Under the pieces are notes generated by a model, which made no database searches, was not told the origin of the DNA, and was given only the letters and a program-made list of their open reading frames with translations. From the NCBI RefSeq assembly GCF_007474605.1, contig NZ_VHKL01000006.1:186001-250000 (forward strand): a stretch of 64,000 nt of DNA, given 5' to 3'. The DNA comes from Rhodoligotrophos appendicifer (GTDB lineage: Bacteria; Pseudomonadota; Alphaproteobacteria; Rhizobiales; Im1). Positions 1 through 64,000 of the stretch are shown here, in pieces (position 1 is the stretch's first letter; every line of letters starts with the position of its first letter). A program made the translations under genes and the position numbers.

Positions 1-471
1 GCTGCGGCCGGAATCGAGAACGGTCCCGAACACGGAGATTGCCGGAATGCCGGTCATGCCGGTCTGACCACCGAGTTCGGCCATGTTCCCGAACACGTAA
101 TAGAGGCTCATGCTCCAGCAGATCGTGCCCAAAGGCAGATAATGGCCGGAGAGCCTGAGCGTGATGCCGCCGAGCACCAGGGCGGCGAGCAGATTGACCA
201 CGAGGCCGGCCCCGAGGCCAACCCAGGGCGAGAGCCCGAAATTCACCGTGAGGACGGCGGTCGTATAGGCCCCGATGCCCACGAAGGCGGCTTGCCCGAA
301 GGAGGTAATGCCTGACACGCCGGTGAGCAGCACTAGCCCCAGGGCCACCAGGGCATAGAGACCGATATAGTTCAGCAGGGTGATGTAAAATTCCGAGAAG
401 ACTTGCCCGCCCAGAAGGCAGGCAAGCAAAATGGCGGCCCACAGCAGGATACGGCCCGAACGCCCACTCAT
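1..471 (-). CDS. LivM-type branched-chain amino acid ABC transporter permease, 3' end missing (runs off the window)
   Basis: About 157 codons are visible from an ATG at 471; the gene continues beyond base 1. The start overlaps the stop of the upstream LivH gene by ATGA, so the two are translationally coupled. The visible N-terminus has a hydrophobic first helix, then [19 protein letters not shown] and [18 protein letters not shown], the helix and loop pattern typical of LivM permeases. It should form the inner-membrane channel with the LivH at 468-1505 and serve the binding protein at 1558-2712. The ATPases are not visible and presumably lie to the left. The substrate is unknown; Liv-type systems also carry amides and aromatic or aliphatic acids. 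Confidence 0.88.
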
Positions 472-1505
472 TCGGCTTCACCCCTGGACGGATGCGTCAC
501 CGACAGGACCAGCAGGATCGGCAGGATCAGGCCGAACAGCAGCGCTTCCTTGAACGCGCTCGCCCAGAAGGAGGAGAAGGCCTCGATCAGGCCGACCAGG
601 ATCGCACCGAGAGCACCGACCGGATAGCTCACAAGCGCACCGATGATCGCGCCGATGAAGCCTTTGAGGGCGATGAGCAGGCCGGTATCGTAATAGATGG
701 TGGTGATGGACGAGATCAGGATGCCCGAGATCGCGCCCACCAGTGCGGCGAGAGTGAAGCAGAGGGTACCGGCAACCTCTGGCCTGATGCCCACCAGACG
801 TGCACCGACGCTGTTGACGGCGGTGGCGCGCAGGGCCTTGCCGCGGAGCGTGAAGGTAAATCCCCAGAAAAGAACGGCGATGAGCACGATGCTGGCCGCT
901 ATGGCGGTCAGGCTCTGTCCTGTGATCATCATCGTGCCGAAGGTGAAGGTCGCATCGATCAGCGGCTGCGTGCGGGCACCCTCCGGTCCGAAGGCGAGCA
1001 GCCCGACGCCCATGAGCAGCAGGTGCAGCGCGACTGCGGCAATCATCAGCACCAGCACGCTGGCATTGGCCATGGGCTGGAACACGATGCGATAGAGGAT
1101 GGCGCCGAAGGGCACGACGATTGCAAGCGTGACCACGACCTGCATCCACACGGCGTCTGGTGCGCCCGTCACCCAGAACAGGATGGCGGCGAGGCAACTC
1201 GGATAGAGAGCGAACAGGGCGGCGGTCGTCATCGCGCGGCGGCGGTGCGGTGTCCGGATCCCGGTCCAGAGCTCGATGGCCGCGGCCATCCATCCCGTGA
1301 TCACCAGGAAGGTGACCACCCCCGGCACAGCCCCCTGCTGGAGGGCGGCCATGGTGAGTGCGCCATAGGTCACGAACTCTCCCTGCGGCACGAACACGAC
1401 CCGGGTGACGGTGAAAACCAGGATCAGGGCAAGGGCGAGCAGCGCATAGATGGCCCCGTTGACGAGGCCATCCTGCGCGAGGAGCAAGGCGATTTCCGTA
1501 GTCAA
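468..1505 (-). CDS. LivH-type branched-chain amino acid ABC transporter permease
   Basis: 345 residues, very hydrophobic. The opening [37 protein letters not shown] matches the LivH signature region, and the C-terminal part keeps the expected [21 protein letters not shown] segment. It is longer than the usual ~290-300 residues because of an extra segment around residues 60-120, rich in hydrophobic residues with a basic patch (PHRRRA). The start is a TTG at 1505; the next in-frame ATG would remove the first helix. It overlaps livM by 4 bases and follows the binding-protein gene with a ~50-base gap, so the order is binding protein, LivH, LivM in one minus-strand operon. Integral inner-membrane protein. 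Confidence 0.88.
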
Positions 1506-1557
1506 GGCACGACTGTCCCCGTTTCAGCCTTGGGCTGCATGATCGCCAGGTCTCGAC

Positions 1558-2712
1558 TCAGTTGGGAAGATAGGTCCACTTCCCGTCTTTGACCTGGATC
1601 AGGACCAACGACTCCGGAGTGAAGCCCGTATGGTCCTTCGGTGTCAAAGTCACCGGTCCGGAAGTCGTGACGACCGCCTTGCTGTTCTGCAGGGCATCGT
1701 TGAGGGCGGCACGGAACTCCGGCGTCCCCGGCTTCGCCTTCTCCAGGGCGACGGGTATGGCCGCCTGAGCGAGGAGGAAACCGTCCCAGGCGAAACCCGG
1801 AAAGGCCGAGATGCTGTTGGCGCCATTGGCGTCGTTATAGGCTTTTGCGAATTCGGTCGCCGCAGCCTTTGCAATGTTTGACTCCGGCAGCTGGTCGGCG
1901 ACGATCAGCGGTCCGGTGGCAATGATGGCGCCTTCCACGGCCTTACCGCCGACACGCAGGAAGTCGTTGGTCGTCACGCCCGTGGTCTGGTAGATCGCAC
2001 CCTTGAAACCGCGCTCCACCAGGGTCGATTGCGGAAGCACGCCCGGCGTGCCGGCAGCGATCACGAGCACGGCGTCGGGTTTGGCGGCCATGACCTTCAG
2101 CACCTGTGCCGTCACCGACGTATCGTTCTTGTTGAATTTCTCGGAAGCGACGATCTCGAGGCCGGCATTCTTGGCCGCCTGGTCGAACGCGCTGGCCCAA
2201 CTCTCCCCATAGGCGTCGTTGAACCCGATCACCGCTACTTTCTTCTGGTCATGGGCGGCCATGTAGGTCGCCGTCGCCTTGGCGAAGATATCGTCGTTGA
2301 TCGTGGTCTTGTAGACCCACTGACGGTTCTCATCGAGCGGCTGAACGATGGAGCGTGCCGCGGCGAAGGTGATCATCGGTGTCTTGCCGCGCCCCGCCGC
2401 CTCGACGACGGCGAGAGCTGACGGAGAGATCGTGGGCCCCATCAAAAGGTCGACCTTGTCCTCGGTGATCAGGCGTTCAACCAGGCGTCGCGCGGTCGTC
2501 GGGTCGGAAGCATCATCCAGGGTGATATATTCGACATCCTGGCCGCCGATGGTCTTCGGCATCAGCGCGATTGCATTCTTCTGCGGAAGACCGAGAGTAG
2601 CCGCCGGCCCGGTCATGCTGATCACGATGCCGATTTTTACTTGCGCATGCGCGCTGACGGCGAAGGCGAACACCATCGCCACCGCCGCAACCGTGCGGGT
2701 CAGGAAATTCAT
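1558..2712 (-). CDS. Liv-type ABC transporter periplasmic substrate-binding protein
   Basis: 384 residues from the ATG at 2712, chosen because GGAGGAC lies 6-7 bases upstream; a longer frame to 2781 has no ribosome site and would bury the signal peptide. The N-terminus MNFLTRTVAAVAMVFAFAVSAHA is a Sec signal peptide, followed by VKIGIVISMTGPAATLG, the usual start of type I (LivJ/LivK) receptors. Later segments such as LMGPTISPSALAVVEAAG and VAVIGFNDAYGESWA fit the two-lobe ligand-binding fold. First gene of the minus-strand operon with LivH and LivM. The divergent neighbour encodes an arylformamidase-like hydrolase, which hints at an amide or ester-type ligand; this is inference only. Confidence 0.9.
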   Translation of the reverse strand: MNFLTRTVAAVAMVFAFAVSAHAQVKIGIVISMTGPAATLGLPQKNAIALMPKTIGGQDVEYITLDDASDPTTARRLVERLITEDKVDLLMGPTISPSALAVVEAAGRGKTPMITFAAARSIVQPLDENRQWVYKTTINDDIFAKATATYMAAHDQKKVAVIGFNDAYGESWASAFDQAAKNAGLEIVASEKFNKNDTSVTAQVLKVMAAKPDAVLVIAAGTPGVLPQSTLVERGFKGAIYQTTGVTTNDFLRVGGKAVEGAIIATGPLIVADQLPESNIAKAAATEFAKAYNDANGANSISAFPGFAWDGFLLAQAAIPVALEKAKPGTPEFRAALNDALQNSKAVVTTSGPVTLTPKDHTGFTPESLVLIQVKDGKWTYLPN

Positions 2713-2800
2713 GAATAGTCCTCCAAAACTGTCCCCACTATCCCGCGACCGTCCAGCCGTTCCTCCAAGCCTGACGATCACCGTTCCGATGATAGTTACG

Positions 2801-2820
2801 TTTGTTGAACATACAACAAA
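2801..2820. promoter_or_regulatory. Inverted repeat, candidate operator in divergent promoter
   Basis: TTTGTTG at 2801-2807 and its exact complement CAACAAA at 2814-2820, separated by AACATA. It lies between the Liv binding-protein gene (start 2712, minus) and the hydrolase gene (start 2862, plus), so one regulator bound here could control both operons. No transcription-factor gene is adjacent, so the binding protein is unknown. A 7-bp dyad in an AT-rich promoter could be chance. Confidence 0.45.
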
Positions 2821-2861
2821 TTTATGCTGTGCTCTTGGCGAATGTGAAAGGAGACCGAGCC

Positions 2862-3701
2862 TTGGAAATCCAATACAACAACCGTCTCCGCAATCCCGAC
2901 ACGCCCCAGTTTATCGAGCGCTGGACGCGCGAGTCAGAGCGCTACCGCTCAGACTTGGAAGCGGCCGGCCGGGCCGAGCTCGGTCTGAAGTATGGCTCGA
3001 CCTCGCGACAGGTCGTGGATATGTTCTGGCCGGAGCACGACACCGGCCAGCCCTTGACGGTCTTTATCCATGGCGGGTATTGGCAACTTTTCGGTCCCTC
3101 CCTCTTCTCCCATCTCGCCCGCGGCGCCAACGAGCGAGGTCTGCCCATGGCGCTGATCGGCTACGACCTCTGTCCGACGGTGACGCTCGAGGAGATTGTT
3201 CGCGAGATTCGCGACGCCGTGAGATTTCTCGTGCAGCGCTACGACCGGCGCCTGGTCCTGTCCGGCCACTCGGCGGGTGGTCACTTGGTGGCTGCGATGC
3301 TCGCCACGGACTGGCGGGCCGAAGGTCTCCACATCCCCGATCCCATCATTGCCGGACTGGCCATATCGGGTGTGTTCGACCTGGCGCCCCTGATGGAGAC
3401 CAGTATGAATGACGCCCTGCGATTGACGCCCGCCACGGCACGCTCATTATCGCCAATTCACTGGCAACCCCCGCGTGGGAAAATGATCGATGCCTGGGTG
3501 GGCGGAGCCGAAAGCGAGGAGTTCAACCGGCAAAGCCAGGAATTTGTCGACCGTTGGAGAGTGGCGGGCGCCGATGCGCGCTGCGTACCTGTCGCCGCCG
3601 CCCATCACTTCACCATCATTGCAGCCCTTGAAGATCCGGACAGCGCCATGGTCGATCGTCTGAGCGAGTTTGCGCACCGCCCGGCGGTCGGCACGCCATG
3701 A
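2862..3701 (+). CDS. Alpha/beta hydrolase, arylformamidase (kynurenine formamidase)-like
   Basis: 279 residues from a TTG at 2862, chosen because AAAGGAGA sits 7 bases upstream and the protein then opens with LEIQYNNRLRNPD, the usual beginning of this family. Shows the oxyanion motif HGGYW near residue 68, the nucleophile motif GHSAGGH near residue 136 and a likely catalytic histidine in AAHHFTI near the C-terminus. Members hydrolyse N-formylkynurenine or related amides and esters in the cytoplasm. Its stop overlaps the thioesterase start (ATGA), so the two form an operon divergent from the Liv transporter. There are no other kynurenine-pathway genes here, so the true substrate is open. Confidence 0.78.
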   Translation: MEIQYNNRLRNPDTPQFIERWTRESERYRSDLEAAGRAELGLKYGSTSRQVVDMFWPEHDTGQPLTVFIHGGYWQLFGPSLFSHLARGANERGLPMALIGYDLCPTVTLEEIVREIRDAVRFLVQRYDRRLVLSGHSAGGHLVAAMLATDWRAEGLHIPDPIIAGLAISGVFDLAPLMETSMNDALRLTPATARSLSPIHWQPPRGKMIDAWVGGAESEEFNRQSQEFVDRWRVAGADARCVPVAAAHHFTIIAALEDPDSAMVDRLSEFAHRPAVGTP

Positions 3702-4126
3702 CCGGAGGATCAGAGGCTGCACTCTTCGAAGGATGGCAGACCCGTCCAGGCGAACCCTTCGAGGACAAAGCCGGTCCCTTTTTCCATCGCGAGCTTGAAG
3801 ACGGCAGCGTAGTCGGGGGCTTTCGTGCCGACCGCTCGCATCTGAATGGCATCGACATTATCCACGGCGGCTGCATCCTGACCTTGATTGACTACACCCT
3901 GTTCACATTGGCGAGGCGCGCGACGCAGGGGGGCGAGGCTGTAACCGTCTCCCTGACGACCGAGTTTGTCGGCAGCGCGAGTTTGGATGATGTCGTCGAG
4001 GCCCATGCGGAAGTGATCAAGATTGGCAAGAGCCTCATCTTTGCCCGCGGCCTGGTCCAGTGCCGCGATCGTCCGCTGGCCATGTTCTCTTGCACTTTGA
4101 AGCGGATCATGGTGCGACACCCTTAG
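3698..4126 (+). CDS. PaaI/hotdog-fold thioesterase
   Basis: 142 residues. The hotdog-fold signature is seen in HLNGIDIIHGGCILTLIDYTLFTLARRA (helix preceded by the HGG turn) and in the following strand VTVSLTTEFVGSA. Proteins of this family hydrolyse acyl-CoA thioesters in the cytoplasm, commonly as salvage enzymes in aromatic or fatty acid catabolism. It starts inside the stop codon of the hydrolase gene (ATGA at 3698-3701), so translation is coupled. Substrate cannot be assigned. Confidence 0.8.
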   Translation: MTGGSEAALFEGWQTRPGEPFEDKAGPFFHRELEDGSVVGGFRADRSHLNGIDIIHGGCILTLIDYTLFTLARRATQGGEAVTVSLTTEFVGSASLDDVVEAHAEVIKIGKSLIFARGLVQCRDRPLAMFSCTLKRIMVRHP

Positions 4127-4143
4127 GAAGCCCTCCTCCGGTA

Positions 4144-4165
4144 CGTGGGACAGCGGCGGCCCACG
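4144..4165. terminator. Possible hairpin after the hydrolase-thioesterase operon
   Basis: CGTGGG at 4144-4149 can pair with CCCACG at 4160-4165 around a 10-base loop, 18 bases after the thioesterase stop. No T-tract follows, so intrinsic termination is uncertain. Confidence 0.25.
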
Positions 4166-4230
4166 CCGGAACAGGGCCCGCCTCGTCTGAACGCGATTGC
4201 ATCGCCGCACTGCGCGCCTAACATGAGGCC

Positions 4231-5193
4231 ATGAGAATCACGGCCGCTTTGCTGATCCTGCTGACACTGCTGGCGCCCGCCTCTGCACAGGAGGCCTACC
4301 CGGCCAAGGCCATCAATCTGATTGTCCCCTTCGCGGCTGGCGGATCCACCGATGCCATTGGCCGCATTATCGCCGAGGGCCTGGAGCGGGTGCTGGGGAA
4401 GCCCGTCGTCGTCGAGAACCGCGCCGGCGCGGGGGGGTCGATCGGCACGGCGGCCATAGCCAAGGCCCCGCCCGATGGCTATACGATTGGGATCGGCACG
4501 ACCTCCACCCTCGCCATCAATCCCGCGGCCTATAAGAACCTGCCTTTCGATGTGCAGGTTGATCTATCGCCCATCGGTAAGATTGCCGGAGTGTCGAACA
4601 TCATGTCCATCAACCCGGCGGTTCAGGCCATCGATATGGCGGCGTTCATCGCCCTGGCCCGTCAGCGCCCGGGCAAGCTGTCCTATGCATCCGCGGGCCT
4701 GGGCTCGGTGAGCCACCTGCTCGGGGAGCAGTTCGGCCTCGCCACGGGGACGGAGATCACCCATGTCCCCTATGCCGGCGTGGGCCCGGCGCTGAATGAC
4801 GCCGTCGGAGGGCATGTCGACGTGCTCTACGACAACCTGCCGACCTCGTTGCCTCTGGTGAAAGCGGGGTTTCTCCGGCCCCTGGCGATCTCGGGCGACA
4901 AGCGGAATCCCGCTCTGCCCGACGTTCCGACCTTCGCAGAATTGGGTCTCGTCGATATGAACTGGATGGCTTTTTTCGGGCTGATCGCACCAGCGGGGAC
5001 GCCCCCTGCCCTCATCGCCAGGTTGAACGAGGCATTGATCGAGCTCCTGGCAATACCGGAGATACGCGCCAAGCTGATCGCCCAGCAGATCCGCGTCGAT
5101 GGCAATTCGCCGGAGGCATTCAAGGCTGAGATCGCGCGCGAACTCTCCCAGATGCGGCAGGTGGTGACCGCCGCCAAAATTACCCTCGACTGA
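4231..5193 (+). CDS. Tripartite tricarboxylate transporter (TctC/Bug) family periplasmic binding protein
   Basis: 320 residues with a short signal peptide (MRITAALLILLTLLAPASAQ) and then YPAKAINLIVPFAAGGSTDAIGR, the hallmark opening of Bug/TctC receptors; the VVENRAGAGGSIG segment is also diagnostic. Such proteins capture carboxylated ligands in the periplasm for TctAB membrane partners. No TctA or TctB gene lies nearby, so it is an orphan, as is common for this family in alpha- and betaproteobacteria. Same strand as the preceding thioesterase but 104 bases away, so probably its own transcript. Ends 14 bases from the convergent cyclase gene. Confidence 0.9.
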   Translation: MRITAALLILLTLLAPASAQEAYPAKAINLIVPFAAGGSTDAIGRIIAEGLERVLGKPVVVENRAGAGGSIGTAAIAKAPPDGYTIGIGTTSTLAINPAAYKNLPFDVQVDLSPIGKIAGVSNIMSINPAVQAIDMAAFIALARQRPGKLSYASAGLGSVSHLLGEQFGLATGTEITHVPYAGVGPALNDAVGGHVDVLYDNLPTSLPLVKAGFLRPLAISGDKRNPALPDVPTFAELGLVDMNWMAFFGLIAPAGTPPALIARLNEALIELLAIPEIRAKLIAQQIRVDGNSPEAFKAEIARELSQMRQVVTAAKITLD

Positions 5194-5207
5194 ACATTTT
5201 CTATCGC

Positions 5208-6701
5208 TCAGGGGCCGTTGCTCACCGCCATTCCGCCGCGATGCAAGGTCCAGACCTCCACAGGCTGGGAGCGGCCCCGCAAGGTGACAGCCGCATGTCG
5301 GCGCAGATCTTCGGTGCCTCGATCGGCGGCAAGATCGCCCACGCGATCGACAACGGCCTGGCTGACCACCAACGGAGTTCCAAGAGTGCGGGTCAGCCCT
5401 TCGAGCCGGCTGGCCGTGTTGACCGTGTCGCCGAGCACTGCGAATTCGAGGCGTTGCGTGTTGCCGATATCCCCCAGAACCACGGGCCCGTAATGCACTC
5501 CAATCCCGGCGCATATCGGGGCCTCGCCGTTTGACCGTCGCTGGATGTTCCAACTCTCCAGTCGCTCGAGCATCGAGCGGGCACAAGCCAGGGCATTGGC
5601 GGCGTCATGAGGGCTGGGCTGGGGTGTGCCGAAGGTCGCCATCACACAGTCGCCGACGAATTTGTCGAGCGTGCCGCCATGCTCGAAGACGCAGTCCGCC
5701 ATGCGCTCGTGGAAGCCGCGCAGCATGATGACGACGGAATGCGGGTCCAGCCCTTCACAAAGGCTGGTGAAACCAACGACATCGACGAACAGCACAGCGA
5801 CTTCTTGGCTTCGGGGCGAACCGAAGGGCTCATCGTTATCCGCCAGCTCTTCGACCAGGTTCGCCGAGACGTGCCGAGCGAGATTGTCCCGGGCGCGGGC
5901 AATCCGTGCTTGGACGTCCACCAGCCTCCGCATGCAGCCCACGACCACTGCCAGGATGCCGGCGATCAGGCATGCGGCGAAGATGTTCGAGGCCCAGGCT
6001 GCCGTGTCGACGAAACGCGGATCAAGATACCGCGCCAATGCTTCGGGTCCGGCTCCTGGCAATCCAAAGCCGAGGAGGCTGTCGGGTCTGAAGGCGATGA
6101 TCCCGACGCCCACTGTCCAAGTGGCGATGACGATGGCGGCCGCCGCCAGGACGAGCCCGGGGGACAGCGTGAAGGTGGCCCAGGCCATGATCATCACGAA
6201 GAAGGGGAATGCCGGGGGCCGGAGCTTCATCTGCACCGGCCATGGCTGGACGTCCAGAGGATTGGGAACGAGCAGCGTCACCGTCAGCAGGCCGGCGTTC
6301 GCCAGCACGAGGAACAGCACCATCCAGGCCGGCAGCGGCCGCCGCGACAGCCATCCCCAGCTCCAGGCCAGACCGACGAAGGCCGCCACGATCCCCAAAT
6401 AGTAAACGGCACCCGGCCAAGGATGGACCAGAGCGCACCAGATCGCGATCGCGGCAAAGGCCAATGTGAGCGCATGCGTACCCAGCCGCCCGTTGCGTTG
6501 CCGCTCTTGTGCCAATGCAACGGCGATCCGTCGGTCGAGAGCGCTGAGCTGCGCGCGCGGGCTGACCAAGTGGCGAAGCATCGAAGCGGGCGTGTTTAGC
6601 AGCCGCGCCATGGCCCTCCGACTGAAATCCAAGGGCACCGGAGCCTCCCCCTCATTGAGGGGAGTGGAAGACGGCACGTTCAGCGTCGTTTCGCTCGTCA
6701 T
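5208..6701 (-). CDS. Membrane-bound class III adenylate/guanylate cyclase
   Basis: 497 residues. Roughly residues 75-265 hold several hydrophobic segments that form a membrane domain, with no recognised sensor fold. The C-terminal ~200 residues are a class III cyclase catalytic domain: AVLFVDVVGFTSLCEGL supplies the first metal-binding aspartate, DKFVGDCVMATFG the second, and ICAGIGVHYGPVVLGDIG plus GDTVNTASRLEGL complete the conserved core. Expected product is cAMP, made on the cytoplasmic face. Transcribed alone, convergent with the TctC gene. Alphaproteobacteria often carry many such enzymes, so the input signal cannot be inferred. Confidence 0.9.
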   Translation of the reverse strand: MTSETTLNVPSSTPLNEGEAPVPLDFSRRAMARLLNTPASMLRHLVSPRAQLSALDRRIAVALAQERQRNGRLGTHALTLAFAAIAIWCALVHPWPGAVYYLGIVAAFVGLAWSWGWLSRRPLPAWMVLFLVLANAGLLTVTLLVPNPLDVQPWPVQMKLRPPAFPFFVMIMAWATFTLSPGLVLAAAAIVIATWTVGVGIIAFRPDSLLGFGLPGAGPEALARYLDPRFVDTAAWASNIFAACLIAGILAVVVGCMRRLVDVQARIARARDNLARHVSANLVEELADNDEPFGSPRSQEVAVLFVDVVGFTSLCEGLDPHSVVIMLRGFHERMADCVFEHGGTLDKFVGDCVMATFGTPQPSPHDAANALACARSMLERLESWNIQRRSNGEAPICAGIGVHYGPVVLGDIGNTQRLEFAVLGDTVNTASRLEGLTRTLGTPLVVSQAVVDRVGDLAADRGTEDLRRHAAVTLRGRSQPVEVWTLHRGGMAVSNGP

Positions 6702-6793
6702 ACTGAGCCTCCTGATCGCCCGTCTGCAGGTGCCGGACCGGGCTATGAACTAGTGCGTCGACCAGCCATGGCTCACAATGAGCGACTGGCCCC

Positions 6794-7234
6794 TCAGGCC
6801 GCGGCGGCCATCACGCCTCGAGAGCGGCGGATCGCCCACAAGGTCAGGGCCACCCCAATTAGCGCCGGCATGGTGACGGCAGGGAAATCCCGGGTAATGG
6901 CCGAAGGGGAGCAGATTCCCACGGCAACTTCCCAGAAATGGAAGAGAGCATGCGCACTGAGCCACAAGGTCGATGCGGCCCAGAGCCCGATGCGTCGCTC
7001 TGGGCGCATCATGCCGATCCCGAACGCGAGGCCCAGAAACAGCTGGATGATCCCGATGTCGCGGATGAAGTGCTGGTTGAAGAAGCCGGTATCGGTCACC
7101 CCTGGAACCAATTCATACCAAGCAACGGGATTGACCAGCATGAAGACGCCATTCAGCGAGAGGAACAGCGCGTTGAACGCGACCATCCCCCCGACGATGA
7201 TGGTGACCGCACGGCTGTCTTGGGAGATCTGCAT
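6794..7234 (-). CDS. Small four-helix membrane protein of unknown function
   Basis: 146 residues with about four hydrophobic stretches (for example VTIIVGGMVAFNALFLSLNGVFML, DIGIIQLFLGLAFGIGMM and MPALIGVALTLWAI). No catalytic motif recognised. It lies 27 bases downstream of the NAD(P)-binding protein gene on the same strand, so the two are probably co-transcribed. It resembles small proteins often annotated as DUF4345-like, but I cannot confirm that family. Confidence 0.65.
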   Translation of the reverse strand: MQISQDSRAVTIIVGGMVAFNALFLSLNGVFMLVNPVAWYELVPGVTDTGFFNQHFIRDIGIIQLFLGLAFGIGMMRPERRIGLWAASTLWLSAHALFHFWEVAVGICSPSAITRDFPAVTMPALIGVALTLWAIRRSRGVMAAAA

Positions 7235-7261
7235 GATTTCGTCCTCCTCGCCGACAGCGGC

Positions 7262-8017
7262 TTATGCTGCAATGGCATCGTCCTGCAGCCACTCTCCAAA
7301 GCGGGTCCGTCCCAGGCGCGGATGAGCCCCTGGAGTGAGCGACCGATCATTCAGCTCGGTGCCGAAATAGCGCGCGTGAACGTCGGCGATCACTTGTCGC
7401 GTGTCGCCCTTGGCCGCAAGATATTGCCGTGCAAAAGCATCGAGCGGGATCAGTTCGGGCCCAGCGACCTCGATCGTCCCGTTCACCGGTGCACCGAGCA
7501 CCAATTCGGTCAGCACGGCGACGACATCGTTCGACGCGATGGGCTGAAACAGCGCCGGCGAGAGATGGATGACATTTCCTTTGGAGGCGCCTTGGATGAT
7601 GCTGTTGGCGAATTCGAAGAACTGCGTCGATTGGAGGATCGTATGGGGAATGCCGGCGCCCTTGATGAGATTCTCCTGGGCAGCCTTCGCCCGCAGATAG
7701 CCGCTTTCCGGCAGGCGTTGGGTACCGACGACGGACAGGGCGACGTGATGTTTGACGCCCGCGGCCGCCTCGGCGGCGAGTAAGTTGCGACCGGAGGTCT
7801 CAAAGAACTCCATCACTGCGTGGTCCTCGAACGAGGGGGAATTCGCGACGTCGACGACGATTTGCGCATCCACCAAGGCTTCGGCCAGACCCTCCCGGGT
7901 GATGGTGTTGACACCGGAAGCGGGAGAGGCCGCATTGACTTCATGACCCCTTTCGCGCAACGCGCTGGCCAGCTTGGACCCGATGAGGCCGCTGCCTCCG
8001 ATCACCACGATCTTCAT
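7262..8017 (-). CDS. Atypical SDR, NAD(P)H-binding (NmrA-like) protein
   Basis: 251 residues from the ATG at 8017, preceded by AAGGAGAAG. The N-terminus MKIVVIGGSGLIGSKLASALRERGHEV carries the glycine-rich GGSGLIG nucleotide motif of atypical short-chain dehydrogenases, and AKAAQENLIKGAGIPHTILQSTQFFEF is the NmrA-like middle segment. The classic YxxxK pair is not obvious, so it may act as a redox sensor or a quinone/flavin-type reductase rather than a standard dehydrogenase. Divergent from the winged-helix/TPR regulator at 8217, which may control it; followed by a small membrane protein gene. Confidence 0.78.
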   Translation of the reverse strand: MKIVVIGGSGLIGSKLASALRERGHEVNAASPASGVNTITREGLAEALVDAQIVVDVANSPSFEDHAVMEFFETSGRNLLAAEAAAGVKHHVALSVVGTQRLPESGYLRAKAAQENLIKGAGIPHTILQSTQFFEFANSIIQGASKGNVIHLSPALFQPIASNDVVAVLTELVLGAPVNGTIEVAGPELIPLDAFARQYLAAKGDTRQVIADVHARYFGTELNDRSLTPGAHPRLGRTRFGEWLQDDAIAA

Positions 8018-8216
8018 TGTCTTCTCCTTCACGAGAGCGACCGCGTCATCGCGATCGAGTGAACTGAGACTAGCCTGCAGCGCGCGGGAAGACCTTGTAG
8101 AGCCATCGTCTCTTGCTTGGATTTGTCTTGTTTGTTTGTCCAACAGGACGTCAATCCTTTGGAGATTACTGCTATGTTGCACCAGTCGGGTCGTTTTTGA
8201 GAGATGGAGAGTAGGC

Positions 8217-9806
8217 GTGCAGTTCCGGTTCGGACCCTATGCGCTCGATATCGACCGGAGGGAGCTGAAGCAGGGCACTGAAGTCGTACCCCTCGGCCCC
8301 CAGGTCTTCGACCTCCTGACCTTCCTGGTGGAGAACCGCGAGCGGGTCGTCAGCAAGGATGATCTGCTCCAGTCCGTTTGGGGTGGGCGCATCGTGTCGG
8401 AATCGACCCTGACCAGTCATATCAACGCGGTGCGTCGCGCTGTCGGTAACAGCGGCGAGGACCAGCGGCTGGTCCGGACGATCGCGCGTAAGGGATTTCG
8501 GTTTGTGGCCGACGTCAGCGAAGTTCGGGCCCTGGAGCGCCTCCCGTCCCCTGAAGGCGTGGCCATCGGGGCAGAGACGATCGCTGCGCCGGCAACCCCG
8601 CTGATCCTGCCCGACAGACCGTCCATTGCCGTGTTGCCGTTCCAGAACCTGAGCGGCGACCGGGAGCAGGATTATTTCGCCGACGGTGTCGTGGAGGACA
8701 TCATCACCGAATTGTCGCGCATCCGGTGGCTGTTCGTCATCGCGCGCAACTCGAGCTTCACCTACCGGGATCAGGCGGTCGACGTAAAGCAGGTGGGCCG
8801 TGAACTCGGCGTCGGCTACGTCTTGGAAGGCAGCGTGCGCAGAGCGGACAATCGCGTCCGCATCACCGGCCAGCTGATTGACGTCGCGACCGGGGTGCAT
8901 CTCTGGGCGGAGCGGTTCGAGGGAACCCTCCACGACATCTTCGATCTCCAGCAGCAGATTGCAGCGAGCGTCGTGGGGGCGATGGCGCCGCAGCTCGAGC
9001 GCGCGGAGATGGAACGGGCCAAGCGCAAGCCGACTGAGAGCCTGCACGCCTATGACTGCTACTTGAGGGGAATAGCTCACCTTCATCAGGGCAGCAGGGA
9101 GGCCATCGACGAGGCCCTCCCCTTGTTCAACAAGGCGATCGAGCTCGATCATGATTTTGCCTCCGCTTATGCGATGGCCTCATGGTGTCACTTCTGGCGC
9201 AAGGTCAATGGCTGGATGACCGATCCTGAGCAGGAGGTGTCCGCCGGAGCAAGCCTCGCCAGGCGGGCGGTCGAGCTGGGCCGGGATGATCCGGTGGCGC
9301 TCACGCGGGCGGGTCATGCGCTGGCTCATCTGGTCGGCGACCTCGATGGCGGCATAGCCCTCCTCGACCGGGCGCTCGTGCTCAATCCCAATCTGGCTGC
9401 TGCCTGGTTTCTCGGCGGCTATTTGCGGGTTTGGCGGGGTGAAAGCGATGGAGCCATCGAGCGCTTCACAAAGGCCATGCGCCTCAGCCCGCTGGATCCG
9501 GAACTCTATCGAATGGAAGCCGGCATCGCCATGGCTCATCTCTTCGCCGGCCGGTTCGATGCGGCTTCGTTATGGGTGGAGCGGACACACAGGAACCTGC
9601 CGAGTTTTCTCATGGTGATCGGCATCATCGCGGCGAGCCACGCTCTGTCCGGCCGCCAGGAGCGCGCCCGGCTTGCCATACGGCGTTTGCGCCAGCTTGA
9701 TCCAGCACTTCGCCTTTCGAATCTTGGCGACTGGCTGCCGATCCACCGGGCTGAGGATCTCGCGATCTTCGCCGAGGGACTTCGGCTGGCCGGGCTCCCG
9801 GAATGA
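8217..9806 (+). CDS. Winged-helix (OmpR/CadC-type) regulator with TolB-like and TPR domains
   Basis: 529 residues from a GTG at 8217, chosen because VQFRFGPYALDIDRRELKQG is the canonical opening of this domain type and a GA-rich ribosome site precedes it. Residues ~1-100 form the OmpR-like DNA-binding winged helix (LLQSVWGGRIVSESTLTSHI and RTIARKGFRFV). Residues ~135-260 match the segment seen in soluble adenylate-cyclase-like regulators (SIAVLPFQNLSG, YFADGVVEDIITELSRI, YVLEGSVRR). The remainder is TPR-like helices. No transmembrane helix separates the domains, unlike CadC or ToxR, so it should be cytoplasmic. Divergent from the NAD(P)-binding gene, a likely target. Confidence 0.82.
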   Translation: MQFRFGPYALDIDRRELKQGTEVVPLGPQVFDLLTFLVENRERVVSKDDLLQSVWGGRIVSESTLTSHINAVRRAVGNSGEDQRLVRTIARKGFRFVADVSEVRALERLPSPEGVAIGAETIAAPATPLILPDRPSIAVLPFQNLSGDREQDYFADGVVEDIITELSRIRWLFVIARNSSFTYRDQAVDVKQVGRELGVGYVLEGSVRRADNRVRITGQLIDVATGVHLWAERFEGTLHDIFDLQQQIAASVVGAMAPQLERAEMERAKRKPTESLHAYDCYLRGIAHLHQGSREAIDEALPLFNKAIELDHDFASAYAMASWCHFWRKVNGWMTDPEQEVSAGASLARRAVELGRDDPVALTRAGHALAHLVGDLDGGIALLDRALVLNPNLAAAWFLGGYLRVWRGESDGAIERFTKAMRLSPLDPELYRMEAGIAMAHLFAGRFDAASLWVERTHRNLPSFLMVIGIIAASHALSGRQERARLAIRRLRQLDPALRLSNLGDWLPIHRAEDLAIFAEGLRLAGLPE

Positions 9807-9921
9807 TGCTCTTGGCAGCGAACGTCTCGGCGACCCGGAAGAGTGCTGACAGTGATCATGTTCTGCTCACATTTTCGGGCTTTGATCCCATCTGTGCCGG
9901 CGCAAATATTCGGAGCGACAC

Positions 9922-10110
9922 ATGCTGATGATGCTGATCTTCGTCCTGTGCGCGGCCTTTGCCGGCACTTTGGTTGTGCGATGGCATCTTCAGCGAAAGC
10001 GATGGCAGCGCGAGCGCTCCCCCAATTTTCGCCGCCGGATGCGTCGCGGCCGCGAGCCGATCCTGAAAGTCGACCAGCCGGGACGACGGGCCGAAGATCC
10101 TGATCTCTAA
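9922..10110 (+). CDS. Small hypothetical protein with one membrane helix
   Basis: 62 residues: an N-terminal hydrophobic stretch (MLMMLIFVLCAAFAGTLVV) followed by a very basic tail. A CGGAG ribosome-site match lies 9 bases before the ATG. No family recognised. Small size makes it uncertain as a gene, but codon use and the clean helix-plus-basic-tail design are plausible. Confidence 0.4.
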   Translation: MLMMLIFVLCAAFAGTLVVRWHLQRKRWQRERSPNFRRRMRRGREPILKVDQPGRRAEDPDL

Positions 10111-10254
10111 TCGGACCGGAGCTGCGATCGCTTCCCCCTGCGCGTTTGCATCCAGAGGATCGATGCGCCTGACGACATTCCCATGGCTGGAATGTCGACG
10201 GGCTTCGAGGTAGCGTCGGGCTGGCGATTTCGTCAGCGCCGTCTCGGAGTGTCG

Positions 10255-10461
10255 ATGACCAGCAGACTTCCTCCCAAGCTTCCGGTTCGGAGCCCCCCGG
10301 CACCCCATCCCGAAGACGAGGTGCGATTCACGCTCCGAGCCTCGCATTACCTGTTCACGCTCATTGACCAGGCGCGGTCGCGTCGTCCGGGCAAGATCTC
10401 GCGCAATACTTGGATTTTGGAGGCCATCACCGAGAAGCTGAAGAAGGAACAGCAGGGGTGA
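10255..10461 (+). CDS. Small ribbon-helix-helix-like protein
   Basis: 68 residues from the ATG at 10255, which has CGGAG about 6 bases upstream; a longer frame to 10183 lacks a ribosome site. The C-terminal half (VRFTLRASHYLFTLIDQARS, then SRNTWILEAITEKLKK) has the strand-helix-helix pattern of Arc/MetJ-type DNA-binding proteins, with the strand RFTLRA and the second helix SRNTWILEAI. If correct it is a dimeric transcription factor or antitoxin-like protein; there is no toxin partner beside it. Converges with the Rossmann gene, 9 bases away. Confidence 0.5.
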   Translation: MTSRLPPKLPVRSPPAPHPEDEVRFTLRASHYLFTLIDQARSRRPGKISRNTWILEAITEKLKKEQQG

Positions 10462-10470
10462 GGGAGGGTC

Positions 10471-11610
10471 TCAGCTGTGCAGGCCGAACCTGGCGCCCAA
10501 CGCCTTGAGCTGTTGGTCGACGAGACGCGCGACCTTGTAGGAGTCTGCTGGTGGAAAGCCTGAAAGATTGATCTCGAAGCGGTCGCGCAGCACCCGCTGC
10601 GCCGCCTCGGTATAGAGAATGCGGCCATCGCTTTCGATCGCCTCCACGCCCTCGGCCCGCTGGCCAACTTCATTGATGGCGATCGCCTCCGCCAGGGAGA
10701 GATTGCCCGGCAACATGACCTCAGCGCCGGCCGCTGAGACGATCGCGGGATAGCCACCGGGAAGCCCGTTCGGCCCTGGGATATGGGAGCGCTCGCCGCT
10801 ATCGGTCATGACCGCCAGAAGCACCTTGCAGAGCGAGCCGGCAGCGAGGCTGCTGGCCCCGGCCGCGGTCGGGATGGAGGCCTCGGCGGCGATCTCGGCA
10901 ATCAGGCTGGAGCGGTCAATCCTGTCGGTCACGTCGGTGCCGGCGAGGACGATCTTGAGATAGAAATCATGGCCGCAGGTCGTCCCCCGCGTCAGGATGT
11001 TGTAGGAGTGATGATTATGCGCGACCACATAGGGCACGATGTGGCGCATGGGTGCTGCAAGCCGCTTTGCCGCCACATACTGGATGGCCGGCACCAGCAG
11101 GTCGATATTGCCGACGCCGATAGTGGGTCCTGGGCCGACTTTTGCCAGGGCCACATTGACAACATCGGGATAGGAAACATTGAGAAATCGCGGCGCGGTG
11201 CCGCTTCTTTCGATTGCCCGCATCAGGCTGAAGGACGGCGTCATATGCGCTGCCGCCCACAACCCGGGCCCGATCGACAGGAGCTCTGCGCGGATATCCG
11301 GCGGCAACAGGTCGCGCAGCCACCAGGCTGCGAAGCTCGCGGCATTGACAACGATCTCGGGCTGCTCGTCATGCATCAGAGCTGCAGTCGCATCGAGGTC
11401 CGTGAGGTCGGCCTGGCGGAATTCGATGTCGGGATAGAGTCCCATGTAACTGGCGCCGAACAGGGCCGAACGGGTCTTGCGCAGGCCGCGCTCGGCGTCT
11501 CGGCCGGCCGCAACGATGCGCCAGCCGAGATGCGGGATGCGGGCCAGGAACTCCACCAGCTGGCCACCGACATTACCCAGTCCGAAGATCATCAAAACCG
11601 GCTTGCGCAA
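10471..11610 (-). CDS. Unassigned NAD(P)-binding Rossmann enzyme, paralog A (saccharopine dehydrogenase-like architecture)
   Basis: 379 residues from a TTG at 11610 (GACGAGG upstream); the next ATG would cut the first beta-strand. Starts with VLMIFGLGNVGGQLVEFLAR, a GxGxxG dinucleotide site, and continues through an ADLTD...PEIVVNAA segment like saccharopine-dehydrogenase-type proteins. It shares long collinear blocks with the 386-residue protein at 12834-13994: WWLRDLLP, GN-DLLVPA, YNIL, PGPNGLPGGYP and QRAEGVEAIE. It is divergent from the OpuB-like binding-protein gene across a 24-bp palindrome, so it probably belongs to the same regulon. The reaction is unknown; a dehydrogenase acting on the transported amine or a product of it is the simplest guess. 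Confidence 0.62.
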   Translation of the reverse strand: MRKPVLMIFGLGNVGGQLVEFLARIPHLGWRIVAAGRDAERGLRKTRSALFGASYMGLYPDIEFRQADLTDLDATAALMHDEQPEIVVNAASFAAWWLRDLLPPDIRAELLSIGPGLWAAAHMTPSFSLMRAIERSGTAPRFLNVSYPDVVNVALAKVGPGPTIGVGNIDLLVPAIQYVAAKRLAAPMRHIVPYVVAHNHHSYNILTRGTTCGHDFYLKIVLAGTDVTDRIDRSSLIAEIAAEASIPTAAGASSLAAGSLCKVLLAVMTDSGERSHIPGPNGLPGGYPAIVSAAGAEVMLPGNLSLAEAIAINEVGQRAEGVEAIESDGRILYTEAAQRVLRDRFEINLSGFPPADSYKVARLVDQQLKALGARFGLHS

Positions 11611-11695
11611 GCCCTCGTCTCCCTGCGTGGCGAATTAATCAGGTGCCAAACCTAAGCTCATTTTCCAAGCCATTGCCAGCGGAGTTTCGTCGTGG

Positions 11696-11719
11696 CATCA
11701 AAGTGACGTCACTCTGATG
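11696..11719. promoter_or_regulatory. Near-perfect 24-bp palindrome, candidate operator
   Basis: Half-site CATCAAAGTGAC at 11696-11707 faces GTCACTCTGATG at 11708-11719; 11 of 12 base pairs match, and the central 12 bp AGTGACGTCACT are a perfect palindrome. It sits in the 229-base divergent region between paralog A (start 11610, minus) and the quaternary-amine binding protein (start 11840, plus). No regulator gene is part of this cluster; the nearest candidate is the small ribbon-helix-helix-like gene at 10255. Confidence 0.7.
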
Positions 11720-11839
11720 TCATTGATTTTGTTTGATTTTTTACCCGACAGGGTCGATGCTTTGTCCGTCGCGATCAGCGGCGCGGATGCGGCATGCGGG
11801 GTGCATGCCGGCAACGAGAACCTGTCCGGAGAAGACATC

Positions 11840-12736
11840 ATGCCCTCGACCCTCAGCAGGCGCGCCATCCTGGCCGGCGCCGCCATCATGGGCAGCCTAG
11901 CGCTGCTGACCGCGGCGCAGGCCGCCGACAAGATCACCGTCGGTTCGAAGAACTATACGGAGAGCATCGTGATCACCCATATGCTCGCCGACCTGCTGGA
12001 GGCTAAGGGTTACGAGGTCGATCGCAAGATAGGGTTGGGAGGCACCTCCGTGATCCACGAGGCGATCGTCAGCGGTGAGATCGACGTCTATCCGGAATAT
12101 ACCGGGACGGCGCTCTTGGTGATCCTCAAGGAGCCGGTCGTCAATGATCCCGACAAGGCCTATGAGATCGTCAAGGACGGCTATGCCGAGAAGTTCAAGC
12201 TGACCTGGCTCAAACCCCTTGGCTTCAACGATACCTATGCACTGGCCATGCGCCGCGCCGATGCCGAAAAGCTTGGCATCAAGTCCTTGAGCGACCTTGG
12301 CGCCCATTCGGGCGATCTGACGCTCGGCTCGACCCAGGAATTCCAGGTCCGCCCGGACGCCTTGCCGGGCCTGTCCAAGGCTTATGATCTGAAATTCAAG
12401 GCGAGCCGCGGCATGGACCCGGGCCTTGTGTACCAGGCCATCGCCAACGGCAATGTGGACGTCATCTCCGTCTTCACCACCGACGGCCGCATCAAGGCCA
12501 ATGACCTGGTGGTCCTCAAGGACGACAAGATGTTCTTCCCGCCTTACTACCTCACGCCCATCGTCCGGGCCGAGACCTTGGCTGCCCATCCCGACGTCGC
12601 CGATGCCCTCAACGCCCTTGTGGGCAAGATCGATGAGGCGACCATGATCGAGATCAATTCCTCGATCGATCAGGACAAGCGTCCCGCAGAAGAGGTCGCC
12701 AAGGAATTTCTGAAGAAGTCGGGCCTCATCTCCTAG
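11840..12736 (+). CDS. OpuBC/OsmF-type glycine betaine/choline ABC transporter binding protein
   Basis: 298 residues from the ATG at 11840, preceded by CCGGAGAA. The N-terminus has a twin-arginine-like signal (LSRRAILAGAAIMG) ending AAQA. The mature protein begins ADKITVGSKNYTESIVITHMLADLLEAKGY, the textbook opening of OpuBC/OsmF receptors, and has DVYPEYTGTALL and AIANGNVDVISVFTTDGRI, both typical of the family. Periplasmic receptor for quaternary ammonium or related osmolytes. First gene of an operon with a Rossmann enzyme, an ATPase and two permeases. A strong hairpin follows its stop. Confidence 0.88.
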   Translation: MPSTLSRRAILAGAAIMGSLALLTAAQAADKITVGSKNYTESIVITHMLADLLEAKGYEVDRKIGLGGTSVIHEAIVSGEIDVYPEYTGTALLVILKEPVVNDPDKAYEIVKDGYAEKFKLTWLKPLGFNDTYALAMRRADAEKLGIKSLSDLGAHSGDLTLGSTQEFQVRPDALPGLSKAYDLKFKASRGMDPGLVYQAIANGNVDVISVFTTDGRIKANDLVVLKDDKMFFPPYYLTPIVRAETLAAHPDVADALNALVGKIDEATMIEINSSIDQDKRPAEEVAKEFLKKSGLIS

Positions 12737-12756
12737 CAGCAGCTGTCATCCGGTTC

Positions 12757-12789
12757 GGAGCGCCATCCGCCCTTGGCGGACGACGCTCC
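12757..12789 (+). promoter_or_regulatory. Intercistronic hairpin after the OpuBC-like gene
   Basis: GGAGCG (12757-12762) pairs with CGCTCC (12784-12789), and inside it CCGCC (12767-12771) pairs with GGCGG (12775-12779) around a CTT loop. It begins 21 bases after the binding-protein stop, inside the operon. Such structures usually stabilise upstream mRNA or partly terminate transcription so that the receptor is made in excess over the membrane parts. No T-tract is present. Confidence 0.5.
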
Positions 12790-12833
12790 CGCCATGCCCG
12801 CAATCCTCCTCACTCCATACGATCTGGAATCTC

Positions 12834-13994
12834 ATGATCAAGTCGCATCGCAAAATCATCATTTTCGGCGCTGGTGAACTCGGTGGCATCGTAGCCGAGC
12901 TCCTCGCGCGTCATCCGCAGTTCCGGGGTGAGATCGTGCTCGCCGACCTGAACGCGGACCTGGCGATGCGGCGAGCCAACTCGGCTCAGCAGGGCGCCTT
13001 GCAATGGGGAACCGAGACGCGCGTCACGACCGCGACGGTCGACCTTCGCAACATCGACCAGACCGCGGCTCTGCTGCAGCGGATCGCGCCCGATCTCGTC
13101 TTCAATGCGACGACCCTGGCGACTTGGTGGTTGCGCGATCTCCTCCCCGAGGCGGTCAAGCAGCGCCTGCATGTGTTCGGCGCGGGCTCCGGCGTATGGT
13201 CGGCCTCCCATGCAGCCTTGGCCTACACCCTCATGCAAGCCGTCCGCGACAGCGGCCTGACGGTGCCGGTGATCAACAGCTCTTATCCCGACGGCGTGAA
13301 TCCCGCCCTCGCTGCGGCGGGTCTTGCCCCCGACATCGGCATCGGCAATGGCGACCTGCTGGTTCCGGCCCTCCAGCAGGTGGTCGCCGCTCGCTTCCGC
13401 GTGGCCCCGCATCGGGTCGGGATCGTCCTCGTGGCGCATCATTTCCACGCCTATAACATCCTCATGCACGGTCACGCCCATGGGCTGGATTTCCCGCTCC
13501 GGATCTCGATCGACGGGCGCGATGTCACGGACAGCCTGGATAAGGCGGCCCTGTTCGCCGAGGTCCCCGACATCGCCCGCATCCCGGGTGCGGCGGCCGC
13601 CACGTGGATCGTGGCCGCTTCGGCGATCCGCATCCTGATGGCGCTGCTGGATCCCCTCGGCCAGCTAATCCACGCTCCGGGCCCGCTGGGGCTGGTCGGC
13701 GGCTATCCGATCCAGGTGAATGCCGGTGGCCTCGAGCTGGCGCTTCCGCACGACGTCGATCGCGACCAGGCGGTTGCCGTCAATTGGGAGGCGCAGCGCG
13801 CCGAAGGCATCGAGTCCATTGAGCCCGGCGGCACCATCGTGCTGACCGACATAGCGGCAGGCACTCTGCGGGAAGTCTTCGGCTATGAGATCCGCCGCTA
13901 TCCCCTAGCCGATTGTCTGGCCATCGCCAAGGAGCTGACGACTGCGCTACGATCCCTTGGCGAGCGCCACGGGCTCGCACTGCAGACCCATTAG
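12834..13994 (+). CDS. Unassigned NAD(P)-binding Rossmann enzyme, paralog B
   Basis: 386 residues. The N-terminus KIIIFGAGELGGIVAELLAR carries a GxGxxG site followed by an acidic residue in VLADLNADLA, which suggests NAD rather than NADP. It is a clear paralog of the protein at 10471-11610 (shared WWLRDLLP, SYPDGVNPALA, GN-DLLVPA, YNIL, GPLGLVGGYP and QRAEGIESIE). It lies between the binding-protein gene and the ATPase gene of an OpuB-type operon, 16 bases upstream of the latter, so it is co-expressed with uptake. Likely acts on the imported compound or a derivative. Function is not recognised from sequence. Confidence 0.65.
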   Translation: MIKSHRKIIIFGAGELGGIVAELLARHPQFRGEIVLADLNADLAMRRANSAQQGALQWGTETRVTTATVDLRNIDQTAALLQRIAPDLVFNATTLATWWLRDLLPEAVKQRLHVFGAGSGVWSASHAALAYTLMQAVRDSGLTVPVINSSYPDGVNPALAAAGLAPDIGIGNGDLLVPALQQVVAARFRVAPHRVGIVLVAHHFHAYNILMHGHAHGLDFPLRISIDGRDVTDSLDKAALFAEVPDIARIPGAAAATWIVAASAIRILMALLDPLGQLIHAPGPLGLVGGYPIQVNAGGLELALPHDVDRDQAVAVNWEAQRAEGIESIEPGGTIVLTDIAAGTLREVFGYEIRRYPLADCLAIAKELTTALRSLGERHGLALQTH

Positions 13995-14009
13995 CGCGAC
14001 CGAGATCCC

Positions 14010-14984
14010 ATGCCCGATGCTCTTCGCCTCGACGCCGTTTCCAAGGCCTATGGCGCCACGCCGGTGGTGAGGAGCGCAAGCTTTACGGTGGCCCAGGGCG
14101 AGTTCTGTGCCATCGTCGGCCCGTCCGGTTGCGGCAAGACGACGACGCTGAAGATGATCAACCGCATCATAGAGCCGAGCTCCGGCCGCGTGCTGATCGA
14201 CGATGAAGACGCCGCCGCCATGGATCCGGTGTTGCTCCGTCGGCGCATCGGCTACGTGATCCAGCAGGTCGGCCTGTTTCCGCACATGTCGGTCGAAGCC
14301 AATGCTGGCGCCGTTCTGCGGATCATGGGCCGTCCCAGGGAAGAGTGCCGGGCCCGTGCCCGCGCGATGTTGGACCTGGTGGGACTGCCTGCGTCCGTCT
14401 ATGCCGATCGGCGGCCGAGCGCCCTGTCCGGTGGCCAGCAGCAGCGCGTGGGTGTCGCACGCGCCCTTGCCGCCGACCCCGACATCATCCTCATGGATGA
14501 ACCTTTCGCCGCCGTCGATCCGGTCATTCGCAAGCAGCTGCAGGACGAAATGCGGCGCATCCAGCGCGAGACCGGCAAAACTATCGTCTTCGTAACCCAC
14601 GACCTGTTGGAGGCCTTCAGTTTGGCTGACCGGATCGTCCTCCTCAAGGATGGGGTCGTGATCCAGGCGGGCTCTCCCGAAGAGCTGCTCTTTGCCCCCT
14701 CTTCGCCCTTCGTCTCCGAATATCTGGCCGAAAGCCGGGAGCTCCTGGGACTGCGGTTCATGAAAGCGCGGGACTTCGCCATGCCCGGATCCGCGCTCGC
14801 CCCGGAACTGCCGGCGGACGTGTCGGTTCTTGACGTGGTGCTCGCCTTGGCCGGACGCCAAGAGGTCGACCGTCTCTCCCCCGTCATTATGGGCGACGCC
14901 GATGGGCCGTGCTGGACGCTCGACGCGGCCGGCCTCGTGCGCGCGGTGGTAGGCGCGGTTGCCGATCCGGCCGAGGGTGCATGA
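14010..14984 (+). CDS. OpuBA-type glycine betaine/choline ABC transporter ATPase
   Basis: 324 residues. Walker A GPSGCGKTT near residue 36, Q-loop IQQVGLFPHMSVEANAG, signature LSGGQQQRVGVARAL, and Walker B ILMDEPFAAVDP followed by the switch histidine in FVTHDLLEAF. After residue ~245 comes a shortened regulatory tail with one CBS-like stretch (ADVSVLDVVLALAGR), less than the two CBS repeats of full-length OpuA/OpuB ATPases. Cytoplasmic energy unit of the transporter. Its stop overlaps the next permease start by ATGA. Confidence 0.9.
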   Translation: MPDALRLDAVSKAYGATPVVRSASFTVAQGEFCAIVGPSGCGKTTTLKMINRIIEPSSGRVLIDDEDAAAMDPVLLRRRIGYVIQQVGLFPHMSVEANAGAVLRIMGRPREECRARARAMLDLVGLPASVYADRRPSALSGGQQQRVGVARALAADPDIILMDEPFAAVDPVIRKQLQDEMRRIQRETGKTIVFVTHDLLEAFSLADRIVLLKDGVVIQAGSPEELLFAPSSPFVSEYLAESRELLGLRFMKARDFAMPGSALAPELPADVSVLDVVLALAGRQEVDRLSPVIMGDADGPCWTLDAAGLVRAVVGAVADPAEGA

Positions 14985-15604
14985 ACTTTTTGATCGCCAA
15001 CCCTGGGACGATCCTAAACCTGGGCCTGCAGCATCTGTCGGTGTCGCTCGGAGCTGTGCTGATCGCCGTCCTGATCGGCCTTCCCCTGGGCATTGCCGCC
15101 GCCAAGATCCGCTGGCTCGAGCTCCCGGCCCTTACCCTAGCCGGGCTTCTCTACCTCGTGCCGAGTCTCGCCCTTTTTGCCTTTCTCATCCCGATCCTCG
15201 GCCTCGGCACCCTGACTGCCGTGGTCGGCCTCAGCATCTATTCCCTGCTGGTGATCATGCGCAATGTTGCCATCGGCTTGTCGGCCGTACCGGAACCTCT
15301 GCTTGAGGCGGCGCGCGGCATCGGCATGACCAGGTCGCAGAGCTTCCGACTCGTCGAATTTCCCCTGTCGGTGCCGATGATCATCGCCGGCATCCGCATT
15401 GCGACGGTGATGACCGTGGGCGTCGCCAGCCTCGCCGCCTATATCGGTGCCGGTGGCTTCGGCGTGCTCATTTTCCGCGGCATCGCCACGGCCGACAATG
15501 ACATGATCATCGCCGGCGCCTTGCCGACTGCGGCCTTGGCGCTGGCCTGCGATTGGCTGCTGCGCCAGGCTGAGCGCCTGGCGAGAGCCGAGCCTGTGCC
15601 ATGA
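14981..15604 (+). CDS. OpuBB-type glycine betaine/choline ABC transporter permease 1
   Basis: 207 residues from the ATG at 14981, which overlaps the ATPase stop; an upstream in-frame start would add an unlikely arginine-rich segment. Short hydrophobic permease with VPSLALFAFLIPILG and the EAARGIGMTRSQSFRLVEFPLSVPMIIAGIR cytoplasmic-loop motif that contacts the ATPase. Ends by ATGA overlap with a second permease of the same type, so the channel is probably a heterodimer, as in osmoregulated YehWY/OsmWY systems. Confidence 0.88.
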   Translation: MNFLIANPGTILNLGLQHLSVSLGAVLIAVLIGLPLGIAAAKIRWLELPALTLAGLLYLVPSLALFAFLIPILGLGTLTAVVGLSIYSLLVIMRNVAIGLSAVPEPLLEAARGIGMTRSQSFRLVEFPLSVPMIIAGIRIATVMTVGVASLAAYIGAGGFGVLIFRGIATADNDMIIAGALPTAALALACDWLLRQAERLARAEPVP

Positions 15605-16245
15605 GCTCCTTCCTGGACTTCATGGTCGACAACAGCGACCAGATCTGGCTCCTGCTGAAGCAACACATCGTCCTCAGCGCGTCCGGGACGGCGTTGGGTC
15701 TGGCCGTTGCTTTCCCCATGGCGATCCTGGCCGCTCTAATGCCACGCCTCGGCCAAGGCTTCTCGGCTGCCGCCAACATCGCCCAGACCATCCCGAGTTT
15801 CGCCGTGCTGGGGCTTGCCATTCCCCTCCTCGGCATAGGCTTCGCCCCGGCCCTGCTCGCCTTGAGCCTGCGGGCTCTGCTGCCGATTTATCTGAACGCC
15901 CATGTGGCCCTGCAGGGGCTGGATCCGGCCTTGCGCGAGGCAGCCAAAGGCATCGGCATGACGCGCTGGCAGAGCCTCGTCATGGTCGAGTTGCCCCTGT
16001 CGCTGCCCGCGACGATCGGCGGCCTGCGCACCGCCGCGGTTGAAAGTGTGGGGATCGCGACCTTGGCGGCCTTCATCGGCGGGGGCGGCCTGGGCGATCT
16101 CATCCTTCAGGGGATTGCCTTGCGCGACACCGACAGGCTGCTCGCCGGGGCCATTCCGGCCGCTGGTCTGGCGATTTGCGTGGAGCTCTCTCTCGCCAGA
16201 GTGCAAAGGGCGCTCACTACGGTCATGGCTGTGGGACGGCCTTAA
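15601..16245 (+). CDS. OpuBD-type glycine betaine/choline ABC transporter permease 2
   Basis: 214 residues with the pattern of its upstream partner: AQTIPSFAVLGLAIPLLGIG and the ATPase-contact loop EAAKGIGMTRWQSLVMVELPLSLPATIGGLR. Last gene of the five-gene operon (binding protein, Rossmann enzyme, ATPase, two permeases). A GC-rich hairpin lies just after it, before the convergent NitT/TauT binding-protein gene. Confidence 0.88.
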   Translation: MSSFLDFMVDNSDQIWLLLKQHIVLSASGTALGLAVAFPMAILAALMPRLGQGFSAAANIAQTIPSFAVLGLAIPLLGIGFAPALLALSLRALLPIYLNAHVALQGLDPALREAAKGIGMTRWQSLVMVELPLSLPATIGGLRTAAVESVGIATLAAFIGGGGLGDLILQGIALRDTDRLLAGAIPAAGLAICVELSLARVQRALTTVMAVGRP

Positions 16246-16270
16246 GCGCACCCCCGTGACTTATAGCTCA

Positions 16271-16297
16271 GGGGGCGATGCGTTGTGCACCGCCCCC
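16271..16297. terminator. Likely bidirectional hairpin between convergent operons
   Basis: GGGGGCG at 16271-16277 pairs with CGCCCCC at 16291-16297; after one mismatch, TGC (16279-16281) pairs with GCA (16287-16289) around GTTGT. It sits in the 93-base gap between convergent genes. There is no clear T-run on either strand, so its efficiency is uncertain. Confidence 0.45.
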
Positions 16298-16338
16298 CGG
16301 AGCCTTCACTGCGAATCCGTCACCTCATGCGGCTCTGT

Positions 16339-17349
16339 TCATTGCGCCTTCGCCTTGGCGAGGAACGAACCGTCGAAGGTCTTTGCAAGGTCGATGCTCG
16401 ACGTATCGAAGGCCGGATCTGCCGTCGTCAGCAGGTTGAGCGCACTCTTCATGCTCGCCTCGTCGATCGTGCCGTCGGTCGAATAGGACTGGCGCGACGC
16501 ATTGAACGCCTTGATGTAAAGCGCCTTATCGCCCAGCCAATACTCCTCCGGCACGGTCGCTGCGACCTGCTCCGGCGTCGCCGTCTCCAGCCATTTCAAG
16601 GTGCGGTAGAAGGCATTGGTGAGCGCCTGGACCGTCTTCGGATTGTCCTTGATGAAGCTCTCTTTGAAGTAAAGAACGGCAGCCGGGTTCATGCCACCGA
16701 ACAGATCCTCCGTGCCTTGCGTGGTGCGCGTGTCGATCAGCACGTTGATCAGGTCGAGATCCTGCAGCTTGGAGATGACGGGATCGAGATGCGAGATGGC
16801 ATCGATTTCGCCCTTTTGCATGGCAGCCACCGCCGAAGCGCCGCCGCCCACGCCGATGAAGGAGGCGTCATCCTGCTTGAGCCCGTTCTTGGCGAAGGCA
16901 TATTGCACCAGAATATGGGTCGAGGAGCCGGGGGCGGTCACCCCGATATTGGCGCCCTTGAGATCGGCGACGGTTTTGAACTTGTCGGCTTCCGCCTTGC
17001 GCACCGCCAGCACGATTCCCGGATACCGGCCAAGGTCGATCACGGCACGGATATCCTGCTTCTTCTGCTGCATCCGGATGGTGTGCTCATACGCCCCCGT
17101 CACGGCGTCGACCGAACCGCCGATCAGCGCCTGCAACGACTTGGCGCCACCGCCGAAATCGTTGATTTCGACGTTCAGTCCCTCATCTTTGAAATAGCCG
17201 AGCCGTTCCGCCAGCGTCAGCGGGAGATAATAGAGCAGCGGCTTGCCGCCGACGCCGAGCGTGAGGTCGGGCTTTTCCACATCGGCCGCCTGGACGGCTC
17301 CGAAAGCGGCAAAGACGAGGCCCGCGGCCAGAAATAAGGTCCGTATCAT
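16339..17349 (-). CDS. NitT/TauT (SsuA)-type ABC transporter periplasmic binding protein
   Basis: 336 residues from an ATG at 17349 (GGAGGAAAC upstream). Signal peptide MIRTLFLAAGLVFAAFGAVQA; the mature start has LTLGVGGKPLLYYLPLTLAERLGYFKDEGLNVEI, then GGAKSLQALIGGSVDAVTGAYEHTI, both standard for receptors of nitrate/sulfonate/pyrimidine transporters. The segment AGYLF is not here but VTAPGSSTHILVQYAFAKNGL matches the family's second lobe. Third gene of a minus-strand operon with the ATPase and permease. Substrate unknown; aliphatic sulfonates, nitriles, thiamine precursors and aromatic acids are all known for the family. Confidence 0.88.
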   Translation of the reverse strand: MIRTLFLAAGLVFAAFGAVQAADVEKPDLTLGVGGKPLLYYLPLTLAERLGYFKDEGLNVEINDFGGGAKSLQALIGGSVDAVTGAYEHTIRMQQKKQDIRAVIDLGRYPGIVLAVRKAEADKFKTVADLKGANIGVTAPGSSTHILVQYAFAKNGLKQDDASFIGVGGGASAVAAMQKGEIDAISHLDPVISKLQDLDLINVLIDTRTTQGTEDLFGGMNPAAVLYFKESFIKDNPKTVQALTNAFYRTLKWLETATPEQVAATVPEEYWLGDKALYIKAFNASRQSYSTDGTIDEASMKSALNLLTTADPAFDTSSIDLAKTFDGSFLAKAKAQ

Positions 17350-17383
17350 CTCATGTTTCCTCCGTTTCTTCTGGAATGGGCAT

Positions 17384-18178
17384 TCAATTCTGTTCGCTGG
17401 CGGCCTGGGGCCGCCACACGAGAAGTCGCCGCTCCACCCGCGTCACCACCCAATCGATGACGAGGACGAAGGCGGCCAGGATGAACATGCCTGCAAAGAC
17501 GCCGGTCACGTCGAAGACACCCTCGGCTTGGTGGATGAGATAGCCGAGGCCCGCGGACGATCCGAGATATTCGCCCACCACCGCACCCACCAGGGCGAAG
17601 CCGACCGCGGTATGCAGCGACGAGAACATCCACGACATGGCCGACGGCCAGTAGACGTTGCGGAACAGCTGTCGCTCGTTCATCCCCATCATCCTCGCGT
17701 TGGCGAGCACGACCGGGCTCACCTCCTTCACGCCCTGATAGACGTTGAAGAACACGATGAAGAACACCAACGTGACACCAAGCGCCACCTTCGACCAGAT
17801 CCCGAGGCCCAGCCACAGCATGAAAATGGGGGCCAGCACCACGCGCGGGAGGGCGTTGGCCATCTTCAGATAGGGGTCGAACACCGCCGCCACGACCGGT
17901 TTGCGGGCGAACCAGAAGCCGATGATGACGCCCCCGAGCGAGCCGATGGCAAAGGCGAGCACCGTCTCCGTCAAGGTGATCCAGAGGTGTTTCCAGATCG
18001 TGCCGCTGACGAACAGCGTCACGACGCGGCTGAGCACGTCCCAGGGCTTAGAGAAGAAGAATTCGGGGAGCAGATAGCCGCCGCCGATCGGCACCGTGGC
18101 ACCGAACTGCCAGAAGGCCAGGGCGGCGACCGCGACCAGGATCTGTAGAATGAGCAGCTTGCCGGGATGAAGCTTCAC
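17384..18178 (-). CDS. NitT/TauT (SsuC)-type ABC transporter permease
   Basis: 264 residues from a GTG at 18178 that overlaps the ATPase stop (GTGA). About six membrane segments. The cytoplasmic coupling loop is seen in VSPVVLANARMMGMNERQLFRNVYWPSAMSWMFSSLHTAVG, which matches the EAA-type loop of SsuC/TauC proteins. The start VKLHPGKLLILQILVAVAALAFW is a natural first helix. Works with the ATPase at 18175-19026 and receptor at 16339-17349. Confidence 0.9.
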   Translation of the reverse strand: MKLHPGKLLILQILVAVAALAFWQFGATVPIGGGYLLPEFFFSKPWDVLSRVVTLFVSGTIWKHLWITLTETVLAFAIGSLGGVIIGFWFARKPVVAAVFDPYLKMANALPRVVLAPIFMLWLGLGIWSKVALGVTLVFFIVFFNVYQGVKEVSPVVLANARMMGMNERQLFRNVYWPSAMSWMFSSLHTAVGFALVGAVVGEYLGSSAGLGYLIHQAEGVFDVTGVFAGMFILAAFVLVIDWVVTRVERRLLVWRPQAASEQN

Positions 18179-19026
18179 GGCTGGAGATCCTCCCCATACG
18201 TCTTGGCGACCTCGGCCTTGAGCCGGTTCCAGATGTCGCGGTGCAGCTGATGGAAACGCGGGTCGAGCCGCACGTCGGCGGTGTCGCGCGGACGTGCCAG
18301 ATCGATCGTGAAGTCGCCGATGATGCGCGCCTCCGGGCCGGCCGACATGATCACCACCCGGTCCGAAAGCGCGATGGCCTCTTCCAGGTCGTGAGTGACG
18401 AACAGCACCGCCTTGCGGTCCTGCGCCCACAGAGTGAGCAGCAGCGTTCCCATGATTTGTCGGGTCTGCGCGTCGAGCGGCCCGAAGGGTTCGTCCATGA
18501 GCAGGATCTTCGGCTGCCGCACCAGCACCTGGGCAAGGCCCACCCGCTTACGCTGTCCACCGGAAAGCTGGTGTGGATAGCGTTCACCGAAACGCGCGAG
18601 GCCGACCTTCTTTAACCAGTCCTGCGCTTGCGCCAGGGCATTCGTACGGCGGGTGCCGCCGATCTCCAGCGCGATCGCCACATTGTCGATCGCGGTCTTC
18701 CAGGGCATTAGCGCATCCTGCTGGAACAGGTAGCCGGCCCTGGCGTTCAAACCCTCCAGCGTCTCTCCGAAGATCGCCAGGGTGCCACTCGCCGGCTTCA
18801 GCAAGCCGGCTGCGACATTGAGCAAAGTCGACTTCCCGCACCCCGTCGGGCCGACGATGGCAACGAACTCTCCCTGACTGACATGCAGCGACGTCGGCGC
18901 CACCGCCTTGTAGGACGCACCACCCGTGATGGCGAACTCTATGCTGACATCGTCGAGCGCAACGGCAAATGGCTTCGCGCCGGGCTCGCTCGCCTTGGTG
19001 CGCGCCCCTCGCACGGCGGTTTCCAT
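18175..19026 (-). CDS. NitT/TauT (SsuB)-type ABC transporter ATPase
   Basis: 283 residues from an ATG at 19026 with GGGAGA upstream; the frame is open further but that extension is not protein-like. Walker A VGPTGCGKSTLLN, Q-loop LFQQDALMPWKTAIDNVA, signature LSGGQRKRVGLAQVL, Walker B ILLMDEPFGPLDAQTRQ, switch region FVTHDLEEAIAL. QQDALMPW is typical of the nitrate/sulfonate subfamily. First gene of the three-gene operon; cytoplasmic. Confidence 0.9.
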   Translation of the reverse strand: METAVRGARTKASEPGAKPFAVALDDVSIEFAITGGASYKAVAPTSLHVSQGEFVAIVGPTGCGKSTLLNVAAGLLKPASGTLAIFGETLEGLNARAGYLFQQDALMPWKTAIDNVAIALEIGGTRRTNALAQAQDWLKKVGLARFGERYPHQLSGGQRKRVGLAQVLVRQPKILLMDEPFGPLDAQTRQIMGTLLLTLWAQDRKAVLFVTHDLEEAIALSDRVVIMSAGPEARIIGDFTIDLARPRDTADVRLDPRFHQLHRDIWNRLKAEVAKTYGEDLQP

Positions 19027-19369
19027 GTCCGTTCTCCCATCATCGTCAGGTCGCGGCCTTGAGAGGGACCCTGTGCGGGAGGACCATCCGGCTCCGGCCC
19101 CCCTCGGCCACTTGTTCGCTTGTCCAATGCCTAGCAGGCTCGGCAGCCCTCGCGCTACCAAGACCTCAGTTGGATCCGCTTTTGCATCGGAGCGATGCTC
19201 CCGAACTCTTCGCCATCGGTCCCGCCGGTCTGGGGCGTCAACACCGGCTCGCCACCAGACGGTAATTTGCGGTACCCTCGTTGAGGGTGAAGTCGCAGAC
19301 GCCCCGCCATAATCTAACGCCGAAGCCTGGGGATAGCGGCTCAGGCGCAGCGCGATACGAGGCCGACCC
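19027..19369. other. 343-base divergent intergenic region
   Basis: Separates the NitT-type ATPase gene (minus) from the cupin gene (plus). No coding frame is convincing. It holds a 6-bp hairpin or operator-like dyad, ACCCTC (19274-19279) GTT GAGGGT (19283-19288), and a CATAAT hexamer at 19308-19313 that could serve as a -10 element for the cupin gene. Otherwise nothing recognised. Confidence 0.5.
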
Positions 19370-19840
19370 ATGGAGTTCACATTCGTTCACAACCACCTAG
19401 GTGCGGACGGGGCCCTGTCGATCCCGGCTTTGGGCCTCACGCTGTCCGTGCGGCTTGGCTCCGACCGGGGTGAAACCTTGGAGATCATCGAGACCATCAA
19501 TGCTCCGGGCTTTGGCCCGCCTCTTCATAGGCATCCCCAGACCGAGATCTTCCGCGTCCTCGAGGGTCGCTATCTCTATGAAATTGCAGGGGAACGGTTC
19601 TTTGCGGAAGAAGGGGACGTCGTCTGTATTCCCGGAGGACAGCCGCATGGGTTCTTGAACATAGGCAAGACCCCCGCCCGTCAGCTCGTTGTGATCAGCC
19701 CGAGCATGAACGCACGGGAATTCTTCGCCGCCTTGGGAGACCTGCTCCGCAACGGCCCCGTTCCCCTTACGGAACTCAATGCGTTCGGTGGGCCCTGGGA
19801 CGTTGAGTTCCTCGGTGGCCCCTTGACCAACCGAGAGTGA
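19370..19840 (+). CDS. Cupin-domain protein
   Basis: 156 residues. Both cupin motifs are visible: GFGPPLHRHPQTEIFRVLEGRYLYE supplies two histidines and a glutamate of a metal site, and GDVVCIPGGQPHGFLNIG supplies the last histidine. Single-domain cupins serve as oxygenases, isomerases or small ligand sensors. No associated domain is present. It stands alone, divergent from the NitT operon and convergent with the AraC regulator, so its role is open. Confidence 0.82.
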   Translation: MEFTFVHNHLGADGALSIPALGLTLSVRLGSDRGETLEIIETINAPGFGPPLHRHPQTEIFRVLEGRYLYEIAGERFFAEEGDVVCIPGGQPHGFLNIGKTPARQLVVISPSMNAREFFAALGDLLRNGPVPLTELNAFGGPWDVEFLGGPLTNRE

Positions 19841-19904
19841 GCCGCACGCTGCCGCCCCCCGCACCGACACAGGACTGACCCCGCACCCCGGCAGTCGCCG
19901 GAAA

Positions 19905-20888
19905 CTAGATTTTCGTCCCGTCGGGCTGCGCCGTCCTTTGCCAGGCCGGCTTCCGGCACGCGACCTCCCGTGGTGCAACGCCGTATTTACGGCGGAACAT
20001 CGTGCTGAAATGCGCAGAACTGTTGAAACCGTTTTCGAAGGCGATGGAGGTGATCGAACGCCCATCCGCCTTTGCGATCTGGTCATAACAAAGCTGCAGC
20101 CGCCGGTCCCAGATCCACTCGGACGCCGACATTTCGTCTCGCTCGAACAGGCGGTGTAGATAACGCAGCGACATTCCATTCGCGTTGGCGATTCGCTCAA
20201 GCGTCAGATTCGGATCACTGAGATGCGTTTCGATCCAATGCTTGACCGATCTCAGTCGGGCCTGCTGCACTGACCGGTCCAGCATGGGAATGTCGGGCTC
20301 GGCCGTCTGCAGGGTGACGGCCAGCAGATCCATCAGCTGCCCGCCGAGATGTCGTCTGACGTCGACGCCGAGCCTCGACCCTTCATTGGCCAGCATCGCA
20401 CAGAATTCCGTGGTGATGCGACCCATTCCCTGAATGCTGTTGATCGTCGCCGAGACGGGAATGCACCCCTTGGGGAACCTCTGGGCGAAGTCCGCGCGCG
20501 GGATCTCCAGATAGAACGAGCGAACCTCGCCGGCGCATTGCAGCTCATACTGCTCCGTCGCACAGAAAATCGCACCTCGGGCTGCGTTGGACAAGTGGCT
20601 GGCACCCCGCTGCAGGACGGTCAAGTTTCCTCGATACAAGAGCTGAAGATAATAGCAGTCCTTGTCCAGCTTCGAGATGTGCTGAGTGTTGCGGAGGATA
20701 CTCTGTTCCGACAGCAGGATGTCCGTCAGCACCACGTCACCGAAGCAGGCTTCCCGGATGAAGCCCTTGTAATTCTCCGGTTCCTTTGCCTTGACGTCCA
20801 CATGCACGTAGAAATCGCATATGGCGGCGCGCCATGCATCATAGCGCTTCGCCCGCGGAAGGTTTTCCGTCGTGAAGACGAGGTCCAT
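19905..20888 (-). CDS. AraC-family transcriptional regulator (FeaR-like layout)
   Basis: 327 residues from an ATG at 20888 with GGAGGAACCC upstream. Residues ~1-200 resemble the AraC-binding-like domain of FeaR/NitR-type regulators (KDCYYLQLLYRGNLTVLQRG, GAIFCATEQYELQC). The C-terminus is a two-HTH AraC domain: VKHWIETHLSDPNLTLERIANANGMSLRYLHRLFE and SITSIAFENGFNSSAHFSTMFRRKYGVAPREV. Divergent from the sugar-type transporter/CoA-ligase operon at 21144-30574, so it is the probable activator of that operon. Confidence 0.88.
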   Translation of the reverse strand: MDLVFTTENLPRAKRYDAWRAAICDFYVHVDVKAKEPENYKGFIREACFGDVVLTDILLSEQSILRNTQHISKLDKDCYYLQLLYRGNLTVLQRGASHLSNAARGAIFCATEQYELQCAGEVRSFYLEIPRADFAQRFPKGCIPVSATINSIQGMGRITTEFCAMLANEGSRLGVDVRRHLGGQLMDLLAVTLQTAEPDIPMLDRSVQQARLRSVKHWIETHLSDPNLTLERIANANGMSLRYLHRLFERDEMSASEWIWDRRLQLCYDQIAKADGRSITSIAFENGFNSSAHFSTMFRRKYGVAPREVACRKPAWQRTAQPDGTKI

Positions 20889-21143
20889 GGGTTCCTCCAC
20901 CCCGTGACCACACATGCCGTACAACAATCGAAACGAGCTCGAGGCGAACACTTCGATCGTGCCGGCTTTTTCTTTCTCTGAGAGTCCTTCTAGCCGATTT
21001 GACAGCCTTTCAGCAAGAAAGGAACGAGTACGCGCTTGAGCAAGTCTCGTGCGCTATTGGAAAAGAGTTGCCGAGATCTCCCGGATAACTTCCCCGCATC
21101 TGCCTTTTTCGGGCGACCGAAGAGCATAATCGGGACGAAAGAC

Positions 21144-22118
21144 ATGCCTGTCCTCGGGCGCCTCACCCAAGAGAAGATCGTATTCGGCCTGGCGGTCCTG
21201 CTCTGCGTCGCATTTGCCTTCGCTTTGCCCGGTTTCCTGACGACCACGAACCTGTTGAATCTCGTCAGGAGCGTCTCGATCCTCGGCATTTTGGGGGTTG
21301 CGATGGGTCTCGTAGTGATCGGCCGCGGCATCGATCTCTCCCTTGTCGCGCTCATGGCGATTTCCATTGCCTGGACGCTGCAACTGGCCTCGACGGGCGT
21401 ACCGCTCCCCCAGGCGCTCGCCATGGGTCTCGCTTTTAGCCTCGTGACGGGGATGATTACCGGCTGCCTCATTGCCTATGTGGAGATCCCTCCTATTTTC
21501 GCCACGTTGGCCATGGGCACCACGATCTATGGCTTTGGGCGCTATTTCCTCTTCCGCCTCGACGTCATCTACATGCCCGAAAGCGCAAAGGCGCTGCTGT
21601 GGCTCGGACAGGGCAGCCTCTTGGGCATTCCCGTGCCGATCCTCCTGTTTGCCGGCATATGTCTCGCCGCCCATGCCTTCCTGCGCCTGACCAAGGCCGG
21701 CCACTACCTCCGAGCGATCGGCGACAATCTCCTTGCCGCCCGCATCACCGGCGTTCCGGCGCGGCCGATCATCATTCTCCAATACATGCTGTCATCGCTG
21801 ATCGGCTTCCTGGCCGGCATCGTCACCGCCGCGTCGGTGGCCAGCGTGAACACGCGGATCGCCAATTCGACCTATGTCTACGACGTCATCCTCGTCGTGG
21901 TGTTGGGCGGCATCGGCCTCTCCGGCGGCAAGGGCGGGATCCGCAATGTCATCGTCGGCACGCTCCTCATCGGTGTGATGCTCAACGGCATGACGATCAT
22001 GGATATCCAATACACCGTCCAGAACGTCATCAAGGGCGTGATCCTGCTCACGGCCATCGTCATCGACACCATGATCAACCCCCGCGACGAACAGACCGGT
22101 CAGCAGGGGGACATCTAA
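21144..22118 (+). CDS. Sugar-type (RbsC family) ABC transporter permease 1
   Basis: 324 residues taking the ATG at 21144; an earlier in-frame start at 21036 would add a soluble 36-residue leader and cannot be excluded. Many hydrophobic helices, with the diagnostic GLVVIGRGIDLSLVALMAISI and YLRAIGDNLLAARITGVPARPIIILQYM segments of the ribose/galactose permease family. First gene of an operon that includes a binding protein, a second permease fused to a beta-propeller, another propeller, an ATPase and a CoA-ligase/crotonase. Inner membrane. Confidence 0.88.
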   Translation: MPVLGRLTQEKIVFGLAVLLCVAFAFALPGFLTTTNLLNLVRSVSILGILGVAMGLVVIGRGIDLSLVALMAISIAWTLQLASTGVPLPQALAMGLAFSLVTGMITGCLIAYVEIPPIFATLAMGTTIYGFGRYFLFRLDVIYMPESAKALLWLGQGSLLGIPVPILLFAGICLAAHAFLRLTKAGHYLRAIGDNLLAARITGVPARPIIILQYMLSSLIGFLAGIVTAASVASVNTRIANSTYVYDVILVVVLGGIGLSGGKGGIRNVIVGTLLIGVMLNGMTIMDIQYTVQNVIKGVILLTAIVIDTMINPRDEQTGQQGDI

Positions 22119-22144
22119 ATTCAAACGAAAGGGAGGACCCACCA

Positions 22145-23140
22145 ATGAAGCTCTTCAAGACAATGATCTTGGCCGCAGCGCTCGTTCTCGGCGCCGGCGC
22201 AGCCATGGCCCAGGGGATCGATGATCCCACCCGGGAGCCATATTACAGTTCGTTCAAGGGCAAGCGCGTCGCCTACGTCCCCGTGGCCATGGGCTTCGAC
22301 CTCACCGAGGGTTGGGCTGCGGGCCTGCGGGAGGCCCTCGAGCCTCTCGGCGTCACCTTCGAGATCCGGGATCCGAATTGGAGCACCGATGCCGGCGCCC
22401 AGGCCATCACCTCGCTCATCTCCGAGAAGCCCGACGTGATCGTGGTGCACAATCCCGACGTCCAATCCTATGCGCGCCTGCTCAAGAAGGCACAGGAGGC
22501 CGGCATCTATGTGGTGCAGGTCAACATGCGCTCCAGCTATTCGACCGACGCCTTCATCGGCGCCGATTACGTCGGCATGGGTGAGCAGATCGGCAATCGG
22601 CTGGTCGAGAAATGCTCGCCCGAAAAGGGCGGCAGCGGCAAGGTCGCGATCACCCAGGGTGTGCTGACCGCAGCGGCGAGCGTCTATCAGATGCAGGGCA
22701 TCAACAACGTCCTGTCGAAGCATCCCGAAATACAGATCGTCTCGAACCAGGCGGCCGACTGGGACGCTACCAAGGCGCGGAACATTGCTGCGACCGTCAT
22801 CCAGCAGCATCCTGACCTCTGCGCCATCACCGGCTTCTGGGACGTCATGGATGTGGGCACCGCAGCCGCCATCAAGGAATCCGGCAAGAACGTCTATCTC
22901 CTGACCCAGGGGAGCGGCAACCAGTCAGCCTGCGATGGACTGGCGAACGGCACCTATTCCGAGGTCGTGGTCTATTTCGTGCCGGGACAGGCCCGGGACA
23001 TGGCCTCCATGATCAAGCAAATGCTGCAGCTGAAGCAGACGCCGGGTTCGACGAAGACCACGCTCTTCACGCCCCTGACCTTCCTCACCAAGGAAAACAT
23101 GACGCCGTCCTCATGCTGGAGCCTTCCCGCAAAGAGCTGA
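22145..23140 (+). CDS. Sugar-type ABC transporter periplasmic binding protein (RbsB/type I fold)
   Basis: 331 residues from the ATG at 22145, preceded by GGGAGGACCCACC. Signal peptide MKLFKTMILAAALVLGAGAAMA. The body fits Peripla_BP_4 receptors: KRVAYVPVAMGFDLTEGWAAGLREALEPLG, ITSLISEKPDVIVVHNPD and LTQGSGNQSACDGLANG. The N-terminal PTREPYYSSFKGK insert before the first strand is unlike RbsB and fits the idea that the ligand is not a simple pentose. A strong hairpin follows the stop inside the operon. Confidence 0.88.
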   Translation: MKLFKTMILAAALVLGAGAAMAQGIDDPTREPYYSSFKGKRVAYVPVAMGFDLTEGWAAGLREALEPLGVTFEIRDPNWSTDAGAQAITSLISEKPDVIVVHNPDVQSYARLLKKAQEAGIYVVQVNMRSSYSTDAFIGADYVGMGEQIGNRLVEKCSPEKGGSGKVAITQGVLTAAASVYQMQGINNVLSKHPEIQIVSNQAADWDATKARNIAATVIQQHPDLCAITGFWDVMDVGTAAAIKESGKNVYLLTQGSGNQSACDGLANGTYSEVVVYFVPGQARDMASMIKQMLQLKQTPGSTKTTLFTPLTFLTKENMTPSSCWSLPAKS

Positions 23141-23151
23141 GTCACTCCGCC

Positions 23152-23183
23152 CCGGCACGGCGCCCTCAGGCGAACCGTGCCGG
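23152..23183 (+). promoter_or_regulatory. Strong intercistronic hairpin after the binding-protein gene
   Basis: CCGGCACGG (23152-23160) is the exact complement of CCGTGCCGG (23175-23183); inside it CGCC (23161-23164) pairs with GGCG (23169-23172) around a CTCA loop, leaving an AA bulge. Thirteen base pairs in total, 11 bases after the stop. No T-tract follows and the operon continues, so an mRNA-stabilising or attenuating role that raises receptor level is likely. Confidence 0.6.
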
Positions 23184-23209
23184 CAAACCGCTGAACAGAG
23201 CCCTTCATT

Positions 23210-25324
23210 ATGTCCGTGTCAGACACGATCATGCGTTGGCGATACCGGGCCATTCCCGACCATCTGGTCGGCGAGGTCTTGAGCAAGCGCTGGATCGACA
23301 ATGCCATTCCACTCCTGATCCTGATGGCCGTGATCGCCGTCTTCGGGTCTGCGATCCCGGATTTTTTCGGGGCTGCCAGCATCACCAACCTCATGCGGCA
23401 ATGGGGTGAATTCTGCCTCCTGGTGCTCGCCCTCATGGTCGTCATGGTTGCCGGCGGCATCGATCTCAGCGTGGGATCAACCTTCGCCCTGGGCAATATC
23501 GTGGCCCTCGCCCTCCTGAACGTCGCGGAATGGCCCGTGCCCGCCACAGTAGCGGCCACCCTCGCGTGCGGAGCGGCCGTCGGTCTGGTGAACGGCGTGC
23601 TGGTTGGGTTCCTCCGCCTTCGCGCCTTCCTCACCACCCTGGTCACGCTGATCATCGTCCGCGCCATCGTCGACATGCTGCTGTTGAAATATTCCGTTCC
23701 CATCGCGGCGGCCTTCGTGGACTCCGATCTCTGGTACTTCTTCGGCGAGGGATCGGTGCTCGGTGTGCCGTTCAGCGTCGTGGTCGCGGTGGTCATCGCA
23801 ATCGCGCTTCACCTCGTGCTCAGCCGGACGCGGATCGGCTGGCACATCCTCGCAACCGGCGGCTCCCGCCGGTCCGCACACAATGTCGGGGTCTCCGTCC
23901 GCCGTGTCATCTGCGCCACCTATGTCGTCTCCGGGACGCTGAGTGCTTTGGCGGGGCTCATCTTCGCGTCCCGCCTGGGCGGTGCTGGTGCGGACACCGG
24001 CATCGGCCTGGAAATCGCCGCCCTGACCGCCGCGGTCCTTGGGGGCAACAGCCTGGGCGGTGGCCGTGGCTCGGCGGCCAAAGCCGTGATCGGCTCCATC
24101 ACCGTCATGGTCCTGGTCAACAGCCTGGTTCGGCTTGGCGTGACCAGCGGCGCCAATTCGCTGCTTTTGGGGCTCGCGCTGCTGGGGGCGGTCGCCATCG
24201 ATGTTCGCTGGCTGAAGAACTATCGGAAAGTTCTGTCTAAGGTCTACGTCTCGCCGACCTATGCGGCATTGCCGCCCGCCCCGGCGACCGCAGCCCCCTC
24301 CCCCTATGCACTCAATGACCGCCTGCGCGACGTCGAGTCCCTGGCCCTGGGAGCCATTGACGGACCTGAAGACGTGATCCTCGATGATGCGGACAATCTC
24401 TACGCCGGCAACCGGACGGGCGATATCATGCGCTTCCTGGCGCCGGATTACGCTCGCAGCGAAGTCTTTGTCCATATCGGCGGCAGGCCCCTCGGCATGG
24501 CCTTTGCGCGCGATGGTGCGCTGCTCTGCTGTGTCGGCGGCATGGGCCTCTATCGCATTGACCCGGACCGCTCGATCCACCGCCTGACGGACGAAACGAA
24601 CCGGTCGTGGTTTTCGGTCATCGACGATTCCCGCCTGAGGCTTGCCGACGATCTCGACATCGCCCCCGACGGACGCGTCTTTTTCAGCGAGGCGACGATC
24701 CGCTACGACATGCATGACTGGCCCGTGGACTGCCTGGAATCGCGCGGCAATGGGCGGATCATCTGCTATGATCCGAACTCCGGAACCACCCGCACCGTGC
24801 TGAAGAACCTGGTCTTCCCCAACGGCATCTGCATGGCCGGCGATGGCCAGTCCTTCATCTTCGCCGAATCCTGGGCCTGCCGCATCAGCCGCTACTGGTT
24901 CGACGGGCCGAAGGCCGGCCGGGTCGAGCCGGTGATCGCCGATCTGCCAGGCTATCCCGACAACATCAATCGCGCCTCCGACGGCACCTACTGGCTCGCC
25001 CTTGTCGGCATGCGCACTCCCTCCCTCGATTTGGCGATGAAGCTGCCCGGCTTCCGCAAGCGCATGGCCCGGCGGACGGCCCCGGACGAGTGGCTGTACC
25101 CCAACATCAACACCGGCTGCATTGTCCGCTTCGACGAGACGGGTCGGGTGCTGGAGACCCTGTGGGATCTGGGTGGCGAGAACCATCCCATGATCACCTC
25201 CATGCGCGAGCACAAGGGCCATCTCTATATCGGCGGCATCTTCAACAACCGCATCGGCAGGTTGAAGATCGAAGGCGCCGATGAGGCCTGGACGGGTCAG
25301 CGCTCCTATTGGGGCCGGCCATGA
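23210..25324 (+). CDS. Fusion: RbsC-type ABC permease plus C-terminal strictosidine synthase/SMP-30-like beta-propeller
   Basis: 704 residues in a single uninterrupted frame. Residues ~1-338 are a sugar-type permease (MVVMVAGGIDLSVGSTFALGNI, LATGGSRRSAHNVGVSVRRV, AALTAAVLGGNSLGGGRGS). A proline/alanine-rich linker (~339-365) leads into residues ~366-704, a propeller of the strictosidine-synthase-like/gluconolactonase type (DGPEDVILDDADNLYAGNRTGDI, NLVFPNGICMAGDG, FAESWACRISRYW, DLPGYPDNINRASDG). RbsC-type permeases end in the cytoplasm, so the propeller should face inside and could act on the imported molecule, for example as a lactonase. Overlaps the next propeller gene by ATGA. A real fusion rather than a missed stop, since spacing and reading frame are continuous. 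Confidence 0.85.
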   Translation: MSVSDTIMRWRYRAIPDHLVGEVLSKRWIDNAIPLLILMAVIAVFGSAIPDFFGAASITNLMRQWGEFCLLVLALMVVMVAGGIDLSVGSTFALGNIVALALLNVAEWPVPATVAATLACGAAVGLVNGVLVGFLRLRAFLTTLVTLIIVRAIVDMLLLKYSVPIAAAFVDSDLWYFFGEGSVLGVPFSVVVAVVIAIALHLVLSRTRIGWHILATGGSRRSAHNVGVSVRRVICATYVVSGTLSALAGLIFASRLGGAGADTGIGLEIAALTAAVLGGNSLGGGRGSAAKAVIGSITVMVLVNSLVRLGVTSGANSLLLGLALLGAVAIDVRWLKNYRKVLSKVYVSPTYAALPPAPATAAPSPYALNDRLRDVESLALGAIDGPEDVILDDADNLYAGNRTGDIMRFLAPDYARSEVFVHIGGRPLGMAFARDGALLCCVGGMGLYRIDPDRSIHRLTDETNRSWFSVIDDSRLRLADDLDIAPDGRVFFSEATIRYDMHDWPVDCLESRGNGRIICYDPNSGTTRTVLKNLVFPNGICMAGDGQSFIFAESWACRISRYWFDGPKAGRVEPVIADLPGYPDNINRASDGTYWLALVGMRTPSLDLAMKLPGFRKRMARRTAPDEWLYPNINTGCIVRFDETGRVLETLWDLGGENHPMITSMREHKGHLYIGGIFNNRIGRLKIEGADEAWTGQRSYWGRP

Positions 25325-26403
25325 CGGGCGCACTGGTCCGCGTGCTGGACAATCTCCTTGGCCGTGGGGATGCCGCAGTCACCGTGCCGCCGCTCGATGG
25401 ACCCCTGCGTCCCAACCGGCGCTTGGACGAAGCGGCGCGTCTGCCCTTGGCCGATGTCGACGACCTCGCCTTCCTCTCCGGTCAGCTCGTCGCGTCCACG
25501 GCCAAGGCGCTGTACAGCCTTGAAGGAAGCCATTGGCAGCTCAGAAGCGAGTATTCCGACTTGGTAACCGCGATGGCGACCATCGACGGAGAGGGAGTGT
25601 GCCTGGCGCTGGCAAACGGGGAGATCGCCATCGAGGGTGGTCGCTACCATGGGCGCCGATATCGGGTGGCGGAGAATGTCCGCTGCATGACGGCCCTCAT
25701 CGCTACCGGTTCGCATCTCTTCGTCGCCAACGGCTCCTCCACCCACGATGCGGCAGATTGGCAGCGAGATCTGATGCGGAAGACCGCGGCAGGCAGTCTC
25801 TGGCGGATCGACCTCGACGACGGAGCCGTTTCCCAGCTGGCCGGCAACCTCGCCTGGCCCGCAGGCCTGGCGGTGGAGGGCGATGGCCTCGTCTACGCCG
25901 AAGCATGGCGTCATCGGCTGATGCGCCTGAGCCCTGGCGGCACCGCGAGGCCTGCAATCGTCTATGCTGATCTCCCTGGTTATCCGGGCCGGATCTCCTC
26001 TGCGCAGGGCCACCACTGGCTGTCGGTCTTCGCCCCGCGCAGCCAGCTCGTGGAATTCGTTCTGCGTGAGCCCGCCTATCGTGAGCGGATGATCGCGGAG
26101 GTGCCCCCTGACTTCTGGATTGCGCCCAAGCTCCGGTCGGGGCGCAGCTATTACGAGCCACTTCAGGGGGGCGGGGTGAAGCATCTGGGCATTCTGAAAC
26201 CCTGGGCCCCCACCATGTCCGCGGGCCTTTGCGTGAAGCTCGGCAGCACCTTCCAACCGATCATGAGCCTCCAGAGCCGCGCCGACGGTGCGACCCATGG
26301 CGTGACCTCGGCACTCGAACACGAGGGCCGCCTCTATGTCGCGGCCCGTGGCGACGGCGTCGTGGCGCTGGTGGACCTGAATGCGCTGGGAGGCGAGGAA
26401 TGA
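25321..26403 (+). CDS. Second strictosidine synthase/SMP-30-like beta-propeller protein
   Basis: 360 residues starting inside the previous stop (ATGA). It is related to the propeller half of the upstream fusion: LAWPAGLAVEGDGLVYAEAWRHRLMRLS and YADLPGYPGRISSAQGHHW align with the fused domain's NLVFPNGI, FAESWACRISRYW and DLPGYPDNIN blocks. No signal peptide, so cytoplasmic. Members of this superfamily include lactonases and strictosidine synthase, often calcium-dependent; catalytic residues cannot be confirmed by eye. It may pair with the fused propeller as a partner or act on the next intermediate. Confidence 0.72.
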   Translation: MTGALVRVLDNLLGRGDAAVTVPPLDGPLRPNRRLDEAARLPLADVDDLAFLSGQLVASTAKALYSLEGSHWQLRSEYSDLVTAMATIDGEGVCLALANGEIAIEGGRYHGRRYRVAENVRCMTALIATGSHLFVANGSSTHDAADWQRDLMRKTAAGSLWRIDLDDGAVSQLAGNLAWPAGLAVEGDGLVYAEAWRHRLMRLSPGGTARPAIVYADLPGYPGRISSAQGHHWLSVFAPRSQLVEFVLREPAYRERMIAEVPPDFWIAPKLRSGRSYYEPLQGGGVKHLGILKPWAPTMSAGLCVKLGSTFQPIMSLQSRADGATHGVTSALEHEGRLYVAARGDGVVALVDLNALGGEE

Positions 26404-27896
26404 CCCCCATTCTGGAGCTCAGAAAGGCCACCAAGGAATATCGCGGCGTTCCCGCTGTCCAGGATGTGAGCTTCAGCCTTCTCCAGGGCGAGGTGCATGC
26501 CCTGCTCGGCGAGAATGGCGCCGGGAAGTCGACGCTCACCAAGATGCTCGCCGGCGGGGTCGAGCCCACATCGGGCGAGATTTTGATCGACGGCCAACGG
26601 GTCGTGCTGAGGACGCCGTCCGAAGCCCTGGCGCGCGGCATTGCCATGGTCTATCAGGAGACCAGCCTTGTGCCCTCTCTTACTGTCGCCCAGAACCTCT
26701 ATCTGGCGGACAGGAAGTGGTTTCACCGGCTCCGCGGCATCTATATCGCCGGCCAGCAGTTCCTCCAGTCGCTGAACTTTCCCGTCGACCCCACCGCCAT
26801 GGTCTCCAGCCTGGGGGCCGGCCAGAAGCAGATGGTGGAGATCGCCCGCGCCGTTCATCACAATGCCCGAGTCATCATCTTCGACGAGCCGACCGCCAGC
26901 CTGACGCCGGAAGAAAAGCACCAGTTCTTCTCGCTCGTTCAGCGGCTGCGGGGACGCGGCGTCTCGATCATCTTCATATCGCACGCGCTGGAGGAGGCCC
27001 TCCTGATCTCTGACCGGATCACGGTTCTCAGGGACGGCCGGCATGTGGTGACCGATGCAACCTCCACCTTCGATCGTGAGAAGATCGTGCGCGCCATGGT
27101 TGGCCGCTCTCTCAGCCAGGAGCTTTACGGGGAGCGCAAGGACCGCGAGATCCGTCCCGGCACGGAGAAGGTGCTCAGCGTGCAGAACCTCTCCATGGGC
27201 AATATCGTGCGCAACACCTCCTTTTCAGTCTTCGCAGGCCAGATCACCGGGGTGTTCGGTCTCATCGGCTCCGGACGCACCGAAGCGGCGAAAATCGTCT
27301 CCGGCATCTTGAAGCGCGACCTCTTTCACGGAGGCGAGGTGCGGCTGAATGGACGCTCCGTCCGCTACCGCGTGCCGCGCCCCGCCGTCCGCGACGGGCT
27401 TGTCTACGTCACGGAGGATCGCAAGCTCGAAGGCTTCTTCGAGACCATGTCCATCTCCGAGAACATCTATCTCGGCGCGGTCGCCGCAGGCCGGACCCGC
27501 TCCTCGACCATGAGCATGAGCGAGATGAAGGAGGTCGCAGCCGTCTGGATCAAGGCCCTGAATGTCAAGGCCATCAACAGCGACGCACGCGTCATCGAAC
27601 TGTCCGGAGGCAACCAGCAGAAGGTGGTCGTCGCCAAATCCCTGGTCCAGAAGCCGAAGCTCGTGATCTTCGATGAGCCGACCCGCGGCGTCGACGTGGG
27701 CGCCATCGCCGATATCCATCATCTGATCAACGGGCTCGCCGATGAGGGCATCGCCGTCGTCGTGATCTCCTCCTACCTGCCGGAGGTCCTTCATTTGTCC
27801 GATCGCGTGCTCGTGTGCAGGCAGGGCCGGATCGTGGAGGAGTTCGCCGGCGACAAGGCGGACGAGGAAACCATCATGTATGCGGCGGTGCACTGA
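26400..27896 (+). CDS. Sugar-type (RbsA family) ABC transporter ATPase with two nucleotide-binding domains
   Basis: 498 residues, start overlapping the previous stop (ATGA). N-terminal domain: Walker A GENGAGKSTLTK, signature-like SLGAGQKQMVEIARAV, Walker B VIIFDEPTASLTPEE. C-terminal domain: degenerate Walker A GLIGSGRTE, signature LSGGNQQKVVVAKSL and Walker B LVIFDEPTRGVDVG. This is the standard RbsA/MglA layout, with both halves in one chain. Energises the permease pair encoded at 21144 and 23210. Ends TGATG with the CoA-ligase gene. Confidence 0.92.
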   Translation: MTPILELRKATKEYRGVPAVQDVSFSLLQGEVHALLGENGAGKSTLTKMLAGGVEPTSGEILIDGQRVVLRTPSEALARGIAMVYQETSLVPSLTVAQNLYLADRKWFHRLRGIYIAGQQFLQSLNFPVDPTAMVSSLGAGQKQMVEIARAVHHNARVIIFDEPTASLTPEEKHQFFSLVQRLRGRGVSIIFISHALEEALLISDRITVLRDGRHVVTDATSTFDREKIVRAMVGRSLSQELYGERKDREIRPGTEKVLSVQNLSMGNIVRNTSFSVFAGQITGVFGLIGSGRTEAAKIVSGILKRDLFHGGEVRLNGRSVRYRVPRPAVRDGLVYVTEDRKLEGFFETMSISENIYLGAVAAGRTRSSTMSMSEMKEVAAVWIKALNVKAINSDARVIELSGGNQQKVVVAKSLVQKPKLVIFDEPTRGVDVGAIADIHHLINGLADEGIAVVVISSYLPEVLHLSDRVLVCRQGRIVEEFAGDKADEETIMYAAVH

Positions 27897-30574
27897 TGGC
27901 ACGCGCGCTGAAGACCACCCGGCCGGTTCGCGACGTCCGCACCATCGCCGACATTGTCGAAATCGAGCGCTCCCCCTATGACGACCTCGTCACGGCGCAT
28001 AATCTCTATGATCTGTGTCTCGCGACGGCCGAGCATGGGGGCGAGAGAAAGGCGCTCACGGTTCTTCGGAGCCCAGACCCAATCGACATCGGTGCCTCCC
28101 TCACCCATCGCCAGCTGCTGGCCGAGGTGACCCGTGCAGCCAACCTGTTCCACACGCTCGGCCTCGCCCCCGGCCGCGGGGTCGCAGCCTTCCTCATGCC
28201 GACTTTGCCCTGCCTTCCCTCCCTGCTTCTGGGAGCCCAGGTCGCCGGTATCGCGAGTTCGATCAACTACCTGCTGAGCCGGGAGGCGGTGTTCGATCTC
28301 TTGAACGCCCAGCAGGCGAGCATCCTTGTAATCCCCTCGGCGGACAGTGACGCGGCCTGCTGGTCGATTGCCGAAGGCGCTCTGGATCATGTCCCGAGCC
28401 TGCGCCATGTGGTGGTCGCCGGCGGTGGAGCGGGAGCCGTTCCCGGCTTTGTGGGTCTCGAAGAGGCGATCGCTGCCGTGCGGGCCGACCGGTTGGATTT
28501 CGCCCCCTCTTCCAATCGCGAGGAGATCTGCGCGCTCTTCCATACCGGAGGCACAACGGGCCGGCCGAAGCTTGTCCGCCTCACCCATGGAAACCAGATC
28601 CATGCGGCCTTCGGCTTTGCCCAAGTCTTCGGCTATGACGAGCGCGACTGCGTCGTCAGCGGCTTTCCCTTCTTCCATGTCGGCGGCACCATGACGGTCG
28701 GCTTGTCGGTCCTTGCGGCCGGCGGCCATGTCGTCGTGCCCTCGCCCTATGGCCTGCGCACCCCTGCCGCAATCGGATCCTATTGGCGCATCGTCGAGCA
28801 TTTCAGGGCGACTGTCGTAAGCGGCGTCCCGACCTCGATTGCAGCCATGGCGAATGCCTGGACCGAGGGCACGGACGCCTCCAGCGTGCGCATGGCGGTC
28901 ACCGGTGGCGCCGTCCTCCCCAAAGCGGTGGGGGCGCGGTTCGAAGCAACGACGGGGCTGAAGCTGTTCGAGACCTATGGCATGACCGAAACCGCCGCCG
29001 CCATCGCCTTCAATCCGGGACGTGGGACTCCTCGCGCCGGCAGCGTCGGCTTCCGCGCTCCCTTCTCGGAAATCCGCATCCTTCGCCAAGGCGCGCCCTA
29101 TCCGACCCCGTGCCAGACGGAGGAAAGCGGCAGCGTCCAGGTCCGAGGTCCGCAGGTCTTCCCGGGCTATCTCGATCCCCGGCACGATGTGGGCATGCTG
29201 GAGCCGGATGGCTGGCTCACCACCGGCGACGTCGGCTATCTGACGGCCGATGAGCGGCTGGTGCTGACCGGGCGCGAGAAGGACCTGATCGTCCGCAGCG
29301 GCCATAACATCGATCCGGCCGCCATCGAGGATGTGGCCAACCAGTTCGAGGGCATCGCCCTCAGCGCCGCCGTCGGCATGCCAGACCAATATGCAGGCGA
29401 GGTGCCGGCACTCTTCATCGTCCCGTCTCCCGGCGCCCGGGTGGATCTCGACGCCCTGCGTGCGCATCTCCATCGGCACCTTCACGAACCGCCGGCCCGG
29501 CCGCGCAGCATCCTCGTCATCGATGCGCTGCCCGTGACGGCGGTGGGCAAGATCTTCAAGCCCGCGCTGCGAGATAGGGCCATTGCCGAGAAGGTGCGAC
29601 TGGAAGCTCTCCAAACCTGTGGCGACACCGCCGAGGTCGCAGTCAAGATCGGCCTCGACGCCAAGAAGCAAACCCTCGTCGACGTGACGGTGACGGGAGC
29701 CACACCAGAAGGGGTCCAAGCCTTGTCGAACGTGCTGCGGCCTTTGCCGCAAACCTATACCGTGTCTTCGGCCGGTGCGCCCTCGGCCTCCCCGGTCATC
29801 CTGGAGGTGGATGGCGCAGTCGCCCTTCTGACCCTCAATCGCCCCGAGGCCATGAACGCTCTTTCCCGCGAAGTCATGACCGACCTGGAATCGAAGGTGA
29901 GGTCGCTGCAGGATCGGAAGGACATCCGCGTGGTCATCGTCACCGGGAACGGCCGTGCCTTCTGTGCCGGCGGCGACCTCCTTGAATTCGGGGAGGCGCT
30001 GGAGACCGACAAGGCGCGTCTGCTTCACGATCTCGCCTACAATCAGAGCGTCCTCCAGCTGATCGAGGACCTGCCCATGCCGGTCATCGGGGCCGCCAAT
30101 GGTGTGGCTGTGGCGGGCGGCCTCGAGCTGCTGCTCTGTTGCGATATCATCCTGGCGGCGGCAGGCGTGAAGATGGGCGACGGGCATGCGCAGTACGGCG
30201 TGGTGCCGGCCGGCGGCGCAACCGTCCGGCTGGGCGAGCGGATCTCGCCGGGTCGCGCCGCGCACCTCTTCTACACAGCCTCCCTGATGTCGGTAGAGCG
30301 CCTCGCTGACTGGGGGCTGGTGAACGAAATCGTTCCTCGGGAGCAATTGCTGTCCCGCGCGAGGGAACTTGCGGACGAGATCGGTCGGAGAAGCCCGGAG
30401 ACCATCCGTCACATGAAGTCGCTCACCGGCTGGCGCTCGACCAGCCCTGAGCGAAAGGCGCGGATGCAGGCCGAGTTGGCGGCTTTCGCCAGCCATCTCG
30501 ACGGTCGGGATCTCCAGCGTGGGCTTGCGGCCTTCAAGCAGAAGCAGTCGCCCCGATACGACGACCCTCAATGA
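27896..30574 (+). CDS. Fusion: acyl-CoA synthetase (ANL family) plus C-terminal enoyl-CoA hydratase/isomerase (crotonase)
   Basis: 892 residues. Residues ~1-565 are an adenylate-forming CoA ligase: P-loop HTGGTTGRPK (~216), ETYGMTE (~358), TTGD (~441) and the catalytic lysine in VGKIFK (~551). After a ~65-residue linker, residues ~631-892 form a crotonase domain with ALSREVMTDL, the oxyanion site FCAGGDL (~688) and GGLELLLCCDI (~740). The first catalytic glutamate of hydratases is kept (GGLE), but the second position reads GHAQYGVVP, with His where PEI... is usual, so plain hydratase activity is doubtful. Start overlaps the ATPase stop (TGATG). Would activate an acid and process the CoA ester in one polypeptide. 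Confidence 0.87.
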   Translation: MARALKTTRPVRDVRTIADIVEIERSPYDDLVTAHNLYDLCLATAEHGGERKALTVLRSPDPIDIGASLTHRQLLAEVTRAANLFHTLGLAPGRGVAAFLMPTLPCLPSLLLGAQVAGIASSINYLLSREAVFDLLNAQQASILVIPSADSDAACWSIAEGALDHVPSLRHVVVAGGGAGAVPGFVGLEEAIAAVRADRLDFAPSSNREEICALFHTGGTTGRPKLVRLTHGNQIHAAFGFAQVFGYDERDCVVSGFPFFHVGGTMTVGLSVLAAGGHVVVPSPYGLRTPAAIGSYWRIVEHFRATVVSGVPTSIAAMANAWTEGTDASSVRMAVTGGAVLPKAVGARFEATTGLKLFETYGMTETAAAIAFNPGRGTPRAGSVGFRAPFSEIRILRQGAPYPTPCQTEESGSVQVRGPQVFPGYLDPRHDVGMLEPDGWLTTGDVGYLTADERLVLTGREKDLIVRSGHNIDPAAIEDVANQFEGIALSAAVGMPDQYAGEVPALFIVPSPGARVDLDALRAHLHRHLHEPPARPRSILVIDALPVTAVGKIFKPALRDRAIAEKVRLEALQTCGDTAEVAVKIGLDAKKQTLVDVTVTGATPEGVQALSNVLRPLPQTYTVSSAGAPSASPVILEVDGAVALLTLNRPEAMNALSREVMTDLESKVRSLQDRKDIRVVIVTGNGRAFCAGGDLLEFGEALETDKARLLHDLAYNQSVLQLIEDLPMPVIGAANGVAVAGGLELLLCCDIILAAAGVKMGDGHAQYGVVPAGGATVRLGERISPGRAAHLFYTASLMSVERLADWGLVNEIVPREQLLSRARELADEIGRRSPETIRHMKSLTGWRSTSPERKARMQAELAAFASHLDGRDLQRGLAAFKQKQSPRYDDPQ

Positions 30575-30597
30575 TCATGATCGCTGGCTTGGGCGCC

Positions 30598-31773
30598 CTA
30601 GCGGATCACCGGCAGTTCGCGTGGCGCCCGAAGCGTCAGGAGTTCGGCCCCTGACGAGGTGATGACGACATTCTCCTCATGGACGATCATCTTGCCTTTG
30701 GCATATTCGATCCCCGGCTCGATGGTGAGAACCATCCCCTCCAGGATCTTCGTACCGTCTCCAGGCCGATGCGAAGGCGGCTCGGTGAGCTGCAGTCCGA
30801 GGCCATGACCGAAGCGTCCCACATTGTTGCCGACGGAGCCGGCGGCATCGATGATCTTGGCCATGGCGTGATAGACGTCGTCGGTGGTCGCTCCGGGAAC
30901 GGCTGCGGCGATGCCGGCCTCCGTGGCCAGCCATACCGCCTCATGGGCGCGGTGGACCTCGTCGGCCACCGTTCCGACCGCGTAGTTCCTGTCGAAGTCG
31001 CAGAAATAGCCGTCATAGGTCGAGCCGCTGTCGATGAACAGGATATCCCCCTCGGTCAGCGCCCGGTCATGCGGTCCACAGACGATCTGGCTGATGCCGC
31101 CGGGCCCGGCGATACCCGGCATGAAGGGCGTCGAATCCGCACCGCGTTGGGCGACGTCGATGCGCAGGCGCCGCACCGCTTCGCGTTCCGTGTCGCCGAT
31201 CGAGATCAGGCTGGGAAGTCCGTTATAGGCCTCGCTGGCAATATGGCAGATGTGGTGGATATGCGCGATCTCGGCCGCGGTCTTCACCATGCGGATGTCC
31301 CACAGGGCGGGGGAACCATCCACGAACTCGAACTGCTTGATCATGTCCCGCAGTTTGAGGAAATCCATGACCGGCATCCGAAGCGTCATCTCGCGGCCCA
31401 GCTCCGCACCGATCCGGCCGAAACGCACCGGGAGGGAGGCGAGCGCGGCGGCGATCAGTGACAGCCCGTCATCCTCGGGCACGGGCGCCGGCCAGCTGCG
31501 AATATCTTTGATCCAGGTCATTTCCATCTCCGGCACCCCGATGTCGGGGATGATGGCGATGGGGGCACCCTGCTGTGGAACCAGCACGAACCAGGGTCGG
31601 GTGGGGCTCTCCCAGAACTGCGAATCGAACCCCGTGAAGTAGCGGACATTCGGCGGCATGGTGACCAACAGGCCGTCCAGCTGATGCTTATGCATGATCG
31701 TCTGGGCGCGATGGGTTCGCTGGGCAAATTCTTCAGGGGTAAAGCCGCGTTTGGGTGCTGTTCCGGGCCGCAT
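30598..31773 (-). CDS. M24-family metallohydrolase (Xaa-Pro aminopeptidase/creatinase/ectoine hydrolase fold)
   Basis: 391 residues from an ATG at 31773 with GGAGG 9 bases upstream; an ATG at 31797 that overlaps the previous stop (ATGA) is an alternative and adds eight residues. All five metal ligands of the pita-bread fold are present: FIDSGSTYDGYFCDFDR gives two Asp, RFGHGLGL the His, LTIEPG a Glu and VHEENVVIT the last Glu. The N-terminal domain NVRYFTGFDSQFWES is also typical. Cytoplasmic hydrolase of peptides, creatine-like or ectoine-like amides. It follows a diaminopropionate ammonia-lyase gene in the same operon, so an N-acyl-diamino acid or dipeptide substrate is plausible. Confidence 0.85.
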   Translation of the reverse strand: MRPGTAPKRGFTPEEFAQRTHRAQTIMHKHQLDGLLVTMPPNVRYFTGFDSQFWESPTRPWFVLVPQQGAPIAIIPDIGVPEMEMTWIKDIRSWPAPVPEDDGLSLIAAALASLPVRFGRIGAELGREMTLRMPVMDFLKLRDMIKQFEFVDGSPALWDIRMVKTAAEIAHIHHICHIASEAYNGLPSLISIGDTEREAVRRLRIDVAQRGADSTPFMPGIAGPGGISQIVCGPHDRALTEGDILFIDSGSTYDGYFCDFDRNYAVGTVADEVHRAHEAVWLATEAGIAAAVPGATTDDVYHAMAKIIDAAGSVGNNVGRFGHGLGLQLTEPPSHRPGDGTKILEGMVLTIEPGIEYAKGKMIVHEENVVITSSGAELLTLRAPRELPVIR

Positions 31774-31793
31774 CTTCGATCCTCCGGTGAAAC

Positions 31794-32996
31794 TCATCGG
31801 GTTGTGTTGGAAAGCTCGACATCTTCTGGCGTCATGCCGACCAAGTCTCGATATTTCTCTGGATCGGTCGCCCCTTCCGTGTTGATCACCAGGATACGGG
31901 ATGTGGCGCCGAGCCCAAGGCTCTTCATGGCGCTCGCCTCGCTCATGATGTTGAGAAGGCCGGCCAGTCCGGCGCCGCCGCTTTCTCCTGAGATGATGGC
32001 CGGGTCGCCGGACTCTGGCCGCGCCAGCCGGTTCATCACGCCGATCGCATCGGATTCCGCGACCGTCATGAACCCATCGGCCAGCCGACGCAGGATCCGC
32101 CACGCGATCAACGACGGCTCGTAGCATTCCAGCATGGCCATCACCGTGGGCTCACCGTGTGGAATCTTCACCGGCTTCCCGGCCTTGGCCGTCTCATAGA
32201 GGCAGGCCGCGCGCGCCGGCTCGACGACGATCACCCGGGGCCTGCGCTCGCCGAGGGCCATCCCGAGATAGCCTGCCAGGGCCGCTGCAAAGCCACCGAC
32301 CCCCGCCTGCAGGAACACATGGGTTGGAGGCTGCGGGATCTGGCCGAGAATTTCTCGCGCCATAGCCGTGTAGCCCTGCATCACAAGACCGGGGATCCGC
32401 TCATAGCCGGGCCAGGACGTGTCCGACACGACGGTCCACCCCTCCCGATCGGCGACCCGCGCGGCCTCCGCCACGGAATCGTCATACGTCCCCTCCACGC
32501 GGATGATTCTCGCACCATAGCGTGCGATTTCAGCCGCGCGCCCCTCGCTGACCCCGCCATGGAGGAAGATCACCGCCGCGGCGCCCGTAAGCTGCGCGCC
32601 CTGCGCGACCGAGCGCCCATGATTGCCATCGGTCGCGCAGGCGAATATCATGTCCTCGGCGACGCCCCGAACTTCGGGCTTCTGCAGGTCCTCGATGTCC
32701 AAGCTGCGCTGCAGGATGCTCGCAGCCTTCTCCAGGACCAGCCTTGTCACCGCATAGGAGCCGCCCAGCGCCTTGAAGCTGCCGAGGCCCAGCCTGTACC
32801 CCTCGTCCTTCATATGGATGGAAGCCACGCCGACGCTCCGCGCAAGCCCCTCAAGCGAATGCAGGGGCGTCTCTCGGTGATGGGGCCGGTGGGACAGGTA
32901 TCGCGCGACCTCCGCGGCGGCGGTCAGGCTGAGCGTCGCGGCGTCCATGGCCTCCAGAGGCTGGCCGTGATCGGGATCGTCGTTCAGGATGAGCAT
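31794..32996 (-). CDS. dpaL: Diaminopropionate ammonia-lyase-like PLP enzyme
   Basis: 400 residues. PLP lysine in GLGSFKALGGSYA near residue 75, substrate/cofactor loop ATDGNHGRSVAQGA, and the glycine-rich phosphate loop VFLQAGVGGFAAALAGYLG, all as in YgeX/DpaL and the wider fold type II (threonine dehydratase) group. DpaL converts 2,3-diaminopropionate to pyruvate and two ammonia in the cytoplasm. The SGESGGAGLAGL and INTEGATDPEKY segments near the C-terminus fit DpaL better than threonine dehydratase. First gene of a two-gene operon with the M24 hydrolase; divergent from an Lrp-type regulator. Confidence 0.85.
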   Translation of the reverse strand: MLILNDDPDHGQPLEAMDAATLSLTAAAEVARYLSHRPHHRETPLHSLEGLARSVGVASIHMKDEGYRLGLGSFKALGGSYAVTRLVLEKAASILQRSLDIEDLQKPEVRGVAEDMIFACATDGNHGRSVAQGAQLTGAAAVIFLHGGVSEGRAAEIARYGARIIRVEGTYDDSVAEAARVADREGWTVVSDTSWPGYERIPGLVMQGYTAMAREILGQIPQPPTHVFLQAGVGGFAAALAGYLGMALGERRPRVIVVEPARAACLYETAKAGKPVKIPHGEPTVMAMLECYEPSLIAWRILRRLADGFMTVAESDAIGVMNRLARPESGDPAIISGESGGAGLAGLLNIMSEASAMKSLGLGATSRILVINTEGATDPEKYRDLVGMTPEDVELSNTTR

Positions 32997-33020
32997 TGTC
33001 TATCGCCTCCTGCACGATGT

Positions 33021-33043
33021 TTTATTCTACAACCCGCAATAAA
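33021..33043. promoter_or_regulatory. Weak dyad, possible Lrp-type site
   Basis: TTTATT at 33021-33026 and AATAAA at 33038-33043, separated by 11 bases, in the divergent promoter between the ammonia-lyase gene and the Lrp-family gene. AT-rich short dyads are typical of Lrp/AsnC sites, but this one is too short to be sure. Confidence 0.3.
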
Positions 33044-33093
33044 GGCGCTCGAACTTCCGGCGTTTGGCGCAAGTTTGTTTCGCAGGGACCGTT

Positions 33094-33576
33094 ATGCAGG
33101 ATCGTTACGCCCCCCTTACTCTCGATCGGCTTGACCTCGCGATCCTCGACATTCTCCAGCAGGACAACACGACTCCCCAGCGGGTCATTGGAAGCAGGGT
33201 GAACCTGTCGGCGCCCGCGGTGCAGCGCCGGATCAAGCGAATGACGCAAGCCGGAGTGATCCGTGCCAATGTGGCCGTCCTCGATCCAGCCCGCGTCGGA
33301 CATCCGATCACCATCTTCGTGGAAGTTGAAATCATCAGCGAGACGGCGGCCAACATTGATGCGGCCAAGCGTGACCTCGCGTCCGCCCCCGAAGTGCAGC
33401 AATGCTATTACGTGACCGGCGAGATCGACTTCGTTCTCGTGGTCGTCGTGCCCTCGATGGCTGATTATGAGGCGCTGACGAAGCGGCTGTTCTTCGGCAA
33501 CACCAATGTGAAGCGCTTCCGCAGCTTTGTCGCCATGGACAGGGTGAAAGTCGGCTTGGCCGTCCCCACCCGATAG
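33094..33576 (+). CDS. Lrp/AsnC-family transcriptional regulator
   Basis: 160 residues from the ATG at 33094. N-terminal winged HTH: LDRLDLAILDILQQDNTTPQRVIGSRVNLSAPAVQRRIKRMTQAGVI. C-terminal RAM ligand-binding domain: ITIFVEVEII, APEVQQCYYVTGEIDFVLVVVVPSMADYE. Binds amino acids or their derivatives and usually controls the divergent operon, here the diaminopropionate ammonia-lyase and M24 hydrolase genes. Cytoplasmic, expected to form dimers to octamers. Confidence 0.9.
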   Translation: MQDRYAPLTLDRLDLAILDILQQDNTTPQRVIGSRVNLSAPAVQRRIKRMTQAGVIRANVAVLDPARVGHPITIFVEVEIISETAANIDAAKRDLASAPEVQQCYYVTGEIDFVLVVVVPSMADYEALTKRLFFGNTNVKRFRSFVAMDRVKVGLAVPTR

Positions 33577-33688
33577 ATCGATTGTCCCCGTCTGCGGTCT
33601 GAGCGCCTCCGGCTCAAGTCGGCGCGTGACTCCCTGCGCTTCGAACTCTACCGTCTTGCGCAAGTGGAAGGACGGGAGGCGGAAGGAC

Positions 33689-34450
33689 ATGGATTTTCAC
33701 GGGCGCGTGGTCGTCGTGACCGGCGGCACTTCGGGCATCGGCGAAGCCTGTGTTCGCGAGTTTCACAAGCTTGGTGCACAGGTCGTCCTGATCGGGCGCG
33801 ACCCGGCCAAGGCGGATGAGATCATTGCCTCGCTTGGCGGGGGAGAGCGTCTCACGGCGATTCTCGGCGATGTTGGTGAGAGTGAATTTTGCGCGGGAGC
33901 GGTCAGCCGCGTCGTCGAGCGCTTCGGGCACGTGGACGTCCTCGTCAACAGTGCCGCGATCATGAGGCGAGGCGATGTCTTCGATCTCACTGACGAAGAC
34001 TGGTCCGAAAGTTTTCGCGTCAATGTCAGCGGCACCTTCTTCATGTGCCGGGAAGCCATTGCCGTCATGAAGCGAAACGGGGGCGGCGCGATCGTGAACG
34101 TGGCCTCCGACTGGGGCTTGGTCGGGGGGAAGGGGCACGTCGCCTATTGCGCGACGAAGGGCGCCGTCATCAACATGACCCGCGCACTTGCACTTGATCA
34201 TGCCCGCGACGGGATCCGCATCAACGCGATTTGTCCTGGCGAAGTCCGGACGCCGATGCTGGCCTCGGGGCTCGAACGGCGCGGTTTCACTCCCGAGACC
34301 GGCTTCGAGGAAATGGGCAAGACGATCCCCATTGGCCGGATCTCGGAGCCCGAGGAGCAGGCCCGTTCGATCCGCTTTCTGGCCTCTGACGATGCGAGCT
34401 ACATGACCGGAGCCATTCTCTCCGTCGACGGGGGCAGCACCACGCATTGA
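33689..34450 (+). CDS. Classical short-chain dehydrogenase/reductase
   Basis: 253 residues from the ATG at 33689 (GGAAGGAC upstream). Cofactor motif VVVTGGTSGIGEA, NNAG-like position VLVNSAAIM, catalytic serine region IVNVASDWGLVGG, active site YCATK and the PG motif NAICPGEVRTPML. All elements of an active classical SDR are present. Arg in GRDPAKAD after beta-2 suggests NADP could bind. Typical reaction is oxidation or reduction of an alcohol or ketone; substrate unknown. Lies 112 bases after the Lrp gene on the same strand. Confidence 0.9.
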   Translation: MDFHGRVVVVTGGTSGIGEACVREFHKLGAQVVLIGRDPAKADEIIASLGGGERLTAILGDVGESEFCAGAVSRVVERFGHVDVLVNSAAIMRRGDVFDLTDEDWSESFRVNVSGTFFMCREAIAVMKRNGGGAIVNVASDWGLVGGKGHVAYCATKGAVINMTRALALDHARDGIRINAICPGEVRTPMLASGLERRGFTPETGFEEMGKTIPIGRISEPEEQARSIRFLASDDASYMTGAILSVDGGSTTH

Positions 34451-34563
34451 TCGAGGTCTTGGCCGCCGCCCGCTGAACCAGCAGCGGACGATCTCCGCCT
34501 GGTCGATCCATGAACGGGCCCGTCACCGGCAGACCAGCGTGGAAGAGTGAAGCCAGACTCCTC

Positions 34564-34569
34564 TTGACG
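34564..34569 (+). promoter_or_regulatory. Probable -35 element of the ars operon
   Basis: TTGACG at 34564-34569 matches the -35 consensus in five of six positions. A GATAAT at 34585-34590 (15-base spacing) is the best -10 candidate and lies inside the inverted repeat at 34578-34601. Transcription would then begin at about the arsR start codon, giving a leaderless message. Confidence 0.5.
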
Positions 34570-34577
34570 TCATCAAT

Positions 34578-34601
34578 ATATGTCGATAATTCTCGACATA
34601 T
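34578..34601. promoter_or_regulatory. ArsR operator, perfect 9-bp inverted repeat overlapping the start codon
   Basis: ATATGTCGA at 34578-34586 is the exact complement of TCGACATAT at 34593-34601, with TAATTC between. The right arm ends in the first two bases of the arsR ATG (34600). The spacing and AT-rich dyad are typical of ArsR/SmtB operators, and it covers the likely -10 region, so bound repressor would block transcription of the whole operon until arsenite is present. Confidence 0.75.
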
Positions 34602-34971
34602 GGAATCGAATGAAGCCATTCTGGCGTTTTCAGCCCTTGCCCAGCCGACCCGTCTCGACGTCTTCCGGCTGCTCATGGAAAACGAACCGCAAGGGCTGCC
34701 GGCCGGCGACATTGCGCGGCAATTGGCGGTGCCCCACAATACCATGTCGACGCATCTGGCGGTGCTGTCGCGCGCCGGCCTGATCGAGGCTGAGCGCCGG
34801 AGCCGGTCGATCGTCTATCGGGCGCAGCTCGACGCTGTCAGAGAGCTTGCCAGTTACCTCGTGAAGGATTGCTGCGGCGGTCGACCGGAGATCTGCGCAC
34901 CGCTGATTGCCGATCTCACGCCCTGTTGCACAGTTTCAACCCCTATCACCGTGGAGGCCGCTCGTGGCTGA
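34600..34971 (+). CDS. arsR: ArsR-family arsenic-responsive repressor
   Basis: 123 residues from the ATG at 34600. Winged-HTH core: FSALAQPTRLDVFRLLMENEPQGLPAGDIARQLAVPHNTMSTHLAVLSRAGLIEAERRSRSIVYR. The C-terminal tail KDCCGGRPEIC and TPCC provide several cysteines; metal binding by C-terminal cysteines is seen in proteobacterial and actinobacterial ArsR variants that lack the alpha-3 CVC motif. First gene of the arsenic operon; autoregulation via the repeat over its own start is expected. Overlaps the arsC start by 8 bases. Confidence 0.92.
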   Translation: MESNEAILAFSALAQPTRLDVFRLLMENEPQGLPAGDIARQLAVPHNTMSTHLAVLSRAGLIEAERRSRSIVYRAQLDAVRELASYLVKDCCGGRPEICAPLIADLTPCCTVSTPITVEAARG

Positions 34972-35491
34972 TCGCATCTACAATGTTCTGTTTCTATGCA
35001 CTGGCAACTCGGCCCGCTCGATCCTGGCCGAGAGTATTCTCAACAAGGACGGCGATGGCCGCTTTCGTGCCTTCTCCGCAGGCAGCCAGCCCAAGGGCGC
35101 GGTGCACCCGATGGCGCTGAAAGTGCTCGAGAGCTTCGACTACCCGACCGAAGGCCTGCGGTCGAAACCCTGGGATGAATTTGCTCTCCCCGGCGCACCA
35201 GCCTTGGATTTCGTGTTCACCGTCTGCGACAACGCCGCCGGCGAGGTCTGCCCGATATGGCCCGGCCAGCCCATGACGGCGCATTGGGGTATCGAGGATC
35301 CGGCCGCCGTCGAGGGCAGTGAGATCGCAAAGAAAGCAGCCTTCGCTGCGGCATTCCGATACCTCAAGAACCGCATCTCCATCTTCGTGGCCTTGCCCAT
35401 CAACAGCCTCGATCGCATGGCGCTGGGGACCAAGCTGCGCGAGATCGGTCAGGCTGAAGGCGCAACCTCACCGCGGCACACCGCGGCGTGA
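34964..35491 (+). CDS. arsC: Thioredoxin-coupled (low-molecular-weight phosphatase fold) arsenate reductase
   Basis: 175 residues from a GTG at 34964 with GGAGG upstream. The P-loop LCTGNSARS (CX5R) near residue 10 is the arsenate-binding and first catalytic cysteine site, and TVCDNAAGEVCP near residue 85 gives the two relay cysteines. Reduces arsenate to arsenite in the cytoplasm using thioredoxin. The C-terminal ~30 residues are longer than in S. aureus ArsC, as in many rhizobial versions. Followed at once by the remnant of a second, unrelated type of arsC. Confidence 0.88.
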   Translation: MADRIYNVLFLCTGNSARSILAESILNKDGDGRFRAFSAGSQPKGAVHPMALKVLESFDYPTEGLRSKPWDEFALPGAPALDFVFTVCDNAAGEVCPIWPGQPMTAHWGIEDPAAVEGSEIAKKAAFAAAFRYLKNRISIFVALPINSLDRMALGTKLREIGQAEGATSPRHTAA

Positions 35492-35499
35492 GGTCCAGC

Positions 35500-35576
35500 A
35501 TGGACGTGGTCATCTATCACAATCCGACGGCGAGCCTCTGATCGACGAGCACGGCCGCCGGGTTCCGGCCACCTGA
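35500..35576 (+). pseudogene. arsC: Internally deleted glutaredoxin-type arsC remnant
   Basis: An ATG at 35500 begins MDVVIYHNP, the usual N-terminus of glutaredoxin-linked ArsC. Nine codons in, at about 35524-35528, the sequence jumps in another frame to GAC GGC GAG..., encoding DGEPLIDEHGRRVPAT and a stop at 35574-35576, which matches that family's C-terminal end. So about 345 bases of a normal ~420-base gene are missing, including the catalytic CxxS site (HNP is normally followed by a Cys). Read in the first frame it gives only 13 residues. The remnant keeps its place between arsC and ACR3, showing the ancestral operon carried two arsenate reductases. Confidence 0.78.
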
Positions 35577-35586
35577 GGGAAGAGTC

Positions 35587-36642
35587 ATGTCGACGTTTGA
35601 ACGCTATCTGACCCTCTGGGTCGCCCTCTGCATCGTCGCGGGGATCGCCCTCGGGCATATGATGCCCGGCGCCTTCCAGCTGGTCGGGGCGGCCGAGATC
35701 GCCAAGGTCAACCTGCCGGTCGCGGTCCTGATCTGGCTGATGGTCATCCCGATGCTGCTCAAGATCGACTTCGCCGCCCTTGGCGAGGTTGGCCGCCATT
35801 GGCGCGGCATTGGCGTCACCCTCTTCGTCAACTGGGCAATCAAGCCATTCTCCATGGCGCTCCTCGGCTGGCTCTTCATCGGCTGGCTGTTCCGGCCCTA
35901 TCTGCCGGCGGATCAGATCGACAGCTATATTGCCGGCCTTATCATCCTGGCCGCAGCGCCTTGTACGGCCATGGTCTTCGTCTGGTCGAATCTGACCAAG
36001 GGCGAGCCGCACTTCACCTTGAGCCAGGTTGCGCTCAATGACGCCATCATGGTGGTGGCCTTCGCGCCCATCGTCGGATTGCTGCTCGGTCTCTCGGCCA
36101 TCACCGTGCCGTGGGGCACGCTGGTTCTGTCGGTGGTGCTCTACATTGTCATCCCGGTGATCATTGCGCAGCTGCTCCGGCGCAGGCTGCTGACCACGGG
36201 AGGACACGCGGCCCTGGACAGGCTGCTGACCCGGCTCTCCCCCGTATCGCTCATCGCGCTGCTCGCGACACTGGTGCTACTGTTCGGCTTCCAAGGTGAA
36301 CAGATCATCGCTCAACCGATGATCATCGCCCTTCTCGCCGTCCCGATCCTCATCCAGGTCTATTTCAATTCAGGCCTCGCCTATCTCCTCAATCGCATGG
36401 CCGGCGAGCAGCATTGCGTCGCGGGACCTTCGGCTCTCATCGGGGCATCGAACTTCTTCGAGCTGGCCGTCGCCGCCGCCATCAGCCTCTTCGGTTTTCA
36501 TTCCGGCGCAGCCCTCGCCACCGTGGTGGGTGTCCTCATCGAAGTGCCGGTCATGCTCAGCGTCGTCTGGATCGTGAACCGGTCCAAGGGCTGGTACGAG
36601 CGGGGCGAGAAGGTGGCAACACCCGTCGAGGTCCATCGCTGA
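35587..36642 (+). CDS. arsB: ACR3-type arsenite efflux permease
   Basis: 351 residues, about ten hydrophobic helices. Characteristic ACR3 segments: [78 protein letters not shown] (with the essential cysteine in APCTAMVF) and the C-terminal [24 protein letters not shown]. Extrudes arsenite using the proton gradient. The symbol arsB is often used for ACR3 genes although the protein is not the ArsB family; acr3 is equally apt. GGAAGAG ribosome site upstream; ends TGATG with arsH. Confidence 0.93.
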
Positions 36643-37352
36643 TGCGCGATGACCTGCCGAATAGTGATGCCCACTGTCTCCAGGTGCCGAGCATCGGCAG
36701 GCTGCGCCCGAACATCTCGAGCCATCCTCCTCGCATCCTGCTGCTCTATGGTTCGCTGCGGGAGCGCTCCTACAGCCGCTTTCTGACGCTTGAGGCCGCA
36801 CGACTGCTGCGGCACTTCGGAGCCGAGACCCGAATTTTCGATCCCCGCGGTCTGCCGCTGCCGGACGGTGCCGAAATCGATCATCCCCGGGTGAAGGAGC
36901 TGCGTGATCTGTCGCTCTGGTCGGAGGGTCAAGTCTGGACCAGCCCCGAGCGCCATGGCGCGATGAGCGCGGTGATGAAGGCGCAGATCGACTGGATCCC
37001 CCTTGCCCTTGGAGCCATTCGGCCGACCCAGGGCAGGACCCTGGCTGTCATGCAGGTTTCGGGAGGCTCCCAGAGCTTCAATGCGGTCAACCAGCTCAGG
37101 GTGCTCGGCCGCTGGATGCGGATGATCACCATCCCCAACCAGTCTTCCGTCGCGAAGGCCTACCAGGAGTTTGACGAGGCGGGCCGCATGAAACCGTCCG
37201 CCTATTATGACCGGGTGGTTGACGTGATGGAGGAGCTGATCAAGTTCACTCTGCTGACCCGCGACGCCTCCTCCTATCTCACGGACCGCTACAGCGAACG
37301 CAAGGAGGCGGCCGAGAAGCTGTCCGCACGAGTGAAGCTCGCAACGATCTGA
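36642..37352 (+). CDS. arsH: ArsH, NADPH-dependent FMN reductase / organoarsenical oxidase
   Basis: 236 residues. The flavodoxin-like signature [25 protein letters not shown] is diagnostic of ArsH, as are [17 protein letters not shown] and [20 protein letters not shown]. ArsH oxidises trivalent methyl- and aromatic arsenicals and reduces quinones or azo dyes in vitro. Starts inside the ACR3 stop codon region (TGATG), last gene of the arsenic operon. Confidence 0.93.
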
Positions 37353-37660
37353 CATCCCTCCTCTTCTGCGGATGGTCAAACCCGAATGACCTGCACCCGC
37401 CATTGACGGCGCATCATCGATCCTCCCCCACCTTCAAAGACCAGGCGCCCCTGCGAAGCTGCTCATGGCTCCACGGTTGAACCTGCGAGATCGACCCTCT
37501 ATATTCGCCGGGCGGACCGGGCCCCTCTGACGCCCACCTTCGATTCTCGAAGCGCGTGATGTCGGCCGCATCGGATGATCCGATGCTTGCGAGGCCCGGC
37601 TGACGCCACTCCCAATCTCGGATCCTCCTGTCGCTTAGGTGATTGAGAGGAATGAGGGCG
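37353..37660 (+). other. 308-base leader/intergenic region with consecutive stem-loops before the TerC-family gene
   Basis: No gene is visible. Three potential stem-loops follow one another: GGGCG (37510-37514) with CGCCC (37531-37535); CTTCGA (37538-37543) with TCGAAG (37547-37552); and a perfect 8-bp stem GCATCGGA (37568-37575) with TCCGATGC (37579-37586). They end 75 bases before the TerC start. The first may belong to termination of the arsenic operon. Some TerC genes elsewhere are preceded by manganese-sensing yybP-ykoY RNA, but I do not see its conserved loop sequences here. Confidence 0.5.
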
Positions 37661-38689
37661 ATGGAATTTCTACTCTCCGACTGGTTGGGAACGCCGGTGT
37701 GGTTCTGGCTGTCCTTTCTCGGATTGGTCGTTGCACTGACGGCATTCGATCTCGGGATTCTGCACAAGGAAGACCGGGAAATGGGCATCAGCGAGAGCCT
37801 GAAGCTCTCGGCCTTTTACATTTCAGTGGCGCTGCTGTTTGGCGCATGGGTCTGGCACACTCGAGGCCCTGAGCCCGGCATGCAGTATTTCACAGGCTTC
37901 TTCATCGAAAAGGCGTTATCGATCGACAACGTCTTCGTGATCAGCCTCATCTTCTCCTATTTCGCGATCCCTGCAAAATATCAGTACCGGGCGCTGCTCT
38001 GGGGGATCGTCGCCGTCATCGTCCTGCGGGGGCTGATGATCGCAGGCGGTGCCGCCCTCGTGAATGAAGCCTACTGGGTCCTCTACTTCTTCGCTGCCTT
38101 CCTGGTTTTCACCGGCATCAAGATGTTTTTTGCAGGCGACGAACCGATGGACGTTGCCAACAACCCCGCGGTTCGGTTCATCTCCACCCACATGCGGGTC
38201 ACGCGGGAACTGCATGGGCACCGCTTCTTCGTGCGCACTCCGGATCCGAAAACGGGCAAGATGGTCCGCGCGGCGACGCCTCTCTTCCTGGCGCTGGTGG
38301 TGATTAACCTCGCCGACCTCGTCTTCGCGGTGGACTCTGTGCCTGCCATTTTCGCGATCACGACTGACACGTTTATCGTCTACACCTCCAACATCATGGC
38401 CATCCTGGGCCTCCGGGCTCTCTATTTCGCTCTGGCAGCATTGGTGCATCGGTTCCATTATCTCAAATATGCCTTGGCGGCGGTGTTGGTGTTCATCGGG
38501 GCAAAGATCTTCGTCGCGGACTTCCTCCTCGGTGGCGACAAGTTCCCGCCAGCGATAAGCCTCGGTGTCACCTTCGCCCTGATCGCGGCTGGCATCGGCT
38601 ATTCGCTGTGGAAGACACGCGGCCAGCCGGAGCCGGATTGGCCCACGGGCATGGGGCCCGATGATCCGGCACGGAGCGACCAGCCATGA
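37661..38689 (+). CDS. TerC/Alx-family integral membrane protein
   Basis: 342 residues from the ATG at 37661 (GAGGG upstream; two earlier in-frame starts are 9-18 bases away). Nine or so helices. Diagnostic TerC pieces: VVALTAFDLGILHKEDREMGISESL, FFIEKALSIDNVFVISLIFSYF, KMFFAGDEPMDV and INLADLVFAVDSVPAIFAITTD with conserved acidic residues in the membrane. Family members are linked to tellurite resistance, alkaline pH (Alx) and manganese export. Downstream of the arsenic operon but with its own leader. Overlaps the following small gene (ATGA). Confidence 0.9.
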   Translation: MEFLLSDWLGTPVWFWLSFLGLVVALTAFDLGILHKEDREMGISESLKLSAFYISVALLFGAWVWHTRGPEPGMQYFTGFFIEKALSIDNVFVISLIFSYFAIPAKYQYRALLWGIVAVIVLRGLMIAGGAALVNEAYWVLYFFAAFLVFTGIKMFFAGDEPMDVANNPAVRFISTHMRVTRELHGHRFFVRTPDPKTGKMVRAATPLFLALVVINLADLVFAVDSVPAIFAITTDTFIVYTSNIMAILGLRALYFALAALVHRFHYLKYALAAVLVFIGAKIFVADFLLGGDKFPPAISLGVTFALIAAGIGYSLWKTRGQPEPDWPTGMGPDDPARSDQP

Positions 38690-39050
38690 GAACCCTTCGT
38701 TACGTGACCTTTGCGGTCGCAGTCCTGATTGCTGCCGGAGAAGTCGCGCGATGGTGGGGCAGTCCCCGATTTTTTCCCATGGCGCTCGACGAGGTGCTGT
38801 GGCGGCTGCTTTGGTCGCTGCCGCCGCCGTGTCACCGCGTGCGGGTGCAGCGCCGCTGGTCGCTTCATGGGGGCTCTTCTGCGGCTTTCTGCTGGCCTTG
38901 CTGGTGCCGACACTCGACCACCTCATGAGCGGGCCTCCCAAGGAGAGTGCAGGCTTCTACGCGGCTGTCCTTGCGGCCATGTTAGCCCTCGGGCTCTGGG
39001 CGCTAAGCCGGTCGCTCGCGCTCATCCAGAAGCGCCCGCCCGACCCCTGA
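38686..39050 (+). pseudogene. Small membrane protein gene broken by a one-base frameshift
   Basis: Starts with an ATG overlapping the TerC stop. The first frame reads MRTLRYVTFAVAVLIAAGEVARWWG and PRFFPMALDEVL, then turns into low-complexity sequence with cysteines and ends at 38928. From about 38798 the frame one base over continues sensibly as AAALVAAAAV, APLVASWGLFCGFLLALLVP and FYAAVLAAMLALGLWALSRS, ending at 39050. Restoring one G in GAGGTGCTG-TGGCGG joins them into a ~121-residue protein with three membrane helices. Either a real mutation or a sequencing error. Confidence 0.6.
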
Positions 39051-39109
39051 TGCGGCGAGCATGCGCTTGGCAAAGCATCCTCGTTCGTGAGCCGATCCGA
39101 GGCGTCTGT

Positions 39110-39766
39110 CTAGGGACCCTCACTGGCATGGCCGACCGCGGCATGGCCGCGGCGCTTCAGGAATGACCGGGTCACCCATGCCAGTCCGTACTCATATCCG
39201 GCAGCACCCAAATTGGCGCCGGCGAGAAAGATCATCGCATCGTTCGCTGTAACCGTATCGCTGACGATGGCCACGCCGAACGCAGCGCCGTAGAAGAACG
39301 CTTCTTTGACGATCTCCATGAGGATGTAGCCCGCACTGGCGGCAAGCCTCCGCACTCGTCCGCTTGCGGACGCATATTTGTTGAGGTCATAGGCTGCCTT
39401 GGAGAGAGCGCTGGTGCTGGTCCCCGTTGTCTCGAGCAGTTGCCAGTTCGCTTTGAGGTTGACCCTCAAGCCGGCCCCCCAGACGAGATAAGTGCTGGCC
39501 AGGAACAGGACGACGAGGATGTGATCGAGACCGTGCAACAGTTCTGAACCAACGAGCAGGACACCGACCACCGTTGCGGCGGCATCCAATGCGTAGGTCG
39601 AGGCCGCGGTCGCGGCCAGCGTGATCGCCCACCTCTGAGTGAGGGTGCTGCCGTTGCCCCACTGGCGGATCGGCTTGGGCGTCGGCGCCGGCCGCAGATC
39701 AACCGTGGACGTCCTGCAGAAAACGATCAGACGGCATGTCCGCGCGAACGCCCTGAAGGGTGACAT
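39110..39766 (-). CDS. Predicted membrane protein of unknown function
   Basis: 218 residues from the ATG at 39766 (GGGGGTCAAGG upstream); a longer frame to 39934 adds an implausible basic leader. Hydrophobic stretches at WAITLAATAASTYALDAAATVVGVLLVG, HILVVLFLASTYLVWGAG, GYILMEIVKEAFFYGAAFGVAIV and AMIFLAGANLGAAGYEYGLAWV suggest four helices, and some show the pattern of DUF2061-like small transporters, though I cannot confirm this. No partner genes; convergent with the frameshifted gene and divergent from phospholipase D. Confidence 0.55.
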   Translation of the reverse strand: MSPFRAFARTCRLIVFCRTSTVDLRPAPTPKPIRQWGNGSTLTQRWAITLAATAASTYALDAAATVVGVLLVGSELLHGLDHILVVLFLASTYLVWGAGLRVNLKANWQLLETTGTSTSALSKAAYDLNKYASASGRVRRLAASAGYILMEIVKEAFFYGAAFGVAIVSDTVTANDAMIFLAGANLGAAGYEYGLAWVTRSFLKRRGHAAVGHASEGP

Positions 39767-40038
39767 CCTTGACCCCCTGTGCTCAAAAAGCTTTCGGGAG
39801 GCAAAGCTCTCACCCTTTGCGGGCTCCGTAAGTGGCTTTCCCCACAAGTTCGACGGCTTGCGCAGAGAATTTAGTGATGGAGTGCGCCTTGTTGCTGGCC
39901 GGGAAGACCGCCACATGCGCACTGACGCGGCCACTCCTCATTCCGGAAAAGCGTGGCCCGCGTCACACCCTCAGTTGGTCGGGTGAACCACCGGGGGCCG
40001 GTTCCTTTTTTGCTTCGTTGCAGGGTGCGAAGACCCAT

Positions 40039-41478
40039 ATGCCGCTATTATCGCCAGGTCGTAACTGTTTGCGGGTCGAGACAGCCCGTCGCTTTGCCAT
40101 CATAATTGACGCGGCCGATTATTTTCGCGCCGTCAAGCGCACGATGCTGGACGCTCGGCACTGCATCTATCTGATCGGCTGGGACTTCGACACGCGGATC
40201 AAATTCGAGCCCGCGGGCGCCAGCTTGGAGGGCCCGAACACCCTGGGGTCTTTCCTCAAATGGATCGGCAAGACGCGGCCCCATCTCTCCGTCCGGATTC
40301 TGAAATGGGACCTGGGCGCTTTGAAATCGCTTGGCCGCGGTACGATGCCCTTTCACCTTTTGAACTTCATGACCTCGCCAAATGTGAATTTCAAATTGGA
40401 TGGGGCCCATCCTCCGGGAGCAGCCCATCATCAGAAGCTGGTCGTCATCGATGATTCCGTAGCCTTTTGTGGCGGCATCGACATCACCGGCCTCCGCTGG
40501 GACACCCGCAAGCACCTCGATGACGATCCCTGCCGGATCAAGCCGGATGGCCATTCCTATGGACCCTGGCACGACGCGACGACGGCAATTGAAGGCCCCG
40601 CCGCAAGAGCGCTGGGTGAGCTTGCCCGTGAGCGTTGGCATCGTGCCACGGGTGACAAGCTCCTGCCCCCGGAGCCGTGGGATGGATTGTGGCCTTCGGA
40701 TCTGAAACCGTCCCTCACCCATGTCGATGTCGCCATCGCTCGCACCTTGGGAGCCGATGGAGAACAGCAGGAGGTCCGGGAAATTGAGACATTGTACTTG
40801 GATGCGATTGCCAGTGCAAAAACAGCGATCTATTGCGAGAGTCAGTACTTTGCCTCTCGACGAGTATCGGAAGCAATAATCAAGCGTCTCAGTGAAGAAC
40901 AAGGACCGGAGATTGTTGTCATAAACCCGCTTTCTGCAGACGGCTTCCTCGAATCAGCCGTCATGGATACCGCACGAGCTCGATTACTATCTCTTGTGCA
41001 AAGATCGGATCCATACAGACGATTCCGGATTTACACGCCCGTCTCCGAACGAGGCAGTCCGATCTATGTCCACGCGAAGATCATGATCATCGATGACTGG
41101 CTCTTACGTGTCGGATCCTCGAACTTGAACAATCGATCCATGGGACTGGATTCCGAATGCGACCTCGCCATTGAGGCGGTCGAAGGCGCTCCGAACGAAA
41201 GCGAGGTCAGGGCGATGATCCGCGACTTGAGGGACGATCTCCTGAGCGAGCATCTGGGGATTGCGCTGAACCAATTACAGACCCGCTCGGATCGATCGCT
41301 CATCGCCGTCATCGAGGAGCTCAGAGGCGAGGGAAAGACCCTCGTGCCCTATGTTCCCGATGAACCAAATGCAGTGGAGGAGGCGCTTTCCGAAAGCGAT
41401 CTTCTGGACCCTGAACGCCCCCCGAGTTTGTGGCGAAGTCTCATCCGGGGCGTCCTCCCTTCGCGCCATCTGCGTTAG
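40039..41478 (+). CDS. Phospholipase D-family protein (two HKD motifs)
   Basis: 479 residues from the ATG at 40039. Two catalytic HxKxxxxD motifs: HHQKLVVIDDSVAFCGGIDITGLRWD near residue 133 and HAKIMIIDDWLLRVGSSNLNNRSMG near residue 345. IYLIGWDFDTRI at the N-terminus is typical of rhizobial and other bacterial PLDs related to cardiolipin synthase. Hydrolyses or transfers phosphatidyl groups, probably at the membrane surface; no signal peptide is seen. Base composition is somewhat lower in GC between 40780 and 41200 than in neighbours. A CGGCTG/CAGCCG hairpin follows the stop. Confidence 0.9.
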   Translation: MPLLSPGRNCLRVETARRFAIIIDAADYFRAVKRTMLDARHCIYLIGWDFDTRIKFEPAGASLEGPNTLGSFLKWIGKTRPHLSVRILKWDLGALKSLGRGTMPFHLLNFMTSPNVNFKLDGAHPPGAAHHQKLVVIDDSVAFCGGIDITGLRWDTRKHLDDDPCRIKPDGHSYGPWHDATTAIEGPAARALGELARERWHRATGDKLLPPEPWDGLWPSDLKPSLTHVDVAIARTLGADGEQQEVREIETLYLDAIASAKTAIYCESQYFASRRVSEAIIKRLSEEQGPEIVVINPLSADGFLESAVMDTARARLLSLVQRSDPYRRFRIYTPVSERGSPIYVHAKIMIIDDWLLRVGSSNLNNRSMGLDSECDLAIEAVEGAPNESEVRAMIRDLRDDLLSEHLGIALNQLQTRSDRSLIAVIEELRGEGKTLVPYVPDEPNAVEEALSESDLLDPERPPSLWRSLIRGVLPSRHLR

Positions 41479-41805
41479 CGGCTGCGGCTGCAGAACAGCC
41501 GATGAGCGCTCCACGAAACCACGGCCGCCGCAGGGCCTTGGACGAACCCCGTGGCGGCATAGGCACCGCCCTCTGCTCCGTCGAAGAATGCTGACATCAG
41601 AGCTCCATCACCCGAGAGATCCTTATTTCGGAACTGAAGGGTCGCTGTGCAGTTCCTGATGCCTGAGCGCTTGGTGAGGCGAAATGATATCGGATGTGCA
41701 TCTCACCTTCCTGGCCAGGACAACGATACAACCTCTGAACGCTGTACGACGCCAGCGATTTGAACCCACCGCGGAGTGACTGCGGCGGAGCGCGAAGGAG
41801 CCCCC
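41479..41805. other. 327-base intergenic region after phospholipase D
   Basis: Begins with a hairpin CGGCTG (41485-41490) CAGAA CAGCCG (41496-41501) that may end the phospholipase D transcript. An AGCGCTTGGT at 41666-41675 resembles the TetR operator found at 46039, 54944 and 57848 but matches poorly outside the core. No gene recognised. Confidence 0.45.
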
Positions 41806-42084
41806 ATGACCGCCGAAACTCGAGACCTTTACTGCAGCTCCAGCGGCGATCGCTGGGTCCTGGTGAGAGACGGCGACCTACGGGTGTTCGTCCGGCACGA
41901 GGCCAACGAGCCCTCCGGCGGGAAAGTGACCGATATGGACATCGGTCAGTTCCTCACCACGGGAGGCACTGGTCCCGAGACCCGGGAACTGCTGAGGCTC
42001 ATTGGGAGCCTGGTTGAGCGGAATGAGGAAACAACGCCGGAATTCATTGCGACGACCGATCTGAATGCGAGCAATGACGGATGA
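41806..42084 (+). CDS. Small conserved-type hypothetical protein
   Basis: 92 residues from the ATG at 41806 with AAGGAG 6 bases upstream. Reads TRDLYCSSSGDRWVLVRD, then FVRHEANEPSGGKVTDMDIGQFLTTGGTGPETRELLRLIGSLV. I recognise this as the pattern of a short hypothetical protein common in Bradyrhizobium and relatives, with no assigned function. No membrane helix; soluble. Confidence 0.7.
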   Translation: MTAETRDLYCSSSGDRWVLVRDGDLRVFVRHEANEPSGGKVTDMDIGQFLTTGGTGPETRELLRLIGSLVERNEETTPEFIATTDLNASNDG

Positions 42085-42189
42085 CAGCGGCATCCGTCGC
42101 GTCTCAGGCTCTCTCGAAAACAACACTGTGAACAAGAAGTGTGGAACGGAAATTGCTCTCCTCTGGTTTCTGGATCGGAGGAGATGATC

Positions 42190-42396
42190 ATGGTTAATTA
42201 TTCGTTCTTCCATCGACGGATATCGGAGCTGGAACGGGAGCGGGCTCGATACGTGATGATCATTCGCGGCCAGATCTTGGACGGCATCGATAAGAGCAGA
42301 GAACAGATCGAATTGGCCAGAACCGATCGTCGCATCGGCATGTTGAAGTCTTCGGCTGTTATCCGCTCGCAAGACACCGAGCTTCGAGCATCTTAA
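42190..42396 (+). CDS. Small hypothetical protein, helical
   Basis: 68 residues from the ATG at 42190; GGAGGAG lies 6 bases upstream (an ATG at 42184 is too close to it). Highly charged and likely one or two long helices (RRISELERERARYVMIIRG, REQIELARTDRRIGML). No family recognised. The near-perfect ribosome site is the main support. Confidence 0.5.
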   Translation: MVNYSFFHRRISELERERARYVMIIRGQILDGIDKSREQIELARTDRRIGMLKSSAVIRSQDTELRAS

Positions 42397-42907
42397 CCCA
42401 CTGATGTCCAACAGGAAGCACGGACCAGGATGGCTCTGGCCGATGCTGGCCGCACGCCTCCCCGGAGCCAAAACCGCCGACTGAAATGGCCTCGGCACGC
42501 CGCATCGTCGCAAGTGCCACGGCCGCCGTCGACGACAACCTCCGCACCTCTTTCCCACGTTCGCCATGGATGGTTGTTCCCCGAAGCCGGTCTCTTCGAG
42601 GCTCAGCGACGTCGGCGTCTTGCTCCGGGACTGTTATTGCCATAGGCGTGGATTTGCTTCAGTTTAGGTCAGATTGATGGGGGTCTGAGACATGCTCCGC
42701 GGTGAAGCGTATTTCTGCGTGGCAGATCCTCGGACGCCTGGCTTTTCGACCCGCGATGCCGTGAAGGGCGGTGGCATCGTCAAAGCAACAGCGCAACGCC
42801 TCTCGATCTTTCTTGCCTGCCGTCCCGCGTGTGGCGGGCGACACAGACTCACTGTGAGCCGCCGGCGCCTGATCACCTCCCCCACCACATCACAGGATGA
42901 ATGAGCG
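42397..42907. other. 511-base intergenic region, no gene recognised
   Basis: Short open frames exist on both strands but none has a ribosome site plus protein-like composition. There is a small dyad CTCAC-T-GTGAG near 42848-42858, about 50 bases before the hydroxyacid dehydrogenase start, which could be an operator. The region may carry that operon's promoter. Confidence 0.4.
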
Positions 42908-43894
42908 ATGCGTGTTCTGCTGACCCACAATCGCGATCTGCTCAAGCATTTCTACAGCTTCAAAGCCGTGGATGCCCTGAAGGAGATCGTCGATCTGCGC
43001 ATGAACGAGAGTGATGAGCCACTTCGCGGCGACGCGCTGGTCGCCGCTGCCCAAGGGTGCCAGGTCGTGATTTCCGACCGCCTCGCCACCGGGCCGCGCG
43101 AGGTGATGGAGAAACTGACGGATGTGAAGACCTTCATCCGCTGCGCGGTCGACATCCGCAATATCGATGTCGACGCAGCCTCCGACGCCAACATCCTCGT
43201 ATGTCGCTGTAGTTCCGGCTATGCCGATGCAGTGGGTGAGCATGCCATAGCACTGATCTTGGATCTGGCCCGCGGGATCACGACCGACGCCTCCCGCTAC
43301 CATGCCGGCCAGGATGCCCATCCCATGGTGTTCCGCCGCCAGCTGGCAGGCGCCCATGTGGGCATCATCGGCTATGGCTCCATCGGCAAACGCATCGCCG
43401 AACTGGCGCTGGCATTCTCGATGAAGGTCTCGGTCTATGATCCCTATGCCACCATTCGCCATGGCGCCGTCGACGTGGTGGGGTTCCACGAGGTCCTGTC
43501 GCAACCGGATTTCGTCGTCTGCGCCGCCTATGCGACCCCTGAGACGCTCCGGATGATGAACGCCGATGCTTTCTCCCGGATGCGCAAGGACGCGTATTTC
43601 GTCAATATTTCTCGCGGCATTCTGGTCGATGAGGCCGCCCTGGAAGCGGCCCTGACATCGGGCATCATCGCAGGCGCCGGCCTCGACGTCGGCGATGGCA
43701 TCGACGAGCAGCCGTCATTGCGATTGGCCCGCCTGCCCAACGTCATCGCGACGCCCCACACAGCAGCGCTGATGATCGAGCCCTCGGAGTTTCAGGCGAT
43801 GGAGACGGTTGAGCAGGTCAAGGCGATCCTGGCGGGCCGGCTCCCGATGCACGCCGTCAATCCGCACCGTGTCGTTGGCTGGGGCGCGGCGTGA
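42908..43894 (+). CDS. D-isomer-specific 2-hydroxyacid dehydrogenase
   Basis: 328 residues. NAD-binding motif HVGIIGYGSIGKRIAELALAF near residue 150, arginine in FVNISRGILVDEAALEAAL, acidic residue in GLDVGDGIDE and histidine in VIATPHTAAL form the family's catalytic set. Oxidises or reduces a 2-hydroxy/2-keto acid with NAD(H) in the cytoplasm. Stop overlaps the next gene by GTGA, so the product of one probably feeds the other. Confidence 0.9.
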   Translation: MRVLLTHNRDLLKHFYSFKAVDALKEIVDLRMNESDEPLRGDALVAAAQGCQVVISDRLATGPREVMEKLTDVKTFIRCAVDIRNIDVDAASDANILVCRCSSGYADAVGEHAIALILDLARGITTDASRYHAGQDAHPMVFRRQLAGAHVGIIGYGSIGKRIAELALAFSMKVSVYDPYATIRHGAVDVVGFHEVLSQPDFVVCAAYATPETLRMMNADAFSRMRKDAYFVNISRGILVDEAALEAALTSGIIAGAGLDVGDGIDEQPSLRLARLPNVIATPHTAALMIEPSEFQAMETVEQVKAILAGRLPMHAVNPHRVVGWGAA

Positions 43895-44772
43895 GCGCGC
43901 TGCTGCCGGCCCACCCGCCGAAGTTCCGCCCACCACCAGCGGCATGCGACTGTCACATGCATGCCTATGGCGATCCGACGGTCTATCCTCCGCATCCCGC
44001 CTCGCCATTTCCGCCCGTCGCAGGCGGCGATGTGGAGACCTACAAGCGCGTTCGGGACATCCTGGGCCTCACGCGGGCTGTCGTCGTGCAGCCATCGGTT
44101 TATGGTTTCGACAATCGCGCTACCCTCGATGCCATGGCCGCCCTGGGGGACGTCGCGCGTGGCGTAGCTGTCGTGCCGCCCGATGTGACCGACACCGAAC
44201 TGGAGCGGCTCACGGGGCTCGGCATATGCGGCATCCGCTTCTTTATGATTGGTGGGGGTTCGCTCGGTTGGGACGATCTCGACCTGTTGGCAGCCAAGAC
44301 CGCAGCCTTCGGCTGGCATGTGCAGATGCAGCTCGATGGTCGGCACCTTGACGATCACGCCGACCGCCTCGCCCGCCTGCCCGGCCGGCTGGTCATCGAC
44401 CATAATGGCAAGTTCCTCGAGCCCGTGGACATTGGGCATCCCGGCGTCCTCGCCTTGCGCAAGCTTATCGACGGCGGCAAGACATGGGTGAAGACCTCCG
44501 GCGTCTACGAGACCTCCCGCACGGGTGCACCCGACTATGCCGACGTTGCGGTGCTTGCCCGCGCAATGATCGCCCATGCGCCGGAGCGGTGCCTCTTCGC
44601 CACCAATTGGCCCCACCCGTCGAAGCCCGGAAACCCGCCCGACGACGCAAACCTGGTGGACCTGTTTGCTCAGTGGTGCGGCGACGCGGCGATAGCGACC
44701 CGGATCATGGTCGACAACGCGGCGGAAGTTTATGGCTTCGGCCGTCCTAACCCCGCCGATCGGCATCCATGA
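43891..44772 (+). CDS. Amidohydrolase, 2-pyrone-4,6-dicarboxylate hydrolase (LigI)-like
   Basis: 293 residues from a GTG at 43891 that overlaps the dehydrogenase stop. ACDCHMHAYGDPTVYPP holds the HxH metal motif (here CHMH), GRLVIDHNGK a later histidine region and LFATNWPHPSKPG the C-terminal aspartate-region equivalent with NWPH. This layout is that of LigI and related lactonases acting on cyclic diacids. Together with the 2-hydroxyacid dehydrogenase it suggests a short pathway for a lactone or hydroxy-diacid. Its 3' end overlaps the convergent gene by 26 bases. Confidence 0.8.
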   Translation: MSALLPAHPPKFRPPPAACDCHMHAYGDPTVYPPHPASPFPPVAGGDVETYKRVRDILGLTRAVVVQPSVYGFDNRATLDAMAALGDVARGVAVVPPDVTDTELERLTGLGICGIRFFMIGGGSLGWDDLDLLAAKTAAFGWHVQMQLDGRHLDDHADRLARLPGRLVIDHNGKFLEPVDIGHPGVLALRKLIDGGKTWVKTSGVYETSRTGAPDYADVAVLARAMIAHAPERCLFATNWPHPSKPGNPPDDANLVDLFAQWCGDAAIATRIMVDNAAEVYGFGRPNPADRHP

Positions 44773-45805
44773 TGGCTTTGGCGAACGCGTCCGGAGCTTC
44801 CTGCGGCAAGTTATGCCCGATGCCACCGGTAACGGTCCGATGCTCATACTGGCCGGAGAACTTCTTGGCATAGGCGGCGGGTTGCGGATGAGGGGCGCCA
44901 TTGGCGTCGCCTTCCAGCGTGATGGTCGGCACGCCGATCAGCGGAAACGCGGCGAGGCGCCGTTCTAGCGCATCATAGCGCGGCTCACCCTCGGCCAGGC
45001 CGAGACGCCACCGGTAATTGTGGATGACGATCTCGACATGGTCGGGATGATCGAGGGCAGCGGCGCTGCGTTCAAAAGTGGCGTCATCGAAGGACCATTT
45101 CGGGGAGGCCAGCGCCCAGATCAGCCTGGCGAAGTCGCGCCGATTCTCCTGATAACCCTTTCGGCCGCGTTCCGTCGCGAAGTAGTATTGATACCACCAG
45201 GCGAGCTCCGCCTTGGGCGGCAGCGGCGTCTCGTTGGCGGCTTGGCTGCCGATGAGATAGCCGCTCACCGAGACCAGCGCCCTGCAGCGCTCCGGCCAGA
45301 GCGCCGCGAGGATGTCGGCGGTGCGGGCTCCCCAGTCGCAGCCGCCGATCGTCGCCCTCTCGATCTTCAGTGCGTCCATCAGGGCCAGGATATCGAGGGC
45401 GAACACTGATTGTTGGCCGTTCCTGGCTGTTTCGGCAGAAAGGAATTGCGTCGTGCCATAGCCCCGCAGGAACGGCACGATCACGCGGTATCCCGCCTCC
45501 GCCAGTATGGGCGCAACACCGACATAAGTGTGGATGTCGTAGGGCCAGCCATGAAGGAGAATGACCACGGGCCCGTCATCGGGACCCGCCTCGGCATAGC
45601 CCGTCGTGAGCACCCCGGCCTCGATCTGCTTCAACGGCCCGAAGGAGGTGCGCACCGCCCCAGTGTCGGTAGGGCGTCGAGGCTTCGGTTCCGCGATGGC
45701 CCCCTGTGCCATGGCCGAACGGATCGGGCCGAGCGGAACGGCGGCGACGGTCATGGCGGCGGCACCAAGGAACAGGCGGCGGCTTGGATCGGGATGTTGG
45801 CTCAT
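44747..45805 (-). CDS. Tat-exported alpha/beta hydrolase (epoxide hydrolase-like)
   Basis: 352 residues from the ATG at 45805. The twin-arginine signal SRRLFLGAAAMTVAAV at residues ~8-23 followed by AQG predicts folded export to the periplasm. Hydrolase core: VILLHGWPYDIHTY (oxyanion loop), GGCDWGART with Asp as nucleophile as in epoxide hydrolases and haloalkane dehalogenases, and IGHNLPQE with the catalytic histidine. Substrate unknown. Convergent with the LigI-like gene (26-base overlap) and divergent from the amidohydrolase operon. Confidence 0.85.
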   Translation of the reverse strand: MSQHPDPSRRLFLGAAAMTVAAVPLGPIRSAMAQGAIAEPKPRRPTDTGAVRTSFGPLKQIEAGVLTTGYAEAGPDDGPVVILLHGWPYDIHTYVGVAPILAEAGYRVIVPFLRGYGTTQFLSAETARNGQQSVFALDILALMDALKIERATIGGCDWGARTADILAALWPERCRALVSVSGYLIGSQAANETPLPPKAELAWWYQYYFATERGRKGYQENRRDFARLIWALASPKWSFDDATFERSAAALDHPDHVEIVIHNYRWRLGLAEGEPRYDALERRLAAFPLIGVPTITLEGDANGAPHPQPAAYAKKFSGQYEHRTVTGGIGHNLPQEAPDAFAKAIMDADRRG

Positions 45806-46012
45806 GGAAGATCCTTTGACGATCACGGTACCTGCTCTGCCGATGGCACGTTGGCCAGGCCAGAGCTCCCCTTTTTGGTACCTCTGCGATACAGTGAAGC
45901 CTCCGATCTGTATTGTTTGGACCGGTCGGCTTTTTCGAGTTCTACCGATCACATCGCTGAATTTCTGAAAGAGCCGCTCCTCAGTTTCGATCCAACATCG
46001 CCGCAAGCCGCG

Positions 46013-46018
46013 TTGACA
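46013..46018 (+). promoter_or_regulatory. Consensus -35 element of the amidohydrolase/Liv operon
   Basis: TTGACA at 46013-46018 is a perfect -35 hexamer. A 16-17 base spacer brings the -10 to about 46035-46041, which overlaps the 12-bp operator at 46039-46050. This places the putative repressor site over the polymerase-binding region. Confidence 0.55.
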
Positions 46019-46038
46019 AAACGCCTCCAGCCAGGTTA

Positions 46039-46050
46039 CCTAGCGCTTGG
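46039..46050 (+). promoter_or_regulatory. TetR operator copy 1 (CCTAGCGCTTGG)
   Basis: 12 bases identical to copy 3 (57848) and to the complement of copy 2 (54944). The two halves, CCTAGC and GCTTGG, are complementary in 5 of 6 positions. Sits 43-54 bases upstream of the first amidohydrolase start and over the likely -10 region. Confidence 0.72.
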
Positions 46051-46092
46051 AAGGCTGGAAGAAGAATACGAAGCCTCGAGATGGGAGGGAGC

Positions 46093-47163
46093 ATGGCCGT
46101 CGACCTGAGCGGCTCCATAGATTGCGACGTTCATCCGGCTGCGCCGGACATGAAGCAGTTGCTCCCCTATCTCGACGAGTTCTGGCGCGACATGATGGTG
46201 TCCCGCGGCACGGATGGTCTCGACCTCCGGAGCTATCCGCCGAACTCGCCTTTGAGTGTCCGGCCGGACTGGCGCATCGAAGGCGGCAAGGCGGGCAGCA
46301 GCATCGAGCGCTTGCGCACCGATGTGCTGGACCGCTTTCATGTCGACCACGCAATCCTGAACTGCCTCTATGGCGCGCCCGCACTCTATAACGCTGATCT
46401 CGGTGCAGTCCTGTCGCGTGCCGCAAATGACTGGCTGGCGAAGGAATGGCTCGACCGAGATCCTCGTCTGCGCGCCTCGATCATCCTGCCGACGCACAAT
46501 CCTCTTTTCGCCGCCGAGGAGATCGAGCGCCGTGCCTCCGACAGGAGGTTCGTTCAGGCGCTGATGTTCGTACAGGAGCAGATGCCCCTGGGCCGGAGGC
46601 ATTATTGGCCAATTTATGAAGCAGCTGAGAAGCATGGTCTGCCCATCGGCATCCACGCCGGCAGCCTCTATCGGAATCCAACCACCTCGCTGGGCTGGCC
46701 TTCCTATGTCGTCGAGGAATATGTCGGTCAGGCCACCGCCTTCCAGCACCAGTTGCTCAACCTGTTGGTGGAGGGCGTGTTCACCAAATTCCCTGATCTC
46801 AAGATCGTCCTCATCGAATCCGGCTTTACCTGGCTGCCGCATTTTATGTGGCGAGCCACGAAGACCTGGATCGCCCTGCGAACGGAAATCCCTTGGGTCG
46901 ACCGTTCGCCCTCCGAGATCATCCGCGAGAATGTGCGCCTCACGATTCAGCCGACCGACGCACCACCCGAACCTGGCCAGCTTGCGCGCATCTGCGATCA
47001 GCTCGGCTCAGATGACATGCTGCTGTTTTCGACCGATTATCCGCACTGGCACTTCGAGGGGGACGAGGTCCTGTCGGAAGGCATACCGGAGCGGCTGCAC
47101 CAGAAGATTATAAGGGACAATGCTGTCGCAACCTATCCACGGCTGAAGGAGCTTGTCGTATGA
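46093..47163 (+). CDS. Amidohydrolase-2 family metal-dependent hydrolase/decarboxylase (ACMSD-like), copy 1
   Basis: 356 residues from the ATG at 46093 (GGGAGGGAGC upstream). N-terminal metal site SIDCDVHP, middle PIGIHAGS (metal histidine), IVLIESGFTWLPHFMWR, and the C-terminal FSTDYPHWHFEGDEVL with the conserved aspartate. This is the ACMSD/gamma-resorcylate decarboxylase/amidohydrolase-2 group. First gene after operator copy 1; stop overlaps the next gene (ATGA), whose product is a relative with the same motifs. May hydrolyse or decarboxylate the imported compound. Confidence 0.85.
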   Translation: MAVDLSGSIDCDVHPAAPDMKQLLPYLDEFWRDMMVSRGTDGLDLRSYPPNSPLSVRPDWRIEGGKAGSSIERLRTDVLDRFHVDHAILNCLYGAPALYNADLGAVLSRAANDWLAKEWLDRDPRLRASIILPTHNPLFAAEEIERRASDRRFVQALMFVQEQMPLGRRHYWPIYEAAEKHGLPIGIHAGSLYRNPTTSLGWPSYVVEEYVGQATAFQHQLLNLLVEGVFTKFPDLKIVLIESGFTWLPHFMWRATKTWIALRTEIPWVDRSPSEIIRENVRLTIQPTDAPPEPGQLARICDQLGSDDMLLFSTDYPHWHFEGDEVLSEGIPERLHQKIIRDNAVATYPRLKELVV

Positions 47164-48263
47164 ACATTCACAATCCGGCCGTCCGTTCCGCAAAGACGGA
47201 CCTGAAGGTCATCGATTGCGACATTCACCCCACCCTGGCATCGCCCAGGACCCTGGATCCCTATCTGCCGCAGCGCTGGCGTGACCATTTTGCGACCTAT
47301 GGCCAGTTTCTGCGCGAGCCCTTCCTCGGCAGTTCCACCTACCCCAAGGCGACCCCGGCCCTCGCCCGCCTCGATTCTTGGCCGCCGACGGGAGGCCTGC
47401 CTGGCTCTGATCTCGCCTTCATGCGCGAACAGCATCTCGATCCCAATGGCGTCGAATACGGCATCCTGCAGTTCCTGGGCCCGAACGGCCAGGACCAACG
47501 CAATACGGAGTTTGGCGTGGCCTTGTGCCAGGCGGCCAATGATTGGCAGCTGGCGGAGTGGACGGAACCCGAGCCGCGCCTCAAGGCGTCCATCATGATC
47601 CCCTGCGAGGATCCCCAGGCCGCTGCCGCCGAAATCCGGCGCCGCGCCAAGAATAAGGATTTCGTGCAGATCCTGATGACCTCGCGGACGCGTGAGCCCT
47701 TGGGTCAGCGCAAATACTGGCCGATCTACGAAGCTGCGGCAGAGGAATCCATGCCGGTGGCGATTCATGTCGGCGGTGTCAGCGGCTATCCGACGACGCC
47801 GGGCGGCTGGCAATCCTTCTATTTCGAAGATCATTACAACCATTCCATCGGCATGCAGGCGCTGATGGCGAGCTTCGTGTTCGAGGGGGTGTTCGAGACC
47901 TTTCCAGAGCTGAAGCTGATCTCCGTCGAAGCGGGCTTCGGCTGGGTTCCGGCCTTCAAGTGGCGGTTGGACAAGCATTGGGAGCGGCTCCGCAGCGAGG
48001 TGCCGCACCTCAAGAGCAAGCCGTCGGAATACATGGAGCGCCAGGTCTGGTTCACCACCCAGCCCGTCGAGGAGCCCGAGCAGCGGGCCCAGATGATGGA
48101 CGTCCTGAACTGGGTCGGTTTCGACCGCCTCCTGTTCTCAACGGATTATCCCCACTGGGATTTTGACGATCCCCGCTTTGCCTTCAAATCCACCCTCTCG
48201 GAGGAGCAGAAGCGCATGGTCTACCTCGATAATGCGCGCCACGTTTTTGGTCTTCCTCAATGA
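47160..48263 (+). CDS. Amidohydrolase-2 family metal-dependent hydrolase/decarboxylase, copy 2
   Basis: 367 residues. Shares the order of motifs with the preceding protein: VIDCDIHPTLASP, FGVALCQAANDWQLAEW, PVAIHVGGVSGYPTTPGGW, KLISVEAGFGWVPAFKWRLDKHWERL and FSTDYPHWDFDDPRFAF. Tandem divergent copies could form a heteromer or act on successive intermediates. Overlaps both neighbours by ATGA (start 47160, end 48263), so translation of amidohydrolase, amidohydrolase and ferredoxin is coupled. Confidence 0.86.
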   Translation: MNIHNPAVRSAKTDLKVIDCDIHPTLASPRTLDPYLPQRWRDHFATYGQFLREPFLGSSTYPKATPALARLDSWPPTGGLPGSDLAFMREQHLDPNGVEYGILQFLGPNGQDQRNTEFGVALCQAANDWQLAEWTEPEPRLKASIMIPCEDPQAAAAEIRRRAKNKDFVQILMTSRTREPLGQRKYWPIYEAAAEESMPVAIHVGGVSGYPTTPGGWQSFYFEDHYNHSIGMQALMASFVFEGVFETFPELKLISVEAGFGWVPAFKWRLDKHWERLRSEVPHLKSKPSEYMERQVWFTTQPVEEPEQRAQMMDVLNWVGFDRLLFSTDYPHWDFDDPRFAFKSTLSEEQKRMVYLDNARHVFGLPQ

Positions 48264-48673
48264 CGCGCCATGTGGTGTTTCGGACCGACGAGATTCCGGA
48301 CGGCGAACAGCGCCTGGCGGTCGTCGAAGGGCGGACCATCTGCGTCTTCAACCAGGGCGGGGAGTTTTTCGCACTCCTCGACCGCTGTCCTCATGAGGGG
48401 GGGAGCCTCTGTCGTGGCGCCCGAATTGGCCTTGTCCAGTCGAAAGAGCCCGGCATCTACGAATATTCACGCCGCGGCGAGATGGTGAAATGCCCCTGGC
48501 ACGCATGGGAGTTTGACATCCGCACGGGCCAGTCCTGGGTCGATCCGAAGCGGATCCGGGTCAAGACCTATGAGGCCAATGTCGAGGCCGGTGAGGACCT
48601 CGTCAAGGGTCCCTATGTGGCCGAGACGTTCCAGGTCTCGGTCGAGACCGACTACGTCGTCATCGAGCTGTAA
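48260..48673 (+). CDS. Rieske [2Fe-2S] ferredoxin-like protein
   Basis: 137 residues. Cluster ligands: DRCPHEGGSLCRG (Cys-X-His) near residue 43 and VKCPWHAWEFDIRTGQ (Cys-X2-His) near residue 77. The spacing of the two boxes (about 34 residues) is wider than in small BphF-type ferredoxins because of an ~15-residue insert (QSKEPGIYEYSRRGE). Small soluble electron carrier, or an independent Rieske subunit. No oxygenase or reductase gene is in the window, so its partner is elsewhere, or it works with one of the amidohydrolases. ATGA overlap with copy 2. Confidence 0.88.
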   Translation: MTRHVVFRTDEIPDGEQRLAVVEGRTICVFNQGGEFFALLDRCPHEGGSLCRGARIGLVQSKEPGIYEYSRRGEMVKCPWHAWEFDIRTGQSWVDPKRIRVKTYEANVEAGEDLVKGPYVAETFQVSVETDYVVIEL

Positions 48674-48754
48674 TCGAGTTCAGTCGCCTCCAGGCATGGC
48701 GGTCTGGGAGCGCCCGCGCCGCTGCATGGCTCACTCTCCTTCTTCGCTTTTGGT

Positions 48755-49654
48755 ATGTCTCCAATGCTGGCGCAACAACTCCTGAACGGTCTGGTCATGG
48801 GGGCGGTCTACGGACTGTTCGCCCTCGGCTTCAATCTGATCTTCGGCGTCCATGGCATCTTGAACCTGGCCTATGGCGCGATCCTGATGGTCGGAGCTTT
48901 TGCCGGACTCGTGACCGTACTCAATGGCTTCCCTCTGTGGTCCGCCTTCATCATTGCCGCCATTGCCGCGGGCATCGTCTCCGTCGTCATCGACCTGGTG
49001 GCATTCCGACCCTTGCGGCGCAGCAATGAGATCGAATTTGCCGCGATCATCTCCAGTATCGGCGCCGACATGGTGCTCACCACATTGGCGCAGCGCCTGT
49101 CCAACACCCAGGTCTTCCGCTTTCCCTACGGCACCTTTCCCGATTTCGCTTTGACCTTTCTCGGCCTCAGGATCACGGGCCTGCAGATCACCATCGTGGC
49201 GACCGTCGCCATCATGGCTGCAGGGATCGCGATCTATCTCTATGGCACCTCCTTCGGGCGCCAGGTCCGTGCGGTTGCCGAAAGCGAGCGCGCGGCGTCT
49301 CTGCTCGGTGTCAACGCAAACAGCGTCTATCTCCAGACCTTCTTCATCTCCGGCGCCATGGCCGGCGTCGCGGGCGTCCTGGTGGGGCTTGCCTTCAACA
49401 CCGTCCAGTTCTTGATGGGCGAACCCTATCTGCTGCGGGGCTTCGTCGTGCTCATCATCGGCGGATTGGGCAGCCTCAAGGGCGCTTTGGCAGCAGGCTT
49501 CCTGCTCGGCCTGATCCAGGCGCTCTGCACGGCCTATCTCCCCGCCGGCCTCAGTGATCCCGTCATATACGCTCTGCTCTTCCTCATCATTCTTGTCCGT
49601 CCCAGCGGCATTTTCGGCAGCGCTGTGAAGGACGTGCGGGCGGTGCGTCAATGA
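48755..49654 (+). CDS. LivH-type ABC transporter permease
   Basis: 299 residues from the ATG at 48755 (an ATG at 48764 is equally possible). QQLLNGLVMGAVYGLFALGFNLIFGVHGILNLAYGAILMVGAF is the LivH N-terminal signature, and YLLRGFVVLIIGGLGSLKGALAAGFLLG the C-terminal one. Inner-membrane channel subunit with LivM at 49651. 81 bases after the ferredoxin, on the same strand, so probably still in the operon. Confidence 0.9.
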   Translation: MSPMLAQQLLNGLVMGAVYGLFALGFNLIFGVHGILNLAYGAILMVGAFAGLVTVLNGFPLWSAFIIAAIAAGIVSVVIDLVAFRPLRRSNEIEFAAIISSIGADMVLTTLAQRLSNTQVFRFPYGTFPDFALTFLGLRITGLQITIVATVAIMAAGIAIYLYGTSFGRQVRAVAESERAASLLGVNANSVYLQTFFISGAMAGVAGVLVGLAFNTVQFLMGEPYLLRGFVVLIIGGLGSLKGALAAGFLLGLIQALCTAYLPAGLSDPVIYALLFLIILVRPSGIFGSAVKDVRAVRQ

Positions 49655-50526
49655 CCGGGATCTTCGCCCCCTATTTTCCCATTCTGGACCTCGTTCTGAT
49701 CCATTGCGGGCTCGCGCTCAGCCAATACATCGTGCTTCGCGCCGGGGTGTTCTCCGTGGCGACGGCCGGCTTCACCTCCATGGGCGCCTATGCGGCGGCC
49801 CTGCTCGCCCGCGATGCCGAGATGGGGGTCGCCTTGGCGCTGCTGGCGGCACTTGTCGTCGGCCTCGTGACGGCGATCATCTTGGCCCTGCCTCTAGCCC
49901 GGGTTCGCGGCGTCTATCAGGCGATCGCCACCTTGGCCTTCGTCCAGATCGTCCTGTCATTGATGTATTATGCGGAGGACGTGACCGGTGGTCCTCTTGG
50001 CCTGAACGCTATCCCGAAGACCGTCGGGACGGTCCATATCTTCGTGGCCGTTTGCGCCTGCCTCTACGTCATCATCGCGATTGGTCGCAGCCGCCTGGGC
50101 TCGGCCCTTGACGCGATCCGGCAGGATGAAATCGTCGCGGCCTCCTTGGGCGTCTCGGTACCACCCCTGCATCTCCTCGCCTTCGCCCTCAGCGGCGCGA
50201 TCGCCGGTCTCTTCGGCGGCCTCATTGCCCTCCACACCTACAGCATCGAGCCCGCCCAATTCGGTTTCCCGCTCCTCGTCTCCATCCTGGCCATGGTGGT
50301 CCTCGGCGGGCGACGGTCGGTCTGGGGCCCAATCGTCGGGGCTCTCATCCTCACCATTCTGCCGGAACTGGCGCGTCCCCTGGCGGAAAACCGCGCCCTG
50401 ATCCACGGCATATTGCTGGTGGTCATCATCGTCTTCCTGCCGCGCGGCATCGTCGACAGCCTGTCGGCCCGGTTTAAGAAGAACCCCTCTCGCTTGGAGC
50501 CTGATCGCGATGTCGCTGCGACTTGA
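49651..50526 (+). CDS. LivM-type ABC transporter permease
   Basis: 291 residues; start overlaps the LivH stop (ATGA). LALSQYIVLRAGVFSVATAGFTSMGAYAAALL is the LivM signature, and GVYQAIATLAFVQIVLSLMYYAEDVTGGPLGLNAIP the periplasmic-loop region that defines the family. C-terminus ends ILLVVIIVFLPRGIVDSLSARF, as usual. Overlaps LivG by 17 bases. Confidence 0.9.
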   Translation: MTGIFAPYFPILDLVLIHCGLALSQYIVLRAGVFSVATAGFTSMGAYAAALLARDAEMGVALALLAALVVGLVTAIILALPLARVRGVYQAIATLAFVQIVLSLMYYAEDVTGGPLGLNAIPKTVGTVHIFVAVCACLYVIIAIGRSRLGSALDAIRQDEIVAASLGVSVPPLHLLAFALSGAIAGLFGGLIALHTYSIEPAQFGFPLLVSILAMVVLGGRRSVWGPIVGALILTILPELARPLAENRALIHGILLVVIIVFLPRGIVDSLSARFKKNPSRLEPDRDVAAT

Positions 50527-51262
50527 CGCCGTCTCGAAGAGCTTCGGCGGTCTCCTCGCCGTCTCGGACCTCAGCCTTGAGGTGCGGCCTGGGACTGTGA
50601 CTGGCCTGATCGGCCCGAACGGGGCGGGCAAGACCACGGTCGTGAATCTCATCTCCGGGATCCTGGCCCCCACTGTCGGGACGATCTCCTTTGAGGATCG
50701 TGACATCACCACCTATTCGCCGACCGATGTCGCGCTGACCGGCATCGTTCGCACCTTTCAAAATGTGCGGCTCCTGCTCGACGCGACCGTGCTGGAGAAC
50801 GTTGCCCTGGGGCTCTATCGCCACGGTACGGCCTCTTGGCTGTCCGCCCTTCTCGGCCTCCCGAGTGCCACGCGGGAAAAGCGCGCCATGCGTGACGAGG
50901 CCCGGGAACTGCTCGGCTCATTCGGCCTGGGGGCCTATCCTGATGCCCTGGTGGGCAGCCTCTCCTACGGTCATCAACGCCGCGTCGAGATCGCCCGTGC
51001 CTTGGCAGCCCGCCCTAAGCTGCTCCTGCTGGATGAGCCCGTCGCCGGCATGAACGACGTGGAAGCCGGCGAGCTTGGGGACATCTTCGTCGATCTTGCC
51101 GCCAAGGGCATGGCCGTCCTGCTGGTGGAGCACAACATGCGCCTGGTCACGGCCGTCTGCCGCGATGTCTACGTCTTGGATACGGGTCGTCTCATCGCCT
51201 CGGGCACGCCCGAAGCAGCCCTCAGATCGCCCGCGGTCCAGCAAGCCTATCTCGGAGCCTAG
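50510..51262 (+). CDS. LivG-type ABC transporter ATPase
   Basis: 250 residues. Walker A IGPNGAGKTTVVN, signature-like LSYGHQRRVEIARAL, Walker B LLLDEPVAGMNDVEAGEL and switch LLVEHNMRLV, the typical LivG motif set (VEHNM). Overlaps LivM by 17 bases and is 3 bases upstream of LivF. Cytoplasmic partner of LivF. Confidence 0.92.
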   Translation: MSLRLDAVSKSFGGLLAVSDLSLEVRPGTVTGLIGPNGAGKTTVVNLISGILAPTVGTISFEDRDITTYSPTDVALTGIVRTFQNVRLLLDATVLENVALGLYRHGTASWLSALLGLPSATREKRAMRDEARELLGSFGLGAYPDALVGSLSYGHQRRVEIARALAARPKLLLLDEPVAGMNDVEAGELGDIFVDLAAKGMAVLLVEHNMRLVTAVCRDVYVLDTGRLIASGTPEAALRSPAVQQAYLGA

Positions 51263-51265
51263 CCG

Positions 51266-51973
51266 ATGCTCACCGTCGAAGATCTCACCATCTCCTATGG
51301 CGGCGTTCACGCGGTGCGCAATGCTTCCCTCGAGGTGCGTCAGGGGGAGATGGTCGCGCTGATCGGCTCTAACGGCGCGGGGAAATCCTCCCTCCTCAAC
51401 GGCTTGAGCGGCATCGTCCGCCCCCGCTCGGGATCGGTCCGCATGGAGGGCCAGACCCTTTCGGGTCAGGCGGCCTATCGCATTGCTCGCCTCGGCCTCA
51501 TTCAAGTTCCTGAGGGCCGTCATGTCCTCGGGTCCCAGACCGTGACGGAGAATCTTCTGCTCGGCCGTCTCGCCCTCGGTGATCGCCAGCCGCAGCAGGA
51601 TCTTCCGCAGGTTTTCAAGCTGTTTCCCATTCTCAAGGAGCGTGCCGGCCAGCGCGCCGGCTCCCTCAGCGGCGGCCAGCAGCAGATGCTGGCCATCGGC
51701 CGCGCCCTCATGGGATCGCCCAAGGTCCTGCTCCTCGACGAACCCAGCCTCGGCCTTGCCCCGATCATCATTGCCCAGGTCTTCGAGGCCCTGCGCGCCT
51801 TGAACCAAGCGGGCCTCACCATCCTCGTTGTTGAGCAGAATGCCCGCCGCGCGCTCACCGTCTCCAAGCGCGCCTACATCCTCGAACGCGGCCGCATCGC
51901 CTATCACGGCGACAGCACCGATCTTCTCCACGACCAAAGGGTGACGGAATCCTATTTGGGCGTGATTGCCTGA
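51266..51973 (+). CDS. LivF-type ABC transporter ATPase
   Basis: 235 residues. Walker A IGSNGAGKSSLLN, LIQVPEGRHVLGSQTVTENLLLG (typical LivF), signature LSGGQQQMLAIGRAL, Walker B LLLDEPSLGLAPIII and switch LVVEQNARRAL. Forms the ATPase pair with LivG. Starts 3 bases after the LivG stop. Confidence 0.92.
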   Translation: MLTVEDLTISYGGVHAVRNASLEVRQGEMVALIGSNGAGKSSLLNGLSGIVRPRSGSVRMEGQTLSGQAAYRIARLGLIQVPEGRHVLGSQTVTENLLLGRLALGDRQPQQDLPQVFKLFPILKERAGQRAGSLSGGQQQMLAIGRALMGSPKVLLLDEPSLGLAPIIIAQVFEALRALNQAGLTILVVEQNARRALTVSKRAYILERGRIAYHGDSTDLLHDQRVTESYLGVIA

Positions 51974-52006
51974 ACTGCCACGAAACGAAAAACATCGGAG
52001 GGAACA

Positions 52007-53140
52007 ATGAAGAAGAGTTTGAGACTGCTGCTCCTGGGTCTTGCAGGTGCGGTTCTTTCTGCCGGCCCCGTCCTGTCGGCGGAAATCCCGATCGGCTTGA
52101 TGCATGCCCTGACCGGCAATGTCGGCTTTGTCGGCACCACCATGGCCAACGGCGCCATTCTCGGAGCCGAGGAGATCAACAAGAACAAGGTTCTTGGCGA
52201 CGACACGATTAAGCTGATCGTCGAGGATACGGCCAGCGATCGCAACCAGGCCATGAACCTGGTGACGAAGCTTGCCACCGCCGACAAGGCGCTCATGATC
52301 GTCGGCCCCACCTCAAGCATCGAATCCCTGGCCTCGGCCCCCGTCGCCAATGAGCAGGGCATCCCCCTCTACACGTTGGCGCTCTCCTCGGACATCTTCA
52401 AATCCGGCCCATGGGCCTTCAAGGGTCTCGTCGGCACCAGCGCCTATATGAAGCCCGTCGGCGAGTATATCGTCGGCACTCTCAAGCCGAAGCGCGTGGC
52501 GATCATCTTCGACCGCCAGAACGACTCGACCGTCACTCAGAAGAAGTTCCTCAAGGAAGACCTGGAGAAGAACGGCATCGAGATCGTGTCCGAAAACGGC
52601 ATATTGGGCACGGATACCGATTTCTCCGTCATCGCCACCCAGGTCGTCGGCGAGAAGCCTGATGCAGTCTTCGTCGCCGCCCAGGCCCATGTCGGCGCAA
52701 ATGTTCTGGCCCAGTTGCGTCAGGCCGGACTGCCGAAGGAAACCCAGCTCATCGGCTCCATGAACATGGCCGCACCGACCCTGATCAAGCTCGGCGGCGA
52801 TGCCGTTGAAGGCACCCTGCTCGTCGGAGATTTCGCCCCGGATGGCTCGACCAATCAGGAGAGCAAGGATTTCGTCGCTGCCTACACGGCCCGCTTCGGG
52901 ACCGCTCCCGACAATTTCGCCGCGGGCGGCTACGCGCAGATGAAGGTGGTGGGGACCATCCTGAAGGAACTTGGCCCGAACCCCACGCGTGAGCAGGTTC
53001 GCGACAAGCTGACATCGGCTGTCAAGAATGTTCCCGTGGTGCTGGGAACCGGAAGCTACAGCATCGGCGAGGGCCGTCAGGTCGAATACACCCCGGTCCT
53101 GCTGAAGGTCGAGGGCGGCAAGTTCGTCGGTGTGAAATAG
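52007..53140 (+). CDS. Liv-type ABC transporter periplasmic binding protein
   Basis: 377 residues from an ATG with GGAGGGAACA upstream. Signal peptide MKKSLRLLLLGLAGAVLSAGPVLSA, then EIPIGLMHALTGNVGFVGTTMANGAILGAEEIN. Type I receptor fold segments VGPTSSIESLASAPVANEQGIPL and VAIIFDRQNDSTVTQKKFL. Last gene of the amidohydrolase/Liv operon; a 12-bp hairpin follows. Probably binds the substrate of the whole regulon (inference from the shared operator). Confidence 0.9.
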   Translation: MKKSLRLLLLGLAGAVLSAGPVLSAEIPIGLMHALTGNVGFVGTTMANGAILGAEEINKNKVLGDDTIKLIVEDTASDRNQAMNLVTKLATADKALMIVGPTSSIESLASAPVANEQGIPLYTLALSSDIFKSGPWAFKGLVGTSAYMKPVGEYIVGTLKPKRVAIIFDRQNDSTVTQKKFLKEDLEKNGIEIVSENGILGTDTDFSVIATQVVGEKPDAVFVAAQAHVGANVLAQLRQAGLPKETQLIGSMNMAAPTLIKLGGDAVEGTLLVGDFAPDGSTNQESKDFVAAYTARFGTAPDNFAAGGYAQMKVVGTILKELGPNPTREQVRDKLTSAVKNVPVVLGTGSYSIGEGRQVEYTPVLLKVEGGKFVGVK

Positions 53141-53160
53141 ACCTGATCCGTGAACTGCTC

Positions 53161-53187
53161 TGGCTCCCTGCCGACGGCGGGGAGCCA
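53161..53187. terminator. Strong bidirectional hairpin between convergent operons
   Basis: TGGCTCCCTGCC (53161-53172) pairs over all 12 positions, one of them a G-U wobble, with GGCGGGGAGCCA (53176-53187) around a GAC loop. It begins 20 bases after the binding-protein stop and lies 8 bases from the stop of the convergent ThDP gene, so it can end transcripts from both sides. Confidence 0.75.
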
Positions 53188-53195
53188 GGTCGATT

Positions 53196-54869
53196 TCAGC
53201 GTTCGACCGCTTCGACGAGCTCGGAAATGAATGGCGCCTGCACGTCCGCATTCACCTTGCAGTCGAGCAAGATCGGCTCGTTCCAATCCGCAATTTGCGT
53301 ACTGAGCCGCTCCAGATCCTCCAGGCTGCGGATCGTGGCGCTCTGAAATCCCAATGTTTCCGCCAAAGGTCCGAAGTCGATATCGGCGAAGACTGAGGTC
53401 GCCTCAGGCAGGTTGCGCTGTCGGCAGAATTGCAGCTCTGCGCCGTAGGCACAGTCATTGACCACGACGATGACCAGCGGAATGCCGTTGCGTGCCACCG
53501 TCTCGAGCTCGGACAGGCTCATCAACAGGCCGCCATCGCCGATGACGAGGATATTCGTCTCCTCCGGCCGTCCGATGGCAAATCCAAGCGCGGTTCCGAA
53601 CCCTGCTCCCATGGAGGCAAAATCGCTGCTCACCTTGAGATGGCCTGGCCCGTCGACCGACAGATAGCCCGCCACCATGAGGAAGTTTCCGGCGTCATAG
53701 ATCAGATTCCGCTTCTGCGGCAGCAGCCTGTTGAGGGCCACCGCCAGCGACCGTGGATCCAGGGTACGATTTGTGTTAGCGGGCTGAAAATCTCCTTCGA
53801 TGTCGAAGGTCGCGATCTCGCGGAGCACCGTCTCGTTGTGGAAGGGCCTGTCGCGCTCGGGCCCTCGTTCCACCTGAGCCCCCATCCGCTCTGCCACCTC
53901 CCTCACGTCCCCCACCACGGCGACATCGGCCGGGTGCCATCGCCCGATATTGCGCCGGGAATGATCAACTTGGATGAGAGGAACTTCGGGCAAGGCCTTG
54001 CCTTTGCTCGTCGTATAGAAGTTCAGGCTTGCGCCGAAGACGAGCACGCAATCGGCTTGCTCGATGTATTTCCGGCCGAGGGAATGGGAGAATGAGCCGC
54101 AAACGCCGAGATTGAGGCGATGCCCCCGAAACAGGTCTTTGCCCTTGAAGGTGGTAGCCAGCAGGGCGCCGGTCGTTTCCGCCAACCGCTCCAGGGCCTC
54201 CCGCGCACCGGCGCGATGGGCGCCCTGCCCCGCCAGGATGAGCGGCCGCCGGCTGGTCGCAAGCAGCGCCATGGCGGCTGCAAGTCCAGCCTCTCGCACC
54301 TTCGGCGTGCTCGCGGCAACGGCGAGGGCGGGTGCTTCCGCCTCAGCAGCGTCGATCTGCGCGTTCTGCACGCTTGCCGGAATATGCAGGGTAACCGCGG
54401 CGCCCTTCAATGCGGCGGTGATCGCCGAAGCGAGTGTCGCCCGCGCCGTATGCGTGCTGGTGACGGAGAATGTCTGGAGGCCCGCCGCCGCCATGACGGC
54501 GGTGGCATTATAGGCCTTGTAGTCCGGGCCGATGCCGTTCGGGTCGGCATCAGGCTCGCCATCGCCCATGATGATCAGCACCGGTGAACCGCTGCGCGCC
54601 GCGACCATGATGCCATGCATGCCATTTGCTGCCGCGGGCCCGCGCCCGATCACCGCGATTCCGAGCCGACCTGTCGCTGCCGCATATCCTTCCGCCGCCA
54701 GCACGGCATTGGTCTCGTGCCGCGCCGAGCAGAGCCGGACACCGATGGCGTCCAGAGCCACGAAGAGCCCGATCGTATCGTCGCTCATCAGGCCGAAACA
54801 TGTATCGGTCCCCAGGCGGGCGATGTCCTCGGCCAGCACCTGGTAGACCGGCGTCTGCATGGTGGTCAT
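53196..54869 (-). CDS. Thiamine diphosphate-dependent enzyme (acetolactate synthase/decarboxylase superfamily)
   Basis: 557 residues. N-terminal PYR domain with the catalytic glutamate in SARHETNAVLAAEGYA near residue 50; central TPP_enzyme_M domain; C-terminal PP domain with the ThDP motif GDGGLLMSLSELETVARNGIPLVIVVVND (GDG to ND) near residues 440-470. The GRGPAAANGMHGI stretch is typical. Not a standard IlvB: the usual FAD/quinone-binding segment is not evident. Candidates include a 2-keto acid decarboxylase, acyl-CoA lyase or sulfoacetaldehyde-type transferase. Transcribed from a promoter carrying operator copy 2, downstream of the TetR gene. Confidence 0.85.
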   Translation of the reverse strand: MTTMQTPVYQVLAEDIARLGTDTCFGLMSDDTIGLFVALDAIGVRLCSARHETNAVLAAEGYAAATGRLGIAVIGRGPAAANGMHGIMVAARSGSPVLIIMGDGEPDADPNGIGPDYKAYNATAVMAAAGLQTFSVTSTHTARATLASAITAALKGAAVTLHIPASVQNAQIDAAEAEAPALAVAASTPKVREAGLAAAMALLATSRRPLILAGQGAHRAGAREALERLAETTGALLATTFKGKDLFRGHRLNLGVCGSFSHSLGRKYIEQADCVLVFGASLNFYTTSKGKALPEVPLIQVDHSRRNIGRWHPADVAVVGDVREVAERMGAQVERGPERDRPFHNETVLREIATFDIEGDFQPANTNRTLDPRSLAVALNRLLPQKRNLIYDAGNFLMVAGYLSVDGPGHLKVSSDFASMGAGFGTALGFAIGRPEETNILVIGDGGLLMSLSELETVARNGIPLVIVVVNDCAYGAELQFCRQRNLPEATSVFADIDFGPLAETLGFQSATIRSLEDLERLSTQIADWNEPILLDCKVNADVQAPFISELVEAVER

Positions 54870-54943
54870 CTGATCTCCTGCTGGCGTTTCTGTTCATCTG
54901 AAGACCGGGCCGACGGACGTCGCCCAGGTGTTAATCAAAGCGA

Positions 54944-54955
54944 CCAAGCGCTAGG
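54944..54955 (-). promoter_or_regulatory. TetR operator copy 2 (CCTAGCGCTTGG on the minus strand)
   Basis: CCAAGCGCTAGG as read on the plus strand, exactly the complement of copies 1 and 3. It lies 75-86 bases upstream of the ThDP gene start and downstream of the TetR gene stop (55018), so the ThDP gene can be controlled separately from the ligase-MaoC-TetR genes. Confidence 0.7.
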
Positions 54956-55017
54956 AAGCTGCACAATTCTGATGTCGGCTTGAATGGGTGATCCGGCCCC
55001 CCTGTCAGCACTCGGAC

Positions 55018-55650
55018 TTATTTCGTCCCCACGATGCTGGCTGCGAAGTCGCGGGAGATGTCGTTGATATCCATCCGCTCGGGCCGATACCATTCTCCGG
55101 CCCAGTTCAACGCACCGAGCAGCAGCAACCGTACCGAATCCGGCGAAATCGAGGGATCGATCAGCTTCGCGTCGTAGAGTTCCTGGACCAGGCCCTCCCA
55201 TAGCGTCTCATAACGCCGCCTCTCCACCCGACAGCCGCTGCGCACCGCCTGGGGAAGAAAGGCGAAGGCGCGGATGCTGGCGGAGGTATAGTTGCTATGC
55301 TCCAGCGACGACAGCAGATGGCCCTTGATCGCCGCCTCGAGCCGCTGGCGCGGTGTCGCATCCTTCGGCAGGCTGTCCAGGGCCTTGGCCACAGCATTAT
55401 AGACGACGAGCACGCCTTCGTTCACCACCGCCTCTACGATAGCATCTTTCGAAGGGAAGTGATGATAGATGCTGCCGCCCTTGATCCCCACCTCCGTGGC
55501 GATGGCGCGCGTCGTGGTCGCCTCGTAGCCCTTGAGCCGCAACAGCAGCGCGGCGGCATTCAGGATCTGCCGTCGGACACCGATCGCTTCGATCTCGTTG
55601 TCCTTGACCTGCCCCCCATCATACGCCGCGATGGCCTGCTCTTGCTCCAT
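55018..55650 (-). CDS. TetR-family transcriptional regulator, probable regulator of the regulon
   Basis: 210 residues. HTH: RRQILNAAALLLRLKGYEATTTRAIATEVGIKGGSIYHHFPSKDAIVEAV, a standard TetR N-terminus; the ligand domain is not assignable. Lies 4 bases after the MaoC gene on the minus strand, so it is in the ligase-MaoC-TetR operon and is likely autoregulated through operator copy 3. FadR/PaaR-type TetR proteins usually bind acyl-CoA, so an acyl-CoA product of the ligase may be its inducer (inference). Confidence 0.9.
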   Translation of the reverse strand: MEQEQAIAAYDGGQVKDNEIEAIGVRRQILNAAALLLRLKGYEATTTRAIATEVGIKGGSIYHHFPSKDAIVEAVVNEGVLVVYNAVAKALDSLPKDATPRQRLEAAIKGHLLSSLEHSNYTSASIRAFAFLPQAVRSGCRVERRRYETLWEGLVQELYDAKLIDPSISPDSVRLLLLGALNWAGEWYRPERMDINDISRDFAASIVGTK

Positions 55651-55654
55651 GTCC

Positions 55655-56146
55655 TCATCCTACAACATGCGCGGCATCCGCGAGAAGCCCCCAGGATGCA
55701 TCCGTCGGCCTCGTCCGCCGCATCAGCAGTCGCGCCGAGCCGGTCTGGGCGATGGTCCCGTCCTGATTGATGAGGGTGATCGCAAGCTCCACGATCCCCC
55801 GCTCGGGATCTCGGACGGCGCGCTTTCCGGACACTTCGATCAGGGCGTGGATCGTATCGCCGGACCGAACGGGCGCTTTGAAGTCCCATGTGACCCCGAG
55901 CAGCGCCACCACCGTTCCATCGATGAGGTCAAGACGCGCCGCCAGTCCGAAGGCAACGCCGATGCCGAGGGGCCCATGCGCGATCCGTCCACCGAAGTCG
56001 GTGTTCGCCGCAAACTCCTCGTCCGTGTGAACCGGATTATAATCGCCCGTCAGGCCGGCGAAAGTCCCGACATCGGCTTCCGTGATGGTCCGACCTGGCG
56101 TCAAGTATCGCTGGCCAATCTCGAATTCTCCGAACACGCGTCCCAT
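55655..56146 (-). CDS. MaoC-family (R)-hydratase/dehydratase, copy 1
   Basis: 163 residues from the ATG at 56146 (GGAAAGG upstream). Hydratase-2 motif in AGLTGDYNPVHTDEEFAANTDFGGRIAHGPLGIGVAFGLAARL, with Asp in DYNPVHTD and His, plus the hotdog fold's TWDFKAPVRSGDTIHALIEV. Catalyses hydration of a 2-enoyl-CoA. Between the CoA ligase and the TetR gene on the minus strand. Confidence 0.85.
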   Translation of the reverse strand: MGRVFGEFEIGQRYLTPGRTITEADVGTFAGLTGDYNPVHTDEEFAANTDFGGRIAHGPLGIGVAFGLAARLDLIDGTVVALLGVTWDFKAPVRSGDTIHALIEVSGKRAVRDPERGIVELAITLINQDGTIAQTGSARLLMRRTRPTDASWGLLADAAHVVG

Positions 56147-56209
56147 GAAAACCTTTCCACTATGAGCCGGCAAGCAAGGCCGCTGATGAGTAAGTCACGA
56201 CCTTTGCCG

Positions 56210-57826
56210 TCAGGCCTGGGCCTCGTCCCGCAGATCCTTTCTGCGGATCTTGCCGGTCACCGTCATCGGCAGGCTCTCTCGGAACTCGATCTGTCTCGGA
56301 TATTCATGCGCCGACAGCCGCGCCTTGACGAAGGCCTGGACGTCCGCATGAACCGCCGCATCGATGGCGATACCCTCCCGCGCCACGATGAAGGCTTTCA
56401 CGACCTCCCCGCGCACCGGGTCGGGAACGCCCACCACGGCCACCATGGCCACGGCCGGATGTGCCATCAGACACTCCTCGATCTCGGTTGGCCCGATGCG
56501 ATAGCCGCTGGAAATGATGACGTCGTCATTGCGGGCGTGAAACCAGAAATAGCCGTCTTCATCACGGCTGCCGGTATCGCCCGTCAGCAGCCAGCCATTG
56601 CGGAACTTGTCCTCTGTCGCTTCGGGCTTGTTCCAGTAGCGCAGGAAGAACACGGGGTCCGGCGCCTTGATCGCGATGGTGCCCGTAGCACCTGGCGGCA
56701 GGGGATGGCCGTCACCATCGACGACCTCCACCACATGGCCGGGCATTGCCCTCCCCATGGAGCCTTTCTTGAGCTCCATGATGGATGCGCAATTGCCGAT
56801 CGTCAGATTGGCCTCGGTCTGGCCGTAGAATTCGTTCATCGTCAGCCCGAAGCTTTCGCGGCCCCACTCCAGCATCTCGTCGCCGAGCCGCTCGCCGCCG
56901 CTTGCCACACTGCGCATCTTGTAGCCGAAGCGCTCCTGCGGCCGGCTGACCTGGCGCATCATCTTGAGTGCGGTCGGCGGCATGAAAGAATTGCGCACGC
57001 CGTGGCGGGCGAGCAAGGCGAAGGCCTCCTCGGGGTCGAATTTCTGCAGCCGCTTGGCGACCACCGGCACGCCGTGGAACAGCGACGGCAACAGCACATC
57101 CATCAATCCCCCGGCCCAGGCCCAGTCTGCCGGTGTCCACATCCGGTCGCCGGGCTGGGGAAAGAAGTCATGGGGGAATTCGACCCCGGGCATGTGCCCG
57201 AGCAAAACGCGGTGGCCGTAAAGCGTGCCCTTGGGATTGCCGGTCGTGCCCGACGTATAGACCATGATCGCCGGATCGTCCGAAGCTGTGTCCACGCGCG
57301 TATGATCAGCTGAGGCGCGTTCGAGCAGCGCTGTCCACTCCAGCACGCTTCCCTCATGGCGGTCCTCGATGGCGATCAGCACGGGCGGCGCCTCCAGCGC
57401 GCCCACGATATCGAGGAGCTTCTCGATCCCCGAGCTGTTGGACACGACGGCTTTGGCGCCGCTGTCCTTAAGCCGGTAGTCCAGTGCTTCCGGACCGAAC
57501 AATGTGAACAGAGGCAGTGCAATTGCGCCAATCCGGTAAGCAGCCAGATGCGTAATGATGGCCTCCGGGCATTGCGGCAGCAGGATCCCCACTCGGTCGC
57601 CCCGCACGACCCCATGCGCCGACAGCGCGTTGGCGAGCCGCTTCGACTGCTCCTGCAGATAGGCGAAGCTCAACTCCCTGGCGCCATCCCCAGCCTCGAA
57701 GATGATGGCCGTCCCGCCCGCCGCCGCATGGCGGTCGCAGATCGCCTCGGCGATGTTGAACCTGTCTGGCACGGCCCAGCGGAAGCCGGCACAGACCTCC
57801 TCATATGTCCTCCCCGACAACGTCAT
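56210..57826 (-). CDS. Acyl-CoA synthetase / AMP-dependent CoA ligase (acetyl- or medium-chain-type)
   Basis: 538 residues from the ATG at 57826 (AAGGGAAATCG upstream). P-loop MVYTSGTTGNPKG near residue 190, FYGQTEAN, WLLTGDTG and the C-terminal K region VTGKIRRKDLRDEA. The core resembles acetyl-CoA synthetase-like/medium-chain acyl-CoA ligases of the short type. Activates a carboxylic acid to its CoA ester with ATP in the cytoplasm. Divergent from the carboxylase operon across operator copy 3. Confidence 0.88.
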   Translation of the reverse strand: MTLSGRTYEEVCAGFRWAVPDRFNIAEAICDRHAAAGGTAIIFEAGDGARELSFAYLQEQSKRLANALSAHGVVRGDRVGILLPQCPEAIITHLAAYRIGAIALPLFTLFGPEALDYRLKDSGAKAVVSNSSGIEKLLDIVGALEAPPVLIAIEDRHEGSVLEWTALLERASADHTRVDTASDDPAIMVYTSGTTGNPKGTLYGHRVLLGHMPGVEFPHDFFPQPGDRMWTPADWAWAGGLMDVLLPSLFHGVPVVAKRLQKFDPEEAFALLARHGVRNSFMPPTALKMMRQVSRPQERFGYKMRSVASGGERLGDEMLEWGRESFGLTMNEFYGQTEANLTIGNCASIMELKKGSMGRAMPGHVVEVVDGDGHPLPPGATGTIAIKAPDPVFFLRYWNKPEATEDKFRNGWLLTGDTGSRDEDGYFWFHARNDDVIISSGYRIGPTEIEECLMAHPAVAMVAVVGVPDPVRGEVVKAFIVAREGIAIDAAVHADVQAFVKARLSAHEYPRQIEFRESLPMTVTGKIRRKDLRDEAQA

Positions 57827-57847
57827 TCGATTTCCCTTGTATCGCTC

Positions 57848-57859
57848 CCTAGCGCTTGG
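57848..57859 (+). promoter_or_regulatory. TetR operator copy 3 (CCTAGCGCTTGG), divergent promoter
   Basis: Identical to copy 1. It lies 22-33 bases before the CoA-ligase start (minus) and 77-88 bases before the carboxyltransferase start (plus), so one bound repressor can control both operons, and through the ligase operon the TetR gene itself. Confidence 0.72.
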
Positions 57860-57935
57860 TAGGTCTAAAGCATTCTTTGGCTGCCGGCAAGTCGGGCACC
57901 CAATCGGGTCGTCACGGAAACAAGAGATCGGGAAA

Positions 57936-59534
57936 ATGCCTGTGTTGGACACGAGGGTCCGGACCGATCCGGGCTTTGAACAGAACACGTCTGCCTATGA
58001 CACCCTTTTGCAGCTTCTGCGCGATCGCCACCGTCATGTTCTCATGGGCGGCGGCGAGAAATTTCGCGATCGTCACCGCCAGCGGGGCAAGATCCCGGTG
58101 CGTGAACGCATCGACCATCTTGTGGATCCGCTCTCGCCTTTTCTGGAACTGTCGCCTCTGGCCGCTTGGGAACTCTACGGCAATGAGGTGCCCTCCGCCG
58201 GCATCGTGACCGGCATCGGTGTCGTCGCCGGCACGCCCTGCATGATCATCGCCAATGATGCAACGGTTAAGGGCGGCTCGTTCTTCCACGAAACCGTCAA
58301 GAAGCACCTGCGCGCCCAGGAGATCGCCCTCGAAAACCGTCTTCCCTGCATCTATCTGGTGGATTGCGGCGGTGCCTTTCTCCCCGAGCAGGACCGCGTC
58401 TTTCCGGACCGCGACCATTTCGGAGGCACCTTCTTCCAGCAATGCCGCATGTCCGCCGCCGGCCTGCCGCAGCTTTCAGCCGTCTTCGGCGGCTGCACGG
58501 CGGGCGGCGCCTATATTCCCGCCTTGTCGGACGAGGTGGTGATGGTCCGCGGCAGCGGCCGCATTCATCTCGGTGGCCCACCCATCGTCAAGGCCGCCAT
58601 CAACGAGATCGTCGATGGTGAAACCCTCGGCGGTGCCGAGATGCATTCCACCGTCTCCGGCGTCTCCGATTACATCGCCGGGACGGAGCTGGAGGCGATT
58701 GGCAAGCTGCGCGACATCGTCGCCGCCCTCAATTGGCCGCAGCAGCATCGGACGACGGCGCGCGAGACCCGTGAACCGCTTCACGATCCGGCTGAGCTGG
58801 GTGGCATCGTCGGCACCGATCTTAAACAGCCCTTCGACGTCCGCGAAGTCATAGCTCGCATGGTCGATGGCAGCGAGTTCCAGGAGTTCAAACCCGCCTA
58901 TGGCGCCACTCTCGTTTGCGGCTTTGCCTGGATCCACGGCGAGCCCGTGGGCATCCTCGCCAATAATGGCGTGCTTTTCTCCGAATCCGCGGTGAAAGGC
59001 GCCCATTTCATCGAGCTCTGCGATCAGCGCCGCATCCCGCTCCTCTTCCTCCAGAACATTACCGGTTTCATGGTGGGCACCGAGGCCGAGCGCGGGGGGA
59101 TTGCCAAGCATTCGGCAAAGTTGGTCTACGCGGTGGCGAATGCCCGCGTCCCCCGTTACACGGTCATCATCGGCGGCTCCTACGGCGCCGGCAATTACGG
59201 CATGTGCGGCCGCGGTTTCCAGCCCCGCTTTCTCTTCGCCTGGCCGAATGCCAGGATCGCCACCATGAGCGCCGACGTCGCCGCCGCGGTGGTCACCGAC
59301 CTCCGCCGCGCCAGCCTCAGTCGCGGTGCCGCCGACGAGGCCGAGATCGCGCGCGTCCATGAGGCGACGCGCACCCAATTCGATGAGCAGAGCACGCCCT
59401 ATTATGCCACGGCTCGGCTGTGGGATGACGGCATCATCGAACCCGCCCAGACCCGCGACGTTCTCGGGCTCTGTCTTGCACTGGCCGCTCGCGAGATCGA
59501 TCTGCCGGACCACCGCCCCGTCTATCGGATGTAG
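57936..59534 (+). CDS. Acyl-CoA carboxylase carboxyltransferase (beta) subunit, MCC/GCC/PCC-like
   Basis: 532 residues from the ATG at 57936 (GAGATCGGGAAA upstream). RDHFGGTFFQQCRMSAAGLPQLSAVFGGCTAGGAYIPALSDE and VRGSGRIHLGGPPIVKAAINEIVDGETLGGAEMHSTVSGVSDY closely follow methylcrotonyl-CoA carboxylase beta; the second half has LFLQNITGFMVGTEAERGGI and GGSYGAGNYGMCGRGFQPRFLF. Transfers CO2 from biotin to an enoyl- or acyl-CoA. Four bases upstream of the alpha subunit. Substrate could be a branched 2-enoyl-CoA (methylcrotonyl- or geranyl-type). Confidence 0.88.
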   Translation: MPVLDTRVRTDPGFEQNTSAYDTLLQLLRDRHRHVLMGGGEKFRDRHRQRGKIPVRERIDHLVDPLSPFLELSPLAAWELYGNEVPSAGIVTGIGVVAGTPCMIIANDATVKGGSFFHETVKKHLRAQEIALENRLPCIYLVDCGGAFLPEQDRVFPDRDHFGGTFFQQCRMSAAGLPQLSAVFGGCTAGGAYIPALSDEVVMVRGSGRIHLGGPPIVKAAINEIVDGETLGGAEMHSTVSGVSDYIAGTELEAIGKLRDIVAALNWPQQHRTTARETREPLHDPAELGGIVGTDLKQPFDVREVIARMVDGSEFQEFKPAYGATLVCGFAWIHGEPVGILANNGVLFSESAVKGAHFIELCDQRRIPLLFLQNITGFMVGTEAERGGIAKHSAKLVYAVANARVPRYTVIIGGSYGAGNYGMCGRGFQPRFLFAWPNARIATMSADVAAAVVTDLRRASLSRGAADEAEIARVHEATRTQFDEQSTPYYATARLWDDGIIEPAQTRDVLGLCLALAAREIDLPDHRPVYRM

Positions 59535-59538
59535 ACCC

Positions 59539-61536
59539 ATGATCGGATCCCTGCTCATCGCCAACCGGGGCGAGATCGCCATCCGCATCATGCGCACCTG
59601 CCGCAAGCTCGGGATCCGCACGATTGCGGTCTATTCCGACGCCGACCGGGAAGCTCGCCATGTGGCCTACGCGGATGAGGCGGTGCGCATCGGGCCTGCC
59701 GCCGCGCGCGACAGCTACCTTCGCCCTGATGCCATCATGGAAGCAGCCATCCGCACGCGTGCCGAGGCTATCCATCCCGGCTATGGCTTCCTCTCCGAAC
59801 GTCCGGACCTGCCCCTGCTGTGCGCCCAAGGGGGCCCGGTCTTTGTGGGACCCTCTGCTGACTGCATCATCGCCATGGGGCCCAAGATTGGCTCGAAGCA
59901 CATTGCCGAGCGCGCCGGCGTGCCGAGCGTGCCGGGCTATTCCGGTGAGGACCAGTCCACCGGTCGCCTGGCTCAGGAAGCGTTGCGCATCGGCTTCCCC
60001 CTGATGCTGAAGGCCTCTGCCGGCGGCGGCGGCAAGGGCATGCGCCGCGTCTTCGATGCCGCCGAGTTGAACTCTGCCCTCGACCTCGTGCGCCGTGAGG
60101 CTGAATCGGCCTTCGGTGACCCTGCGCTCCTGATCGAGAAGCTGGTCCAGCGCCCCCGTCACCTCGAAGTCCAGGTGGCCGGCGACAGCCACGGCAACGT
60201 TGTCCACCTCTTCGAGCGCGACTGCTCCGTCCAGCGCAACAACCAGAAGGTCCTCGAGGAGGCCCCTGCCCCCAATCTCGCGCCCGCAATCCGCGCCCGG
60301 CTTCTTGAACGCGGGCTCGCTTTGGCAAAGGCGATTTCCTACGACAATCTCGGGACCGTGGAGTTCATCCTTGAAGAGGGGGAGGATGATCCCTGGTTCC
60401 TCGAGATGAACACCCGCCTCCAGGTCGAGCATACCGTCACTGAGGCGATCACGGGTTTCGACCTCGTGGAATGGCAGATCCGCATTGCCTCCGGTGAGCG
60501 GCTGCCGGCTCTGCAGGAGGAAATTCATCAACACAGCCATGCCATCGAGGCGCGGATCACTGCGGAGCGGGCCGATCAGGGGTTTCGCCCGGATGGTGGC
60601 CCTATCCGGCTTTATCGCGAGCCGGCCGGACTCCGGATCGACAGCGGTGTTGCAGCGGGCTCTGAAGTCACCCTCTTCTACGACAGCCTTCTCGCCAAGG
60701 CGATTGCAACGGGAGACACCCGCGCACTTGCCTGCGCCAAGCTCGCGCGCGGCCTGCGCGACTTCCCGATCTTCGGGCCCTCCACCACCATCCCCTTCCT
60801 TGTCGAGGCCATCGAGCATCCGATCTTCGTCGAGGGTCGTGCCACGACTCGCTTCATTGAGGATGCCTTTCCGGAGGGATGGTTACCGGCGAGACCCCTG
60901 GCGCGACTGGCCCGTGCGGCTGCAGCAATTCTGGAGGTCTGCTCCGCACCCGCGGCTTCGACAGCAAACTCTGCTTGGTCGCGGCTTGCCGGCTTCCGCC
61001 TCTTGGGTCCAGCCGGCGGTCTCTCCGAGGCGCATCTGGTCGCCACCGACGAGACCGCGACGACGGCTTTGACGATCCTGGCTTGCGCCGACGGAACCCA
61101 CAGCGTCAGTGACGATCAGGGCACTCTCCGCCTGGGCGTCACCACGGACGGCGATGCGGTCGTCATCGAGTGCGATGGCACTCTTCACCAGGGGATCTTT
61201 GAACGCTCCGGCGGCAAAGTGCGATTGCTGCTTGCCGGCGAAATCTATGAGTTCGCACTGGCGTCGGCCGTGGCGGTCCTCGCCGGCGCCGGTGCCGGTG
61301 CGGCGGGATCTGGTTCGATTCTCGCCCCCATGCCCGGCGTCGTGGTGGAGGTGAGGATGGCCATCGGCGACACGGTCGAGGCCGGCGACATCGTGATTAT
61401 TCTTGAATCCATGAAGCTGTTCAGTTCCCTGAAGGCTGAGACGGGGGGCGTGGTGACCGACATCGCCTGTCGGCCGGGAGATACGGTTCCCGCAGGCAAG
61501 CGGCTCGCCTTGATCGAGCCCGCATCGGCAGCGTGA
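59539..61536 (+). CDS. Acyl-CoA carboxylase alpha subunit: biotin carboxylase plus biotin carrier domain
   Basis: 665 residues from the ATG at 59539. Biotin carboxylase: LLIANRGEIAIRIMRTCRKLGI, IHPGYGFLSE, KASAGGGGKGMRRVF, and the catalytic LEMNTRLQVEHTVTEAITGFDLVEWQIRIA. The C-terminal biotinyl domain has ILAPMPGVVVEVRMAIGDTVEAGDIVIILESMKLFSSL; the lysine near residue 624 lies in SMKL rather than the common AMKM. Carboxylates the carrier with ATP and bicarbonate. Pairs with the beta subunit; followed 56 bases later by a MaoC gene. Confidence 0.92.
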   Translation: MIGSLLIANRGEIAIRIMRTCRKLGIRTIAVYSDADREARHVAYADEAVRIGPAAARDSYLRPDAIMEAAIRTRAEAIHPGYGFLSERPDLPLLCAQGGPVFVGPSADCIIAMGPKIGSKHIAERAGVPSVPGYSGEDQSTGRLAQEALRIGFPLMLKASAGGGGKGMRRVFDAAELNSALDLVRREAESAFGDPALLIEKLVQRPRHLEVQVAGDSHGNVVHLFERDCSVQRNNQKVLEEAPAPNLAPAIRARLLERGLALAKAISYDNLGTVEFILEEGEDDPWFLEMNTRLQVEHTVTEAITGFDLVEWQIRIASGERLPALQEEIHQHSHAIEARITAERADQGFRPDGGPIRLYREPAGLRIDSGVAAGSEVTLFYDSLLAKAIATGDTRALACAKLARGLRDFPIFGPSTTIPFLVEAIEHPIFVEGRATTRFIEDAFPEGWLPARPLARLARAAAAILEVCSAPAASTANSAWSRLAGFRLLGPAGGLSEAHLVATDETATTALTILACADGTHSVSDDQGTLRLGVTTDGDAVVIECDGTLHQGIFERSGGKVRLLLAGEIYEFALASAVAVLAGAGAGAAGSGSILAPMPGVVVEVRMAIGDTVEAGDIVIILESMKLFSSLKAETGGVVTDIACRPGDTVPAGKRLALIEPASAA

Positions 61537-61591
61537 CGGAGCCCTTCCGACCATTCCTTTGACGCACTCATCCAAGACGCGGAGGTCACCC

Positions 61592-62047
61592 ATGGCAGGT
61601 CTGTATTTCGAGGAGTTCTTCGTGGGCCAGGAGTTCCATCACGCCTTCAGCCGAACGGTGACGGAGATGGACAACACGATGTTCAGCCTGCTGACGATGA
61701 ACCCGCAGCCTTTGCATATCGACGCCCATTTCGCCGCTCAGACCGAATTCGGCGAGCGCCTGTTCAACAGCCTCTATACGCTCGGCATCCTGGTCGGCAT
61801 GACCGTCTATGACACGACGCTCGGGACCACCGTGGGCAATCTGTCCATGACCGACGTGAAGTTTCCGCGGCCCGTGTTCCATGGCGACACCCTGAAGGCG
61901 CATACCAAGATCCTCTCCACCCGCCCCAGCAAGTCGCGCCCCACTCAGGGCCTCGTCGAGTTCGAGCACACCGCCACCAACCAGCGCGAGGAGGTGGTGG
62001 CCAGCTGCCGCCGCGTCGGCCTCATGCTTTGCCGCCCCAAGGCCTGA
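61592..62047 (+). CDS. MaoC-family (R)-hydratase/dehydratase, copy 2 (mesaconyl-CoA hydratase-like)
   Basis: 151 residues from the ATG at 61592 (GCGGAGGTC upstream). [49 protein letters not shown] resembles mesaconyl-CoA hydratase and related MaoC proteins (here [10 protein letters not shown]); [21 protein letters not shown] is the hotdog-fold strand. Would hydrate the enoyl-CoA produced by the carboxylase reaction. Last gene of the carboxylase operon. Confidence 0.82.
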   Translation: [151 protein letters not shown]

Positions 62048-62369
62048 ACCCCATGCGATCCAGCTGAGAGGATTGCCCCCGGATCCCATTGATTGGGCCG
62101 CCCTCCTCCGCTGCCAAATTTGCTCTGCTGCGACGCGCAGGCGCGGTCGCCCCCCGCTGACCAGCGCGCTCTTGTCATTCTTCAGCCACAATCGCGCTGC
62201 CGCGGGTTGCGCTTCCGACCTTATGTCTTTATATAGATGATCTCGCTGCAAAGAGCGGGGCCTGGATCCATCCCAGGCCTGAACCTCGAGATCGGATGAA
62301 ATCCCCTCGTTAAATCAAATATAAAACGGAAGAAAAAATTGGAAATTCTTCTGATTAGTTTTGGACATT
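62048..62369. other. 322-base region upstream of the ProV-like gene, AT-rich end and a hairpin
   Basis: Carries a hairpin GGCCTGG (62259-62265) ATCCATC CCAGGCC (62273-62279) and an AT-rich stretch from about 62310 to 62370 that is unusual in this genome and may be a promoter or UP element for an osmotically controlled transporter. TTATATAG at 62231-62238 is another -10 candidate. No gene recognised. Confidence 0.5.
62258..62280 (+). promoter_or_regulatory. Hairpin in the presumed proVW leader
   Basis: Seven-base stem with a further G-T pair at its foot and a 7-base loop, 90 bases before the ProV start. No T-run follows. It may end the upstream carboxylase operon transcript or regulate the downstream message. 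Confidence 0.4.
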
Positions 62370-63548
62370 ATGGTTTCGAAGATATCAGCAAAAAACGTTT
62401 ATAAAATATTCGGGAATGGTCCCGACGATGCCCTTCGAATGCTGCAAGAGGGGCGGGATAAAGACGCGGTCTTCGAAGCAACGGGACAATCCGTTGGGGT
62501 CCAGGATGTCAGTTTCGAGGTCGAAGAGGGCCATATTTTTGTGGTCATGGGCCTGTCGGGCTCCGGAAAGTCGACCCTCATTCGGATGATCAACGGCCTG
62601 ATCAGGCCCACGGCTGGCGTCATTGCCATCGACGGCGCCGATATCAGCCGTGCCACGGCGGAGGACCTTCGCGCCGTTCGTCGCGAGAAGGTGGCCATGG
62701 TCTTCCAGCATTTCGCCCTGTTCCCGCACAAGACCGTGGTTGAAAACGTGGCCTTCGGGCTGAAGATCAAGGGCGTTTCTTCCGCGGAGCAACGGGCTCG
62801 GGCACTGACGGTGCTCGAACAAGTGGGACTTGCCGAGCGCGCGGATCGATATCCCGACGAGCTCTCCGGCGGCATGCAGCAACGGGTGGGTCTGGCACGA
62901 GGCTTGGCCTCGGATCCCCAGATCCTGCTGATGGATGAGCCCTTCGGCGCCCTCGACCCGCTCATCCGCAGCGACATGCAGGAGGAATTGCTCGAACTGC
63001 AGCGCCGGCTCAAGAAGACGATCGTCTTCATCACCCATGACCTGCATGAGGCCCTGACGCTGGGCGACCGCATCGCCATCATGCGCAACGGCCGCTTCGT
63101 CCAGGTGGGATCGGCGGAGGAAATCGTCGGATCGCCGGCCGACGGCTATGTGTCGGCCTTCACCAGCGACATCGACCGCTCGCGTGTCTTCACGGCCGCG
63201 AGCGTGGCGACGCCGGCCACGATGGTGGAACTCTCATCCACCGGTCCTCACGAGGCGATCAGCGTCATGGAGGAAAAGGCGCTGGATGCTCTGCACGTGA
63301 CCGATGCAGGTCGGGTTGTGGGCCTCGTCACCTACCGCGATGCGATCGCCGCCGCGCGCAGCGGACATGTATCCCTGGACGAACACGTGACGGCCAATTG
63401 GCCGACCAGCGCTCCTCACGCCCATCTGAACACGCTCTATTCCGTGGCCGGGCGGGGTTTGCCGATCCTGCTCAAAGACGATGACGGCCTGCCGGCCGGC
63501 GTCGTCGCCCCGAAGGCGGTGTTCGCGAAGCTTGCAGGAGAGGCGTGA
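62370..63548 (+). CDS. proV: ProV-type glycine betaine/proline ABC transporter ATPase
   Basis: 392 residues from the ATG at 62370; a TTG at 62361 is an alternative, both with weak ribosome sites. Walker A MGLSGSGKSTLIRMIN, FQHFALFPHKTVVENVAFGL, signature LSGGMQQRVGLARGL, Walker B ILLMDEPFGALDPLIR, and switch FITHDLHEAL. The insertion YKIFGNGPDDALRMLQEGRDKDAVFEATG before the Walker A region is diagnostic of ProV/OpuA ATPases. C-terminal CBS-like part (residues ~285-390) may sense ionic strength. Ends TGATG with the permease. Different from the OpuB-like system at 14010. Confidence 0.92.
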   Translation: MVSKISAKNVYKIFGNGPDDALRMLQEGRDKDAVFEATGQSVGVQDVSFEVEEGHIFVVMGLSGSGKSTLIRMINGLIRPTAGVIAIDGADISRATAEDLRAVRREKVAMVFQHFALFPHKTVVENVAFGLKIKGVSSAEQRARALTVLEQVGLAERADRYPDELSGGMQQRVGLARGLASDPQILLMDEPFGALDPLIRSDMQEELLELQRRLKKTIVFITHDLHEALTLGDRIAIMRNGRFVQVGSAEEIVGSPADGYVSAFTSDIDRSRVFTAASVATPATMVELSSTGPHEAISVMEEKALDALHVTDAGRVVGLVTYRDAIAAARSGHVSLDEHVTANWPTSAPHAHLNTLYSVAGRGLPILLKDDDGLPAGVVAPKAVFAKLAGEA

Positions 63549-64000
63549 TGGACCTGATCAGCCCGTCCGATTTCTTCTCGCTTCCCTTCGCCGACTGGGT
63601 GAACACCTTCGTCAAGGATTGGTTGGTACCGAACTTCCGCCCCTTCTTTCGGATGATTCAGTGGCCTGTGGTGCAGGTGTTGAACGGCCTGGCCGCAGGT
63701 CTCAACGCGACGCCCATGATCGTCTTCACCGCGATCCTGTCGCTGGTCGCTTGGCGCACTGCCGGACGCGGAGTGGCGGTGTTCACGCTGCTCGCCCTGT
63801 GCTTCATCGATCTCATCGGATTGTGGCCTGAGACCATGACAACGCTCGCCATGGTGGTCACCGCAGTCCTGTTCTGCGTCGTCATCGGCATACCGTTGGG
63901 CATCGCGTCCGCCCGCAGCGATCTCTACGAGGCGATCCAGCGGCCGGTTCTCGACATCATGCAGACGATTCCCTCATTCGTCTATTTGGTGCCGATCGTC
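63548..64000 (+). CDS. proW: ProW-type glycine betaine/proline ABC transporter permease, truncated by the window end
   Basis: 151 codons visible. Begins in the ProV stop (TGATG). N-terminal soluble segment FADWVNTFVKDWLVPNFRPFFRMIQWPVVQVLNGLAAGL and helices VFTAILSLVAWRTAGRGVAVFTLLALCFIDLIGLWPETM, then VIGIPLGIASARSDLYEAIQRPVLDIMQTIPSFVYLVPIV, the ProW coupling region. The rest, and a ProX binding protein, probably lie downstream. Confidence 0.9.
   Translation, partial: MDLISPSDFFSLPFADWVNTFVKDWLVPNFRPFFRMIQWPVVQVLNGLAAGLNATPMIVFTAILSLVAWRTAGRGVAVFTLLALCFIDLIGLWPETMTTLAMVVTAVLFCVVIGIPLGIASARSDLYEAIQRPVLDIMQTIPSFVYLVPIV

Follow-up and report, generated by a model that had tools for sequence, protein, structure and literature searches.

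A TetR-family regulator and a recurring predicted operator that would join an oxygenase and importer operon to an acyl-CoA ligase and carboxylase cluster

Three copies of a short sequence in the window (the whole 64-kb stretch of DNA analysed here) are very probably operators of the TetR-family repressor encoded in the same gene cluster, and from their placement would bring the whole cluster under its control (Table 1). This is a known kind of bacterial gene control in a new example, the recruitment of an oxygenase being the unusual part, found in one genome. The regulon shows which genes act together; with an acyl-CoA ligase, a methylcrotonyl-CoA-type carboxylase and an amidohydrolase-related dinuclear oxygenase (ARO) predicted to share one repressor, the search for the oxygenase substrate can be narrowed to compounds yielding branched short acyl-CoAs. 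Furthermore, the regulon lends itself to a simple reporter assay for its inducer and, as the operator can be read in relatives, should be predictable elsewhere.

Table 1. Genes and predicted regulatory elements of the cluster, in window coordinates.
Feature	Coordinates	Strand	Details
Predicted oxygenase operon promoter	46013..46041	+	TTGACA, 17 bp, TTACCT
Predicted operator copy 1	46039..46054	-	CCTTCCAAGCGCTAGG on minus strand; overlaps -10 of oxygenase/Liv operon promoter
AibH1-like amidohydrolase-related subunit	46081..47163	+	PF04909
AibH2-like catalytic subunit, amidohydrolase-related dinuclear oxygenase	47160..48263	+	PF04909
Rieske ferredoxin, AibG-like	48260..48673	+	C-x-H ... C-x2-H
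Liv-type ABC importer (branched-chain amino acid family)	48755..53140	+	two permeases, two ATPases, binding protein
ThDP-dependent enzyme	53196..54869	-	three TPP enzyme domains
Predicted operator copy 2	54940..54955	+	GCGACCAAGCGCTAGG; upstream of ThDP gene
TetR-family regulator, proposed repressor	55018..55650	-	TetR_N + TetR_C_24
MaoC-like hydratase	55655..56173	-	
Acyl-CoA ligase (AMP-binding)	56210..57829	-	
Predicted operator copy 3	57848..57863	-	CCTACCAAGCGCTAGG on minus strand; between divergent ligase and carboxylase genes
Carboxyltransferase, methylcrotonyl-CoA carboxylase beta type	57936..59534	+	EQDRVFPDRDHFGGTF
Biotin carboxylase / biotin carrier subunit	59533..61536	+	

As the initial annotation had reported, exact copies of the 12-mer CCTAGCGCTTGG occur at 46039–46050 (+), 54944–54955 (-) and 57848–57859 (+), and by gene models all three are intergenic, each in a gap before a gene. 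Measured on our own gene models, the gap holding copy 1, before the amidohydrolase gene, is ~275 bp if the alpha/beta hydrolase gene starts at ATG 45805 and 74 bp if it starts at TTG 46006, the gap between the TetR and ThDP genes (copy 2) is 148 bp and that between the ligase and carboxylase genes (copy 3) is 106 bp. Genome-wide (5,593,515 bases, 33 contigs) there are three exact copies, all within the window; a fourth was absent from the window, as first noted, and from the rest of the 5.59 Mb, and the genome scan that had been proposed thus places 3/3 exact 12-mers on this gene set. Chance recurrence had been considered improbable and, like a general repeat, is barely credible. The genome does hold 42 places with one mismatch (39 distinct, three palindromic ones being counted twice), but these are scattered across many contigs, and a general repeat was rejected on that account. 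Spread over the 36 possible variants, the one-mismatch places give an expectation of ~1.1 exact copies genome-wide and 0.012 per 64 kb, and a probability of ~3e-7 for at least three exact copies in 64 kb; phylogenetic conservation (below) speaks against chance as well. The symmetrical form CCWAGCGCTWGG has 3 matches in the window versus 0.02 expected. Genome-wide operator scans were pattern-based, and a matrix was used for the 64-kb window. The loose pattern CCTANCNNNCGNTAGG (≤2 mismatches) was unspecific, with 710 own-genome matches versus 2864 for the reversed control, and gave way to CCTAMCAANCGYTAGG, derived from the orthologues, with 12 own-genome matches at ≤2 mismatches, 3 of them in this cluster (control, 54).

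The 12-mer lies within a longer dyad of 16 bp, CCTAnC-N4-GnTAGG. Because relatives retain the outer CCTA/TAGG arms, many without the inner symmetry, the 12-mer was dropped as the whole operator; of the 12-bp operator first proposed, the recurrence stands but the extent does not, the conserved unit being 16 bp. At the ligase and oxygenase promoters of the window, and likewise in orthologues, a -35 element and a 17-bp spacer are followed by a -10 element ending at the dyad. Copy 1 indeed overlaps the -10 after a TTGACA, as had been suggested, the first three operator bases being the last three of the -10. A dyad starting inside the -10 at these two promoters has the position of a steric-block repressor site in the -10/+1 region, and this predicted geometry indicates repression by blocking -10/+1. 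The ThDP copy is the weakest of the three, and control of the ThDP gene is less certain. Its distal arm is degenerate (GCGA replaces CCTA) and standard promoter geometry was not found for it by a crude promoter scorer, which also left the TTGCGG-17-TAACCT promoter of locus L041 outside its top two. With a matrix of 19 non-window sites, the window copies rank 1 (57848), 2 (46039) and 4 (54940) in 64 kb, an unrelated site at 28508 outranking the ThDP copy.

A variant of this reading, compatible with it and possible though rather unlikely, is that in this lineage the dyad has moved to a 12-bp centre (CCAAGC/GCTAGG), as in KstR2 (AnCAAGnnCTTGnT), which would make the CCTA arm dispensable and the copies equally strong. 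Exactly these 12 bp are common to the three window copies, each 5/6 symmetrical about the 12-bp centre, and EMSA-tested KstR2 sites contain CCAAGCGCTTGC and CCTACCAAGC (PMC3068626). Where operator position 9 is G (4 loci), residue 58 of the TetR is Gly, and in the other 8 loci it is Ala, a pattern that tracks the base but may reflect shared ancestry. On the other side, the sites of G003 (a genome of the same genus), those at dehydrogenase and carboxylase promoters and that of Sulfitobacter are symmetrical about the 16-bp centre, with 12-bp symmetry in 1–2 of 6 positions.

The TetR N-terminal domain (PF00440) was detected at E = 2.5e-17, above its cut-off, and the modelled structure has three short N-terminal helices. 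Among the 17 proteins scanned (42908–61536) this is the sole transcription factor, which upholds for that span its earlier description as the only dedicated one. Fold matches of the model (Foldseek, PDB) include PfmR, KstR2, BkaR and AibR with isovaleryl-CoA, and solved KstR2 structures also match by sequence (PDB phmmer, E ~1e-10). Five of the thirteen top-ranked fold matches are DarR chains, some with c-di-AMP or cAMP in their titles, hence the fold leaves an acyl-CoA inducer unsettled. A class-wide search for the TetR (E ≤ 1e-45; 385 genomes, up to 8 first-look candidates scored in each) returned its own genome only, a family-level search (E ≤ 1e-40) matched 2/4 genomes, its own included, and plasmid homologues had at most 40.1% identity among the matches listed (15 of 265 records).

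A search for a conserved dyad in related clusters, one of the checks suggested at the outset, found a mismatch-free 16-bp dyad, the predicted operator, upstream of the TetR operon and near the TetR's own gene in 10/10 loci with close TetR orthologues (9 genomes; 60–80% best-segment identity); 20 shuffles gave 0 mismatch-free dyads. The same loci hold six more sites with one mismatch (TCTAACAGTTGTTAGG), five in the carboxylase promoter region and one, in L046, close to the end of a contig. In G003, where a mismatch-free copy likewise precedes the TetR operon, the three sites are located before the ligase operon and before the gene of an acyl-CoA dehydrogenase that neighbours a second TetR, the carboxyltransferase gene starting 1.3 kb from the nearest site (≤1 mismatch), and in Sulfitobacter, whose TetR has 40% identity, CCTAACAAGTGTTAGG is found 23 bp before the TetR start. 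The dyad was absent within 1 kb upstream of all 28 ligase homologues lacking this TetR (29 loci minus L215, whose contig ends at or inside the gene). This co-occurrence (10/10 loci with the TetR versus 0/28 ligases without) supports the link first drawn between site and regulator. Recognition of the site by another DNA-binding protein, with the TetR a mere neighbour, is very unlikely: 15 places in the own genome do match this TetR at E ≤ 0.001, but the site accompanies the TetR gene across the differing gene layouts of L047, L049, G003 and Sulfitobacter, the examined ligase promoters without the TetR are also without the site, and BkaR, a TetR repressor, likewise has a 16-bp palindromic operator (PMC3920632).

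Relatives are less supportive of the other two copies. In the 10 orthologous loci, sites with ≤1 mismatch are confined to the promoters of ligase, TetR, dehydrogenase or carboxylase genes; none was found upstream of 7 ThDP homologues at ≤1 mismatch (8 loci minus L231, whose contig ends at or inside the gene) or of 6 oxygenase homologues in four other genomes having the TetR at ≤2 mismatches (leaving out L175 and the overlapping L179, where the contig ends at or inside the gene), hence control of the oxygenase is predicted for this single genome. These absences, together with the degenerate arm of the ThDP copy, fit a regulator that governs only its own and the divergent carboxylase operons, the oxygenase and ThDP copies being duplication remnants or weak sites without effect. 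We consider this improbable. Copy 1 falls on the -10 of a TTGACA promoter, in the geometry of the conserved ligase sites, and an independent matrix ranks it second in the 64 kb; the three copies also agree in all 12 bp although their flanks look unrelated, a pattern not suggestive of decay.

The oxygenase operon encodes a PF04909 protein with 6/6 AibH2 metal ligands conserved (D21, H23, H203, E257, D329, H332) next to a small Rieske protein. Its product is predicted from these features to be an ARO, with O2-dependent hydroxylation and an Fe2 or Mn/Fe cofactor as putative properties; a reductase gene was not found in the operon. Few native substrates are known for AROs (PMC10811679). The window cluster also contains an MCC-type carboxylase pair, the carboxyltransferase retaining in EQDRVFPDRDHFGGTF all three Phe residues of the motif for MCC specificity. 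Neither an acyl-CoA dehydrogenase (fadE19 type) nor bkdABC (branched-chain keto-acid dehydrogenase) was found among the proteins scanned (42908–61536). An acyl-CoA dehydrogenase accompanies the cluster in L043, G003 and Sulfitobacter, but the window genome has no close orthologue of it, the best matches (39–40% identity) lying on other contigs. L043 further contains a 1173-residue open reading frame, which we take to be an indolepyruvate-ferredoxin-oxidoreductase.

We infer physical binding, repression, inducer and substrate as follows. Without substrate, a TetR dimer would occupy the 16-bp dyad which, beginning inside the -10 and covering the transcription start, would allow it to block the operons: from copy 3, both its own ligase-MaoC-TetR operon (autorepression) and the divergent carboxylase operon, likewise the oxygenase/Liv operon and, more weakly, the ThDP gene. 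Once substrate is imported and activated, a pathway acyl-CoA would bind the TetR and free the operator, and uptake, oxygenation, activation and carboxylation would be induced together. The inducer is probably an acyl-CoA, plausibly a branched C5 one such as isovaleryl- or 3-methylcrotonyl-CoA. More tentatively, and with somewhat less than an even chance in our view, a conserved repressor-operator pair of a methylcrotonyl-CoA-type pathway may have captured an entire oxygenase and importer operon through an operator on its -10, with a dinuclear, possibly Mn/Fe, oxygenase giving access to a branched substrate, perhaps one with a quaternary carbon, by a new catabolic route. If so, the inducing acyl-CoA would reveal the natural substrate of the oxygenase.

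Literature searches with the literal operator consensus strings returned no paper, and none of this kind was recognised by title or abstract start in a search for TetR regulons with ligase, carboxylase and MaoC. The nearest known systems are mycobacterial BkaR and KstR2. BkaR (Rv2506/MSMEG_4718) belongs to the TetR family and represses a branched-chain keto-acid regulon. Its operator has a palindromic core of 16 bp (GTTA-N-T-N4-A-N-TAAC) and is found at the divergent promoter of BkaR itself and a few others; the regulon includes MCC-type accD1-accA1, a hydratase and the CoA ligase fadD35, the last as a prediction for M. tuberculosis (PMC3920632). BkaR (6yj2) also figures among the fold matches (22–23% identity in the fold alignment). 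Our predicted system likewise has a 16-bp operator whose outer arms are 4 bp long, at the promoters of the TetR and further catabolic genes, and an MCC-type carboxylase, a hydratase and a CoA ligase. It differs in that the arms are CCTA/TAGG rather than GTTA/TAAC, and the window cluster lacks the acyl-CoA dehydrogenase and bkdABC and adds the oxygenase, Liv importer and ThDP enzyme. KstR2, a TetR repressor of cholesterol catabolism, likewise has a palindrome in three intergenic regions close to its gene, with the tested sites noted above (PMC3068626); however, its centre, AnCAAGnnCTTGnT, is 14 bp long, the pathway is another one, and identity is 22–23% in the fold alignment. PaaR (TTHA0973) of Thermus thermophilus, a TetR-family regulator of phenylacetyl-CoA catabolic genes, has the pseudopalindrome CNAACGNNCGTTNG (PMC6651687), which is close to the CTAAC..GTTAG form in relatives of the window cluster, but has a 14-bp consensus, a phenylacetate pathway and a distant host. 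For the oxygenase, the closest known systems are the three-component monooxygenase AibH1H2/AibG and SfbO (PMC7782822, PMC10401708, PMC10811679); in AibH1H2, genes for two PF04909 subunits similarly stand together with that of a Rieske ferredoxin. The Rhodococcus aib cluster differs in its regulator, which is of the LysR family, and in encoding a reductase of its own, AibF, whereas the oxygenase operon of the window carries a Liv importer and a predicted TetR operator.

The initial annotation proposed that a 12-bp operator, CCTAGCGCTTGG, lies at three promoters and links them to the TetR protein of the ligase operon. Its exact copies were recovered before the oxygenase operon (copy 1), the ThDP enzyme gene and the divergent ligase/carboxylase genes, each intergenic in our own gene models, with no others in the window. 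These are also the only three exact copies in the genome (5,593,515 bases, 33 contigs). One-mismatch versions occur in 42 places, corresponding to a background of ~1.1 exact copies per genome, hence P ~3e-7 for three in 64 kb.

Dyads and genes of the cluster, with gene families from Pfam
Feature	Coordinates	Direction	Sequence
Dyad, window			CCTACCAAGCGCTAGG
Dyad, L040 and L041			CCTAACAAGCGCTAGG
Dyad, L042, L043, L045, L046, L048			CCTACCAATCGTTAGG
Dyad, L044			CCTACCAACCGTTAGG
Dyad, L047			CCTATCAAGCGTTAGG
Dyad, L049			CCTACCAAACGTTAGG
Two Amidohydro_2 proteins, Rieske ferredoxin, Liv-type ABC importer	46081-53140	rightward, one run	
ThDP enzyme	54869-53196	leftward, 148-bp gap after TetR	
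Acyl-CoA ligase, MaoC protein, TetR	57829-55018	leftward	
Carboxyltransferase, biotin carboxylase	57936-61536	divergent from ligase	

The genome collection was scanned by peptide pattern for relatives of the TetR protein (TetR_N and TetR_C_24 domains in Pfam), and among the best 80 of 160, ten loci (L040–L049) carry close orthologues with 60–80% best-segment identity, the next relative reaching 35%. These represent nine genomes, because L045 and L046 come from one genome. The ligase-MaoC-TetR order is conserved in eight of the ten; in L047 and L049, TetR adjoins the carboxyltransferase without this ligase. A conserved dyad was sought in these clusters and is present in all ten; the promoters of the relatives reveal that it spans 16 bp, more than the proposed 12. 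The pattern CCTANCNNNNGNTAGG has 10 perfect matches in 173,253 bases, one per locus, and none in 20 dinucleotide shuffles; allowing one mismatch gives 16 matches (shuffle mean 0.8, largest 4). L042–L046 and L048 are close relatives, so independent lineages are fewer than ten loci; we counted the window, L040/L041, the L042 group, L047, L049, the same-genus genome G003 and Sulfitobacter.

All six additional one-mismatch sites are TCTAACAGTTGTTAGG, five in the carboxyltransferase promoter region and the sixth (L046) close to a contig end. Across the L043 site begins an acyl-CoA dehydrogenase, 66% identical to a Sulfitobacter protein annotated as such, and similar flanking sequence suggests that the same gene lies at the other five. 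G003 has three sites, one preceding the ligase operon and two, spaced 25 bp, at the promoter of an acyl-CoA dehydrogenase adjoining a second TetR; the one closest to the start of its carboxyltransferase is 1.3 kb away. The two adjacent TetR copies of G003 (C1:1573751-1575009, L038/L039) are 64% and 51% identical to the window TetR. On a Sulfitobacter plasmid, CCTAACAAGTGTTAGG lies 23 bp upstream of the start of a TetR (40% identity) with carboxylase, hydratase and dehydrogenase genes as neighbours. Across the window, L040–L049 and G003, Gly at TetR residue 58 accompanies G at operator position 9 in four of four loci, and Ala accompanies T, C or A in eight of eight (L045 and L046 being one genome); residue 58 may help to set specificity, a pattern that kinship confounds. 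Immediately upstream of a distant TetR match, CCTAACGAGCGTTAGG and CCTAACTAACGTTAGG form two perfect dyads (L080 7176-7191 and 7221-7236); the contig bears the label of an archaeal MAG (Methanomethylophilaceae). This may reflect great age of the operator class, a recent transfer or misassignment of the contig. Neither this TetR nor its operator turned up in the open-licence papers searched.

In the loci compared, the site goes with the TetR. Among 78 other genomes of the class with a strong ligase homologue, we took 29 loci, 28 with upstream DNA (L215 excluded). None of these stretches has a TetR, MaoC or carboxylase match to the window proteins at E<1e-10, and no site with ≤1 mismatch occurs in the 1 kb preceding the ligase start (0/28); in two of the 28, a site lies 1.2–1.5 kb upstream. 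When a matrix was built from 19 sites outside the window, many of them in close relatives, 57848 ranked first in the 64 kb, 46039 second, 28508 third and 54940 fourth. The orthologue-derived CCTAMCAANCGYTAGG with ≤2 mismatches matches 12 times in the genome, including all three window copies (0, 1 and 2 mismatches), versus 54 for the reversed control, which indicates specificity for the cluster, not enrichment. One of the nine non-window matches, CCTAACATTTGTTCGG (C3:463880-463895; L029 1228-1243, L185), lies no more than ~260 bp upstream of where the best TetR paralogue (33% identity) was matched, beside a divergent ORF resembling an enoyl-CoA hydratase; it is perhaps a candidate operator of that paralogue, of the same class, with cross-talk possible.

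In the TetR-operon promoters, a TTGNNN-like -35 is followed after 17 bp by a -10 resembling TATACC or TAACCT that ends in the first 2–3 bases of the dyad. This geometry was in the scorer's top two for 11 of 12 such promoters (window, L040, L042–L049, G003), L041 being read by eye, and recurs at all six sites read toward the dehydrogenase side. The oxygenase promoter of the window (TTGACA, 17 bp, TTACCT) has CCT as the opening bases of copy 1, bearing out and extending the earlier observation that this copy overlaps the -10 after TTGACA. A dyad reaching from the -10 over the start point is where repressors that exclude RNA polymerase classically sit. The opposite end of the same dyad is abutted, at the dehydrogenase/carboxylase sites, by a -10-like TATAAG or TATAAC, with TCTAAA in the corresponding place for the window carboxylase, hence a single dimer could shut both divergent promoters. 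The ThDP copy is without this geometry and has one degenerate arm, and we expect its control to be weaker.

Both amidohydrolase-like proteins match PDB 6m1w, the first protein its chain A best and the second its chain B; we take this structure to be AibH1H2, also from the 378-residue AibH2 length, the PDB listing giving only amidohydrolase. All six AibH2 metal ligands (D25, H27, H211, E265, D337 and H340; PMC10401708) are matched in the second protein which, with the adjacent motif-bearing Rieske protein, fits the bioinformatic description of amidohydrolase-related dinuclear oxygenases in PMC10811679. Of the nine genomes with the TetR, five contain oxygenase homologues with AibH2-like and Rieske partners, beyond the TetR flanks (≤10 kb each side). 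The six copies with upstream DNA, in four such genomes (53–56% identity), have no upstream site with ≤2 mismatches (0/6). On plasmids, two homologues are accompanied by an Lrp/AsnC- or a GntR-family regulator, and no site with ≤1 mismatch occurs in the stretch; no such site precedes the seven of eight ThDP homologues with upstream DNA (0/7). As these homologues are without the site elsewhere, new client genes seem to have come under the conserved pair of repressor and operator in this one genome. A rightward pair just upstream of the cluster (42908-44769) encodes a D-2-hydroxyacid dehydrogenase and a third Amidohydro_2 protein, with no ≤2-mismatch site between 41207 and 46038. After the carboxylase genes, 62355-63548 encodes an ABC ATPase with a CBS domain, presumably ProV-like.

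The modelled TetR (mean pLDDT 82.4) matches the folds of PfmR, DarR, KstR2, BkaR, FadR and AibR with isovaleryl-CoA, several of which regulate the metabolism of fatty acids, sterols or acyl-CoAs; DarR is, by its titles, a c-di-AMP sensor. In L043, a 1173-residue ORF (10589-14107) between TetR and the dehydrogenase, resembling an indolepyruvate ferredoxin oxidoreductase, may be the keto-acid step of the related pathway. Among solved structures the carboxyltransferase is closest to the methylcrotonyl-CoA carboxylase (MCC) beta subunit 3u9r and M. tuberculosis AccD1, and retains, in EQDRVFPDRDHFGGTF, the three phenylalanines tied to 3-methylcrotonyl-CoA specificity in PMC4347857. As to inducer and pathway, the presence of a ligase, a MaoC protein and an MCC-type carboxylase suggests a branched C5 acyl-CoA. 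Acyl-CoA and keto-acid dehydrogenases are absent from the window cluster, which is therefore not simply the pathway of the mycobacterial BkaR regulon. The parallel with that regulon is striking: it combines a 16-bp palindrome with accD1-accA1, a hydratase and, as predicted in M. tuberculosis, fadD35 (PMC3920632), and accD1-accA1 is shown to be an MCC of leucine degradation (PMC4347857).
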